A stretch of 48,579 nt of DNA from Lachnospiraceae bacterium A4 (GTDB lineage Bacteria; Bacillota; Clostridia; Lachnospirales; Lachnospiraceae), in assembly GCA_000403215.2 (NCBI GenBank), contig KE159547.1, positions 1 to 48,579 on the forward strand, written 5' to 3'. The notes beneath the pieces are model-generated. The model was not told the DNA's origin. It did no database searches and was given only the letters and a program-made list of their open reading frames with translations. Shown one piece after another: positions 1-48,579 of the stretch. The position numbers were made by a program, and so were the translations under genes. The stretch's first letter is position 1. Each line of letters opens with the position of its first letter.

Positions 1-86
1 ATTTAGTTATTCCGATGTTTTTCATAAAATCACTGTATTTTCTATGAAAGCTTAGAAACTTCGGAATAACTATTTTTTCGGTATAA
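1..86. mobile_element. End of a recombinase-trio (RIT-like) element
   Basis: Read outwards on the minus strand, the segment starts TTATACC and has GTTATTCC 16 bases further in. The complete trio element at 39.5-42.9 kb starts TTATCCC with GTTATTCC at the same spacing, and 18 of 24 terminal positions agree. Both also carry an inverted partner of GTTATTC about 50 bases inside the end (here 7-13 against 63-70). The boundary at 86/87 is where a perfect palindrome begins. The rest of the element lies upstream of the window, so its recombinases cannot be seen. The assignment is inference from end similarity and is fairly strong. Confidence 0.6.
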
Positions 87-118
87 GACGCATTATGCCG
101 AATTCGGCATAATGCGTC
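87..118. repeat. Perfect 32-bp palindrome at the element/parA junction
   Basis: The 16-base arms GACGCATTATGCCGAA and TTCGGCATAATGCGTC are perfect reverse complements with no spacer. The site lies where ParA homology stops (codon 41-42) and the RIT-like end begins. By analogy with the core at 39461-39486 (9-bp arms around 8 bases) it would be the recombination core of that element, with arms around a symmetric CGAATTCG centre. This is inferred, not shown. Confidence 0.6.
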
Positions 119-238
119 ACCGTCAATAAGTAATACCTTTTTTCCTTCCTGGGCCAGCCCAATACCAAGATTGGCACAGGTCGTTGTCTTGCCGACACCA
201 CCTTTTTGGTTGGCAACGGCGATAATCTGGGCGGTCAT
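119..238 (-). pseudogene. ParA-family ATPase, 5' fragment
   Basis: The minus-strand frame from ATG 238 begins [19 protein letters not shown], the deviant Walker A motif of ParA/Soj ATPases used in plasmid or element partition. It continues to LLIDGD, where ParA proteins normally have LLIDADPQG. There the frame enters the palindrome at 87-118 and then unrelated DNA, without a stop before the window edge, so only about 40 of about 260 residues remain. The start is supported by AGAGGTGG six bases upstream. The gene was probably cut by insertion of the RIT-like element. If that element sits on a palindrome axis like the one at 41 kb, an inverted copy of this fragment should flank its other end. 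Confidence 0.75.
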
Positions 239-267
239 GATACCACCTCTTTGCATTGTTTTTTCAT
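235..267 (-). CDS. Possible 10-residue leader peptide overlapping parA
   Basis: On the minus strand, AAGGAGG is followed after 4 bases by an ATG reading [10 protein letters not shown] and a TGA that overlaps the parA ATG (ATGA). The Shine-Dalgarno sequence is better than the one for parA, so the peptide could couple translation into parA. It is too short for any homology argument and could be chance. Confidence 0.25.
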
Positions 268-295
268 ATAGCCTCCTTAAATTCTGGCAGGAGAC

Positions 296-335
296 GAAAA
301 AAGGGAGAATGTGACGTAAATGTACATTCTCCCTT
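296..335 (-). terminator. Rho-independent terminator
   Basis: A 12-bp stem (AAGGGAGAATGT at 301-312 with its complement at 324-335) encloses an 11-base loop. On the minus strand it is followed by a run of T (296-302). It would stop transcription coming from the right before it reaches parA, consistent with a lost gene upstream. Confidence 0.6.
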
Positions 336-461
336 GGAAACGATATGCGATTGTATGTTTATCTGCCATTTGAGAGGCTGCTTGTCCGAGAGCCATCCCG
401 CCGCAAACCCGCATGAATACTGGATTTTTGCTTGTTTGCCTATACCTTTCCTAAACAATCA

Positions 462-1694
462 ATGTTCAATGATATGTACAGCAGGGATATTTCAAAAAAA
501 GTGCTTGCAGGGCGCATGACACGCTCAAGACAGGGGAAGTTCTATGGCGGACAGCCGCCTTTGGGACTGATGCGTGATCCTGATGACAATGGGCATCTTA
601 TCATTGATCCGGAAACCGCGCCGATTATCAGACGGATATTTGACCTTGCACTTGACGGCTTCGGGAACATGAAAATATGCAAGGTTTTGATGGAAGAACG
701 GATACCGATTACAAGAATGCAGACAGGAACGGACTGTGACGTAAATTATTATGCATGGAGCGGTTCACGCATATCAACCATTTTGAGAAATCCATTTTAC
801 AAGGGCGCACACGTTGTCTGCAAGACACACCAGAAGGGGATACGTTCCAACACTTACAACATCATTCCGAGGGAGCAGAGGGAAGTCATAGAGGACTGCC
901 ACGAAGCCATTATCCCTAAAGCAGAGTGGGATAAGGTTCAGCTGCTTATAAACCGCAGACCGCCGATTATGAAGGGGAATAACTGCCCATATTACAATAT
1001 TTTTCATGGAATTGTTTACTGCGCCACTTGTGGAAAGTCCATGCAGGTGCGTTATGAGAAAATTGGGAGGACAAATAAAGATCGCCGTACAGGAAAAGAG
1101 CGTGAACCGATAGACAAGGTATATTATATCTGTCAGACTTATAACCGTTTGGGGAAAAATGCCTGTACAAGCCACAAAATTGAAGCGAGGGATTTATATA
1201 ACCTTGTGCTTGCAGATATACAGGAAGTTGCAGCTATGGCACTAAAGGATAAGGAAGCGTTTTATGGCAGATTGAGCCGTAGAATGGAAAAACAGTATCT
1301 TGCGGATACGGACAGCCTGAAAAAAGAGTATGAGAACCTTGCACAGCGCAATCAGGAGATAGACGATACTTTTATCAGTCTTTATGCAGACAAGGCAAAG
1401 GGAATACTTACTGAAAAGCGTTTCCTGAAGCTGACGGACGCAATGGAAAAGGAACAGGAAAACAATCAGAGCTGTATGCAGGAGATAGCTGCACTTATCA
1501 GTGAGGAGGAACATTCCGAGGGCGATGTGCAGATGTTTATGGGGGAAATCAGGCGTTATGCTGCCATTACGGAGCTTGACGAAACGGTATTAAACCGATT
1601 GATTAACTGCATACTGATTGGAGAACCTAAGAAAGTGGACAGGGTAAAGACACAGGAAGTACGGATTGTATATAATTTTGTTGGTGAATTATAA
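462..1694 (+). pseudogene. Large serine recombinase, catalytic domain missing
   Basis: The 410-residue frame has the recombinase domain of TnpX/Tn4451-type large serine integrases (FNDMYSRDISKKV onward). It also has a zinc ribbon (CATCGK with a later CQTYNR...C) and a C-terminal coiled coil. The N-terminal resolvase domain, about 130 residues with the catalytic serine, is absent. Upstream (432-470) the conserved IPF-x-NQ segment is visible only in another frame, so a deletion plus frameshift removed the front. An ATG at 462 or TTG at 432 could still start translation, but the product cannot recombine DNA alone. It is a relic of a separate integrative element. Confidence 0.8.
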
Positions 1695-2094
1695 AATATC
1701 TCACTGCGCTTTTAAAAACAATTCCTTAGAAAGCAGTAATTTTTGACTGCCTTGAGAATTGTGGCATATGATAGCGTCAATGAACGAAATCGTTGTGCGA
1801 TGGCTTGATGAAGCTGTGGCACAGCGATTTTATTCAATTGCAGTTTGTATGTGATGTAGAAAACATAATACTATAAGTGAGTAAATTTGAAATCTTGCAT
1901 ATATTTGTCCGTCCAAAAACGACAGATTTGAGGTTTGGGACTTGCTTTGTCCGCAAACGAAATATAAAATGCAGAATCCTTTGTGTAATTTTCTGGATTT
2001 ACTTAATTACAGAATCTATAGACCATAACTGCAACGATAACTAAAAAAATATAAATTCCTGAAAAAAATATGCTTGTTAAATTGTATTATAAAC
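1695..2094. other. Intergenic, no gene recognised
   Basis: It contains an imperfect hairpin (AATTCCTTAGAAAGCAG at about 1721, paired with CTGCCTTGAGAATT at about 1748) just behind the recombinase. A small GCTGTGGCACAGC hairpin lies near 1811. A 28-codon frame at about 1769-1855 has no ribosome binding site. An attachment-site remnant for the serine recombinase would be expected in this position, but I cannot identify one. Confidence 0.4.
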
Positions 2095-2425
2095 AGAGGT
2101 GAATAGTATGCAGGAAAATAAAATAGAGGACGCTGTAAGAGAATATACTCAAATGGTTTTGAATATTGCCTATACATATACTAAAAACTCGCACGATGCC
2201 GAAGACATAGCACAAGATGTTTTTTTATCATTATATAGAAATATGTGGAAAATAGGTTCAGATGAATACATGAAAGCATGGTTAATGAAACAGTTATAAA
2301 TCCCCCAGCAGAGCTGGGGAGACTAACAGATGCCGGAGGCGGTGAGCAGAGTATCAAAATAGAAAACTCCGCTGTATAATGAATGCAGGTCTGGCAAACC
2401 GCATCATATACAACGGAGGTGTCCA

Positions 2426-2839
2426 ATGGACGATTTAAGTTTAGCACATAGCAAGTATAATTGCACGTACCATATTGTATTTATTCCAAAATATCGTAAG
2501 AAAGCGATGTTTGGAAGCTTGAGAAAGGAAGTAGGGGAAATTCTCGGTAAAGTATGTAAAATGGAGGAAGTCACGATCATAAAAGCGGCGACACTGCCTG
2601 ATCATGTGCATATGTATGTATCAATTCCGCCCAAATTAAGTGTATCAAAGACGATAGGGAGAATCAAGGGAAAAAGTGCACTGATGATATTTGACAGGCA
2701 TCCAGAATACCGCGAGAAATACAATCGACATTTTTGGGCAAGAGGATACTATTGTGAAACGGTAGGTAACGTAAATGAGGAAACGATTAAGAAGTACATC
2801 AGTGAACAGTATGAACGAGACCATATGGAGGGCGAATAA
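2426..2839 (+). CDS. tnpA: IS200-type Y1 (HUH) transposase TnpA
   Basis: The protein has 137 residues, the usual IS200 TnpA length (130-150). The metal-binding HUH motif is in LPDHVHMYVSIP (about residues 54-65). The candidate nucleophile tyrosine is in the C-terminal helix (IKKYISEQ, about residue 126). The N-terminus YNCTYHIVFIPKYRKKAMF is classic for the family. GGAGGTG lies 6 bases before ATG. It cuts and joins single-stranded DNA at the end hairpins during replication. Nothing suggests it is inactive. Confidence 0.92.
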   Translation: MDDLSLAHSKYNCTYHIVFIPKYRKKAMFGSLRKEVGEILGKVCKMEEVTIIKAATLPDHVHMYVSIPPKLSVSKTIGRIKGKSALMIFDRHPEYREKYNRHFWARGYYCETVGNVNEETIKKYISEQYERDHMEGE

Positions 2840-2854
2840 GCAAGGTAACAGAGA

Positions 2855-2960
2855 GCCGCTTTTAAGCGGCCACCAGTAACAAGACAATGGCTTACTGAAC
2901 CTCCTTTAGGCGGAAGAGTAACAAGACAATGGTTTGTCAGACCGCCTTTAGGCGGAAAAG
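2855..2960 (+). repeat. Tandem hairpin repeats at the IS200 right end
   Basis: Two and a half imperfect units of about 42 bp follow tnpA. Each has a small GC hairpin (CCGCTTTTAAGCGG, CCTCCTTTAGGCGG, CCGCCTTTAGGCGG) and the shared string AGTAACAAGACAATGG. A GGCCCCGTAGGGCC hairpin and the right-end hairpin follow. IS200 right ends normally carry one structured hairpin, so this tandem array is unusual. Confidence 0.7.
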
Positions 2961-3297
2961 TAACATCGGCCCCGTAGGGCCAACAGCAAACCACCAGCAG
3001 GGCTGGTGGTTCGTGACTTAAGAGTGACAATTAACAAGTCTAAAAACCACATGAAAACTGCATGGATTAGAAAAAGGAGTGAAATGCCAAATGTACAGCA
3101 AGATTTGCCTACAAATGAAACAGGTGATTTATTAAATGCTGTATTATCCTTGGATGTAAAATACAAGATTCCGATTTATTTGATGTATTATGAAGGATAT
3201 TCAATTAAAGAAATTTCGGAAATTGTAAAAATAAAACCTGCAACAATCGGAACTAGATTGAAAAGAGGAAGAGAAATTCTTAAAACTTTGTTAGGAG

Positions 3298-4173
3298 ATG
3301 ATTATTTTGCCGAATAAAAATGAGAAATATGTAAAAGAGATGAATAGCCTTATATTCTCTCATGATATAGAAGAACAGATAATGAGCAATATTTTAAAGC
3401 ACAAGAAAAAAAATATTAATATATATATATATATGGTAGCTTTGATTACAATTTTTGTATGCATTATTGTGATTAGATACATTAATGTTCCTAACAAAAT
3501 GAAGAGTGAATTTTTATGCGAAGAAGATATTGAAAAGATAGGTTATGTAAGTAATGTAAAAGAGTTTAAGATCGATGTGAATAATAATATTGATAATCTT
3601 GAAATTTGTCCTAATCAAATGGTAATTCTAAATATCCAAAATATTCAATGCGAAACAAGCTCCATTTTCCTAAAAGGTCATCTGGTGGGCGATGATAGAG
3701 AGTATTCGCTTGGATATATTGTGGATAAAAAATATACAGAAGTGTTATCGGATTGTACAGAAGAATTTGTTAGTAATGAGATGGATATAAAAGACGGAAC
3801 GGAGTATAGTTTATATATTATCAACTGCTCCAATAAAATATTGACGTTTTCAGGAAATGTTTTCGCAAATCTAGATGATTTGATTTATCATGATTATGGA
3901 AATGAATCATTGCGAGTCGAGGAAAACAGCAACATTATAATAGATTTAAGTGGGTTAAGCAATTCCCGCGACATTGAAGGTATATATGTATATAATTGTA
4001 TTACCCGACAAACAGTTAAATTTCAGTTTTCAAGACTAATAGAATATGAAAGTCAACAGGAAGGAATTTACCTCGTATATGCGATGACAGTTCAGGGGGA
4101 AATAATAGACTTATCAAAATATGTTACGATTGAATATAGCATAAATGAGGGCAATGGTATTATTGGACTATGA
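3298..4173 (+). CDS. Single-pass membrane protein, probable anti-sigma factor
   Basis: Up to 291 residues, with a hydrophilic N-terminus of about 45 residues, one transmembrane segment (IYIYMVALITIFVCIIVIRY) and a 220-residue exported domain without a recognised fold. The gene overlaps the sigma factor 3' end by about 20 bases. AGGAG at 3293-3297 fits a TTG start at 3307 better than the ATG at 3298. Position, topology and overlap match membrane anti-sigma factors that hold an ECF sigma at the membrane. The outer domain may be the sensor. No anti-sigma zinc motif is visible, so the call rests on context. Confidence 0.6.
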   Translation: MIILPNKNEKYVKEMNSLIFSHDIEEQIMSNILKHKKKNINIYIYMVALITIFVCIIVIRYINVPNKMKSEFLCEEDIEKIGYVSNVKEFKIDVNNNIDNLEICPNQMVILNIQNIQCETSSIFLKGHLVGDDREYSLGYIVDKKYTEVLSDCTEEFVSNEMDIKDGTEYSLYIINCSNKILTFSGNVFANLDDLIYHDYGNESLRVEENSNIIIDLSGLSNSRDIEGIYVYNCITRQTVKFQFSRLIEYESQQEGIYLVYAMTVQGEIIDLSKYVTIEYSINEGNGIIGL

Positions 4174-4803
4174 TTATTTATAGAAGCTTTCTTCTATAAT
4201 AATAAAAAAACAAAAGGAGGAACAACATATGTTCAAAAAATCAAATCAATTGCAGCATTAGTTATGGCAGGAGTTCTTATACTAGGGCAGAATTCGTTTG
4301 CTTATGCAAAGGAGGAGGTTAACAACTTAACACCTTATCAGGAAAGGCTTATATTGCTAAATGATGAGCTGGGCACTGATTATGTCTTATCGCCAACGGG
4401 AGATACTACGTATGATGAAATGGTAACATTTTATACTAATATGTCATTAGATGAATTTGAGGAATATATTAGGGATGCATATGTGGCAGAGCAGGCGTTT
4501 GACAAAGTGGTAGCACAAGAAACAGAAATGAGAAAGGATGATGATGCAGTAGGTTATTCAACTCTTGAGAAGTAGAAATATTAATATTAATATGCAAGTA
4601 ATGCTAACTATTTGTATATTAATGCCTATACAACAACAGTTAGTGGAAGTACAATTTACACTGGAGATATAAGTTCAGCAGGGTCTTCAATTTCTTCTTA
4701 TCCAGCGTATAAGGCTAATTCGTATTCATCGTCATTTTCTGATGATAAAAAGACAGTAGATATTAGTTATAGTTGTGTAAAATGTGTATCTCAAAATTTA
4801 ATA

Positions 4804-6412
4804 CTGGTGAGTTGTAAGTTATCAATAAAAAAATAACCCTTCCATATGGTTTTATGGTATCCTATAAGTTGCCAAAATAAAAAAGGATAAATCCACCAGA
4901 AGAGTTATTTCAAATATGAGTTTATCATACTTGCTGGCGGATGACCATACGACTATGTTAAATATTATTGAAAAGATTTTATGCCATTTTGAATCCTGTT
5001 TTTCCCGTAAAGCTGCTTTCCGTTGGTTTGTGATCATCATCACAGGGCTTATGCTCCGTTCGGATAAGCTTGGTGTCACTTCCATACTTCGTGACCTTGC
5101 CCTTGCCCCGGGCTGCTATGATTCCATGCTTCACTTTTTCAGGGCATCCTCATGGTCATTAGAGGATATCCGAAAACGCTGGTTCTCTGCTGTCAGACTG
5201 TATGCGCCCCTTTACAAGGAAGGGAACTTCCATGTCCTTGTTGGTGACGGGGTAAAGCAGTCAAAAGAAGGACGCCGTATGCCGGGGGTGAAGAAGCTAT
5301 TCCAGGAATCCGAGAATTCTGCAAAACCAGAATACATGCATGGGCATATGTTCGGCGGGCTTGGCATACTGGCCGGGAACTTCCGCAGCTGGGCGTGCAT
5401 CCCCTTAAGCATCCGGCTCCATGACGGGCTCCAGGCTGCCAGGGAATGGAAAGGCGCATCTGTTTCAACTGCCTCTCATGTGGTACAGATGGTGGAGGAT
5501 TCTTATCATGCCGCCCTCACTTTTGGAGACTCCCTGCTCCTGCTGGACAGGTATTTCCTTACTGTGCCAGCCCTTGAAAAACTCAGGGAATTAAACAACA
5601 GCGGGAAAGTACACATGGAAATCGTCACCAAAGCCAAAAAGTCCTGTACCGCGTTCCAAAAGCCTGGTCCCCGAAAACCTGGCAGGGGCAGGCCGCCCAA
5701 AAAGGGGGATGCCGTTCACCTGAAAGGACTGTTCGCCTCCCATAAGGAACAGTTCATGGAAACGGAAACCGAACTCTATGGCAAAAAGAAAACGATACGC
5801 TATTACAGCATAGATCTTCTTTGGGGGCAGAAGCTGTACCAGGAACTGCGGTTTGTACTGGTAGAAATGGATGGCATCCAGAGCATTCTGGCAAGCACCA
5901 GTCTGGCACTTGATCCGCTATCCATTATCCGGCTTTACAGCTACCGTTTCCGGATCGAATGCACATTTCGTGAACTGAAACAGCAGACAGGCGCATTCTG
6001 TTATCACTTTTGGTCAAAGCACATGCCGAAACTAAGCTACTACCAAAAGAAAGGGGAACCCACACCCTTAGAGCGTGTGGAGGATGAAAGATCACGTAAA
6101 AAAATACTGAAAACGGTACGTGCCATTGAAGTGCATATGGAACTGTCCTGCATCGCAATGGGGATACTACAGACCCTTTCCATCCGTTTTATTGGAAAGG
6201 TTTGTTCCAGTCAGATCCGTTACCAAAGGACACCATCCAAAGGAAGGGTTTCCGAAGCAGCCCTTATGCACTATTTCCGGAAACATTTTTTCCGCCTTTT
6301 GGAGCAAAAGCCTAAATCATACATAACACAGATAATTCATGAGCTACAGGAAGAGTCAGAAAAACACTGGGATTTTCTGGCTTCTTAGTGGTACAAACTT
6401 TTAACTCACAAG
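4804..6412 (+). mobile_element. IS4-type insertion sequence, copy 1
   Basis: It is about 1609 bp with imperfect terminal inverted repeats (left CTGGTGAGTTGTAAGTTAT, right reading inwards CTTGTGAGTTAAAAGTTTG). It is flanked by TTTAATA at 4797-4803 and 6413-6419, a 7-8 bp target duplication. Deleting the IS and one copy restores the host frame. A related but not identical second copy lies at 35172-36782. Confidence 0.85.
4916..6388 (+). CDS. IS4-family DDE transposase
   Basis: A 490-residue transposase. Candidate catalytic residues are the D in LVGDGVKQS (about residue 108), the D in LLLLDRYF (about 205) and the E of YSYRFRIECTFRELK (about 345). That last motif is the Y-(2)-R-(3)-E-(6)-K signature of IS4 transposases. 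A lysine-rich insert (PGPRKPGRGRPPKKG, about residue 247) may bind DNA. The gene starts ATG 4916 with a weak ribosome binding site, as is common for IS genes. The frame is intact and about 80 percent similar to the copy at 35285-36757, by eye. Confidence 0.9.
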   Translation: MSLSYLLADDHTTMLNIIEKILCHFESCFSRKAAFRWFVIIITGLMLRSDKLGVTSILRDLALAPGCYDSMLHFFRASSWSLEDIRKRWFSAVRLYAPLYKEGNFHVLVGDGVKQSKEGRRMPGVKKLFQESENSAKPEYMHGHMFGGLGILAGNFRSWACIPLSIRLHDGLQAAREWKGASVSTASHVVQMVEDSYHAALTFGDSLLLLDRYFLTVPALEKLRELNNSGKVHMEIVTKAKKSCTAFQKPGPRKPGRGRPPKKGDAVHLKGLFASHKEQFMETETELYGKKKTIRYYSIDLLWGQKLYQELRFVLVEMDGIQSILASTSLALDPLSIIRLYSYRFRIECTFRELKQQTGAFCYHFWSKHMPKLSYYQKKGEPTPLERVEDERSRKKILKTVRAIEVHMELSCIAMGILQTLSIRFIGKVCSSQIRYQRTPSKGRVSEAALMHYFRKHFFRLLEQKPKSYITQIIHELQEESEKHWDFLAS

Positions 6413-6619
6413 TTTAATATATGATACCAAATATACAATCAATGTAACTTATGGAGCAGGTGCAGAAAATATATATCCAGTAATATGACAGTAAAATATT
6501 ATGTTGAGAAATATTTTTAAAAATCCAGTTACTTATGTGTTATAGTGGAGTAAGGAATTTTTTACTTATTGAGACTAAATGGATATATGTGTATCATAAG
6601 TATAGAGGTGTTTCTGGAT

Positions 6620-6654
6620 AAAGCAGGGATTCGAGAGAGTCCCTGCTTTTTTTG
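6620..6654 (+). terminator. Rho-independent terminator
   Basis: The stem AAAGCAGGGA / TCCCTGCTTT (6620-6629 and 6640-6649) is followed by a T run. It closes the secreted-protein locus. The conjugative-element debris starts just after it. Confidence 0.8.
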
Positions 6655-6698
6655 TTGAGCGTAAATTTAAATTCATCACTTGACAATGTTGCATAGAA

Positions 6699-6881
6699 TT
6701 GATGAGCCAAGATGAGATTGCAGTCATGGACGGAGGAAAGTGCATCATGCAGCTTAGAGGGGTAAGACCGTTCTTCTCCAATAAGTTTGACATCACGAAG
6801 CATAAACAGTACCGCCTTCTGTCCGATTTTGACGACAAGAACGCTTATATGCCAAAGCAAAAAGAGAGGGCTTTTCTGTAA
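6699..6881 (+). pseudogene. VirD4/TraG coupling protein, C-terminal fragment
   Basis: MSQDEIAVMDGGKCIMQLRGVRPFFSNKFDIT... ending in YRLLSDFDDKN is the characteristic C-terminus of the VirD4-type coupling ATPase of Tn1549-like clostridial conjugative elements. Some 500 upstream residues, with both Walker motifs, are missing. The fragment runs directly into primase sequence in another frame, so a deletion fused two distant genes of the same element. Confidence 0.75.
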
Positions 6882-8730
6882 AGGAAATCTGTTCAATTCA
6901 TCACTATCGTTACAAGGATGCGGAGGGAAAGAAACTTTATGACAAGTACCGCATTGACTATATTTCGGATGGTGGGAGGAAAGAAAAGCATATATCGCAG
7001 GGCGTGGAAAAGGATGGATATATACGGAAATTCAGGCAAGGGGAATATCAGTCCTGCATTGTCATGTACGGCGATTTCCGGCAGTACCAGGCAGGGGAAA
7101 GGGTGTACATACCAGAGGGCGAAAAGTGCGTTGATGTCTGCCATGCAAATAGGGCAGAGAATGTTGTAACGGCTGGCAGTTCCAATGATTGGAAATCTAA
7201 GGGAAAAAAGTTTGCCGCATTTTTCAAGGGTACGGATATTGTCATATTGCAGGATAACGACAAGGCAGGGGAAAACCTCACAAGGGATATTATATCATCT
7301 TTAAACGGCGTGGCGGCATCTATCAAAGTGGTTGTCCCGGACAAAAGCAGGGATAACGCGGATATTGCAGATTTCTTTTCAAATGGCGGCACATTGCAGC
7401 AGTTGGAAGAAATGATTGAGGAAACGCCTTGTATCAATGAATCCGTTACAAAACAAAAGGATGCTGGCCGTCCTGTTATTCCACAAGGGCAGCAGAACAA
7501 ACATTTAGAACAGGCGATAAGGGATTTACACGCTGAACAGTACGAAACATCAGATAAGGGATTTGGGCGGCTGTTTGCGGATGTATTTAAGGACAAGCAC
7601 AGATATAACCCATCACGAAAAGATTTTATGCGGTATGACGGTAAACGGTGGATTGATGATATTGAGGGGGTGAGTGCGAGGGCATCAGCAAAAGCCCTGT
7701 CGGATGCACTTGTGAGATATGCGGTAAATGTTGATACAGAGGGAAAATATCTGAAAGCAGTAGCGGCATTATGTAATATCAGGAACCGGAACAATATGCT
7801 TCAGGACAGCAAGGACGTATATTTTTTCAGCAATGAGCAGTTAGATGTGAATGATTATTTTTTGAATTTGCAGAACGGCACACTTGATTTGTCCGGGGAT
7901 AAGCCTGTATTTTTGAGCCACAGCCCCGATATGCTTCTTTCAAAGATATGCAGCGCTGAATATAACCCTGCTGCCGATTGCAGGGAATGGAAAAAGTTTT
8001 TACTGGAAATCATGCAGGGTGATACGGAGAAAACGCTGTATCTCCAAAAGATAGCAGGGCTTTCACTGACGGGGAACACAGAGCGGGAAACGTGTTTTAT
8101 CCTCTTTGGGAGTACCACACGGAAAAAGTACATTTTGTGAAACCATCATATATTTGTTGGGTGACTATGCCTTGACAATGAAGCCGGAGAGTTTAGCAGT
8201 AAAGCAAAATCTTGATAGCAGACAGGCGAGCGGAGATATAGCACGACTGGCAGGGTGCAGGTTCTGCAATGCCAGTGAGCCGCCAAAACGGATGTTATTT
8301 GACACAGCATTATTAAAGTCATTGTTAGGCAGGGACAGCATTACGGCAAGGCATTTACACCAAAGGGAATTTAGCTTTATCCCTAAATTTAAACTTGTGA
8401 TAAATACAAATTATCTGCCAACGATTACGTGCTACGGATACTTATAGGATAGACAGTGACAAGATAGGAAATTTTATCAATGAATGTCTGACAAAGACAG
8501 AGCAAAACAGCAAGGCAAAAGATATTTACGATGTTTATTCAAAGTGGTGCGAGGAAAACGGCTTCGGAGTGGAAAACAAGTCAAATTTCTTTGCAGAACT
8601 TAAAACAAAGGGATTGTTTGCGAATAGTGGGACAGTAGACGGAAAGACCGTAAAAAATATAGTAAAGGGCTATACCGTGGAAACAGAATTTATTGAGTAT
8701 AGAGGGCAGGAATCACTACCGTTTGACTAA
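6870..8730 (+). pseudogene. P4-type primase-helicase, truncated and doubly broken
   Basis: From about 6870 the frame reads GFSVKEICSIHHYRYKDAEGK, then a TOPRIM domain (PEGEKCVDV and VILQDNDKAGEN), then a D5/P4-type SF3 helicase start. At 8125-8140 the expected FGSTTRNGKSTF Walker A has lost 5 bases (reads GSTTRK then shifts), destroying the ATP site and frame. The next frame (8130-8430) ends at INTNYLPTIT. A second junction then skips part of the helicase and resumes as RATDTYRIDSDKIGNFINECL to the stop at 8730. The N-terminal part is also missing. It would have primed and unwound element DNA for replication. It is inactive now. Confidence 0.85.
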
Positions 8731-8740
8731 GAAAAATCCC

Positions 8741-8827
8741 AAAATGTGCAAAATGTGCAAAACAAATGTAAAAACCCTATAAGGAATGAATTTCAGAATG
8801 TCCCATGTAAAATGCACATTTTGCACA
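8741..8827. repeat. 15-bp inverted repeat with an internal 9-bp tandem
   Basis: TGTGCAAAATGTGCA at 8745-8759 is perfectly complementary to TGCACATTTTGCACA at 8813-8827. The left arm is itself a tandem of AAAATGTGC (8741-8749 and 8750-8758). No T run follows, so a terminator is unlikely. It may be an operator, an iteron remnant or an RNA stem ahead of the gene at 8940. Function unknown. Confidence 0.6.
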
Positions 8828-8939
8828 AATCCAGTAAAATCAAGGGTTTCAAGCACTTTAGCAAAATGAAGTGTGTAAAATGGATGTAAGGAATTTTATG
8901 TTTTTTGGTAATCAGGCAGACAAATTGAAAGGAGAAATT

Positions 8940-9356
8940 ATGGCAAAGGTAAAAGAAGTTTGGGTAAGATTCAGCGACACGGAAACCTATTATGAGAAAG
9001 AGGGAGAGTTGCTTTCAATTCTTGCCAATGCATCAGGAGATTGTGTTGTAAAGGTGTACATAGAGAATATCAGAAGCTGCAAAGAATTACATGATATGTC
9101 TTTCGACAAAGAACAGCTTTCTCTGCTTACCGATGCTTTTGGTGAAGAAAATGTAAGGTATCAGGAGAGAGAAATCAAAACGGAGATTAAATGGAGCAGG
9201 CCAACGGAAGTACCTAAAATCAAGCAGCTTCTCCCTTGTAGGCATGATATACTTGGAATTTCCCCATTGGATGAAGCTGTCTATGATGTGTGTGGATATG
9301 AATTAGAGGGCGGCGAGATATGGCCGGAGGCAGGAAAGCCGGATGAACAGAAATAA
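8940..9356 (+). CDS. Element-encoded protein of unknown function
   Basis: 138 residues starting at ATG 8940 after AAAGGAG (7-base spacing). The N-terminal two thirds (VWVRFSDTETYYEKEGELLSIL...VVKVYIENIRSCKEL...LLTDAFGEENVRY) resemble, only weakly by eye, the small C-terminal domain of bacterial replicative DNA polymerases, where a short chain also pairs values with VKVY. I would not rely on that. It overlaps the next gene by 14 bases and follows the primase, so a role in replication of the conjugative element is plausible. GC and codon use match its neighbours. Confidence 0.7.
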   Translation: MAKVKEVWVRFSDTETYYEKEGELLSILANASGDCVVKVYIENIRSCKELHDMSFDKEQLSLLTDAFGEENVRYQEREIKTEIKWSRPTEVPKIKQLLPCRHDILGISPLDEAVYDVCGYELEGGEIWPEAGKPDEQK

Positions 9357-9597
9357 AATTATCAGTTTAGCGGATGCGCCGGGGCTGCCTGCTGCCAGTA
9401 TGGCATTTTATGACCGATACCGGGAGCGGATCACTGGCATTGAAAGTGTGGAGCAGAGGAACAATATTCTTTCTGAAATGCAGCAGGATTTTGAAAGAGA
9501 GGTAAGGCAGGAGCCGCAGAACCGGGATAAGCTGTCGGAGGTTTACCAGTTGCTAAAGCGGAAATGTTGGGAGGTTGGCTTATTTGGTAACGAATGA
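9343..9597 (+). CDS. Small helical protein, unknown
   Basis: 84 residues, MNRNKIISLADAPGLPAASMAFYDRYRERITGIE..., predicted mostly helical and charged. The start overlaps the end of the preceding gene and the end overlaps the next one, so the three genes are translationally coupled. Similar small proteins lie beside primases in clostridial conjugative elements, but I know no function for them. Confidence 0.65.
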   Translation: MNRNKIISLADAPGLPAASMAFYDRYRERITGIESVEQRNNILSEMQQDFEREVRQEPQNRDKLSEVYQLLKRKCWEVGLFGNE

Positions 9598-10003
9598 AGA
9601 ATTGAAAAAAATCTATGGAATGTTCACGGACGCATGGAAATTTTACAAGAAATATGCAGGCATACAGCAATCAGAAGATGAGAGATGGCAGCAGTTGGTT
9701 GATGAATCCGGGCAGATAGCAAAGAAGTATGATAATGCGAAACTGGCGATTGCCTTATTACTGGCGGCTATTGATGAACTGGAAAGGAAAAGCAAGATCC
9801 TGAAAGTGGCCTGCAAAGGGCTTGAAGCTATTTCGCCGTGGATTCTGCTATCTGTCAGACAGGGCAAGTCTTTTGACACTCTGGCGGTGCGGTGGGAACT
9901 GGGGGAGATAGAAAAGCCGCCATTTTGCAGGACTGATTTTTATTCGTGCAGGCGGCGGTTTTTCGCCAATTTGGATAAGGAACTGAAAGAAAGGGGCGCA
10001 TAG
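9584..10003 (+). CDS. Element-encoded helical protein, unknown
   Basis: 139 residues if begun at TTG 9584, which has GGAGG 9 bases upstream. A TTG at 9575 is in frame but sits on the ribosome binding site. The N-terminus VTNEELKKIYGMFTDAWKFYKKY... is a conserved pattern in clostridial element genes. The C-terminal half holds LAVRWELGEIEKPPFCRTDFYSCRRRFF. No catalytic motif is seen. The next gene starts 2 bases after the stop, so the run is one operon. Confidence 0.65.
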   Translation: MVTNEELKKIYGMFTDAWKFYKKYAGIQQSEDERWQQLVDESGQIAKKYDNAKLAIALLLAAIDELERKSKILKVACKGLEAISPWILLSVRQGKSFDTLAVRWELGEIEKPPFCRTDFYSCRRRFFANLDKELKERGA

Positions 10004-10004
10004 C

Positions 10005-10535
10005 GTGAAGTCATACAAATTTGATATTGAGAGCATAAAGAAATTGACAAAACAAATGGTTGTTCTGATTGATACGAGGGAGAAGCGGAACGAACACATA
10101 TTGTCATATTTCGATAAGCAAGGGATTACATACCGAAAAGAAAAACTGGATTTTGGGGATTATACTTTTCTGCTGCCCTCTGCCGCAACCGGGCAGGGAG
10201 ATATATATTTCCATGATTCGATTGTGATTGAACGAAAAGCCAGTTTAGAAGAATTATCCGGCAATTTGGCACAGAAACGGCAGCAGTTTGAAGCGGAATT
10301 TTTGAAAGCCAGGAACGCCGGAGCGAAAATATATTTGATGGTTGAGGATATGGGCGGCTATTCCTCTATCATTTCCCACAAGTATAATACACAGCTTACG
10401 CCCGTTTCTTTTATGTCAAGCCTGAAAACGTGGGAGAGCCGTTTCGGATGCAATGTGCAGTTCATAGATAGCCAGTACAGCGGATATTTCATATACAGCA
10501 CATTTTCCTATTTCTGCCGGGAGGTATTGAAATAG
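10005..10535 (+). CDS. ERCC4-type nuclease
   Basis: 176 residues from GTG 10005, which follows AGGGG. The ERCC4/XPF nuclease signature is complete: VLIDTREKR (about residue 24), LDFGDYTF (about 50), IVIERKASLEELSGNL (about 75-90). The acidic residues of D-T-R-E, G-D-Y and E-R-K bind the metal. Such stand-alone nucleases are common in phage and conjugative elements and cut branched DNA, but their role there is not settled. The gene is intact amid broken ones and is the last gene of the run from 8940. Confidence 0.88.
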   Translation: MKSYKFDIESIKKLTKQMVVLIDTREKRNEHILSYFDKQGITYRKEKLDFGDYTFLLPSAATGQGDIYFHDSIVIERKASLEELSGNLAQKRQQFEAEFLKARNAGAKIYLMVEDMGGYSSIISHKYNTQLTPVSFMSSLKTWESRFGCNVQFIDSQYSGYFIYSTFSYFCREVLK

Positions 10536-10662
10536 CCAGTGGCAGCAGGCCGCATTTGAAAAGAGGGTGCATCTATTCAGCGGCAGGGGCGCAGCGGAAT
10601 TATCGGCAGGGGATATGTGGTTATTGTGTAACGTGGCGCAGTAACTACGGAAAGGAAATATT

Positions 10663-11285
10663 ATGTTTTGTGTTATTCAGGAAATGAATGTAAAAAAATC
10701 TGATAAAGGTGGATATGCAAAGGAACTGAAATCGGAATATTTATCAATTATTTTCAATGGGGAGGACATAGGGCATTACTGGCATTTCTACGGCAACGAA
10801 AGATTTGAACGGCCAGTAAAGAAAGCCTACCGCATAAGCATACATCACAGCTTCAGGAAAAACGGATAAGTCCAAAAGAAGCAGTTTGCATTATGCACAG
10901 TGAATTATTATGATTTGGCAACGGATTTTTTCAGCTTGTATGATTGGTGCAATAGTAAAATAAATTTGGCAGCAGAGGGATTGTCTGCAAGCGTTGATGA
11001 AATTTATGAACTTGTTGAAAAGAAAATCGAACCGTTGATAGATAAAATTCAAGGTGAGTTCCATGAAACCGAAGAATATAAAACACATGAAAAGCACGAA
11101 AAAATAACTACGATATATGCGGCTAAGAAAGCACAGTTCCTAACTACAATGAAGCTGACAAGGCCATGTTAAAAAAGTTCTACCGCACATTATCAAAGGC
11201 ATTTCACCCGGACAGTAACCCGGATAAGGACACAAGCGGGGAAATGAAGATGCTGAACCGCCTGAAAAGCGATTGGGGAGTATAG
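10663..11285 (+). pseudogene. J-domain-like element protein, broken
   Basis: MFCVIQEMNVKKSDKGGYAKEL...AYRISIHHSFRKNG is the N-terminus of a family found in clostridial conjugative elements. A TAA at 10867-10869 replaces a conserved lysine. The same frame then continues KKQFALCTVNYYDL to about 11130. A deletion or frameshift follows, and the C-terminal YNEADKAMLKKFYRTLSKAFHPDSNPDKD with the J-domain HPD motif ends at 11285. At least two lesions make it a pseudogene. The J-domain suggests a DnaK partner, of unknown purpose in the element. Confidence 0.75.
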
Positions 11286-11348
11286 GTTTTTGTAACGGTT
11301 TTTCCCTGATTTTTCAGCAAAAGGCAGCAGAGGGGAAAATACATAAAA

Positions 11349-11660
11349 TGCACAAAAGTGCACACAAAAAAGAGTTTTATTCGCTGAATGTTGCGAAAAG
11401 TGGAATAAAAAAGAGTTTTGCAACACGATAATGCGCAGGAGGAAAGTTCGAGAAAATTCGAGCAAAAAAAAGAGTTTCTTTACACGATACACGTGCGAGA
11501 GGAAAAGTGCAAAAATGCACAGAAATGCACACCAAAAAAAGAAGTTTAATGACACGGTATAGGAGCAAGGGAAAAGTCTTGATTTTCCGGGCAAAACTGA
11601 ATTAGTGGACACGATACGCGCGCAGGAGAAAAGTTACAAAAAGTTACACTAAAAAAGAAT
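11349..11660. repeat. Degenerate array with phased A-tracts (units of 57-70 bp)
   Basis: Units share AAAAAAGAGTTT and ACACGATA (at 11423, 11482, 11552 as ACACGGTA, and 11609). Each unit also holds its own short word repeated exactly 10 bp apart across an A-tract: TGCAC at 11349 and 11359, TTCGAG at 11447 and 11457, ATGCAC at 11515 and 11525, GTTAC at 11633 and 11643. No frame is open throughout. Ten-base phasing of A-tracts is expected to curve DNA. It could be an origin, a partition site or a regulatory region of the dead conjugative element. This is unexplained. Confidence 0.65.
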
Positions 11661-11697
11661 GTGCATCAAGACATATCGGACACCCTAGATTGCGCAG

Positions 11698-11935
11698 CCC
11701 CTAAAAAGTATTCGGAGATTTCGGAGTCCATAAAAGGCATTTAGAGATTTTATAGCCCCTAAAAGAGTATGCCGAGATTCCCAAGACCTTAAAAGGGCGG
11801 CGCACAATCGGCAGTTCCGGCAGTCATAAGAAAGTAACCCAACATTTCAGATACCATAAAAGGGGCTTGTATCCTCACATTTCTTACACCCTAAAAGGGA
11901 GCAGAGAGCAGCCGGCAGAACCTAACAAAACCTTA
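11698..11935. repeat. Degenerate repeats of about 30 bp
   Basis: The pattern CC-x-TAAAAG followed by a purine-rich stretch recurs with TAAAA or a variant at 11702, 11731, 11760, 11790, 11827, 11857, 11892 and 11923. Spacing is 29-31 bp with two longer intervals. Several units contain GAGATT followed by T or C. Related CCTGAAAGAACC-like pieces continue to about 12030. Frames are full of stops. It could be a fossil repeat protein with a 10-residue period or a non-coding minisatellite. Confidence 0.5.
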
Positions 11936-12190
11936 TATTTCCGGGGGTGTGGAACTTGTGAAAACCTGTTATTTCCCGGTACATAGAACCTGAAAGAACC
12001 TGAACCTTTAACCCTAAATATCCCTAAAGAATAGCTTTATAGTCCTGCTGCCCTCTGCAAAACTTAGTATTTCCGGGAATTATGCGCCTGCTGCCATATC
12101 GGAGATTTTCGGTGTAAATCGTACAAAATAGTACACAAAAAAGAGAACGGTTATTGTAACGGCACTATGCCGGGAAAGGATAGACACAGT

Positions 12191-12643
12191 ATGAGATTGA
12201 ACGGTAAAAGGATTGTGGAAGTCATGGAGGAAAAGAGCCTGACAGAAGAAACGGTATGCAGCAGGACGGAGCTTTATCAGAAGTCTTTCCAGTGGATTGT
12301 AAAAGATGGCTTTGCATCCGAGGACGCAGCGGAACGGATAGCGGATGCAGTCGGCTTGACAGTGGGGGAAATCCTGCTGCCGGAAATCACTGGAAATGTG
12401 GAGAATGTGATTGAGTTCGTAAAGGATAGTGAGAGGGCGGCGGTCACTTTCTGCCAGGGGCGGTATAAGAGCCGCATTAAGAAGCTGGCAGCAGAACGCC
12501 CGGAGGAATGCGAGATTGTGGCAGAGAATCAGGATGGCAGCTTGTGCGCCCATATCCCGGTTGCATGGATAAAGATAAACCCTACAAAACAGCTTTCAGA
12601 AGAGCAACGCAGAGAGATAGCGGAGAGGTTCAAGCGGAAATAG
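12191..12643 (+). CDS. XRE-like regulator of a conjugative element
   Basis: 150 residues from ATG 12191. The first 60 (LNGKRIVEVMEEKSLTEETVCSRTELYQKSFQWIVKDGFASEDAAERIADAVGLTVGEIL) have the layout of an XRE helix-turn-helix. The rest (NVENVIEFVKDSERAAVTFCQGRYKSRIKKLAAERPEECEI) is a conserved tail known in clostridial conjugative elements, without an assigned role. It is intact and follows the repeat region, which it could bind. A TTG start upstream at 12167 is less likely because it has no ribosome binding site. Confidence 0.7.
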   Translation: MRLNGKRIVEVMEEKSLTEETVCSRTELYQKSFQWIVKDGFASEDAAERIADAVGLTVGEILLPEITGNVENVIEFVKDSERAAVTFCQGRYKSRIKKLAAERPEECEIVAENQDGSLCAHIPVAWIKINPTKQLSEEQRREIAERFKRK

Positions 12644-12768
12644 TTTCAAATGCCTTATAGTAGGGCTTGCAGAGGGGCAAATTCGGCTTGAAATGGCGCA
12701 AGGGTAGAAATATAAGGGTAGGGGGATGAAATGAGAAAATAGGCTTTTAAAACGTGAATAGACAGAGA

Positions 12769-12806
12769 AAACCGCCCTTGTACTTTTGGCGAGTGTCGGG
12801 GCGGTG
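12769..12806 (-). terminator. Terminator of hicAB
   Basis: The stem ACCGCCC (12771-12777) pairs with GGGCGGT (12799-12805). On the minus strand it is followed by TTTTC. It lies about 45 bases past the hicB stop. Confidence 0.65.
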
Positions 12807-12848
12807 TTCTTATCAGGTAACGCATATTCTGTTTTGGGCTGCTGCCAG

Positions 12849-13277
12849 TCATAGCGATTGTACTTTTGTCAATAAGGCATCCTGCAATACTTTTGAAAAG
12901 TTGATGCTTTTTTCCTCACAAAGAGTATTCAGCCACATGGGGATGCTTAAAGTCTTTTTTACTGCCTTGTCACTGTGCTGCCTTGCGTATTCGGTCATAT
13001 CCACCAGTACCATATTGACGAAAGCGCTTTCCGCAGCGGATTCCATTTCAAATTCTTTCAGGATGGCAGCAGGATTGATTTCGCCTAATGAACTGGGAGC
13101 CGGTAGGGGATCGCCGTCACGCAGAGCAGTAAACAGATGCAGGCCGCAGGCATCTTGAGCCATGCGCATAGCGTCCGCCACATTATCCCCAAAAGTTGCG
13201 AGGTTTCCCAAATCTGGGAAAATGACTGATATTTTGCCCTCTTCCTCATAGAAAACAGCCGGGTATACATAATTCAT
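12849..13277 (-). CDS. hicB: HicB antitoxin
   Basis: 142 residues. The N-terminal HicB fold is YPAVFYEEEGKISVIFPDLGNLATFGDNVADAMRMAQDACGLHL (residues 4-48), followed by a DNA-binding C-terminus (KKTLSIPMWLNTLCEEKSINFSKVLQDALL). It binds and neutralises the HicA mRNA interferase and represses the operon. It lies 54 bases behind hicA. Toxin-first order is usual for HicAB. Intact, with AAGGAGCAATG at the start. Confidence 0.9.
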   Translation of the reverse strand: MNYVYPAVFYEEEGKISVIFPDLGNLATFGDNVADAMRMAQDACGLHLFTALRDGDPLPAPSSLGEINPAAILKEFEMESAAESAFVNMVLVDMTEYARQHSDKAVKKTLSIPMWLNTLCEEKSINFSKVLQDALLTKVQSL

Positions 13278-13331
13278 AAATCATTGCTCCTTTCCGTGTA
13301 ATCTATATTGTTTGCAAGGGGCAGGGGCTTG

Positions 13332-13511
13332 TTACAGCCCCGCCTGCTTGCGTATGGATTTAACAATACTTTTCGGGATGTCATCGGGATGATTCGGGAC
13401 GCTTACTTTCCCGGGCTTTGTTGGGTGTTTGTATTGGTAATGTGAGCCGCTTATGTCTGACACGTACCATCCATCATCCTTTAGCATCCGGTCGGCTTCT
13501 CTGAATCTCAT
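13332..13511 (-). CDS. hicA: HicA toxin (mRNA interferase)
   Basis: 59 residues from ATG 13511, which has AAGGAGG 8 bases upstream. A longer frame from 13544 lacks one. The double-stranded-RNA-binding-like HicA fold is complete: ADRMLKDDGWYVSDISGSHYQYKHPTKPGKVSVPNHPDDIPKSIVKSIRKQAG, with the catalytic histidine in GSHYQYKH. It degrades mRNA when HicB is lost, stabilising the element that carries it. Confidence 0.92.
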   Translation of the reverse strand: MRFREADRMLKDDGWYVSDISGSHYQYKHPTKPGKVSVPNHPDDIPKSIVKSIRKQAGL

Positions 13512-13529
13512 GTATGTTTCCTCCTTACA

Positions 13530-13597
13530 ATTATATAATAACACGTATTTTACGTATTGTTAAGAGAAAAACATAAAAAATATACGTATTTTACGTA
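13530..13597 (-). promoter_or_regulatory. hicAB promoter with two operator copies
   Basis: On the minus strand TTAACA (13558-13563) and TATTAT (13535-13540) are 17 bases apart. The palindromic word ACGTATTTTACGTA occurs exactly at 13543-13556, filling the spacer, and again at 13584-13597, 41 bases (about four helical turns) upstream. This fits cooperative autorepression by HicB. The promoter call is by pattern only. Confidence 0.6.
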
Positions 13598-13805
13598 AAT
13601 ATTATATGTAGATACCAGGAAAGTATGCAGACTGGCAGCAGGAAATAAGGGAATCCCCACAAATGGGGAAAGCGCAAAAGTGCGCTATCCTGTTGCCGTC
13701 TTGCTTTTTATCAGACGTTACATAAACAAGGCAGAGCCGCTAAACAACGAATTTCGTCCTTTAAAGGTTCGATTTGAAATGTAACCTTGCAGAGCATAAC
13801 CGCCA
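13598..13805. other. Non-coding junction before the ABC permease remnant
   Basis: It holds two small hairpins (CCCCACAAATGGGG at about 13656 and AGCGCAAAAGTGCGCT at about 13670) and no gene. The permease homology starts abruptly at about 13806 without its first membrane segment, so a rearrangement breakpoint lies here. Confidence 0.4.
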
Positions 13806-15684
13806 GTGACAACATACCTGGAATTTTCAGGGAGCAGATTTGAACCTGGACGGACTTCAATTCCCGCCTTGCCAGACATACAGAAAAAAGCAGGAATTGT
13901 AGAGGGTACTTCCCTTTACCATGAAAACGGATACTATGAAACGGTTGACCTCTTGGCGGCTGATATGGAAGCATTCAATCAAATCAATAAACCACGACTG
14001 ATTGGTGATGGCGAAGTTACCGCATTTTCCGGCAATCAGATTATCTTGCCAGACAGGTTTACATCAAAATATGGCATAGAAAAGGGCGATACTGTTACCT
14101 TGCAGATAAATGGCTCGCCAGTGGATTTTGAAGTAGCGGAAATTGCCGCTTATGACACAGTTTTCCTGCGTCACACAAGGGGGGCAACAGCACTTCTGCC
14201 TTTGGAAACCATAAAAGAAGTTTTGGGGTGGGAGGACGGTTATAGCGAAATTCTGATTGAACCTGCCCCAAATAGTACAACAGGCAATCTTATTTCTGAA
14301 CTGAAAAATGCTCTTGATAACGGAAAGTACCGGGTATCGGAGGTTATCAATGAAGCGCAGATAGCCGCCGACGCAAGGCAGAAATCCATGCCTTTCTTTC
14401 TAATCAGTTTCTTTTCATTAACTATGAGTATTTTTATCATTTACAGCAGCTATAAAGTCATTACCTTAGACCGTTTACCGATCATTGGCACATTCCGCAG
14501 TATCGGCGCGACAGAAAAGACCGTAACCCGTATTCTGCTTTTGGAAAGCCTGTTTTACGGCTGCACAGGCGGGGTGATTGGTATTCCTATTGGTATGATT
14601 GTATTAAAAGGCATTTTGCAGGGAATGGGCAAATCATTATCGCAGGGAATTGAAATCCCCATTGCTATATCTATTCCCGGCGTTATTCTTTCTTTTGCGG
14701 TTGCGGTGATCGTGTCTTTGCTTTCGGCATGGCTGCCTGTCCGCAGGGCAAGCCGGCTGCCGATAAAGGATATTGTCTTAGGTACGGTGGAGGAAAAGCA
14801 CATTCCGCGTCCTCTGATTGTCGGAATAGGGATTGTATTGTTTATCGTGTCCGCTTTGCTGCCGCACTTTGCGTCCGGCACTATGCTTTATCTTGCGGGC
14901 GGTTTTTCCCTGTTAGGTCTGATTGCTGCTACTATCCTTGTGATACCGATTTTCACAAATATAGCAAGCGCAGGATTGGAGCGCTTCTATGGTGCGGCAG
15001 CAGGAAATGAGGGCAGGATCGCCGCCCGCAACATGAAAGATAATAAGAATGTCACGCAGAATATTACGCTGCTGTTCATCAGCATATCAGCAATTATTGC
15101 AATCCGTGTAGTGGGGAATTTTGTGACAACTTATATCAGCGACGTATTTCATGGCGCAGAGCTTCAAGGCTTTGCCGACGGACACATGAAGCCGGAATTT
15201 GTGGAACAGGTAAAAGAGATGGACGGAGCAGAAAAAGTATTACCTCTTTATGTATTTAAGAATTTTAGCTTATACCGCCGAAGACCTCGACGCAATCATG
15301 GTACAGATACGGGCTTTGTTTGGGGAAACCTCAAATTGGAGCCGCACCGTGGAGGAATTTAATAACGACGCGCTCGCAACTGTTGGCGCATTTTTACAGC
15401 CAATGCACAGCATGACCTATTTTATCCTGCTGCTTGCGACTGTCGGCGTTATCAATAACCTTTTAATCAACTATATACAAAAGCGGCGCACCATTGCCAT
15501 GTATAAATCCATTGGACTCAGTAACCGTCAAAACAGAAAGATGACACTGATAGAGGGCTTTTCTTCCGGGCTTATCGGCGCTGTCATTGCGATTGTTGTT
15601 TCTTACATGGAAATACAAACGATTTTCCTTGTTGCGGGACCCAAAATTTCAATGACTTTTGAGATAGGAGGACTTGCCAAATGA
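13806..15684 (+). pseudogene. FtsX/MacB-type ABC permease, truncated and frameshifted
   Basis: The frame from 13806 has no proper start and lacks the first membrane segment. It carries the external domain and the 3-4 helix FtsX block (FFLISFFSLTMSIFIIYSS onward, about residues 195-325), a second membrane set, then LPLYVFKN at about 15262. There the frame shifts. Homology resumes as YTAEDLDAIMVQIRALFGETSNWSRTVEEF with a final FtsX block and stop at 15684, roughly 100 residues being lost between. The ATPase start overlaps the stop (ATGA). The pair would export peptides or drugs or act as a sensor, but the permease is probably dead. Confidence 0.8.
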
Positions 15685-16367
15685 ACATATTAACAGAGGA
15701 AGTTGCCATTGAGGGCAGAAATATAATTAAGGACTTTCAACTTGGTGATACCAAAACAAGAGTGCTTAAAAACATATCGCTGAAAGTGATACAGGGTGAA
15801 TTTGTTTCCATCATGGGACAGTCCGGCTCTGGAAAAAGTACGCTGCTTTATATTCTCGGAGGGCTTGATGTACCCACAAGTGGATCTGTCTTTATGAAAG
15901 GCATGGATATATCAAAATTCAATGATGAAAAAATGAGCCGGATAAGGCGGCAGAATATAGGATTTGTTTTTCAGTTTTACAACCTTATCCCCAACTTGAA
16001 TGTGGCAGAAAATATCATGCTTCCGCTTTTGTTGGACGGAAAGAAAATGCGGGACTACAAAAAACCGCTGAAAGATATTTTAGAGGTAGTCGGCTTATCG
16101 GACAAACGGGGGCATACCCCACGCGAATTGTCCGGGGGACAACAGCAACGTGTCGCAATCGCCCGCGCACTAATTGGAAATCCCGAAATCCTGTTTGCAG
16201 ACGAACCGACGGGAAACCTCGATAGTCATACAGGAGCGGAGATAATGAGTTTGTTGCAGCGTATCAACAAGGAACGCGGACAGACAATTATCATGGTTAC
16301 GCATTCACCGGAAGCGGCGAAAAGCAGCAACCGTGTTATCACCGTAAGTGACGGACTACTTGAATAA
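15681..16367 (+). CDS. ABC transporter ATPase, LolD/MacB class
   Basis: 228 residues, intact. Walker [10 protein letters not shown] (about 45-53), Q-loop [18 protein letters not shown], signature LSGGQQQR (about 151), Walker [14 protein letters not shown] (about 170), H-loop MVTHS. This family powers FtsX-type permeases, here the damaged one just upstream, with which it is translationally coupled. Without that partner its role is unclear. Confidence 0.9.
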
Positions 16368-16430
16368 CCACACCATTTAACCGAATAGAAATACAATCTG
16401 CCGGACGGCGGCAAAGAAAAAAACGTCAAA

Positions 16431-16592
16431 AAGCAGACATATTTTCGTGCCTGTTCACTTGATTATTTGGCAGAATTGCTTGCAGAACCTGAGAAAAGTA
16501 TGGAACAAATAGAGTATTTGTGGACTACAAATGAAAAATTGTCTGTTTTAACAAATAATACGCAAAACATCTACTATGATACCTTTGGATAA
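16431..16592 (+). pseudogene. C-terminal fragment of an unknown gene
   Basis: A 53-codon frame without a start reads KQTYFRACSLDYLAELLAEP...EYLWTTNEKLSVLTNNTQNIYYDTFG and stop. Composition looks protein-like, but I recognise no family. It is probably the tail of a gene cut by the rearrangements around it. Confidence 0.3.
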
Positions 16593-16711
16593 TACAAATG
16601 CGAATAAACTGTAACGCCTGGGTATGGACAGTGGATGTCAGCGGATATTTTCTGACTTTCGAGAAGTTTCTTATTTTCAGGCCTTCTCAAAATCGGTCAA
16701 TGGAGGTAAAA

Positions 16712-16798
16712 TTGACAGAAGAGGATAAAATCAGAGCATTATGTGGAGGCATCTGCAAATTTCAAAGACATAAAGCGAAAGGAATGACAAATCAATGA
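16712..16798 (+). CDS. Possible 28-residue protein coupled to the GyrI-like gene
   Basis: GGAGG lies 5 bases before a TTG that opens MTEEDKIRALCGGICKFQRHKAKGMTNQ. Its TGA overlaps the next ATG. The ribosome binding site and ATGA overlap suggest real translation, or the tail of a lost regulator gene. Unrecognised. Confidence 0.3.
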   Translation: MTEEDKIRALCGGICKFQRHKAKGMTNQ

Positions 16799-17256
16799 AA
16801 ATCGAAAGATGCAAAAAAGAGCCCTTTATCGTAATAGGAAAAGAAGGGTCAACAACGGACGGAACAGACTTTATTCAAAAGCTATGGAACGATGCGAATT
16901 CCCACTTTGGGGAAGTCGCACATTTGGCAAAGAAAGATGAGAATGGAAACATTCGTGGAATATGGGGTGCGATGTCTGACTTTTCCCGTTCCTTCCAGCC
17001 CTGGGAGGGATTCAATCAGGGACTTTACCTTGCAGGCGTGGAATGTAAGGATGATTCGGAAGCCCCTGACGGTTGGACAAAGTGGGTAATTCCCGGCTAT
17101 GAATATATCTATGTAGAACGTGAAAATGAGGATACCTTCTCAGAAGTTATCAAATATCTGGAAGAGAATGGTATGTCATTGGCAGGAGCCGTTCATGACT
17201 TTACCTGTCCACAGACTGGAAAGGCATACCTGTTTTTCCCAATTAGAAAATTGTAA
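16795..17256 (+). CDS. GyrI-like / effector-binding domain protein
   Basis: 153 residues with the GyrI-like small-molecule-binding pattern: MKIERCKKEPFIVIGKEGSTTDGTDFIQKLWNDANSHF at the front, GIWGAMSD and the tryptophan-rich GWTKWVIPGYEYIYVE in the middle, and a final AYLFFPIRK strand. Stand-alone members of this domain family bind or hydrolyse drug-like compounds, or act as effector sensors for MerR/AraC regulators. No DNA-binding domain is attached. A terminator follows, so it ends a transcription unit. Confidence 0.8.
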   Translation: MKIERCKKEPFIVIGKEGSTTDGTDFIQKLWNDANSHFGEVAHLAKKDENGNIRGIWGAMSDFSRSFQPWEGFNQGLYLAGVECKDDSEAPDGWTKWVIPGYEYIYVERENEDTFSEVIKYLEENGMSLAGAVHDFTCPQTGKAYLFFPIRKL

Positions 17257-17283
17257 AAATATATACTTAGACAACAGAAACAA

Positions 17284-17348
17284 CCGCAAGTAACGGAAAA
17301 GGCTATCCTCTATTGCAATAGGGGATAGCCTGTAATCCGTTGCTTTTT
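17284..17348 (+). terminator. Long terminator hairpin
   Basis: The inner stem AGGCTATCC with GGATAGCCT and the outer stem AGTAACGGA with TCCGTTGCT are followed by TTTTT (to 17348). It ends the GyrI-like unit. Confidence 0.7.
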
Positions 17349-17445
17349 AACGCATTATAAGTTTCCGGTTGTACAGCCGTCGGACGTTCCAATATCCATC
17401 GGATTCTAAGATGATTCTAAACCAACACTGCGGATTTTGCAGGAG

Positions 17446-17489
17446 GGTTTAGGAGATGGGGTGCTTCGGAACCCTGTTTTTTTGCGGTT
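17446..17489 (+). terminator. Second hairpin with T run
   Basis: GGGTT at about 17447 pairs with AACCC at about 17470 and is followed by seven T. No gene on the plus strand lies between this and the previous terminator, so a lost gene probably ended here. 17349-17531 otherwise holds nothing I can name. Confidence 0.4.
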
Positions 17490-17531
17490 TTTAGACTATA
17501 TCATATGGCATTGGATAGAACCGGAAGCAAA

Positions 17532-18299
17532 TTAAATATAAAGCTCATTTCCTTTCCTTGCTGAACAGGCTTTTTTCATTGCCAATACCGCAACAGAAAC
17601 CATAGCCCCATTTACTTTGCGGGATGACTGCGGGCATTGTACGACACAGCGCATACAGGAAATACATTTTTTACTGTCCGTAACTTTTGGATTTTCTTTG
17701 CTGATTGCCTGTGCAGGGCACTGTCTGGCGCAAAGACCACAGTCTGTGCAGTCATTGTCCGCTTTGGGTAATAAGCCGATTCCAGCCGCTTTCTTGTAGG
17801 GGCGGTTTCCCAGAATCTGCGGTGTGGAAAGACTGGTCAGATGATTGTTTATTTTCTCTGATATTTTTTTCGCAAAGCTGCTTAATTCTTTTTTATCCTT
17901 AGTGTCCGGTCTGCCTGCAGCGTACTGGTGCATAATAGAATGTTCTGCGATGGCGGCAATGGCAGCAATGACCTGAAAACCGCTTTTTTCAACAGCATCG
18001 CTTAATTCAATCAGGGTATCCTCATATGCCCTGTTGCCATATACACAGACAATTACACAGGGGGTATGACTGCCATGAATTTTTGAGATTCTCTGAGTGG
18101 CAAGGCTTGGAACACGTCCGCCAAAAGACGGGGCTGCAATAAGCGCAATATCATCTTTTTCAAAACTAAGCGAGGAATAATCGGTTTCTGTATTGGACAA
18201 ATCAATTTCATTTACAGGCAGTCCCCATGTATTTGTTATGGCATCTGCAACCTTTTTCGTTCCTCCTGTCGGGCTGAAAATAATCTGTGAAACTTTCAT
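17532..18299 (-). CDS. EFR1-type flavodoxin/ferredoxin protein
   Basis: 255 residues. An N-terminal flavodoxin-like FMN domain (IIFSPTGGTKKVADAI, residues 6-21, phosphate loop) is joined to a C-terminal domain with two 4Fe-4S motifs: CTDCGLCARQCP (about 187) and CISCMRCVVQCP (about 213). Such EFR1 proteins shuttle electrons in anaerobes; their partners are mostly unknown. AGGAGG precedes the ATG. It is divergent from the Rrf2-family gene at 18479, a plausible regulator since Rrf2 proteins often control iron-sulfur or redox genes. Confidence 0.88.
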   Translation of the reverse strand: MKVSQIIFSPTGGTKKVADAITNTWGLPVNEIDLSNTETDYSSLSFEKDDIALIAAPSFGGRVPSLATQRISKIHGSHTPCVIVCVYGNRAYEDTLIELSDAVEKSGFQVIAAIAAIAEHSIMHQYAAGRPDTKDKKELSSFAKKISEKINNHLTSLSTPQILGNRPYKKAAGIGLLPKADNDCTDCGLCARQCPAQAISKENPKVTDSKKCISCMRCVVQCPQSSRKVNGAMVSVAVLAMKKACSARKGNELYI

Positions 18300-18396
18300 G
18301 CTTGCTCCTCCTGTAAATTTAAAATTTACACCATTATAACAGGCGCATGGTGTAGTGTCAAGATTTACAGCAATAAAAATATATGCTACAATCTAA

Positions 18397-18456
18397 GGAA
18401 CTGTTCAGAAATTACTCATGACAATTACTTGTCACAAGTAATTTCATCACAGTTCC
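18397..18456. repeat. 60-bp palindromic MITE related to the ISAzo13 element
   Basis: It begins GGAACTGTTCAGAAATTACT and ends with the near-complement, with a perfect AATTACTTG-TCA-CAAGTAATT palindrome inside (18423-18443). It is flanked on both sides by TAA. The ISAzo13 element at 20566-21869 has the same terminal GGAACTGTG and the same TAA duplication, so its transposase may have moved this piece. The central palindrome could double as an operator for the divergent genes. Confidence 0.6.
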
Positions 18457-18478
18457 TAACGTGGGAAGGAGTAATGTC

Positions 18479-18919
18479 ATGCATATCAGTACAAAATGTT
18501 CGGTTGCGATTCACTGCCTTATTTTTATTTATGAATATGGGGATAAGCAGAAGGTAACCAGTGAACTTCTGGCGTTATCAACCGGGATCAATCCTGTCAC
18601 AATCCGCAATATTATAAGTTCATTGAAAAAGGATGGCATCATATCTGTGAAATTCGGGACAGGCGGAACAACACTGAACTGTCCGCCGGATGAAGTGACC
18701 TTATATCGTATATGTAAAGCGATAGAACCAGCCTTTGGTTCCAAACTTATAGGCATTCATTCACTGCCTTCGCAGCTGTGCCCCATAGGAAAAAATATCC
18801 ATAATGTATTGGACTGCTCTTATGAGAAAATAAGAAATGACCTATGCCAGAGTTTAGAAAGCATCACATTAGGAAACATCATATCCGATTATCACCGTAT
18901 TGAGCATAAGCCGGATTAA
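18479..18919 (+). CDS. Rrf2-family transcriptional regulator
   Basis: 146 residues from ATG 18479 (GGAAGGAG 7 bases upstream). The winged helix-turn-helix is typical: MHISTKCSVAIHCLIFIYEYG, then KVTSELLALSTGINPVTIRNIISSLKKDGIISVKFGTGGTTLNCPPDEVTLYRICKAIE. Cysteines are present, but the usual cluster-binding C-x5-C-x6-C spacing is not clear, so ligand binding is uncertain. It probably controls the divergent EFR1 gene across a shared intergenic region that contains a MITE. Confidence 0.85.
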   Translation: MHISTKCSVAIHCLIFIYEYGDKQKVTSELLALSTGINPVTIRNIISSLKKDGIISVKFGTGGTTLNCPPDEVTLYRICKAIEPAFGSKLIGIHSLPSQLCPIGKNIHNVLDCSYEKIRNDLCQSLESITLGNIISDYHRIEHKPD

Positions 18920-18927
18920 TACTTATG

Positions 18928-19175
18928 CCTAACCCGGATAAACCGGAAAAGTTTTTTTGCATTTCCTCCAAATTTCAAGTACAATATAGAAAAATATTGG
19001 AGAACGTATTCATGTTACTTACGGATAAATATGATGAGATTATCCAGGGGGATATACCTGGGTGGAGCTATGCAGAAGGCATGACCAAAAGGCCGTTCCT
19101 GCCGCAGGTTGAACTTCTGTTCCTGAAAGACCTGCTGGTACTGGAAGTGATCAGCCGGGGTGAATACATGACTTT
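18928..19175 (+). mobile_element. Internally deleted copy of the 24.5-26.1 kb IS-like element
   Basis: It starts with the same terminal CCTAACCCGGATAAACCGG as the full element and has the same upstream region and gene start (MLLTDKYDEIIQGDIPGWSYAEGMT). It then jumps to the C-terminal VLEVISRGEYMTF of the same protein. About 1.2 kb of the middle is missing and the far end is cut. Two copies sharing a terminus are good evidence that the family is mobile. Confidence 0.7.
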
Positions 19176-19449
19176 TTTTAGCGGCTCCGTCTCCATGGGA
19201 TTATTGAACGGGTTCAAGGAACTAAACGAGCATACGGACGAATGTTTGCCTATCATGTCCCGGCAGAAAGCAGTGGGAGAAGTTACAATGCAAACCTTAT
19301 TTCTTATGAAGAAAATCAATATGGGAGTAGCCGCAAAAATGAAAGAATATGGAAGTATGCGGGCAATCGGAAGGAGTAATCGACAGCTTGTAAAAATGAT
19401 AATTGCTATTGTTCTGCTTACCGCAGCCCGCAGCGCCTACGTTTTTTGA
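19176..19449 (+). pseudogene. Fused gene fragments, one from an FtsX-type permease
   Basis: The open frame continuing from the deleted IS copy joins an unrecognised piece (SVSMGLLNGFKELNEHTDECLPIMSRQKAVGEV) to MKEYGSMRAIGRSNRQLVKMIIA. The latter is the cytoplasmic loop of an FtsX-type ABC permease of a different subtype from the one at 13.8 kb. It is a mosaic of fossils and unlikely to make a working protein. A small AATTGCTTTAGCAATT hairpin follows. Confidence 0.5.
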
Positions 19450-19498
19450 CAATTGCTTTAGCAATTTCACCTCGAAGAAATATCCTGCGCAATCTGCA

Positions 19499-19909
19499 TC
19501 ACTTATTTTCCTGCAATTCCTTATGTCGTGGATATTCAGGCATCAAATCAATCAATCTTGCTGTACGCCCTTCTTTATCCAATAGAATTTCAATATTTTC
19601 CACATCTCCGCCTAAATGCATCATAAATTCTCTGCAAATACCACAAGATGGAATGATATTTCCATCTTTATATACTGAAACCACTTTTGTAATCTCACTT
19701 TCGCCATATGTAAGCATTGTTGATAAAGCATTTCTTTCCGCGCACATCCCTATAGAGCCGTCCGTATCAATGCATATACCCTTATAAATATTGCCTCTTT
19801 TTGTGAGTACGGCAGATGCCACACTCCCTACCCACATTTTATTTGAAACATCATGGGGATTCAAAACGCTCATTGCTTCTTCATATAATATTTTCCATTC
19901 TTTGTTCAC
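19499..19909 (-). CDS. Cytidine deaminase-like protein
   Basis: 136 residues from GTG 19909, with AAGGAG 9 bases upstream. Zinc-binding deaminase motifs are complete: GMCAERNALSTM (C-A-E, about 56) and PSCGICREFM (P-x-C-x2-C, about 88). It resembles small cytidine or blasticidin-type deaminases that hydrolyse the amino group of cytidine or a related base. In an accessory region it could be salvage or resistance. No transporter or phosphorylase lies alongside. Intact. Confidence 0.87.
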   Translation of the reverse strand: MNKEWKILYEEAMSVLNPHDVSNKMWVGSVASAVLTKRGNIYKGICIDTDGSIGMCAERNALSTMLTYGESEITKVVSVYKDGNIIPSCGICREFMMHLGGDVENIEILLDKEGRTARLIDLMPEYPRHKELQENK

Positions 19910-19984
19910 TGTTTTGTACTCCTTAATAATCTTTAATTTTTCTTTATATGCAGCTTCACTGTAAACTGGATATGTTATATTCGT

Positions 19985-20422
19985 TTAATCTCTATAGTAA
20001 CTCAACATACGCTCAAAAATATATCTGGTTTGTTCTTCATCTCCCCATGATAAGGGGTCATCCGCATAACTAAGCGTCCAAAAAGGTTCTATATTTTGGA
20101 GATTCCCAGGCAACCCTTCCCACAAGTGAAACATTCGACTTGCAAATTCTCTTATATCCAAATGATTTTCATAGATCTCTTTTAATTTGCGCATCAAAAC
20201 TTTACCAAATAAATCAATGTCCAGATTATTGTAATCAATATGTGTCCTCACATATATTATAGCTTTTTTAATGTCCGTTTCCCATTCTAAATAGAGTAAA
20301 TCATTAAATAAATCATCGTTTTCGGGAGTGCTGAGAAATAATTCATCAAGCCGTTTGTTATACTCATTTTCTGTTGCCAATTCCTCATATAACAAAATCG
20401 CATAAATCAATAGTTCCTCCAT
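19985..20422 (-). CDS. Acidic protein of unknown function, possibly immunity-like
   Basis: 145 residues, acidic and aromatic-rich (EELLIYAILLYEELATENEYNKRLDELFLSTPENDDL ... EFASRMFHLWEGLPGNLQNIEPFWTLSYADD). No motif I can name. Size, composition and the pairing with another small gene immediately upstream (20446-22016, split by an IS) recall immunity-protein clusters of polymorphic toxins, but no toxin gene is present. Start ATG 20422. Confidence 0.6.
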   Translation of the reverse strand: MEELLIYAILLYEELATENEYNKRLDELFLSTPENDDLFNDLLYLEWETDIKKAIIYVRTHIDYNNLDIDLFGKVLMRKLKEIYENHLDIREFASRMFHLWEGLPGNLQNIEPFWTLSYADDPLSWGDEEQTRYIFERMLSYYRD

Positions 20423-20565
20423 AATACCACCCCAAAAAATTCGATTTACAGCAACAGTTTATCCACCTGCCAGATTATTTCTCGCTCAGATATATCATAT
20501 GGCATTGGGTCAATATCTTCAAAGCAGCAATTTGAAGCATAAGAATGATTATCCGTCCATTCTAA

Positions 20566-21869
20566 GGAATTGTGCAAAAATAAATTTACACTTTCATCCA
20601 TTGACAATTACCTTCTGGGTTTGATTACATAGTTCCAGTTTCCCAAAATCTCACAGGGAAACAATTGTATTTTTGTAAATTCTTCATCTGTGACCTTACG
20701 TTTCAGTTCGTATTTGTTTGTATCGACCTGACATTTTACTTTCAGGCCTTTGGCAGTAGTAGTTCCTGATATCAGATTCACGACAGTTTCTATATCAACC
20801 AGCGGCTGACCCTGCCAGTTTTTCGTTATATAGCAGAAAAGCCGGTGCTCTATCTTATTCCACTTTGATGTGCCAGGCGGAAAATGTGATACATGGATCT
20901 CAAGGCCGGTATAATCTGCAAGCTGCTGCAGCTCATATTTCCAAAGATGCAGACGGCTGCCATTGCTTCCCCCATTGTCACAGTTGATGTAGATCCTGTC
21001 TGCTTCCGGAAAAGTCCGGCTCCCTATACATGTCCACCAGCGGAGTATGCTTTCCGCAGCAAATTCTGCAGTATCATGGTCAGTGCCAAGGTTGACAAAT
21101 CCTGTGTTGTCATTCAATACGTATACGCCGTAGGGGGCAACCTTGCCGAGTTCCGGGATTGGGAAGTCATGGTCCAGAACCTTACGTGGATCCTTTGTTT
21201 TTCTGTATTCCTCTCCGTTGTTCTTGAAATTGCCGATATTCTCCTTTTTCTTTGCATCGACAGAAATCACTGGCAGCCCCTTTTCAAGAAAATCGGCAGC
21301 TTTGCTGTTTATGAATTCAAACTGCTCATTCCTGTCAGGATGGGGTTCGCCAACCTGGAGCATTTTCTGGTTTGCCTGTTTGCTGTACCCCAGTTTTTCC
21401 AGAATGCTGCTGACAGAGCGGAAGCTGATGTCTATATGAAATTTTTCGGCAAGGATATCCTGGATCTTCCGCAGGCTGAGGGTCGTATAAGACAGTACTT
21501 TTTGGGGGTCTCCATAGGTACTGCCGTCCACGATTTCCTGTATATGCATTTCGATATCTGGGATGTTGTCCTGGAGTTTTTTCCGGCCAGCCCCCTGGAG
21601 CCGCATTTTTTCCTTCCGCTCAATCGGCTCGCCGCTGTCAATCTCTTTAAGCCCCTGCCTTATGGTGTAAGGGGCAGCACCGCTTAGCCTGCTCACGGTG
21701 GAGATTCCGCCCCTTCCGTATGTTTTTGCTTCCGCAGCAAGAAATATGCGCCGCTGCCTCTCATCAAGTAATGGCAGCATAATACGAATTCGTTCTTCCA
21801 TGGTCATACCTCCGTATGGCCATTATACCATATATTGCCAAAACAGTAAATTTATTTTTGCACAGTTCC
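20566..21869 (-). mobile_element. ISAzo13-family insertion sequence
   Basis: About 1304 bp. Ends GGAATTGTGCAAAAATAAAT and, inverted, GGAACTGTGCAAAAATAAAT; 3-bp TAA duplication at 20563-20565 and 21870-21872. It contains one transposase gene. Its insertion split a small gene exactly, which confirms the borders. Confidence 0.85.
20608..21801 (-). CDS. ISAzo13-family transposase
   Basis: 397 residues from ATG 21801 (GGAGG 7 bases upstream). The N-terminal helix-turn-helix region (GGISTVSRLSGAAPYTIRQGLKEI) precedes the DDE domain of Rhodopirellula-type transposases: VISVDAKKKENIGNF (first D), YINCDNGGSNGSR (second D) and SKWNKIEHRLF (E). Length and order match the family. Intact and presumably active. 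Confidence 0.92.
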   Translation of the reverse strand: MEERIRIMLPLLDERQRRIFLAAEAKTYGRGGISTVSRLSGAAPYTIRQGLKEIDSGEPIERKEKMRLQGAGRKKLQDNIPDIEMHIQEIVDGSTYGDPQKVLSYTTLSLRKIQDILAEKFHIDISFRSVSSILEKLGYSKQANQKMLQVGEPHPDRNEQFEFINSKAADFLEKGLPVISVDAKKKENIGNFKNNGEEYRKTKDPRKVLDHDFPIPELGKVAPYGVYVLNDNTGFVNLGTDHDTAEFAAESILRWWTCIGSRTFPEADRIYINCDNGGSNGSRLHLWKYELQQLADYTGLEIHVSHFPPGTSKWNKIEHRLFCYITKNWQGQPLVDIETVVNLISGTTTAKGLKVKCQVDTNKYELKRKVTDEEFTKIQLFPCEILGNWNYVIKPRR

Positions 21870-22039
21870 TAATACCCAAAAGTCTGCTAATGTAGATACT
21901 TTGAAAAATACTCCATTCATTGTCCAGCAAATACCTGACGGGTATAATTCTAATTGCTTTGCTCCAAGTTCACGGAACCTATTTTCAGCAACTGCTTTTA
22001 TATCTACTTTTTTCATAAGCAACACCTTCCACAACTTAC

Positions 22040-22393
22040 GATTATCCTTGCTTTTTCATAAGTCGATGTCCACTAAAAGCATTCCGACTGCAAATCCCTG
22101 TACAATATCCAATCCTATCACAACTGTTGAGTTCGAGTGATGAGATGGGCTTTAAGAGCCTAGTATTTATGCGGATTGCAAGCAAATTTGTTTAGGAGTT
22201 AGCGACGATTTGGCAACATTTTCAACATCACGCACTAAATAATTACATCAATGGCATAAGAAAACCTTGCTGGTTTGCGCGAGCAATGAGGAAAATGGGA
22301 ATGCTTGCATTTCCATTTGACGAATGCCGCGACAACCGCACGACAGTGCGGGTTCAGATATGGAAACTGAATATCGGCAAGGTCTTTTTATGC
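22040..22393. other. Left margin of the mobilizable element, no gene seen
   Basis: It contains GAGTTCGAGT (22129-22138, recurring at 38605), GGCAACATTTT (at about 22211, recurring at about 38485) and two hairpins (AATGGGAATGC with its near-complement at about 22295-22317, CCGCAC-GACA-GTGCGG at about 22337-22352). The hairpins may end the xre transcript. An attachment site could lie here, but I cannot prove it. Confidence 0.35.
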
Positions 22394-22978
22394 TTATTTC
22401 TGCTTTTTCTTTTTCGCTGTTTTCTTTTCTTCTTTCTCGATTTTCTGAAATTCTTCCATGGATGCGCTTGCGCATCCATTAAGCATATAGTCACTGACCG
22501 CCTGTGAGGGGACTTTCGCCCAATGCTTTGAAGTGTCCAGTTCGGGGTACTTGTACCGCCACTGGTCGTATTCCTCTTTTGTAATCTCGCCCTGTTCCAG
22601 TTTGGCGGCTTGCTCCTGCCATGCGTGGAACATATCAAACATGGACGTATAAGTGGAATAGTCGGACTTGTCAAGGCGCAGGCAGATTTCCCCGTCAACC
22701 TCCCCGATTTTCAGCCCGTACATATCTTCCAATGCAAAGAGCGTGTGCATAAGCCCGGTATAGGTATCAATATCCGGCACTGTGAGAGCGTGGGTGCTTA
22801 CATCAAAGATATTCGCCATTTCTTTTACAAGGTCGTGCTTCGGTGTCCTCGCTTCGGTTTCATACTGTGCCATGCGGACATCAGAGGTCTTTCCGAGAAA
22901 TCCGAGGATTTCGCCTAGCTGTTTCTGTGTCATGCCTTTTCGGTTGCGGAAAAAGCGGATACGTTTGCCGATTGCCAT
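22394..22978 (-). CDS. XRE-family regulator of the mobilizable element
   Basis: 194 residues from ATG 22978 after GGAGG. N-terminal helix-turn-helix: IGKRIRFFRNRKGMTQKQLGEILGFLGKTSDVRMAQYETEARTPKHDLVKEMANIFDVS (residues 3-61). A C-terminal domain ends in a lysine-rich tail. It is divergent from xis-int across a region with three copies of an operator-like word, so it is probably the repressor controlling excision. Similar regulators accompany Tn916-type integrases in Lachnospiraceae elements. Confidence 0.85.
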   Translation of the reverse strand: MAIGKRIRFFRNRKGMTQKQLGEILGFLGKTSDVRMAQYETEARTPKHDLVKEMANIFDVSTHALTVPDIDTYTGLMHTLFALEDMYGLKIGEVDGEICLRLDKSDYSTYTSMFDMFHAWQEQAAKLEQGEITKEEYDQWRYKYPELDTSKHWAKVPSQAVSDYMLNGCASASMEEFQKIEKEEKKTAKKKKQK

Positions 22979-23025
22979 AATAAAACCTCCGTTGTAGTGA
23001 AAATGGTACAGTCTTGCATGACTGT

Positions 23026-23178
23026 ACTTAAACAAATCTGTTGAAGTTAGTATAACATGGTGCAATAAGAATAGCAAGGATAACTTAAATAAAAAAAGTT
23101 AAGATTTTCTTGAAAACCACTTGACTTAACGGAATTTATTTAGCATTCTGTATGCAACACTTAAACAAAAACAGTTAA
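23026..23178. promoter_or_regulatory. Operator-like repeats between xre and xis
   Basis: ACTTAAAYAAA followed by GTT recurs at 23026-23042, 23083-23100 and 23159-23178. The last two are the best matched (ACTTAAATAAAAAAAGTTAA and ACTTAAACAAAAACAGTTAA). They span the divergent promoter region and probably bind the XRE repressor or Xis. A TTGACT at 23121 may be a -35 for xis-int; no clear -10 was found. Confidence 0.5.
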
Positions 23179-23202
23179 AAATTGAAAGGAGAGGGTATCT
23201 GA

Positions 23203-23382
23203 ATGACAGAAAAATCATTTATGACAGTGGAGGAAGTGGCAGCGGAACTGCGTGTGTCGAAGTCAAAAGCCTATCAGATTGTAAGGGAACTGAACGCAGA
23301 AATGCAGAAACAGGGCTATCTGACAGTGGCAGGACGTGTGAACGCTATATTTTTTCATAAAAAGGTATGTTACAGCGAATAG
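23203..23382 (+). CDS. xis: Excisionase-like small DNA-binding protein
   Basis: 59 residues: MTEKSFMTVEEVAAELRVSKSKAYQIVRELNAEMQKQGYLTVAGRVNAIFFHKKV, a MerR-type winged helix typical of Xis proteins next to Tn916-type integrases. AAAGGAGAGG lies upstream. The stop is 15 bases from the integrase ATG, so they are co-transcribed. It should steer the integrase towards excision. Confidence 0.8.
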   Translation: MTEKSFMTVEEVAAELRVSKSKAYQIVRELNAEMQKQGYLTVAGRVNAIFFHKKVCYSE

Positions 23383-23397
23383 AAGGGAGATGATGAA

Positions 23398-24480
23398 ATG
23401 GCTGTATACAAAGACAACTCTACGGGGACGTGGCGGGTAATCTACCGCTTTACCAACTGGAAAGGGGAGAGGAAACAGACACAAAAGAGAGGTTTTGCAA
23501 CCAAAAGGGAAGCGCAGGCGTGGGAGCATGAAGCCATGCTCAAACAGGGGGCAAAATTGGATATGACTTTCGGCAGTTTCTTTGAAGTGTACGAAGCTGA
23601 CAAGAAACAGCGTGTCAAGGAAAGCACTTGGGAGTCCAAAAGCCATGTGATACGGACAAAGATTTTACCGTACTTTGAAAACCGCAAAATCGCAGAGATA
23701 GAAGCAAAGGACGTGATTTCGTGGCAGAATGAGTTGATGGCATACCGGGACGAGAAAGGCAAGCCCTATTCCGCAGATTATTTGAGGACGATACACGCAC
23801 AACTGACGGCGATATTCAACCATGCGGTAAACTTTTATAACCTGCCCTACAATCCGGCAAGACGGGCGGGGACGATTGGGAGCGAAGCCGTTAAGGAAAT
23901 GGACTTTTGGACGAAAGAGGAATATCTGAAGTTTTCCGAAGCCATGATGGATAAGCCCCGTTCGTATTATGCGTTTGACATGCTCTACTGGTGCGGTATG
24001 CGTTCCGGCGAACTGCTTGCACTCACGCCTGCTGATATTGATTTTGAGAAGCAGACAGTCACAATCAGCAAGACGTTCCACCGTTCCAAAGGGCGGGACA
24101 TAATCACAAGTCCTAAGACGAAAAAGAGCAACCGTACAATCAAAATGCCGCCGTTTCTTTGTGAGGAAATGCAGGAGTACATCAAAATGCTTTATGACAT
24201 TAAGCCAGACGAAAGACTGTTTTCGGTCACAAAATCTTATCTTAGCCATGAAATGGAGCGTGGAGCAAAACAGGAAGGAGTAAAGAAAATAAGGGTGCAT
24301 GACCTACGCCATAGTGCAGTATCGCTCTTGTTGGATATGGGATTTTCGGTACTGGCGATTGGGGAACGTATGGGGCATGAAGCAGAGAAAATCACTTACC
24401 GATACGCCCACTTATTCCCCACGGTACAGACGGAAATGGCGGAGAAATTGGAAATGGAGAGAATGACAAAGGAGGATTAG
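23398..24480 (+). CDS. int: Tyrosine integrase, Tn916 type
   Basis: 360 residues. N-terminal arm-binding domain (YKDNSTGTWRVIYRFTNWKGERKQTQKRGFATKREAQAW), SAM-like core-binding domain (about 60-160), catalytic domain with R in CGMRSGELLAL (about 201), HDLRHSAVSLL (about 302), and Y in ITYRYAHLF (about 341). Intact. It would integrate and excise the element carrying mobC, the RepA-type gene and mobV. The gene order int-mobC-repA-mobV is normal for such elements; here an IS-like element separates int from mobC. Confidence 0.92.
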   Translation: MAVYKDNSTGTWRVIYRFTNWKGERKQTQKRGFATKREAQAWEHEAMLKQGAKLDMTFGSFFEVYEADKKQRVKESTWESKSHVIRTKILPYFENRKIAEIEAKDVISWQNELMAYRDEKGKPYSADYLRTIHAQLTAIFNHAVNFYNLPYNPARRAGTIGSEAVKEMDFWTKEEYLKFSEAMMDKPRSYYAFDMLYWCGMRSGELLALTPADIDFEKQTVTISKTFHRSKGRDIITSPKTKKSNRTIKMPPFLCEEMQEYIKMLYDIKPDERLFSVTKSYLSHEMERGAKQEGVKKIRVHDLRHSAVSLLLDMGFSVLAIGERMGHEAEKITYRYAHLFPTVQTEMAEKLEMERMTKED

Positions 24481-26122
24481 GCACTTAACAATGAAATCTT
24501 GCGCAAAATGGCAAAATTTTTTGCGTAAGAAAAATACCTATGCCAATGCTGGTATAAGCACAAGGTTTTTGACGGTAAGTCCTGCGGCAATGATTTCTTT
24601 GCCATAGGCTGTGGCGAAATATTTGTAAGAGCCCTGCACCCTTTCAATGATCCCATGGAGACGGAGACGTTTAAATATCCTGGACATGGCTGACGGACTG
24701 ATATTTTCAAAATGCTGGCGGATATCCTTTCCCTGCATCCCGAAAGTCATGTACTCGCCCCGGCTGATCACTTCCAGCACATGCAGGTCACGCTCCGCAA
24801 AGAAATTCAGTCCGCGGTAAGAGCGCCCCTTGTCCACAACGGAATCGGTAACCTTTGTAAGGTTTTCCTTCCCGCCGCTATGGTCATCGAAAGATGAGAT
24901 GAATTCCAGGTACCGGTAGTTTGCAGCTTTCATAATCGTGAACAGCTGGTAAAGGCTGTAAATGCTTTTTTTCAATGGAGCCTTTTGTTCCGATGAACTG
25001 CCGTCCCTATGTTCCACTTTCCGTTTTACCCTGAAAGCGCTGATATCGTTGCTGGTGCTTTCTATCCGTAAGACGCAGCCAAACTTATCATACATTTTGA
25101 TTGATACATCACCCATATGGTGTTTGATCCTCGTTCCGAGAATACGCACGTTATAGTTGGTGCCGACCTCCTTCTTACAGTTATAGGTAATACGCTGTCC
25201 TAGGAAGGTGGCGATGTTGTCCGGCTTTACCGTAAAGACTGCGGTCCGGATGATCTCGTCATAAAGGGGGCCGAGGTCGCCCGGCTGTTTGAACATGACG
25301 TCTGTTGCACACTCAATCTGCTGGATCGTCCATGTGTAGCTCAGGCCGAGTGTTTCAGGAACAGGACAATAGCGTTTTGCAAAAGCATCCAGAACCTTAT
25401 GGAGGTATTCCGGATTGATCCTGTCTGAGAGTTTCTGGGCAGCTTCCACATCCGAGATTTCCAGGAAAGCATTATCATGCATGCGGTAAGTAATGCCCTT
25501 CTTCTGCAGTTTATGGGCGAGCAGGTTATGGCCGTTCATATAGAACTGCAGGCGGAAAGGCGCCCATGTAGGGACACGAAGGTAACAGAGCCCCAGTTCT
25601 TTGTCAATGAAATAGAAATAATAGTGGAGACATTTGCTCTGGTCAGACTTAAGGAATGTCTTTCCCGTGGTCTTGTCATGCCAGGGTTTATAAGTATTGC
25701 ACTGTTCCATGGCGGAAAAGATGTGGATCAGCCCCTCGGTCTTTCCGGTTTCCTGAATGATTTGCTGAATCCGGTCATCCTTGCGGAAAGCCCGAAGCTT
25801 ACGAATGAATTCGATTTCAATGCCGTTTTCATCTGCGATGCGCTGGGCGTTTGCGCGGATTTGTTCCGTAAGAGGCTGGGAGAAATTTGAAAAATCAAAA
25901 ATACGGATGTTGTTGGCATTCAGATAGCCTGTCATGCCTTCGGCATGGCTCCATCCAGGGATATACCCTTGGATGATCATGCGGTCATAACAGGTGATCG
26001 TACCATAAATTTTGTCAGCGTATTTATCTGTAAGTAACATGAACACATCCTCCAACGTTTTTCTTTATTGTACTTGAAATGTGGAGGAATTGCAAAATCT
26101 TTTCCGGTTTATCCGGGTTAGG
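24481..26122 (-). mobile_element. Unclassified IS-like element with a 500-residue wHTH protein
   Basis: The upstream terminus CCTAACCCGGATAAACCGG (ending at 26122) is shared with the deleted copy at 18928. The element inserts between int and mobC, 4 bases before the mobC ATG. The other edge is set only approximately by the int stop at 24480. No clear terminal inverted repeats or target duplication were found. The single gene lacks a recognisable DDE, HUH or serine motif. Confidence 0.6.
24538..26040 (-). CDS. Putative transposase-like protein with a C-terminal winged helix
   Basis: 500 residues from ATG 26040 (GGAGGA 7 bases upstream). The body (LTDKYADKIYGTITCYDRMIIQGYIPGW, then CLHYYFYFIDKELGLCYLRVPTWAPFRLQFYMNGHNLLA, RMHDNAFLEISD, and RIKHHMGDVSIKMYDKFGCVLRIESTSND) matches a widespread family often annotated as hypothetical or MarR-like. 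The last 90 residues form a winged helix (DLHVLEVISRGEYMTFGMQGKDIRQHFENISPSAMSRIFKRLRLHGIIERV). Many conserved H, D, E and Y residues could be catalytic, but I cannot assign an active site. A second, deleted copy supports mobility. Confidence 0.6.
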   Translation of the reverse strand: MLLTDKYADKIYGTITCYDRMIIQGYIPGWSHAEGMTGYLNANNIRIFDFSNFSQPLTEQIRANAQRIADENGIEIEFIRKLRAFRKDDRIQQIIQETGKTEGLIHIFSAMEQCNTYKPWHDKTTGKTFLKSDQSKCLHYYFYFIDKELGLCYLRVPTWAPFRLQFYMNGHNLLAHKLQKKGITYRMHDNAFLEISDVEAAQKLSDRINPEYLHKVLDAFAKRYCPVPETLGLSYTWTIQQIECATDVMFKQPGDLGPLYDEIIRTAVFTVKPDNIATFLGQRITYNCKKEVGTNYNVRILGTRIKHHMGDVSIKMYDKFGCVLRIESTSNDISAFRVKRKVEHRDGSSSEQKAPLKKSIYSLYQLFTIMKAANYRYLEFISSFDDHSGGKENLTKVTDSVVDKGRSYRGLNFFAERDLHVLEVISRGEYMTFGMQGKDIRQHFENISPSAMSRIFKRLRLHGIIERVQGSYKYFATAYGKEIIAAGLTVKNLVLIPALA

Positions 26123-26126
26123 TAAA

Positions 26127-26450
26127 ATGGAAAAGTCACTGGATTACAAGGGAAGATGGCGCAATCATACGGTGGCGTTCCGGGTATCGGACGAAGAAGC
26201 AAAGCTGTTGAATGATTTGGTGGCATTATCGGGGCTGACAAAGCAGGATTATATTACAAGGCGGCTCTTATGCCGGGACGTTGTGGTGCAGGGCAATCCG
26301 AGGGTGTATAAGGCACTGAAAAATCAGATGGCGGCAATCCATGAGGAATTGAAGCGCATGGAAAGCATAAGCCCGGACAATGACGAACTGCTTTACACGT
26401 TACAGGTAATTGCAATCACTTTGGACGGATTGAAAGGGGAAGATGAATGA
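26127..26450 (+). CDS. mobC: MobC-like relaxosome accessory protein
   Basis: 107 residues: MEKSLDYKGRWRNHTVAFRVSDEEAKLLNDLVALSGLTKQDYITRRLL is a ribbon-helix-helix front of MobC/CopG type, followed by a helical tail. It would bind near oriT and aid the MobV relaxase. The gene overlaps the next by 4 bases (ATGA). The IS-like element ends 4 bases before the ATG, so the native ribosome binding site was probably displaced; only GGGTTAGG of the IS end remains upstream. Confidence 0.8.
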   Translation: MEKSLDYKGRWRNHTVAFRVSDEEAKLLNDLVALSGLTKQDYITRRLLCRDVVVQGNPRVYKALKNQMAAIHEELKRMESISPDNDELLYTLQVIAITLDGLKGEDE

Positions 26451-27580
26451 CAAATAAAAAGAAATCGACTGCTCCCGTATCATCTGTTGGCGCAGATGGG
26501 GAACAGCCGAATAATAAAAATCACAAAGAAATTATAGCAAATGAAATAGCACAAATCAATCTGCAAGCCACAAATTGCCCGGAGAAATCCGAGCAGGGCG
26601 GCGGGCTTCAAACCGTTTCCATGACAGAACTGTATGATACGGTGTACCCGCCGAGAACGCCTGTTGTGGACGGCTTTCTGTATGGCGGCACTTATCTCTT
26701 TGTGGGTGCGCCGAAAGTGGGGAAATCGTTCTTCATGGGACAGCTTGCCTACCATGTGGCTATGGGGCTTCCGCTGTGGAATTATCCAGTGAGAAAAGGA
26801 ACGGTGCTATATCTTGCACTGGAAGATGATTATGCAAGGCTTCAGCGGCGGTTGTCCGTTATGTTCGGCGTGGAGTGTGCGGATAATTTATTTTTCGCAA
26901 CGCAGGCAAAGACACTGAATGAGGGACTGGACGGAGAATTAGAGGGATTTCTAAAAGAGCATAAGGACGCAAGGCTGATTATCATTGACACGCTCCAAAA
27001 GGTGCGTGAGGTCGGCGGGGACAGGTACAGCTATTCCAGTGACTATGAGATAGTGACAAAGCTGAAATCATTCAGCGATAAATACGGTGTCTGCCTGTTG
27101 GTGGTTCACCACACCCGCAAGTTGGAGTCCGAGGACAGCTTTGATATGATTTCCGGCACAAACGGGCTTCTCGGTGCGGCAGACGGGGCGTTTATCATGC
27201 ATAAGAAAAAGCGCACGGACAACACGGCGGTCATGGATATTGTGGGACGTGACCAGCCCGATCAAGAATTAACAATCGAATTTGACCGTGAACAGTGTAT
27301 TTGGAAATTTCAGAAAGCGGAAACAGAACTTTGGAAACAGCCGCCCAATCCATTACTGGAAGCAATCAACGAATTTCTGACAGAGGAAATGCAGGAATGG
27401 GAGGGAACGGCAACGGAACTTCTGAAACAGTTGCCGGATATGCAGTTATCGGCAAACGTGCTTTCCCGGAGATTAAATGTAGTGAACAGCCAGTTGCTTA
27501 ATGACTATGGCATTTTCTACGACAACAAGCGGGGGCATGAGAGAAAAATCATTCTGAAACGGCTAGAGCCGAAAGAGTAA
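26447..27580 (+). CDS. RepA-type RecA-fold ATPase
   Basis: 377 residues. RecA-like AAA_25 core: Walker A FVGAPKVGKS (about 88), Walker B RLIIIDTLQKV (about 175), sensor-like CLLVVHHTRK (about 213), IMHKKKRTDNTAV. It resembles the hexameric RSF1010 RepA helicase family found in mobilizable elements, where it unwinds DNA for replication or transfer. The C-terminal 90 residues look like a winged helix (LSANVLSRRLNVVNSQLL). Coupled to mobC. Confidence 0.85.
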   Translation: MTNKKKSTAPVSSVGADGEQPNNKNHKEIIANEIAQINLQATNCPEKSEQGGGLQTVSMTELYDTVYPPRTPVVDGFLYGGTYLFVGAPKVGKSFFMGQLAYHVAMGLPLWNYPVRKGTVLYLALEDDYARLQRRLSVMFGVECADNLFFATQAKTLNEGLDGELEGFLKEHKDARLIIIDTLQKVREVGGDRYSYSSDYEIVTKLKSFSDKYGVCLLVVHHTRKLESEDSFDMISGTNGLLGAADGAFIMHKKKRTDNTAVMDIVGRDQPDQELTIEFDREQCIWKFQKAETELWKQPPNPLLEAINEFLTEEMQEWEGTATELLKQLPDMQLSANVLSRRLNVVNSQLLNDYGIFYDNKRGHERKIILKRLEPKE

Positions 27581-27591
27581 AGTGCGACGAT

Positions 27592-27839
27592 ATGCGTCGG
27601 TTGCGACGGTATTTTAGATAGCGGTGCGGTATAGAAAATATCGACGCTATCGACGCAAACCGACGCATGGGGGAGCAGTAAAGCGGCGAAAAGCCGCCCC
27701 GTCCATTAGGACGGAAAGCCCCCGGCAGGGCGCAAAGGCACTTTTGATAAAGCGGAGCGTGTCGAAAGTGCTTTTGCGTTACTTTCGGGAAAGTAACAAA
27801 GCCGAAGCGAAGAAACTTCGCTTTGCGCCTATTCGGCGC
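27592..27839 (+). promoter_or_regulatory. oriT: Candidate origin of transfer (oriT)
   Basis: Seven inverted repeats lie in 250 bp directly ahead of the MobV relaxase: ATGCGTCGGTTGCG 27592-27605 with 27654-27668; GCGGC/GCCGC at 27683; CCGTCC/GGACGG at 27699; CGCAAAGGCACTTT 27731-27744 with AAAGTGCTTTTGCG 27765-27778; GTTACTTT/AAAGTAAC 27778-27797; AGCGAAG/CTTCGCT 27806-27822; GCGCC/GGCGC at 27825-27839. TGCG-TTACTTT at 27775-27785 resembles the nick region of pMV158 (TGTG/TTATACTTT), predicting nicking after 27778. Confidence 0.65.
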
Positions 27840-27885
27840 AGTAAAGTTAGCGGCGCAAATATATAGAGTGTGGAGGATATGCTTA

Positions 27886-29244
27886 TTGGAAAGAACGATT
27901 AGCGGCATGATGGGGAAAGGTTCGGTCAATCACAATACGAGAGCCTTTAGCGCAAAGAATGTAGATAAGGAACGTAGCCGGGATAACGTGGAATTTTGCC
28001 ATTCGGATATAAAAGAGGTCTATCATACTCTTTTTGATGAAGCACTGGAACGCTACAACGCAAAGCAGAAACGGAGTGACCGAAAGATTGACGATTACTA
28101 TGAGAAGATACGCCGGGGAAAGCAGGAGAAATTATTTTATGAGGTAATCTTCCAAATCGGCAACAAGGACGATATGAACGTGCAGAGTAGTGAGGGGCAG
28201 TTGGCGAAAGATATTTTATGTGAGTTTATGGAACAGTTTCAGAAAAGAAATCCGAACCTGTTCGTATTCTCAAGCCACTTACACATGGACGAGCAGACAC
28301 CGCACATTCACATTGATTTTGTTCCCTTTATCCGTAACAGTAAGCGTGGACTTGATACGAGAGTTTCCTTCAAAGGAGCATTAGCAGAGCAGGGTTTTAA
28401 GGGCGGCACAAGGGGAATGACGGAATGGAATGAATGGATTGAAGCGGAGAAGCAGGAACTTTCTAAAGTCATGGGGCGGCATGGCGTACAGTGGAAACAG
28501 CTAGGCACGCATAACAAGCATTTGTCGGTACTTGATTTTGAAAAGCAGGAGCGGCAGAAAGAGGTTGCGGAACTGGAACAGACAATCTCCGGCAGTAAAG
28601 AGGAATTATCTGACATTCTTCATCAGCAGATAGCGGCAGGACAGGAAACGGAACAGATACGGAAAGAGGGCGAAGCGATCCGGCAGGAGGTATCGGAACT
28701 TACCGTAACAAATTATCTGCTGAAAGAACAGACGGAAATGCTGACAGAGGATAAAGAAAAGCTGTTATCGGAAAATGAAAAGTTGGAGAAACAGCAGAAA
28801 AAGTTACAGCAGGAAATCAACAAAATGGTACAGTCAAAGGAAGTTATGGAGAGAAATATACACGCCTATGATGAAGATGTAAAATGGCAGTTGGAAGAGC
28901 CGGGGGCATTGATGAGCGCAAAAGCATACAGAGATAAAAAGGCTTTGCCACTTGTGGAGAAATTGAAAGAGGTTGTAAAAAATCTGACTATCAAGTGCGT
29001 ACAGCTTACGGAGCAAGGCAGGAAGATGACCGCTAAAGTAAACGGGCAACAAGTACAGATTAACCATTTGACGAATAAAGTCATGGAGCAGAGCGACACC
29101 ATAGACCGATTGCAGGAAAAAGCGTCTGATTTGGGGCGTCATTTAGGCAGGGAACAGGTGCAGTCGATAGTGGAACGGTCAAAGGCAATAGAACAGGCAG
29201 AAAGGGCAAAGAAACGCCCGAAACGTACCTTTGAAATGAGCTGA
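27886..29244 (+). CDS. mobV: MobV-family (Mob/Pre) relaxase
   Basis: 452 residues from TTG 27886 (GGAGGAT 8 bases upstream); a longer frame from 27823 runs into oriT. Relaxase domain (about 1-200): NHNTR, then the metal site HLHMDEQTPHIHIDFVP (H-x-H-x-D-E-x3-P-H-x-H, about 129-145). A long coiled coil fills 230-450. It nicks oriT and pilots the strand during mobilization by a helper conjugation system. None of the window's own conjugation genes are intact, so the element depends on another. Confidence 0.93.
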   Translation: MERTISGMMGKGSVNHNTRAFSAKNVDKERSRDNVEFCHSDIKEVYHTLFDEALERYNAKQKRSDRKIDDYYEKIRRGKQEKLFYEVIFQIGNKDDMNVQSSEGQLAKDILCEFMEQFQKRNPNLFVFSSHLHMDEQTPHIHIDFVPFIRNSKRGLDTRVSFKGALAEQGFKGGTRGMTEWNEWIEAEKQELSKVMGRHGVQWKQLGTHNKHLSVLDFEKQERQKEVAELEQTISGSKEELSDILHQQIAAGQETEQIRKEGEAIRQEVSELTVTNYLLKEQTEMLTEDKEKLLSENEKLEKQQKKLQQEINKMVQSKEVMERNIHAYDEDVKWQLEEPGALMSAKAYRDKKALPLVEKLKEVVKNLTIKCVQLTEQGRKMTAKVNGQQVQINHLTNKVMEQSDTIDRLQEKASDLGRHLGREQVQSIVERSKAIEQAERAKKRPKRTFEMS

Positions 29245-29268
29245 TAGGAAAGTGAGGATTGATTTGAT

Positions 29269-29583
29269 ATGACGGATATGGAAAAGAAAGTAATGATACG
29301 GCTGTGTGCTAAAATCGTGGCAGAAACAGACCTTTACGAAACGGACAGGGAAGTGCAAAATCTGAAAGACTGGGTATGTCTTTCGGAGCAGATAAAGGAA
29401 AACAATAATACAATCCACAATCTGACCGGGGAGTATAAGAAGATAGAGCCGGATTGCCGGGAGGGAGTGCGGGCGCAGTTGGAGCGCATGAAAGAACTCT
29501 GTAAAGAGCGCAATGATTTGTATGATAAGCAGAATGACTTGAAAGGGCAGAAACAAAAGATTGAGAAGTCGTTGGAACGATAA
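29269..29583 (+). CDS. Coiled-coil protein of unknown function
   Basis: 104 residues, almost wholly helical (LKDWVCLSEQIKENNNTIHNLTGEYKKIEPDCREGVRAQLERMKELCKERNDL). It lies 24 bases after mobV and is probably co-transcribed. Small coiled-coil genes in this position are common in clostridial mobilizable elements. No function known. Confidence 0.65.
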   Translation: MTDMEKKVMIRLCAKIVAETDLYETDREVQNLKDWVCLSEQIKENNNTIHNLTGEYKKIEPDCREGVRAQLERMKELCKERNDLYDKQNDLKGQKQKIEKSLER

Positions 29584-29643
29584 GAAATGTGGGGCGTGGC
29601 GGTTGCTGTACCCTATATTTTACTGGTAAATGTAGAAAGGGAG

Positions 29644-29652
29644 TGGTATAAT
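29644..29652 (+). promoter_or_regulatory. Extended -10 promoter for the vat gene
   Basis: TGGTATAAT is a perfect extended -10 (TGn-TATAAT). No convincing -35 lies at the right distance, as allowed for extended -10 promoters. The transcript would carry a leader of about 95 bases with the small frame at 29686. Confidence 0.5.
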
Positions 29653-29685
29653 CAAATCTGTAAATTTAGGTTGGGAGGTAAAAAA

Positions 29686-29724
29686 GTGAAACGCTGCATT
29701 GTAGTAACCGATATGGTCGCATAA
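29686..29724 (+). CDS. Possible 12-residue leader peptide of vat
   Basis: GGGAGG lies 6 bases before a GTG that opens [11 protein letters not shown] and stops 28 bases before the vat start. Short translated leaders control many ribosome-targeting resistance genes by drug-induced stalling. I could not confirm alternative RNA stems, so regulation is inferred. Confidence 0.4.
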
Positions 29725-29752
29725 TAACTATCAGAAGATGGAGGATTTTAAA

Positions 29753-30382
29753 ATGACTATATCGGAGAATAAAATTTATCCCCGGACAGGAGATACTCAA
29801 ACAGTTTATTTGAAAGACGTGATTACCAGTAACAGAATTAAAATTGGCGATTATACAATGTACAATGATTTTGTGCATGACCCACGGGAATTTGAAAAGA
29901 ATAATGTATTGTATCATTATCCTATCAATGGAGATCAGTTACAAATTGGTAAGTTCTGTTCTATTGCTTGTGGAGCAAAGTTTTTGTTTACCAGTGCAAA
30001 TCATACAATGTCCTCACTTTCAACATATCCATTTCCAATATTTTTTGAGGAATGGGGGTTGGATATAAAGAAGATTACAAGCGCATGGGATAACAAAGGC
30101 GATATTGTAATTGGTAATGATGTTTGGATTGGCTTTGAAGCGGTTATTCTATCTGGTGTCACGATTGGAGATGGAGCGATTATTGGTACACGAGCAGTTG
30201 TTACAAAAGATGTACCACCTTATACAGTTGTCGGAGGTGTTCCTGCAAAACCGATACGAAAACGGTTTTCGGACGATGTGATTTCTGAATTATTGAAACT
30301 CCGTTGGTGGGAATGGTCTGAAAACAGGATTAAGAAAAACATCGCAGCGATTCAATCAGGTCGAATTGAGAATTTGGAATAA
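29753..30382 (+). CDS. vat: Vat-family streptogramin A O-acetyltransferase
   Basis: 209 residues from ATG 29753 (GGAGG 8 bases upstream). Left-handed parallel beta-helix hexapeptide acyltransferase with Vat hallmarks: [52 protein letters not shown] (catalytic H of ANH, about 82), [60 protein letters not shown]. It acetylates virginiamycin M-type antibiotics using acetyl-CoA. It may instead be a related xenobiotic acetyltransferase. It is cargo of the mobilizable element, with its own promoter and terminator. Confidence 0.85.
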
Positions 30383-30416
30383 TTGGCAACCTTTGTGCGG
30401 AAATACAGTTTTCTAT

Positions 30417-30450
30417 AACTTCCTGTCTGTAAAAAAGATAGAAGTTTTTT
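30417..30450 (+). terminator. Terminator after vat
   Basis: AACTTC (30417-30422) pairs with GAAGTT (30441-30446), followed by TTTT. Weak but well placed. Confidence 0.5.
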
Positions 30451-30585
30451 CCTTAGTGATGATTTGAACATGGTGCTAGCGCCATGTAAGATAATGCAGG
30501 TAAGGGAAATGATAATATGGCAGTTTGCAGTTATAGGCGGATTGCCATATTTTTGTGGAAAAATGGGCGTTTATGTGGTAATATA

Positions 30586-30690
30586 TAGGGGCAAAGATAA
30601 AAACACAACGCAAGGCAAACTTGCAGAACTGGTAGGTAGTCCAGTCGCACCGATTTGGTGTAAGTAGCCCTCCCTCCTTAGGGTCGTCCG
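30586..30690 (+). ncRNA. Probable yjdF-motif riboswitch
   Basis: A four-helix leader lies upstream of a yjdF-family gene. The closing helix is GGGGC (about 30588) with GCCC (about 30667). Inside are GCAAG-GCAAA-CTTGC (30610-30624), ACTGG-TAGGTAG-TCCAGT (30629-30646) and CACC-GATTT-GGTG (30648-30660). The AACACAACGCAAG string is the kind of conserved loop seen in yjdF RNAs, which respond to azaaromatic compounds. A TAATAT at 30579 could be the -10. A CCCT-CCCTCCTT-AGGG hairpin next to it may be the expression platform. Identified from context and structure, not by a covariance search. Confidence 0.6.
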
Positions 30691-30728
30691 TTCTTTGTTC
30701 ATCACAATTATTTTAAGGAGGAATTTTC

Positions 30729-31145
30729 ATGGACAAAGTATCGGGAAAGTTGACAGTATTTTTTGAAGAACCCTTTTGGGTGGGAGTGTTTGAACGTGTA
30801 TCAGATGGAAAGTTATCTGTATGTAAGGTTACGTTTGGCGCAGAACCCAAAGACTATGAGGTATATGACTTCGTTTTGAAAAATTACTATCGGTTAAGAT
30901 TTAGTCCGGCTGTGGCAACTGATGTAAAAGAAGCTGGTCGCAATCCTAAACGGGTACAGCGTGAAGTGCAGAAACAGGTACAAAATATCGGGATAGGAAC
31001 AAAATCACAACAGGCTTTGAAACTACAGCAGGAGCAATTGAAAACTGAACGTAAGATTGTGAGCCGGGAACAGCGGGAAGCAGAAAAACAGCGACAGTTT
31101 GAACTGAAACAGCAGAAAAGGAAAGAAAAGCATAGGGGTAGATAA
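30729..31145 (+). CDS. yjdF: YjdF-family protein (DUF2992)
   Basis: 138 residues: SGKLTVFFEEPFWVGVFERVSDGKLSVCKVTFGAEPKDYEVYDFVLKNYYRLRFSPAV is the YjdF domain, followed by a basic helical tail (EREAEKQRQFELKQQKRKEKHRGR-like). AAGGAGG precedes ATG. The biochemical role is unknown. The family is usually controlled by a riboswitch sensing aromatic heterocycles, and here sits directly behind an antibiotic acetyltransferase, which suggests a toxic-compound response cassette. Confidence 0.85.
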   Translation: MDKVSGKLTVFFEEPFWVGVFERVSDGKLSVCKVTFGAEPKDYEVYDFVLKNYYRLRFSPAVATDVKEAGRNPKRVQREVQKQVQNIGIGTKSQQALKLQQEQLKTERKIVSREQREAEKQRQFELKQQKRKEKHRGR

Positions 31146-31916
31146 TGCTGTTAAGGTTTTTACTAATATGGTGTATTATAATTTGTATTGAGTTAACAAA
31201 GGAGAAATGTTATGAAATATCAATATAGAAGGGAAAGAAGTGAATTTTGGGTTACTATTTATGAAAATGATGATGCATCATATAATATATCAACAAGTCA
31301 TAAGTATGTTGAACTTATTGATTTCTTTTTTCCAATGTTTGAAAATGATAGTCCGACTAAATGGAGGCAGAGTGAAGCATATAGTAGTTTGTGGTTGCCA
31401 GAAGGACGTTATGATCAAAATGTTGTGAAATGTTTTATGAATTGGTGTTTTGGTGCGACACAAGACGTTTTATGGCTATATTTAAATAAAAATATATCTC
31501 CATATTTTGATGATGAGTTAGATTTTTGCATTGCATCAGACTTTAACTTTGTTTACGGCAATGGTAGAACAGAGATTGGGGAAGCCGAATATCAGCTGAA
31601 ATATAACGTTAGTACTTTAAGCCAATCAGAGCAGGCGAAATATGCTGATATTATAATTAATAAAATGATGGATAATTGTAGATATATACCTATTGGCAAC
31701 AAAGCTAACTGGTATTTGTCTCCTATGCCTGCATTAGAATCAGGAAAAGAGAAATTGGCATGGTTATTAGCAGATGAGATTGCACATCGCATGGGCATTT
31801 CGTTTATAAATGCTAGATTGGAATGTAATAAACCTCAAATGAAACAACTTTCGATAGAAGAAAAAATTGAGACTTGGAGAGAGATTTATTATAATGATAA
31901 AGTAAAAATTGATAAG

Positions 31917-33922
31917 AGAGTGGTCTCGGAAACTCACCCCCAAAATGAAAAAACTTTAGTTGCAAAATTGTAATTGCATTAGGGAGAGAGAGAAAATGAT
32001 TGGCTTAAAGCTGTTCAAATGGAGTGGATGAAAAAAGGGCACAGTGAATAAACCTGTCTGGAAATGATTTTCTGACAGAATTGGGTATGGACGTTTTTCT
32101 GCTATTGCTTCATATGTATGCCCGGCAGTTTACTGCTGGGCCGCCTTATACCTGGCATCAAGATGTATGCATATACCAATGAGCATACCCCATAAGGAAA
32201 AATGATCCCTTCCGCGTATTTTTAAGTGCTGCAGGCAGTAATCATTGAGTACACGGTTGTTTACACGTTCACAGGCAGTACGTTCACTGTATATATCTTT
32301 GTACTGCTGTGAATCCCTGGGAATACGGGGCTGGAAACGCAGGCTGCCGTTGTTCTTGATATAGACAGTGCGCCCATAGCGGCCGGGAGAACATTCCGTT
32401 TCATACGGACACTTCCCGATACGGCCGCATCTGAGGGGACAGCGGTACTTATGTGCATCTTTTATGGGATCGCTTCCCCAGGAACACATTTCATGCCCGG
32501 CTCTGCACAGGGGATGTCCGTTCTTATTAAAAGTAATGTCATCCGTGGCACCGACAGAAGACTTAGACCTGCCATTGATATCGATCAGGGCATTGATGCC
32601 CCAGTGTTCCAGCAGTATATAAGTCGGAATGTTGTCATGTGCAGAATCCAGACAGATATTTTTAGGAGACAGCCCGCAGCCGTTACGTCCAAAACTGTCT
32701 ATAGCATAAAGAAAATTTTTACTGTCATGGCGTCTGGCACCGGTAAAGTTCATAAGGAGCGGAAGTTCAACCTTAAGTTTAGCGTTCCTGCAGCAGAGCA
32801 TGTAAAGAGTATGGCCAAAAAACCATGTCTCATTATCACTGTCCCAGCCCCAGCCGGCATCAGGATCGGAGTAATGCCGTCCACAGGTGCTGCGGAACGG
32901 GCAGGAGCGGCCACAGGAGGACAGGTGCCTGCCATACGGTGAGGAATGGGAAGCTACGGCCGTGCCGTCACCGGAAACGGTGAGGTCTGCAGCATCAAAG
33001 AGTCCGGCCTGCAGGGAAGGGAGGACGGCAAGGATAGAAAAGATCTTCTGCAGTGCCTCCTGTGTGTTATCGGAAACGGGTTTCCCATCCATGATGTCAG
33101 CCACGATATCCTTTGTGGTTGTTGAAGCTGTATCCTGCGGTTCAGAGAGCTTTCCGTCACTGCCGATAACTTTTTGAGGTTTTTTCCCATTTCTGCCGGC
33201 AGGAAGGAGTGACGAACGGGAATAAACGTGCCTGTCTCCCTGCCAGAAACGGTCCATAAGGTCATAATAAGAACCAAGCGGGGGAAGTTCGTCAGTGGAA
33301 GGACAGCCGATAAGGACGGTGAGGGAAATGGATGCGGGAAGGACTTCCCTGACCCAGGAAGTAAGGCTTGTGCCAGCTTTGGTTTTATTAAAGAGCAGGA
33401 CAAAAAGTACCAGTGAGCGTAAGAGCTGTGCCTGGTGCTGTGCGGGTCTGCCGCCATCAGAATAATAAGCGGGAATAAGATCAAGAAGCGGATCAAGGTC
33501 AAGGTTTAAGAGTTTGTCCTGCTCCTCCTTGTAAAGATCAAAGGAATATTTGGGATTGTTGCGGGAAAGCCTGCGGCCAACCGTAGTGACAAGGGTTCTG
33601 TACTCGTCATGGCTCTGCCATAATTCGGGTTTGAACATAAATGTGACCTCCTTTTGTTTAAGAAATAGATGGTGCAAAAATATATCTTAAACAAAAGGGC
33701 CATTTTTGCTGATGGATATCAGCAAAAATGGCCGCACAAACTGGCGTAGCTGTCAAGTTTTTTTCAAAAAAAGTTGAGAAAAGTCGAGAGATTTTATTGA
33801 AGATAAAGAAATATGAAGATGAAAAATGTTACAAAACAACAATAAAAATAGGGGTGAAACTATAATTTTGGAAATTACGGAGACCTTATAAAATAAGGAC
33901 TTCGAGTTTCCGAGAGCACACT
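31917..33922 (-). mobile_element. IS1182-type insertion sequence
   Basis: About 2006 bp. The ends AGAGTGGTCTCGGAAACTC and, inverted, AGTGTGCTCTCGGAAACTC match at 17 of 19 positions. Flanking 6-bp duplication GATAAG at 31911-31916 and 33923-33928. It holds one transposase gene and a strong GCCATTTTTGCTGA hairpin at 33702-33733. Its borders are confirmed by restoration of the interrupted gene. Confidence 0.75.
32130..33638 (-). CDS. IS1182-family transposase
   Basis: 502 residues from ATG 33638 (AAAGGAGG 8 bases upstream). It has the N-terminal DUF772-like segment (DLDLDPLLDLIPAYYSDGGRPAQHQAQLLRSLVLFVLL), a DDE core with VSGDGTAVASHS (about D225), CLDSAHDN (about D330) and the late ERTACERVNNRVLNDYCL (E) motif, and a cysteine-rich zinc region between (CRAGHEMCSWG ... 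CPLRCGRIGKCPYETEC). Complete and normal length for IS1182. Confidence 0.88.
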   Translation of the reverse strand: MFKPELWQSHDEYRTLVTTVGRRLSRNNPKYSFDLYKEEQDKLLNLDLDPLLDLIPAYYSDGGRPAQHQAQLLRSLVLFVLLFNKTKAGTSLTSWVREVLPASISLTVLIGCPSTDELPPLGSYYDLMDRFWQGDRHVYSRSSLLPAGRNGKKPQKVIGSDGKLSEPQDTASTTTKDIVADIMDGKPVSDNTQEALQKIFSILAVLPSLQAGLFDAADLTVSGDGTAVASHSSPYGRHLSSCGRSCPFRSTCGRHYSDPDAGWGWDSDNETWFFGHTLYMLCCRNAKLKVELPLLMNFTGARRHDSKNFLYAIDSFGRNGCGLSPKNICLDSAHDNIPTYILLEHWGINALIDINGRSKSSVGATDDITFNKNGHPLCRAGHEMCSWGSDPIKDAHKYRCPLRCGRIGKCPYETECSPGRYGRTVYIKNNGSLRFQPRIPRDSQQYKDIYSERTACERVNNRVLNDYCLQHLKIRGRDHFSLWGMLIGICIHLDARYKAAQQ

Positions 33923-34077
33923 GATAAGAATGTAAGAGGTAAAAATGTAATAATAGTTGATGATTTGTTTCAGTCTGGTACAACAATATGGCAATATGCA
34001 AGCTTTCTCAAAGAAATGGGTGCTAGAAGGGTTTTCGGTGTTGTCTGTGTGAAATCTTTAAAGGATAGTGATAATAC

Positions 34078-35016
34078 ATGATAAATTGTGATGTTTTGAA
34101 AGTAATAATGGCTAAGGGCTCTGGAGATAGTAACTTAAAAAGAATTAGTAAGTATATTCGTAATGGTTCGCCATATTCATTTAGCGAGATTTGTAGTAGT
34201 CAGCAGATAATGTGTTCTATAGGAATAAATCAGGAGGTGGCAAGAAATATTTGTGAGAGCAAGGAAAAAGCTCTGATTTTGCAAGAGCAATTATATAATA
34301 ATGAGGTTGATATGCTTTGGATAGGTGATGACAATTATCCAACAGGACTTAGAAAATTGGATATGGGGAATATTCCCGCTGTATTATTTTATAAGGGAAA
34401 TTATAATTTATTGAAGAACAAGTGTGTTGGGTTTACTGGTTCGAGAAAAGTATCTGAATCAGGAATACGAATAACTGACAGTTCAGCAAGACAATTATCC
34501 TCGGATGGCATTGCGGTTGTGAGTGGATATGCAAAGGGTGTAGATATTACTGCACATAGAGCAGCGCTTCAATCAGGTGGAAGTACAATCTTTGTAATAG
34601 TGGAAGGTATATTAAAAAATCGAATTAAGAGTGAAGTAAAAGAACTTCTTGATGATAAGAATCATTTATTTGTTTCTCAATTTTTGCCTAATCTTACATG
34701 GTCTGCATCAAATGCTATGAAGCGCAATAATACGATAATTGGATTGGCAGATGCTATGATTTTGATAGAATCCGGGATGGAAGGTGGAACATTTAATGCG
34801 GGCGAGCAAAGCTTGAAAAATAGAAAGCCATTATTTGTTGTGGAATATGGAGTAAGTAAACCAACAGCAGAAGGGAATACTTTCTTTTTGCAGCATGGAG
34901 GTGTGCCAATTAGAGGAGATAAAAATGGAAAGCCAATATTGAAAAGAGTATATTCTGCTTTGGAGCAAAATGAAACAGAGGAAAGTTATGAGCAACTTAG
35001 TTTTAATTTGGGGTAG
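34078..35016 (+). CDS. DprA/Smf-like (SLOG fold) protein
   Basis: 312 residues. A DprA-type Rossmann domain: YPTGLRKLDMGNIPAVLFYKGN (about 87), VGFTGSRKVSESG (about 120), VVSGYAKGVDITAHRAALQSGG (about 150), FLPNLTWSASNAMKRNNTIIGLADAMILIESG (about 205), GGTFNAGEQSLKNRKPLFVVEY. Here the usual GTG-D-x-Y region is present only in part, and the winged helix of housekeeping DprA is missing. Coupling to a PRTase-like gene suggests a nucleotide-processing or -sensing role rather than transformation. AT-rich like its partners, unlike the flanking IS. Confidence 0.85.
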   Translation: MINCDVLKVIMAKGSGDSNLKRISKYIRNGSPYSFSEICSSQQIMCSIGINQEVARNICESKEKALILQEQLYNNEVDMLWIGDDNYPTGLRKLDMGNIPAVLFYKGNYNLLKNKCVGFTGSRKVSESGIRITDSSARQLSSDGIAVVSGYAKGVDITAHRAALQSGGSTIFVIVEGILKNRIKSEVKELLDDKNHLFVSQFLPNLTWSASNAMKRNNTIIGLADAMILIESGMEGGTFNAGEQSLKNRKPLFVVEYGVSKPTAEGNTFFLQHGGVPIRGDKNGKPILKRVYSALEQNETEESYEQLSFNLG

Positions 35017-35171
35017 TAGTATTTGAGTTGAAAGTTATTGCAAAAGTGGTGGACGTGAGTTGTCAAGAATTGTTGGATAGATAGTAATTCCAATTTATAT
35101 TTGAGAATTTTTGAAAGTTGCAGTATGCTTATAAAGTGTATATCTTAATTTTGTTGAAAGGAATAGTGATA

Positions 35172-36782
35172 CTTGAGAGTAAAAAGTTCTATCAAAAAAA
35201 TAACTCTTCCATATGGATTTATGGTATCTTTAAGTTACCACACTTAAGAAAGATACAAACACCACGGAAAGAGTTATTTCATGTGTGAGTTTACCATACT
35301 TTCCAGTGGTTGACCATACGATTATGATGAATTTTATTGAAATTGTTTTATGCCACTTTGAATCCTGTTTCTCCCGAAAAGCTGCTTTCCGCTGGTTTGT
35401 TACCATTACGGTCGGCTTTATGCTGCGTTCCGATAAACTTGGACTTACTTCTGTTATCCGTGACCTTGCCCTCAGCCCAGGTTCTTATGATTCCATGCTG
35501 CATTTTTTCAGGGCATCCTCCTGGTCACTGGAAGATATACGCAGACGCTGGTTTTCAGCCGTCATGGATCATGCACCTCTTTATAGGGAAGGCGGCTTCC
35601 ATGTTCTTGTAGGCGATGGGGTAAAGCAGTCAAAAGAAGGACGCCGAATGCCGGGAGTCAAAAAACTGTTCCAGGAATCTGAAAATTCCGCAAAGCCTGA
35701 GTACATCCACGGGCATATGTTTGGAGGACTTGGCATTCTGGCTGGAAGTGTCCGCAGCTGGGCATGTATCCCCTTAAGCATCCGGCTCCACGACGGCCTT
35801 CAGGCTGCCAGGGAGTGGAAGGACGCGGCTGTTTCCAGCTCCTCCCATGTAATACAGATGGTAGAGGATGCTTATCAGGCTGCCCTCACATTTGGGGATT
35901 GTCTGCTCCTGCTGGACAGATATTTCCTTACCGTCCCGGCCCTTGAAAAGCTGAAAACACTTAACAGCAGCGGGGCGGCGCACATGGAGATCATTACCAA
36001 GGCAAAGAAATCCTGCACAGCATATGAAAAACCCGGCCCCCGGAAACCCGGAAGGGGACGTCCTCCCAAAAAGGGAGCCGCTGTCCGCCTGAAAGAATTA
36101 TTCACCTCCCAAAAGGAACAGTTCCAGGATGCAGAGATTGAGCTTTATGGGAAGAAGGAATCCATCCGTTACTACTGCATTGACCTGCTGTGGGGGCAGA
36201 AGCTTTATCAGGAGCTGCGGTTTGTGCTGGTGGAAATGGATGGCATCCAGAGCATCCTGGCAAGCACCAGCCTGGCACTGGAGCCGCTGTCGGTCATCCG
36301 GCTTTACAGTTACCGGTTCCGGATCGAATGCACCTTCCGGGAGCTGAAACAGCAGGTTGGCGCATTCTGCTATCATTTCTGGTCAAAGCATATGCCAAAA
36401 TTGAGTTATTACCAGAAGAAAGATGAACCGTCACCCCTTGAACGTGTGGGAAATGAAAAATCCCGCCGGAAAGTATTGGAAACGGTACGTGCTATTGAGA
36501 TGCATATGGCACTGTCCTGTATTGCAATGGGAATACTGCAGAGCGTTTCCATTCGTTTTGCCGGAGAGTTCCACCCCGGGCAGATACGTTACCAGAGGAC
36601 GCCTTCCAGGGGGCGGATGTCAGAAGCCGCTGTCATGCACTATCTGCGGAAACATTTTTTCCGCCTTTTAGGAAAACAGCCAGAATTATGCATAACGCAG
36701 ATAATTCAGGAACAGCAGGATGAGTCCGGAACCTACTGGGGTTCACGGGCTTCTTAAGCAGCGCAAACTTTTTACTCACAAG
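35172..36782 (+). mobile_element. IS4-type insertion sequence, copy 2
   Basis: 1611 bp. Ends CTTGAGAGTAAAAAGTT and, inverted, CTTGTGAGTAAAAAGTT. Perfect 8-bp duplication TAGTGATA at 35164-35171 and 36783-36790. It lies between the AAAGGA ribosome binding site (35157-35162) and the ATG (36793) of the ATPase gene. Confidence 0.9.
35285..36757 (+). CDS. IS4-family DDE transposase, copy 2
   Basis: 490 residues from GTG 35285, same architecture as the copy at 4916: LVGDGVKQS, LLLLDRYF and YSYRFRIECTFRELK. The proteins differ at many positions (for example SLPYFPVVDH against SLSYLLADDH), so the two copies are related elements and not a recent duplication. Intact. Confidence 0.9.
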   Translation: MSLPYFPVVDHTIMMNFIEIVLCHFESCFSRKAAFRWFVTITVGFMLRSDKLGLTSVIRDLALSPGSYDSMLHFFRASSWSLEDIRRRWFSAVMDHAPLYREGGFHVLVGDGVKQSKEGRRMPGVKKLFQESENSAKPEYIHGHMFGGLGILAGSVRSWACIPLSIRLHDGLQAAREWKDAAVSSSSHVIQMVEDAYQAALTFGDCLLLLDRYFLTVPALEKLKTLNSSGAAHMEIITKAKKSCTAYEKPGPRKPGRGRPPKKGAAVRLKELFTSQKEQFQDAEIELYGKKESIRYYCIDLLWGQKLYQELRFVLVEMDGIQSILASTSLALEPLSVIRLYSYRFRIECTFRELKQQVGAFCYHFWSKHMPKLSYYQKKDEPSPLERVGNEKSRRKVLETVRAIEMHMALSCIAMGILQSVSIRFAGEFHPGQIRYQRTPSRGRMSEAAVMHYLRKHFFRLLGKQPELCITQIIQEQQDESGTYWGSRAS

Positions 36783-36792
36783 TAGTGATAAA

Positions 36793-38394
36793 ATGTTTAA
36801 ATATGCATTACCAGATGAAAATAATAATCCTGTAAGTCAGGAGATTGATTCAAATTCACTCATAATAATTGGTGCCAATGGTTCGGGAAAAAGTAAATTA
36901 GGGGCTTGGATTGAAGAAAATGATACGGAAAATGTACATAGAATAGGTGCGCAGAGGAATTTGAATTTTAATGAGTATATTCCACTAAAAAGTTATGAAC
37001 AAGCAAAAAATAGTGTACTTTTTGGTAATGAAAAAGAACATAATAAAGGATATCGCTGGAATTGGGGACATTTGACAACAACGTTGCTTAATGATTACGA
37101 GAATGTATTGGCTGCACTTATAGCTTTAAATAGTAAACAAACGGAAGATTTTGTGAAAGAGTGTAAACGAAATGAAAAAGAAGGTGTTACATATCCTAAA
37201 GCACCTAAAACCGTAATTGATGAATTGCTCGAAATTTGGGATACAGTTTTTCCGCAACGTTCGATAAAAATAGAAGATTCAAAAGTGATTGCTTCTTTTA
37301 AGCAAGCAGAGAATAAAGATACTTTATATAAGGGAAGTGAAATGAGTGATGGTGAAAGGGTTGCTTTATATTTGATTGCCCAATGCCTGTCAGTTCCTGC
37401 AAATAAGGTATTGATAGTTGATGAGCCAGAGTTACATCTACATCGTTCTATAATGAATCGATTATGGTGTGAATTGGAAAAGAAAAGGTCTGATTGTTTA
37501 TTTATATACATAACACATGATACAAACTTTGCTGCACTACATTCGCAGGCAAAGAAAATATGGGTAAAGGAATATGATGGATGTAAATGGACATTAGAGG
37601 AAATAAATTCAAGTGAACTACCAGAACAATTAATGTTAGATATAATGGGAAACAGGAAAAAAGTGATCTTTGTAGAGGGTACAGACGAAAGTTACGATAC
37701 AAAATTATATTCAGAAATATATAAAAGCTATTATGTTATTCCTTGTGGTGGTTGTAGTAATGTAATTGCACGAACAAAAGCAATGCGAGATACTCCTCAA
37801 TTACACGACATTGAATGTTTCGGAATTATAGATCGGGATTATAGAGGCGAAGCAGAAATAAATGCATATAGAGAACACCATATATATACATTAAAGGTGG
37901 CAGAAGTAGAAAATCTTTTTCTTGTTGAAGAATTATTAAATGTTGTAGCTAATTTACTTGCTATTACAGATAATAGAGTTGTTGAAAATATTAAAAAATA
38001 TATTATAGAAAACCGATTTTCTTGTGAAGTAAATCGCCAAATATGTGAAGCTGTAGTTTCAGAAATAAAATATCAATTGTCTATAATTGAACTTTCTAAA
38101 AAAAATGAAATAGAAGCCAGCCAGACCCTACAACAGGTTATGGAGAAAATAACTTACGAATCTGTTAAAGATTCTATTGAGCAAAGTTTCCAAGAAATTT
38201 TACAATCCAAAGAATATTCAAAAATTTTGTCAAAGTTTAACCGTAAAGAATTGGCTAAAACTATAGGTCATTATTTTGGACTTAAAAATGATGAATATTG
38301 CGATTTCGTTATTCGGCAACTTCATAGTGTAAATTCGGATGAAATTAAAAATGCTATTATTCCATATTTACCACTTGAAATATCGATAGAATAA
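36793..38394 (+). CDS. AAA/ABC-type ATPase fused to DUF4435 (TOPRIM-like)
   Basis: 533 residues. ATPase half: Walker A IIGANGSGKS (about 27), a signature-like MSDGERVALYL (about 184), Walker B KVLIVDEPELHLH (about 205), ITHD (about 238). From about 290 a DUF4435 domain: VIFVEGTDESYD, CFGIIDRDYRG and VAEVENLFLVEELL, the acidic residues expected of a TOPRIM-type nuclease. This is the pairing of AriA and AriB in PARIS anti-phage systems, which also occur as fusions, and of related OLD-like systems. The IS4 copy upstream has displaced its ribosome binding site, so expression may be reduced. Confidence 0.8.
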   Translation: MFKYALPDENNNPVSQEIDSNSLIIIGANGSGKSKLGAWIEENDTENVHRIGAQRNLNFNEYIPLKSYEQAKNSVLFGNEKEHNKGYRWNWGHLTTTLLNDYENVLAALIALNSKQTEDFVKECKRNEKEGVTYPKAPKTVIDELLEIWDTVFPQRSIKIEDSKVIASFKQAENKDTLYKGSEMSDGERVALYLIAQCLSVPANKVLIVDEPELHLHRSIMNRLWCELEKKRSDCLFIYITHDTNFAALHSQAKKIWVKEYDGCKWTLEEINSSELPEQLMLDIMGNRKKVIFVEGTDESYDTKLYSEIYKSYYVIPCGGCSNVIARTKAMRDTPQLHDIECFGIIDRDYRGEAEINAYREHHIYTLKVAEVENLFLVEELLNVVANLLAITDNRVVENIKKYIIENRFSCEVNRQICEAVVSEIKYQLSIIELSKKNEIEASQTLQQVMEKITYESVKDSIEQSFQEILQSKEYSKILSKFNRKELAKTIGHYFGLKNDEYCDFVIRQLHSVNSDEIKNAIIPYLPLEISIE

Positions 38395-38784
38395 CTGAAT
38401 TTAGGAGTAGAACAGGAAACATTTTTCCATTTTGGAAGATATCGTTATTGCAATTATTTGCAACATAAATTAAAATGAATCTGTGGCAACATTTTGGCAA
38501 CAGAAAATCAGCAAGCCATTATAAATGATGTAATTGAAGTAAAAACAGGCGTGTATTTGCATAAAAATTAAACAAATATAGTTAATAGCAACAAAGAACA
38601 CGCCGAGTTCGAGTAACGGATAAAATCCCGGAAATGCTGATAAAATGGGAATTTCCGGGATTGCTTTATGCCTGTTGGCTCTAAAATGGCTCTAATTATT
38701 TGATGAATACTGGATTTTGGGCGGGTATCATGATACCTGCTTTTTTAATACAGAGGAATTTCGCCCTCATAGTTGTCGGCTCTT
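38395..38784. other. Right margin of the mobilizable element, no gene seen
   Basis: It contains a 12-bp hairpin (AATCCCGGAAAT 38624-38635 with 38651-38662, no T run), AGGCGTGT/ACACGCC flanking arms, GGCAACATTTTGGCAAC (about 38484), GAGTTCGAGT (38605) also found at 22129, TGGCTCTAA twice at about 38678-38695, and a 16-base word ATGAATACTGGATTTT also found at 413. These suggest integrase sites or junction debris, not a gene. Confidence 0.4.
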
Positions 38785-39459
38785 TCGTAAACGGTAGATA
38801 GTGCGTACCTATACAAAACTGGAGCAAACCTGTAAGATAGAAACAGATTTGCTCCAGTCTTATTTCAATTCATTCTTACCAGTCTTCCGGCAGTTCTCCG
38901 GCAGGCTTGGTGACCAGGGGAGCAGGTCATCCAGAAAACTGCGGTCTGTATCATCCAGATGTTTGGGAATCTCAGTAAGCAGAAATTCAAAGTAATCATA
39001 CGGCTTCAAGTTGTTTGCTTTTGCAGTTTCCGCAATGCTGTAGATAATGGCGCTGGACTTTGCGCCGGCAATGGTATCGATCATCACCCAGTTTTTCTTG
39101 CCGATGCAGAATCCGCGGATGGACTGTTCCGCAGCGTTATTGTCCATCGGCACTTCGCCATCGTCCAGGAACACTTTCAGGTATTTCTCCTGGTTCAGGG
39201 AATAATTGAAACCTTCCCACGTCTTGCTTTTTTGCGGCACTTTCGGAAGGTTTTCACGAACCCATGTGAAATAAGCCTCCACCAGGGGCTTTACGCTCAG
39301 CTGGCGGCGGTTTTTCCGTTCTTCCGCCGGGAGATCTTTTAACTGTTTTTCCTCCCGGTAGATCGCCTGTATCATGGTCAGCGCAAGATATGCGCGGCTG
39401 TCCTTCTGCTTTGCTTTCGGCAGCGCTTTTACTGCTTCATCAAACCTGCGCCTGGCATG
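38785..39459. repeat. Left arm of the 675-bp inverted repeat
   Basis: Every position pairs with its mirror about the axis at 41210 (position sums 82420), the partner being 42961-43635. I counted about four mismatches by eye, so identity is over 99 percent. The outer limit coincides with the IS66 terminal GTAAACGG. The inner limit is CATG next to the recombination core. Confidence 0.9.
38860..39459 (-). pseudogene. tnpC: IS66 TnpC C-terminal fragment, left copy
   Basis: The frame reads HARRRFDEAVKAL...LAVKPLVEAYF-type sequence, then MDNNAAEQSIRGFCIGKKNW with the catalytic E of IS66 TnpC, and the family tail (YDYFEFLLTEIPKHL). The front two thirds, with both aspartates, are missing. It is cut exactly at the CAT of His-Ala-Arg-Arg-Arg-Phe, where the RIT core begins. 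It faces its mirror copy at 42961-43560. Inactive. Confidence 0.88.
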
Positions 39460-39460
39460 C

Positions 39461-39486
39461 GACTTATTCGAGAACTGGAATAAGTC
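39461..39486. other. Putative recombination core, left copy
   Basis: GACTTATTC and GAATAAGTC are complementary 9-bp arms around the 8-base GAGAACTG, the geometry of a tyrosine-recombinase core (two binding sites around a 6-8 base crossover). An identical copy in the same orientation is at 42934-42959, although the flanks are mirror images. Confidence 0.65.
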
Positions 39487-39631
39487 CCATTATCCCAGAA
39501 GTATTGTTATTCCAGAAGCAAGTCTACATATGGCATAAATGTTGTTTTTTACAGCATATTTCTTGAATAATGATAGTGCTCTTTTACAATGAAGATGTAA
39601 CTAATTCATCTCATTATAAAGGAGGTCTCAT

Positions 39632-40855
39632 ATGAGAAATACAATCTTACCATTCGATGAACTGATGAAAGCAGTTCTGGAGCAATTAAAATCTCAGAAA
39701 TATATGGATTCAACGTTGACCGTATATCGGCGAACCTACAATCGCATTCACATTTTTCTGAATCATCATGGCACGGACATATACACTCATGAATTAGGCA
39801 AAGCATTTCTTGCCGATTCAAATGTTAGCAAATCCACCTTTGTAGCTTATGCCTGTGCAGTACGAAGGCTGGATGACTACATTGACGGAAAACCTTACAG
39901 GTGCCATCATGGTGATTATAACGAACAGATTCCTCTGGTGTTTGCGGGCACTTTGTCTGGGTATCTTCAAGAATGCATAGATAATGGCAATAAACCGGCT
40001 ACGATCTGCTCAAAAGAAAGGACCTGTATATCTTTTTTGAGCTTTGTGGAAAATGCTGGTTGTTCTGACCTTTCTCAATTAAACACCGGCATTGTATCAC
40101 AGGCCCTGCTTACATTCTCCAACAAGGATGCCTATGCACGTATCCGTCAGTTCCTGAATTACCTTGCTGAAAAAGGCATCCTAGAAGTGGATCTTTCCAG
40201 GATTGTTCCGCACTATAAGAGAGGTACGGCGCTTCCCACGACATATACGCCAGATGAAATCAGCAGGGTCGAAGCTTCTGTTGATACCAATACTACTATT
40301 GGAAAGAGAAACCTTGCTATCATCCGGCTGGCATCACGAATGGGACTCCGTGCAGGCGACATTGCAAAGCTTAAACTATCGGAAATCAACTTTAGTACGG
40401 GATACATCAGTATAACCCAGGAAAAGACGGGGATACCTCTCACATTGCAAATGCCTTGTGAAGTTGTTAATGCCATTTCGATGCATCTTGGCAATGACAA
40501 ATACTCTTTAGAAGACGGGTATGTATTTCATAGCCTGACGGCTCCGTATGGACGTATTACTACAAGCATAATACGACACGCTTTAAATGAATGCTTTGCT
40601 GCAGCAAATGTCAATACAGCAGGGAAAAAGCATGGTCCACATGCATTTCGGTCATCCCTTGCAAGTTCAATGGTAAACGATAATGCATCTTATGAGGTAG
40701 TCAGAAGAATCCTGGGACATTCAAATTCTGATGTTATCAAGCATTACGCTAAAGCAGATATTGAAAATCTGAGGATGTGTTCTATAGATCCTCCGATTCC
40801 TACAGGGATTTTCCGTGATTATCTTTCCGGCAAGGGGGTGGTCACCCATGTTTGA
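39632..40855 (+). CDS. RIT tyrosine recombinase A
   Basis: 407 residues, AGGAGG before ATG. N-terminal SAM-like domain (LPFDELMKAVLEQLKSQKYMDSTLTVYRRTYNRIHIFL). Catalytic domain with R in MGLRAGDIAKLKLSEI (about 236), HAFR in HGPHAFRSSLASSM (about 335), LGHSNSDVIKHYAKAD with the nucleophile Y (about 370). First of three genes overlapping by 8-11 bases, so the proteins are probably made in fixed ratio and act as one complex. The upstream 120 bases hold the promoter inside the element end. Confidence 0.88.
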   Translation: MRNTILPFDELMKAVLEQLKSQKYMDSTLTVYRRTYNRIHIFLNHHGTDIYTHELGKAFLADSNVSKSTFVAYACAVRRLDDYIDGKPYRCHHGDYNEQIPLVFAGTLSGYLQECIDNGNKPATICSKERTCISFLSFVENAGCSDLSQLNTGIVSQALLTFSNKDAYARIRQFLNYLAEKGILEVDLSRIVPHYKRGTALPTTYTPDEISRVEASVDTNTTIGKRNLAIIRLASRMGLRAGDIAKLKLSEINFSTGYISITQEKTGIPLTLQMPCEVVNAISMHLGNDKYSLEDGYVFHSLTAPYGRITTSIIRHALNECFAAANVNTAGKKHGPHAFRSSLASSMVNDNASYEVVRRILGHSNSDVIKHYAKADIENLRMCSIDPPIPTGIFRDYLSGKGVVTHV

Positions 40856-41825
40856 TAGTATTTATTCAGAACAGTTATCACAGTATTACGGTCTGCGTCA
40901 GGAAACATTGAGTGAAAGCGCAGGGAAACACGAATTATGCTATCTGCGCCGCTTTGATTCGTATGTTTCTGAACAGTTAGATTCCCCCGGACACATCACG
41001 GAAGATTTCATCAACCAATGGGTTGGTTCCCTTTCGGGAAAAAGCAGTTCTGTGGAGAATGAAATCATTGTAATACGACAGTTCCTGGAGTTTCTCAAGC
41101 ATACCGGAGAAAATGCTGCCATGCCTTCCATACCCAGGGTTCATGATGACTATGTCCCATATATCTTTAGTGATACGGAGTTGAATTGTATTTTCGAGTC
41201 TGCTGATAACATCGTTCAAAAGGATCCAAAGGCTGATCCTTATCTGGTGATAGAGTTTCCGGTGATTCTCAGGCTTTTATACAGTTGTGGCCTTCGAATC
41301 GGTGAAACGGTCAAAATAAATATGAATGATGTAGATCTGGATGGCGGCATCCTCCGCCTTATAAACACAAAGGGCAATAAGCAGCGTTTAGTCCCGATGT
41401 CAGCGCCCATGACAGATATTCTATACAAGTACTGCATGGCAATGAACCTTACCGGCAGAAACAACATATGGCTTTTCCCGTCCTCTAAAAATGAGGGACA
41501 TATATCCGACAGATCAGTAAAGCGCAGATTTGAGTACATTCTTCATAATAATGGCATTCAAGTCTATAGCCGAAAGAAACACGAGCGTGGTCCATGCCTG
41601 CATTGTATGCGCCATGTGTTTGCGTTTAAATCGTTTGCAAAGGCCGAACGGGAAGGAAGGCATCTTGATGACGCTGTCCCATTCTTGTCTGTTTATCTCG
41701 GACATGCAGGCATTAATGAAACGGCCAAGTACCTAAAATTCAGTAATGAATTGTTTCCGGAGGCCATCGATTCCTTTGGCAGATTTATGAGCGACCTGCT
41801 TCCGGAGGTGGGCTATGAAGAATAA
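40848..41825 (+). CDS. RIT tyrosine recombinase B
   Basis: 325 residues from ATG 40848, overlapping gene A by 8 bases, with GGGGGTGG upstream. Catalytic residues: R in SCGLRIGETVKIN, HCMRHVFAFKSF, LGHAGINETAKYLKFS with Y. The typical insert between the H-box and the tyrosine is longer than in XerD. A and B-type proteins of RIT elements belong to different subfamilies, as seen here by their distinct H-boxes. Confidence 0.88.
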   Translation: MFDSIYSEQLSQYYGLRQETLSESAGKHELCYLRRFDSYVSEQLDSPGHITEDFINQWVGSLSGKSSSVENEIIVIRQFLEFLKHTGENAAMPSIPRVHDDYVPYIFSDTELNCIFESADNIVQKDPKADPYLVIEFPVILRLLYSCGLRIGETVKINMNDVDLDGGILRLINTKGNKQRLVPMSAPMTDILYKYCMAMNLTGRNNIWLFPSSKNEGHISDRSVKRRFEYILHNNGIQVYSRKKHERGPCLHCMRHVFAFKSFAKAEREGRHLDDAVPFLSVYLGHAGINETAKYLKFSNELFPEAIDSFGRFMSDLLPEVGYEE

Positions 41826-42837
41826 AAAAATTTCCTTCATGAATCACCTTGAGTGTTATTTCAATACATATTTACCAACTGTAAAGGGCTTATCACAATC
41901 AACGATAGTTTCGTATAAAGCAACATTCCGTATACTCATGGAATTCTTATATACAGTAAAAGGTATTCCCTCTGATAAGGTGGAGTTCAGTACCCTTGAT
42001 GATAAGTTGATCATGGAGTTCTTAAGCTGGTTGGAAACAGAGCGAAGCTGCAGTGTCAGCACCAGAAACCAGAGGCTCTCTGCTATTGCAGCATTCTCGA
42101 TATATGCACAGAATAGAGATTTTGGTTCAGCAGTTACTTTCAGAAACTGTGTACTAAAAGTTCCAAAGAAGAAAGCGCCCCGCAAAGGCAGAAGCTCATT
42201 CACAAGGGATGAAGTCAAGACTCTATTCGGATTACCCGATTCAAGTAATGAAATCGGATTAAGAGACAAGACTTTGCTGTGTTTTATGTATGCTAGCGGG
42301 ACAAGGGCACAGGAGGTATGTGATTTAACAGTTGGGAATATCCAGTTCTATCCTGATCGAGCCGGTATCAACATACATGGTAAAGGTCAAAAGGTGCGCC
42401 GTATAGGTATTCCATGTGATGCTTCAAATATGTTGAAGAAGTATATTGAACATCGTAGAATAATCAATGATACAGAGCGGCATGTGTTCTCAAGTCAGAC
42501 ACATGAGAAGATGTCAGTTTCCTGTATTGAGGAAATATACTCCAAGTACATTGAGAAGGCAAAACAAGAGTATCCTGAAATGTTCAGATATCATTACACG
42601 CCACATTCCATGAGGCATACTACTGCCACCCATATGATTGAAGCAGGGGTTCCTCTTATTGTGGTTAAGAACTTTCTCGGGCATGTATCCTTGCAGACCA
42701 CTCAGATATATACAGAGATAACGCAGGATACCATGAACAAACAGCTTAAATCGTGGAATGACAAATGGTTTCTCAAGGATAATTCTCATTTTGAAAACAC
42801 GAATGGCAAAAGTAATATACCGGAATTCTTAAGGTAA
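41815..42837 (+). CDS. RIT tyrosine recombinase C
   Basis: 340 residues from ATG 41815, overlapping gene B by 11 bases. XerD-like: LECYFNTYLPTVKGLSQSTIVSYKATFRILMEFL, R in YASGTRAQEVCDL (about 163), PHSMRHTTATHMIEAG (about 265), LGHVSLQTTQIYTEI with Y (about 300). All three proteins keep the full R-H-x-x-R-H-Y set, so all could be catalytic. Confidence 0.88.
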   Translation: MKNKKISFMNHLECYFNTYLPTVKGLSQSTIVSYKATFRILMEFLYTVKGIPSDKVEFSTLDDKLIMEFLSWLETERSCSVSTRNQRLSAIAAFSIYAQNRDFGSAVTFRNCVLKVPKKKAPRKGRSSFTRDEVKTLFGLPDSSNEIGLRDKTLLCFMYASGTRAQEVCDLTVGNIQFYPDRAGINIHGKGQKVRRIGIPCDASNMLKKYIEHRRIINDTERHVFSSQTHEKMSVSCIEEIYSKYIEKAKQEYPEMFRYHYTPHSMRHTTATHMIEAGVPLIVVKNFLGHVSLQTTQIYTEITQDTMNKQLKSWNDKWFLKDNSHFENTNGKSNIPEFLR

Positions 42838-42867
42838 AAGTAGTTATTGTTATTCGGGATTTAAATC

Positions 42868-42905
42868 GGAGAACTGCCGATTTACGCTGATGTTGGCAGT
42901 TCTCC
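42868..42905 (+). terminator. Hairpin ending the trio operon
   Basis: The 11-bp perfect stem GGAGAACTGCC (42868-42878) with GGCAGTTCTCC (42895-42905). There is no T run, so it may not terminate well. Its arms contain GAGAACTG, the same octamer as the centre of the recombination core, and lie 3-40 bases from the right terminal repeat. It could therefore be a recombinase site. Confidence 0.5.
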
Positions 42906-42960
42906 TAGAATAACAATACTTCTGGGATAATGCGACTTATTCGAGAACTGGAATAAGTCC

Positions 42961-43560
42961 CATGCCAGGCGCAGGTTTGATGAAGCAGTAAAAGCGCTGC
43001 CGAGAGCAAAGCAGAAGGACAGCCGCGCATATCTTGCGCTGACCATGATACAGGCGATCTACCGGGAGGAAAAACAGTTAAAAGATCTCCCGGCGGAAGA
43101 ACGGAAAAACCGCCGCCAGCTGAGCGTAAAGCCCCTGGTGGAGGCTTATTTCACATGGGTTCGTGAAAACCTTCCGAAAGTGCCGCAAAAAAGCAAGACG
43201 TGGGAAGGTTTCAATTATTCCCTGAACCAGGAGAAATACCTGAAAGTGTTCCTGGACGATGGCGAAGTGCCGATGGACAATAACGCTGCGGAACAGTCCA
43301 TCCGCGGATTCTGCATCGGCAAGAAAAACTGGGTGATGATCGATACCATTGCCGGCGCAAAGTCCAGCGCCATTATCTACAGCATTGCGGAAACTGCGAA
43401 AGCAAACAACTTGAAGCCGTATGATTACTTTGAATTTCTGCTTACCGAGATTCCCAAACATCTGGATGATACAGACCGCAGTTTTCTGGATGACCTGCTC
43501 CCCTGGTCACCAAGCCTGCCGGAGAACTGCCGGAAGCCTGGTAAGAATGAATTGAAATAA
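42961..43560 (+). pseudogene. tnpC: IS66 TnpC C-terminal fragment, right copy
   Basis: Same 200-codon fragment as the left copy, inverted (HARRRFDEAVKALPRAKQKDSRAYLALTMIQ ... MDNNAAEQSIRGF). It differs at one residue near the end (CRKPGKNELK against CRKTGKNELK). Internal ATG starts exist, but there is no catalytic aspartate pair. IS66 also needs TnpA and TnpB, which are absent. Confidence 0.88.
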
Positions 43561-43635
43561 GACTGGAGCAGATCTGTTTCTATCTTACAGGTTTGCTCCA
43601 GTTTTGTATAGGTACGCACTATCTACCGTTTACGA
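42961..43635. repeat. Right arm of the 675-bp inverted repeat
   Basis: Mirror of 38785-39459 about axis 41210. It ends at the IS66 terminal sequence (reading inwards GTAAACGG). The 8 bases outside the two arms (GCTCTTTC and GATTAAAC) do not match, so there is no target duplication and a simple composite transposition is not supported. Confidence 0.9.
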
Positions 43636-43679
43636 TTAAACGACTTCGGTGCATTAATTAAAAACGAAGGGAGAGAAGA

Positions 43680-43874
43680 TTGAGTATACAGAGATTCTAT
43701 AATGGTTATAGGATTGATGTTTCATGGTGTGATAAAACTTTGGGATTTCAGTTTACCATTTATGATAAAGATGGTAAAAAGGTTTCAGGTAGTATTGACC
43801 CATATTGTTTTGAAGAGTATGCATTGATGGAGGCTATACAGAAAGTTGACGCTATTATTGGGAGGGGTGATTGA
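43680..43874 (+). CDS. Small protein opening an unknown operon
   Basis: 64 residues from TTG 43680, with GAAGGGAGAG upstream: SIQRFYNGYRIDVSWCDKTLGFQFTIYDKDGKKVSGSIDPYCFEEYALMEAIQKVDAIIGRG. It reads like a compact beta-sheet domain with a C-terminal helix. Unknown family. It overlaps the next gene, and the run 43680-46702 is one operon. Confidence 0.6.
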   Translation: MSIQRFYNGYRIDVSWCDKTLGFQFTIYDKDGKKVSGSIDPYCFEEYALMEAIQKVDAIIGRGD

Positions 43875-44460
43875 TATTAATAAGAAATGTGTTGCTTTAA
43901 GTCAGGAAGAATATCAAAGAAGCATAGAATTGTTGCGCAATGGTTTTATGCTTTCTGGGGTACTGGTAAAACCGAATGAGCGTATTGCGACTATCGAGGT
44001 ACTCCAAGCAACTTTAGGATTAAGACTTGGAGATATTTTAAAGCTAAAGTTATCAAGCTTCATTCGTGACGGCGACAGATATCGTTTGGATATCAGGGAA
44101 GAGAAGACTGGCAAGATACGTAATTTTACAGTGCCTAATGAGGTATATTCATTCGTGCAGGACTATTGCATAGAAGGGGGTATCTCAAAAGATGCTAAGT
44201 TGTTTGACATTTCCAAAAGGCAGGTAGAGCGTCACTTGAATAAGGTGTTTATGAAGATGGAACTTCCTCTCCGCAGTTACGGCAGTCATTCTTATCGTAA
44301 GTTTTTTGCTACAAAAGTTTATACTGATAGTGAGTTTAATGCAGAGCTGGTGCGCGTGTTGCTTCAGCACTCAAGTTTAAATACTACACAGAGATACTTG
44401 AGTATCGGCACAAAGCAAATAGAAGATGCATTAGCAAGAACAGTCAGTAATTTGATATAG
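43867..44460 (+). CDS. Minimal tyrosine recombinase
   Basis: About 197 residues, catalytic domain only: IATIEVLQATLGLRLGDILKLKLSSF (R), then SYGSHSYRKFFATKVY (H-x-x-R), LLQHSSLNTTQRYLSIG (H and Y). It lacks the core-binding N-terminal domain, like the invertase-type recombinases that regulate fimbriae. GTG 43867 or a nearby ATT is the likely start; GGGAGG lies just before. Its targets are unknown. No inverted pair was found nearby. Confidence 0.75.
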   Translation: MIDINKKCVALSQEEYQRSIELLRNGFMLSGVLVKPNERIATIEVLQATLGLRLGDILKLKLSSFIRDGDRYRLDIREEKTGKIRNFTVPNEVYSFVQDYCIEGGISKDAKLFDISKRQVERHLNKVFMKMELPLRSYGSHSYRKFFATKVYTDSEFNAELVRVLLQHSSLNTTQRYLSIGTKQIEDALARTVSNLI

Positions 44461-44474
44461 GAGGAAGTGATAAA

Positions 44475-45137
44475 ATGTATAAGATAACGTTATATGATTG
44501 CAATTGTCCGTCATGCACTTCTGGGGTAGCAGAATTTTATGCTGACAATATAATTAAATTTCAAAAGGAATGGTTCAAACTCGAAGATGATAAGGACAGA
44601 AAGGAAAGATTCTTAAAATCCCTGAATGGTGACATTATTACCGATTATTATTCGGACAGTCCTGAGTTGAATATCGTACAGGAGGACAATGATGCCAAAA
44701 TATTAAGGACTCAAAGCCTACATTTTAGTAATCATAGGTTTGCCTTGTATAATGCCTATCATTGCAGGAGTGATATCTTGGTGAATGGTGCAGCATTTTC
44801 CCTGCGGTATATATGTTTTCAGGGTAAATATATCATAGTAGGAAGATACAGGCTGTCAGGTGTTGTCTGTATTAATAATTTTAGTCAGGGGTACGAAAGG
44901 CAGTGTGTATATGGTAATCGTGTTTTAAAGACTGAGTATCATAGTTTTGTTGATTTTGACAAAGGCGTTCCTTTATACAATATCAATGATATAACTAATT
45001 ATAAAGACGATATAATCGAGAGTATCTGTTATATCCCGATAAAGTATTTTGACACTTATGAAGATATGCAGAGCTATGATTTAAGTCATGATGATATAAT
45101 TGCTCTTATGAGAGATATCCTTGGTGAAGCAGGATAG
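44475..45137 (+). CDS. Protein of unknown function in the recombinase operon
   Basis: 220 residues: YKITLYDCNCPSCTSGVAEFYADNIIKFQKEWFKLEDDKDRKERFLKSL ... The N-terminal CNCPSC could bind a metal. No family recognised. AGGAGG precedes ATG. Its stop lies 15 bases before the phosphoesterase gene. Confidence 0.65.
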   Translation: MYKITLYDCNCPSCTSGVAEFYADNIIKFQKEWFKLEDDKDRKERFLKSLNGDIITDYYSDSPELNIVQEDNDAKILRTQSLHFSNHRFALYNAYHCRSDILVNGAAFSLRYICFQGKYIIVGRYRLSGVVCINNFSQGYERQCVYGNRVLKTEYHSFVDFDKGVPLYNINDITNYKDDIIESICYIPIKYFDTYEDMQSYDLSHDDIIALMRDILGEAG

Positions 45138-45151
45138 AAAGGGGGTAGAGT

Positions 45152-45940
45152 ATGGCAGGCAGAATTTATGTGACAGGTGACTGTCATGGATCATTCAGCA
45201 GATTTAGTGTAAAGGATTTCAGATTGCAAAAAGACATGGATAAAGAAGACTATGTAATTATCTGCGGTGATTTCGGGGGTATCTGGCATATAGATGCCGA
45301 AAACAGACAAGAAAAATACTGGCTGGAATAGCTTGAAAATAAGTCCTTTACTACTTTATTTGTTGATGGAAATCATGAGTCGTTCGATAGACTGAACAGT
45401 TATCCGATAGAAGTGTGGAATGGTGGCAAGGTTCATAAAATCAAGTCGTCCATAATTCATTTGATGCGTGGACAAGTATTCAGTATAGCTGGAAAGAAGA
45501 TATTTACTTTTGGTGGAGCGCAGAGTCACGATATCCAAGGAGGTATTCTTGAAGCAGACGACCCGCTTTATCAGGAGAAAAAACGTGCACTGAACAGAAA
45601 AAGGATACCTTACAGAGTCAACTACTTTAGCTGGTGGAAAGAGGAACTTGCATCAGAGGAAGAAATGCAGGAAGCCATGAAGAATCTGGAGGCACATAAT
45701 TATGAGGTAGACTACATTATTACGCATTGCTGTTCTTCGGATATACAGGATTTTCTTGGAGGCAGGGGACTTTATAAACCAGACAGGCAGACGGACTTTT
45801 TCAATCGTATTCAGTCGGAAGTCAAATATAAGAAATGGTATTTTGGACACTACCATATGGATTATAACGTATCACATTCAGAAGTTCTCCTGAATAAAAA
45901 GATTATACCGCTAGGCGGTATGCTAAAGGAAGAGAGGTAA
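45152..45940 (+). pseudogene. Calcineurin-type phosphoesterase with an in-frame amber
   Basis: All metallophosphatase motifs are present in one frame: VTGDCHGS (D-x-H, residue 9), IICGDFGG (about 38), FVDGNHES (about 72), ITHCCSS (about 190) and FGHYHMD (about 232). A TAG at 45329-45331 falls where the family has a tryptophan (KYWLE-W-LENK), so one G to A change probably caused it. Otherwise 262 codons are intact. If the stop is real the gene is dead; a downstream restart would miss the first two metal ligands. Confidence 0.8.
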
Positions 45941-45946
45941 AAAATT

Positions 45947-46702
45947 ATGGCAACATTGATGGATTGGGGTTTTATAAATGGCGGTCATTATCATTTAATG
46001 GGTATTGTAACTGGGCATCCCAAGCTGACAGATGGCATGGATATCGCTACGAGTTATGTGGAAAGCGTTATTCGTCAGGATAACAGTGTTGTGGTAAGGA
46101 CAAAGACGGGTACGATTTACAATTTGGAACTTGCAGAGATTGGAATGGATAAGGAAGTTGTTTATGATACCATAGCGGTTCTTAAAAGTTTTGGTTTTGA
46201 TGAGAATATCATCATCGAAGCCCAAGTATTAAGGGAGAGAAAAGGGGTAGAGTATCTGAGTAATGCTGACAGGATTCTGGAAAATGGTGAGCTGCTTCTC
46301 TGCATGGCAGGCACAAATACGGTAAGGGCATACTTTAAGTTTTGTAACAAAGTAGAGCAGTGCCAAATACATGTACATACAGGAATGCATCAGGACAGCA
46401 TTCTTATTGAAATAATGGGCAAGGTTGACTTCAGGTACTTTCCTATGCCGAATTCCTGCGAAGTTTACCATTGGAGTGACGGTCTTAAATCTGTAAAGAT
46501 AGCGAATATAGGAATTACGCAGACAGTTTTTGATGGCAGGGGTAGCGTTCTCGTTATTAAAAAGGGTGAAATGAAGGCGTTGGAAAAGAAGATATTTGCT
46601 AATGAAGGTTTATTTTCGCCAGACTGTGTGAATGGCAAGTCAATAATGACAGGGAGCTTCCTGTATAATTTAAATATAGGAAATTCCAAGAAAGAAGGTT
46701 GA
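45947..46702 (+). CDS. Protein of unknown function, end of the operon
   Basis: 251 residues: ATLMDWGFINGGHYHLMGIVTGHPKLTDGMDIATSYVESV ... VRTKTGTIYNLELAEIG. The middle (SFGFDENIIIEAQVLRERKGVEYLSNADRIL) and the C-terminus have no known motif. It starts 7 bases after the phosphoesterase stop. An IS110-type element follows directly and may have removed later genes. Confidence 0.6.
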   Translation: MATLMDWGFINGGHYHLMGIVTGHPKLTDGMDIATSYVESVIRQDNSVVVRTKTGTIYNLELAEIGMDKEVVYDTIAVLKSFGFDENIIIEAQVLRERKGVEYLSNADRILENGELLLCMAGTNTVRAYFKFCNKVEQCQIHVHTGMHQDSILIEIMGKVDFRYFPMPNSCEVYHWSDGLKSVKIANIGITQTVFDGRGSVLVIKKGEMKALEKKIFANEGLFSPDCVNGKSIMTGSFLYNLNIGNSKKEG

Positions 46703-46705
46703 GAA

Positions 46706-46782
46706 AAAAATACCTCAGAGTAAAATAAGATTACTGACTTTGGACGGTTAGTAAAAATCTTATTGAACAGAGAGGTATCTAA
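46706..46782 (+). promoter_or_regulatory. Hairpin that hides the IS110 ribosome binding site
   Basis: Three stacked stems: ATACCTC 46710-46716 with GAGGTAT 46772-46778; AATAAGATT 46724-46732 with AATCTTATT 46756-46764; ACTGAC 46733-46738 with GTTAGT 46747-46752. The first stem contains the GAGAGGT Shine-Dalgarno of the transposase. Transcripts entering from outside would fold and be poorly translated, a known way for insertion sequences to avoid read-through expression. Confidence 0.6.
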
Positions 46783-46783
46783 A

Positions 46784-48070
46784 ATGAATTGTAACACACA
46801 GAACGCAAAAATTGCATCCATAACTGAAAAAACTTTGATCGTTGGTATTGATGTCGGAAGTGAGACTCATTATGCCCGAGCATTTGACTGGCGCAACTAT
46901 GAGTATACAAAGAAACCGCTGGAGTTCAGCAACACAGAGGCCGGATTCCAGACATTCAAAGCATGGATGGAGGACATGGCGGAGAAACATGGCAAAACTG
47001 CTGTAATCCCCGGCATGGAGCCGACAGGCCACTATTGGTTCGCCCTGGGGAAATTCCTGCAGGATAACGGAATGAAGCCGGTGCATGTAAATCCCCACCA
47101 TGTGAAGAAATCGAAAGAACTGGATGACAACAACCCCAACAAGAATGACCGCAAAGATCCCAAGACGATCGCTGCGCTTGTCAATGAGGGGAGGTTCTCG
47201 TACCCTTACATACCAACTGGTATTTACGCAGAGATCAGGAGCTTATCAAACCTGCGCTTCCAGACGCAGGAGGAGCTTACAAGGATCAAGAACCGCCTGG
47301 CCAGATGGTTCGCCATCTACTTTCCTGAATATAAAGACGTTTACGGGGATTTGAAGGCGGTGAGCGGAAGGATGGTGCTGAAGGAGGCACCGCTGCCGGA
47401 GGACATCAGAAAACTGGGCGTGGAAGGTGTGAACCGGATATGGAGGGAGGCAAAGCTGAGAGGCGCTGGAATGAAGAGGGCAAAGACCCTGGTAACAGCC
47501 GCAGAGCATAGCGTTGGAAGCAAGGAAGCGCCGGAAGCCACCCGGATGGAGCTGAACAACCTGTTGAACGACATGGATGTATATACAGCAAGACAGGAAG
47601 AATTACTTCGAAACATAGAAGAGAAACTGAAAGAGATCCCATATACAGACAACCTGCTGGCCGTCAAGGGGATCGGGCTGGTGACAGTCAGCGGATTTAT
47701 AGCGGAAGCAGGGGACATCGGACGTTTTGATAATCCCAAACAGCTGCAGAAGCTGGCAGGATATGCCATCGTGTCGAATGAATCAGGCAAACATAATGGG
47801 GAAAGCCGGATCAGCTACCGTGGGCGGAAACGCCTGAGATATGTACTGTATGAGGCAGCAATATCGCTGGTGGGGAAGAATGCAGAGTTCCGGAAGATAC
47901 ATGAATACTACCGGACGAGGAAGGAGAACCCGCTGAAAAAGATGCAGTCGGTAGTGGCGGTAGCCTGCAAGATACTAAGGATATTTTATGCAATCCTCAC
48001 AAAAGGTGTAGAGTATGACCCGAAGAAGCTGCTGGGAGACATCAAGAGACCGCAGGTACAGGCAGCATAA
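46784..48070 (+). CDS. IS110-family (DEDD) recombinase
   Basis: 428 residues from ATG 46784 (GAGAGGT upstream). N-terminal RuvC-like DEDD domain: IVGIDVGSETHYARAFDW (D, about 21), VIPGMEPTGHYWFALGKFL (E, about 78), KNDRKDPKTIAALV (D pair, about 121). C-terminal Transposase_20 domain with AVKGIGLVTVSGFIAEAGDI and the serine region LAGYAIVSNESGKHNGESRISYRGRKRLRYVLYEAA. Intact. Such enzymes are guided by an RNA encoded in the element's non-coding end. Confidence 0.92.
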   Translation: MNCNTQNAKIASITEKTLIVGIDVGSETHYARAFDWRNYEYTKKPLEFSNTEAGFQTFKAWMEDMAEKHGKTAVIPGMEPTGHYWFALGKFLQDNGMKPVHVNPHHVKKSKELDDNNPNKNDRKDPKTIAALVNEGRFSYPYIPTGIYAEIRSLSNLRFQTQEELTRIKNRLARWFAIYFPEYKDVYGDLKAVSGRMVLKEAPLPEDIRKLGVEGVNRIWREAKLRGAGMKRAKTLVTAAEHSVGSKEAPEATRMELNNLLNDMDVYTARQEELLRNIEEKLKEIPYTDNLLAVKGIGLVTVSGFIAEAGDIGRFDNPKQLQKLAGYAIVSNESGKHNGESRISYRGRKRLRYVLYEAAISLVGKNAEFRKIHEYYRTRKENPLKKMQSVVAVACKILRIFYAILTKGVEYDPKKLLGDIKRPQVQAA

Positions 48071-48089
48071 CAAACAACGGTAAAACAGG

Positions 48090-48440
48090 CAATGCCCTGT
48101 CACAGTTGGACTGAGCCTCCGGCAGACGTTGCCGGGAGCTGAATCCAGCGGTGACAGGAAAGCTGGAAGGTATGGAAAACCGGCCGGAAAAACGTCCGCC
48201 GCAAGGTGCCGGCCGAGGAAAACATACAGGTCAGTAAGACTTATAACAAAGAATGAGCCGGTAGTCAGCAGGAATATATTCCATAGGGCATGACCCTGTA
48301 AAGGAGCTGAGCTGACACCCTGGTTATGGACAGGCGGAACGAAGGAAGTTAGGACCCGCAAGGCGGTGATCCTGGTAGATACGGGAGGTGCGCTGCCATA
48401 GAAGGAGGGGTATGCACAAGGCCATGTAGAGCGAAAACAA
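48090..48440 (+). ncRNA. Structured 3' region, candidate bridge/seek RNA
   Basis: Directly after the recombinase stop, 350 GC-rich bases lack an open frame but are full of pairable arms: CAGG-CAATG-CCTG (about 48089), CCGGCA-GACGT-TGCCGG (about 48119), CGGCCGG with CCGGCCG (about 48181-48216), GGGTCATGCCC-like pairs at about 48283. A long unstructured gap would not keep such pairing. In IS1111-type relatives the guide RNA is encoded 3' of the gene, in IS110-type 5'. The exact ends are unknown. Confidence 0.45.
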
Positions 48441-48579
48441 AGACGTTCTATTTCGTGTACCCTTCACCCTCTATTTTCGTACCAGATACAGAGAAATGTC
48501 CATCTCCTTGGCTCATTCATCTGAGATATGTAACTATAAATTCCTTGATTTTTTAAGGAAAATCACTTGACAATATAGG
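48441..48579. other. Right edge of the window
   Basis: No gene. It includes CCTTGATTTTTTAAGG (a small hairpin at about 48542) and CACTTGACAAT at 48567, a possible -35. The right end of the IS110 element should lie here or just before, but I see no marked boundary. Confidence 0.3.

What the first reader, a model, noticed from the sequence alone, without database searches (positions are those of the whole stretch)
38785..43635. A recombinase-trio element sits exactly on the axis of a 2 x 675-bp palindrome
Seen: the IS66 arms (38785-39459 and 42961-43635), the element's 24-bp terminal repeats (39489-39512 and 42908-42931) and their spacing all share one axis (position sums 82420). Known: RIT elements carry three tyrosine recombinases of unclear mechanism. 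Inference: the element either chooses the centre of long palindromes or makes the palindrome while integrating, for example by joining sister copies or through a hairpin intermediate. The lack of a target duplication outside the arms argues against an IS66 composite transposon.
Basis: partly seen in the sequence, partly recalled or inferred. Interest (0 to 1): 0.9.

Follow-up and report, generated by a model that had tools for sequence, protein, structure and literature searches.

The report
Recombinase trio joining two IS66 halves
The long palindrome is real in the sequence, but it is best explained as two copies of one insertion sequence, each carrying the same recombinase-trio element, that became joined through that element; the element does not seek palindromes, and the comparison gives a testable model of how such elements move.

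Summary
In detail: two 675-bp arms (5 mismatches) share one axis with a complete recombinase-in-trio (RIT) element. The arms are 3' halves of two IS66 copies. The element does not choose palindromes: an identical copy (0 of 3480 differences) elsewhere in the genome sits in an ordinary IS66, as do 8 of 12 elements with both flanks assigned (two of the 12 are in this genome). They sit at one Trp|x-His site of tnpC. A 20-bp core travels with the element and ends up on the IS66 3' side in either orientation. Every assigned junction joins an IS66 5' side or core half to a RIT end or IS66 3' side (0 exceptions). The window is 3'-core-RIT-core-3', the expected joint of two RIT copies inserted in opposite orientations. 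The same class occurs in complete alphaproteobacterial plasmids, where RIT sits in IS110; Roseomonas plasmids show both parental forms and the recombinant. The right arm's partner half lies on contig C30 (same 8-bp target duplication), also joined to a RIT end. Whether this particular joint formed in the cell or in the assembler cannot be settled here. Known element; junction rule not found in the papers I could read.

The parts
38779..38786 (.). 8-bp flank of the left IS66 terminus, GCTCTTTC; no partner found in the genome
38787..39458 (-). left arm: 3' half of IS66 copy A (tnpC C-terminal part plus terminal repeat)
39459..39488 (+). left core with its overlaps: GCGAC - TTATTCGAGAACTGGAATAA (39464-39483) - GTCCC
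39489..39512 (+). RIT left terminal repeat
39632..40855 (+). ritA, 407 aa tyrosine recombinase, intact R..HxxR..H..Y
40848..41825 (+). ritB tyrosine recombinase; ATG at 40848 overlaps ritA by 8 bp (start read from the sequence)
41815..42837 (+). ritC, 340 aa tyrosine recombinase; overlaps ritB by 11 bp
42908..42931 (-). RIT right terminal repeat
42932..42961 (+). right core with its overlaps: GCGAC - TTATTCGAGAACTGGAATAA (42937-42956) - GTCCC
42962..43633 (+). right arm: 3' half of IS66 copy B
43634..43641 (.). 8-bp target duplicate GATTAAAC of IS66 copy B; the other copy is on contig C30 beside the IS66 5' half

Best explanation
The window holds two IS66 copies (A and B), each interrupted at the same tnpC codon by the same RIT element in opposite orientations, that recombined through RIT, leaving A 3' half - core - RIT - core - B 3' half. 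RIT inserts by conservative tyrosine recombination. Its circular form would carry a joint RIT_R - overlap - 20-bp core - overlap - RIT_L with two nearly identical crossover sites in inverted orientation (CTGGAATAA-GTCCCA-TTATCCCAG type, 6-bp overlap). Either site can pair with the target GCTGG-TCSCA-T in tnpC, giving either orientation and always leaving the core on the IS66 3' side. Because the target position is fixed, joining two 3' halves gives equal arms on one axis; the arms form a palindrome only because A and B are nearly identical. Shown from sequence: the anatomy, the fixed target, the two orientations, the side rule, the matching target duplications and the recombinant class in complete plasmid records. 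Inferred: the circle, the crossover chemistry, and that this joint formed in the cell, by homologous recombination within RIT or by site-specific exchange at an overlap.
For: Identical second RIT copy in a non-palindromic IS66. Contig C30 ends in an IS66 5' half joined to the RIT left end, and its outer 8-mer GATTAAAC equals that outside the window's right arm, so they are two halves of one insertion. Junction table of 25 stretches: 39 RIT ends = 22 core, 15 IS66 5', 0 IS66 3', 2 unassigned; 46 core halves = 21 RIT, 22 IS66 3', 0 IS66 5', 3 unassigned. Matching 8-mers around 4 of 5 RIT-bearing IS66s in which the scan found both termini (8 elements tried). Same class as the window: G400 and G404 C16; reciprocal 5'-RIT-5' without core: G401; G400 and G401 show a single RIT copy (contigs under 3 kb may be missing). 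Solo core between two inverted IS66 3' halves in the 6.35-Mb S. arabinosiphila contig. IS110-borne RITs in plasmid records: of 16 loci, 10 ordinary, 4 with like halves on both sides, 2 unassigned. FDAARGOS_362 (5'X-core-RIT-3'X), TT14 (3'Y-RIT-core-5'Y) and HV1/AD1 (5'X-core-RIT-core-5'Y): HV1 matches FDAARGOS_362 over 8830 bp on one side and TT14 over 11,844 bp on the other, overlapping in RIT.
Against: No read data. The reciprocal joint, or any IS66 5' half for copy A, is absent from the assembly. C30 shows that the ordinary joint B5'-RIT also exists in the sequenced DNA; it ends exactly 35 nt after the point where the RIT left contexts diverge, as an assembly-graph break would. In E. ruminantium an ordinary and a double-core contig carry RIT at the same distance, 3070 bp, from a contig end, which could also be an assembler copying a shared path. 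The overlap at the two target junctions differs in 3 of 8 ordinary IS66 insertions. The identical copy at C1 has unlike outer 8-mers.
Confidence: 0.6

Rival explanations
1. Assembly join: the genome really has A3'-core-RIT-A5' and B5'-RIT-core-B3', and the assembler walked from A3' through the shared RIT into B3', leaving B5' as contig C30.
For: C30 carries the missing half of the right arm's IS66 with the same target duplication and ends 35 nt into the shared sequence. A similar pattern is seen in E. ruminantium G404.
Against: It also needs an A5' half, and none is in the assembly. The class is real elsewhere: plasmid records titled complete of Roseomonas AD1, A. cucumeris and A. tumefaciens, and the single-copy G400 element.
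Confidence: 0.3
2. Re-insertion: a solo core between two inverted IS66 3' halves existed first, and a RIT circle integrated at the core, so in this narrow sense the element did land at the centre of a palindrome.
For: Such a solo core exists in S. arabinosiphila, with arms about 70% alike over 450 bp, and the junction rule allows RIT to enter there.
Against: It does not explain the B5'-RIT joint on C30 without a further event. No relative with this site empty was seen, though only the right flank was looked for outside this genome.
Confidence: 0.07
3. One reading: the element prefers palindrome centres, or copies one arm by sister joining or a hairpin during integration.
For: Shared axis and near-identical arms.
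Against: Other copies sit in single IS66s; arm likeness in the class ranges from none detected to 98%; the arms differ more than the RIT copies and have different outer target sites.
Confidence: 0.03

Closest known systems
RIT (recombinase in trio) elements
   Same: Three overlapping tyrosine recombinase genes in the order A-B-C, each pairing best with its counterpart in two proteobacterial trios, about 3.5 kb, terminal inverted repeats, found inside a transposase gene (PMC3414803, passages read).
   Different: Not in the passages read: fixed target codon in IS66 tnpC, tnpB or IS110, the separable 20-bp core with a fixed side, both orientations, double-core, no-core and solo-core forms. [quoted passage not shown]
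pdif (xrs) modules of Acinetobacter plasmids
   Same: Sites made of two different binding arms around a short central region, in several copies flanking modules that are thought to be shuffled (PMC11705084, passages read). The alternation of half-site classes seen here resembles it.
   Different: Those use host XerC and XerD. Here the module encodes its own three recombinases and one module is only 20 bp.
Tn916 coupling sequences and SE, Tn554, GInt elements
   Same: Short variable overlap that can differ at the two ends and travel with the element; 6-bp spacer (PMC10214605 section 3 part 1; PMC4321634 passages).
   Different: SE has two recombinase genes plus two others, GInt three recombinase-like genes plus a fourth; the parts read describe no mobile core segment.

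Membership tests
RIT element | Three adjacent overlapping tyrosine recombinase genes ritA-ritB-ritC | tested here: met
   PF00589 in all three; best BLASTP partners A-A, B-B, C-C in both Salipiger and Cupriavidus trios. Overlaps 8 and 11 bp; PMC3414803 gives four to eight, so one is longer
RIT element | Catalytic R..HxxR..H..Y in each recombinase | tested here: met
   motifs located in all three (the position numbers printed there for RitA are of a gapped row)
RIT element | RitA with two sequential core-binding domains (PMC8138268 passage) | tested here: inconclusive
   Model of mean pLDDT 60 has two four-helix groups, 8-84 and 102-180, ahead of the catalytic part; the catalytic part is poorly modelled and no fold search was run
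RIT element | RitC with an extra C-terminal helix (PMC8138268 passage) | not tested
   no model of RitC was made
RIT element | About 3.5 kb bounded by terminal inverted repeats | tested here: met
   39489-42931, 3443 bp, with 24-bp repeats
RIT element | Mobility | not testable with these tools
   Two identical copies in different IS66s imply recent movement or recombination; no assay
IS66 (the arms) | tnpC DDE domain and terminal repeat with 8-bp target duplication | tested here: met
   PF03050 and PF13817; GATTAAAC duplicated when C30 and the right arm are taken together. The left arm's partner was not found
IS66 composite transposon | Two complete IS copies with a duplication outside | tested here: not met
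   Only 3' halves, outer 8-mers differ

The most novel reading that the evidence does not exclude
RIT elements are two-module systems: the recombinase segment with two ends of one half-site class, and a 20-bp core with two ends of the other class. Any exchange at the 6-bp overlap swaps partners between the classes {target side I, core} and {RIT end, target side II}. This predicts the observed forms: ordinary insertions in both orientations, double-core joints, core-less joints, solo cores, flipped cores, and RIT bodies carrying different cores. On this view RIT is a rearrangement machine that fuses IS halves and replicons, and makes palindromes when the IS copies are alike.
Probability: 0.5. 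Interest if true: 0.7.

Novelty: new variant of a known kind. Interest (0 to 1): 0.55.

Why it matters
How three recombinases move a RIT element is open in the passages read (PMC3414803), which found no convincing binding sites at the ends beyond an inverted repeat and a palindrome. The junction rule gives concrete att sites (attP, attB, 6-bp overlap, core) that can be tested in a laboratory strain with two small plasmids. It also explains why RITs sit inside transposase genes at fixed codons and gives a route by which they fuse IS copies or plasmids. The window's palindrome itself is a by-product.

Tried and rejected
Rejected: palindrome preference, sister joining or hairpin, IS66 composite transposon (see rivals). 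Searched and not found: an IS66 5' half or target duplicate for the left arm in the genome; a relative colinear with the window's right flank up to the arm (54 of 397 genomes incl. our own have some match, but no listed match other than our own covers the first 237 bases beside the arm); RIT relatives in viral contigs by protein. Core patterns in viral contigs gave one and the same contig. The first IS66 N-half query was cut to 2 residues by a script slip and redone. The automatic terminal-repeat finder failed for L212 and L216; L216 was then read by eye, L212 stays unassigned. The terminus scan gave nothing usable for L078, L087 and L090. Cupriavidus L206 and Rhodococcus L207 were fetched but their ends were not analysed. 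The RitA model was too weak for a fold search. Literature: the listings showed no paper evidently describing RIT in IS66 or the junction rule; the papers listed were not opened. Two subscription papers (Ricker 2013, looked up and not held; Van Houdt 2009, not looked up) were not read, so parts may already be in print.
Full report
Observation. The window is the whole of contig C21 of a 6.96-Mb, 40-contig genome. The arms are tnpC C-terminal halves of IS66, reading outward and ending at IS66 termini. The three genes between them are a RIT trio.

The same element elsewhere in the genome. A copy identical over 3480 of 3480 bases lies at C1:573649-577128. It has an IS66 3' half on its left and an IS66 5' half on its right, so it is an ordinary insertion, not a palindrome. 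Its two outer 8-mers do not match, the only mismatch among the five RIT-bearing IS66s with both termini found; L079, L081, L085 and L088 match. The scan gave nothing usable for three further elements (L078, L087, L090). Contig C30 ends in an IS66 5' half joined to 35 nt shared with the RIT left side, namely the 5-nt overlap and 30 nt of the RIT end. Its outer 8-mer, GATTAAAC, is the one outside the window's right arm. The right arm's IS66 is therefore split between C30 and C21. No 5' half was found for the left arm.

Relatives. A genome scan with RitC gave 16 loci, by record title mostly Clostridia. A whole-element search counted copies in 12 genomes or records, 11 of them from that scan and one from a viral-contig pattern match. 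Unbroken IS66s show the empty target TGCTGG-TCSCAT-GCG, codons C-W-S-H-A, with both S = C (L134, L136) and S = G (L135); three more of the eight sites printed have TGCTGG with another codon before His, and two were misaligned. In 33 of 37 target flanks the alignment to tnpC starts or ends within 3 nt of the junction; in the other four (37-146 nt away) the position was read by eye. A second group of RITs sits in IS66 tnpB at TDMR or TDLR, again with the core on the 3' side in 6 of 6 junctions read.

Junction rule. In the 25 stretches, 37 of 39 RIT ends and 43 of 46 core halves could be assigned. RIT ends meet the core (22) or an IS66 5' side (15), never a 3' side. Core halves meet RIT (21) or an IS66 3' side (22), never a 5' side. 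The five unassigned are three at contig edges (both ends of G402 and the COE1 C18 core), one tnpB-type site in G405 (whose RIT-core joint is in the counts) and one decayed end. Some stretches repeat one context: the two G404 contigs share the right flank, and COE1 contigs C16 and C18 show the same 5' half. Of 12 elements with both flanks assigned, 8 are ordinary, 3 are 3'-3' with two cores (window, G400, G404 C16) and 1 is 5'-5' with no core (G401). S. arabinosiphila has a core with no RIT between two inverted IS66 3' halves. In G399 the core is flipped relative to RIT. A core pattern built from these sites hit 28 places in 16 of 26 genomes or records, most of them chosen because they hold RIT, against 0 for the reversed pattern.

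Overlap. The five bases next to each half-site differ between insertions and look like target codon context (GTCSC, GGCSC and others). They are the same at the two target junctions in 5 of 8 ordinary elements and in the C30 and right-arm pair, and differ in 3 (COE1 C12, G404 C27, G405). In COE1 C12 and G404 C27 the overlap on the core side equals the one next to the RIT left end in a sister copy (COE1 C15, G404 C16), so there it fits an overlap delivered by the element. In the double-core elements G404 C16 and G400 one side each does not fit this.

A second target and plasmid records. Salipiger RITs sit in IS110 at PYVK|RQKND with a different 20-bp core, again always on one side, here the 5' side, in both orientations. 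I fetched 17 of the 88 plasmid records, chosen by hand from the 40 listed; 16 loci went into (the two-RIT circle pTPRO8 was left out; both its RITs have a core on one side only). Ten are ordinary, four have 5' halves on both sides (Roseomonas HV1 and AD1, A. cucumeris, A. tumefaciens) and two are unassigned (Mesorhizobium, Sphingobium). All four carry two cores. Of these four all but HV1, a linear record, are titled complete; sequencing methods were not checked. HV1 and AD1 share both flanks and probably one event. HV1 equals FDAARGOS_362 over 8830 bp including RIT (2 mismatches) and TT14 over 11,844 bp including RIT (3 mismatches, 1 gap). The parental RIT bodies differ at 1 of 3831 sites, so the exchange point inside cannot be placed, although their cores differ clearly. 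The direction of this change is inferred from the like IS halves in the two ordinary forms.

Arms. Between the two sides of seven such joints, likeness ranges from none detected (HV1, AD1) through 70-73% stretches (G400, G404, A. cucumeris) and 87% over 381 bp (A. tumefaciens) to the window's 98% over 715 bp, core and RIT end included. A palindrome is thus the special case of two near-identical IS copies.

Mechanism. Shown: fixed target, both orientations, side rule, matching target duplications, recombinant forms. Inferred: a circular form with a doubled attP around the core; 6-bp overlap exchange; for the window, recombination of two insertions of opposite orientation. Homologous recombination in RIT and site-specific exchange give the same product and are not separated here. 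The assembly explanation stays open for this contig: C30 stops 35 nt after the point where the RIT left contexts part, and the E. ruminantium contigs show a related pattern.

Known work. PMC3414803 (passages) reports RITs of about 3.5 kb, some in a transposase gene, with an inverted repeat and an overlapping palindromic sequence that did not fit usual att sites; that palindromic sequence is probably the core (inference). PMC8138268, PMC11705084, PMC4321634 and PMC5385486 (passages) and PMC10214605 (section 3 part 1 and passages) give the comparison classes. The side rule and the double-core, core-less and solo forms were not in what I read; two main subscription papers were not available.

Noticed in passing
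L208 (NZ_CP014804.1, pTPRO8) 1-11188: An 11-kb circular record is an inverted pair of RIT::IS110 loci with 4280-bp arms (99.4%), one arm 100% like pTPRO7 and the other 100% like pTPRO2, with no replication gene annotated: a chimeric assembly or a recombination circle.
   Followed up: partly
G000:C1:572979-579281: The ordinary IS66::RIT copy has unlike outer 8-mers, so its two IS66 halves may come from two insertions.
   Followed up: partly
L192 (G398:C111) 4431-4524: A second RIT right end joined to an IS66 5' half at a contig end, while only one left context is assembled; the window's genome shows the mirror case.
   Followed up: partly
L221 4977-4996 and L222 11835-11854: Nearly identical RIT bodies carry clearly different 20-bp cores, hinting that cores are exchanged independently.
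   Followed up: partly
43846-44460: A short tyrosine integrase ORF lies right outside the right arm.
   Followed up: no
1-48579: The contig is a mosaic of mobile DNA: a serine recombinase, several DDE transposases, an IS110, a Mob_Pre relaxase and an ABC/FtsX pair.
   Followed up: no
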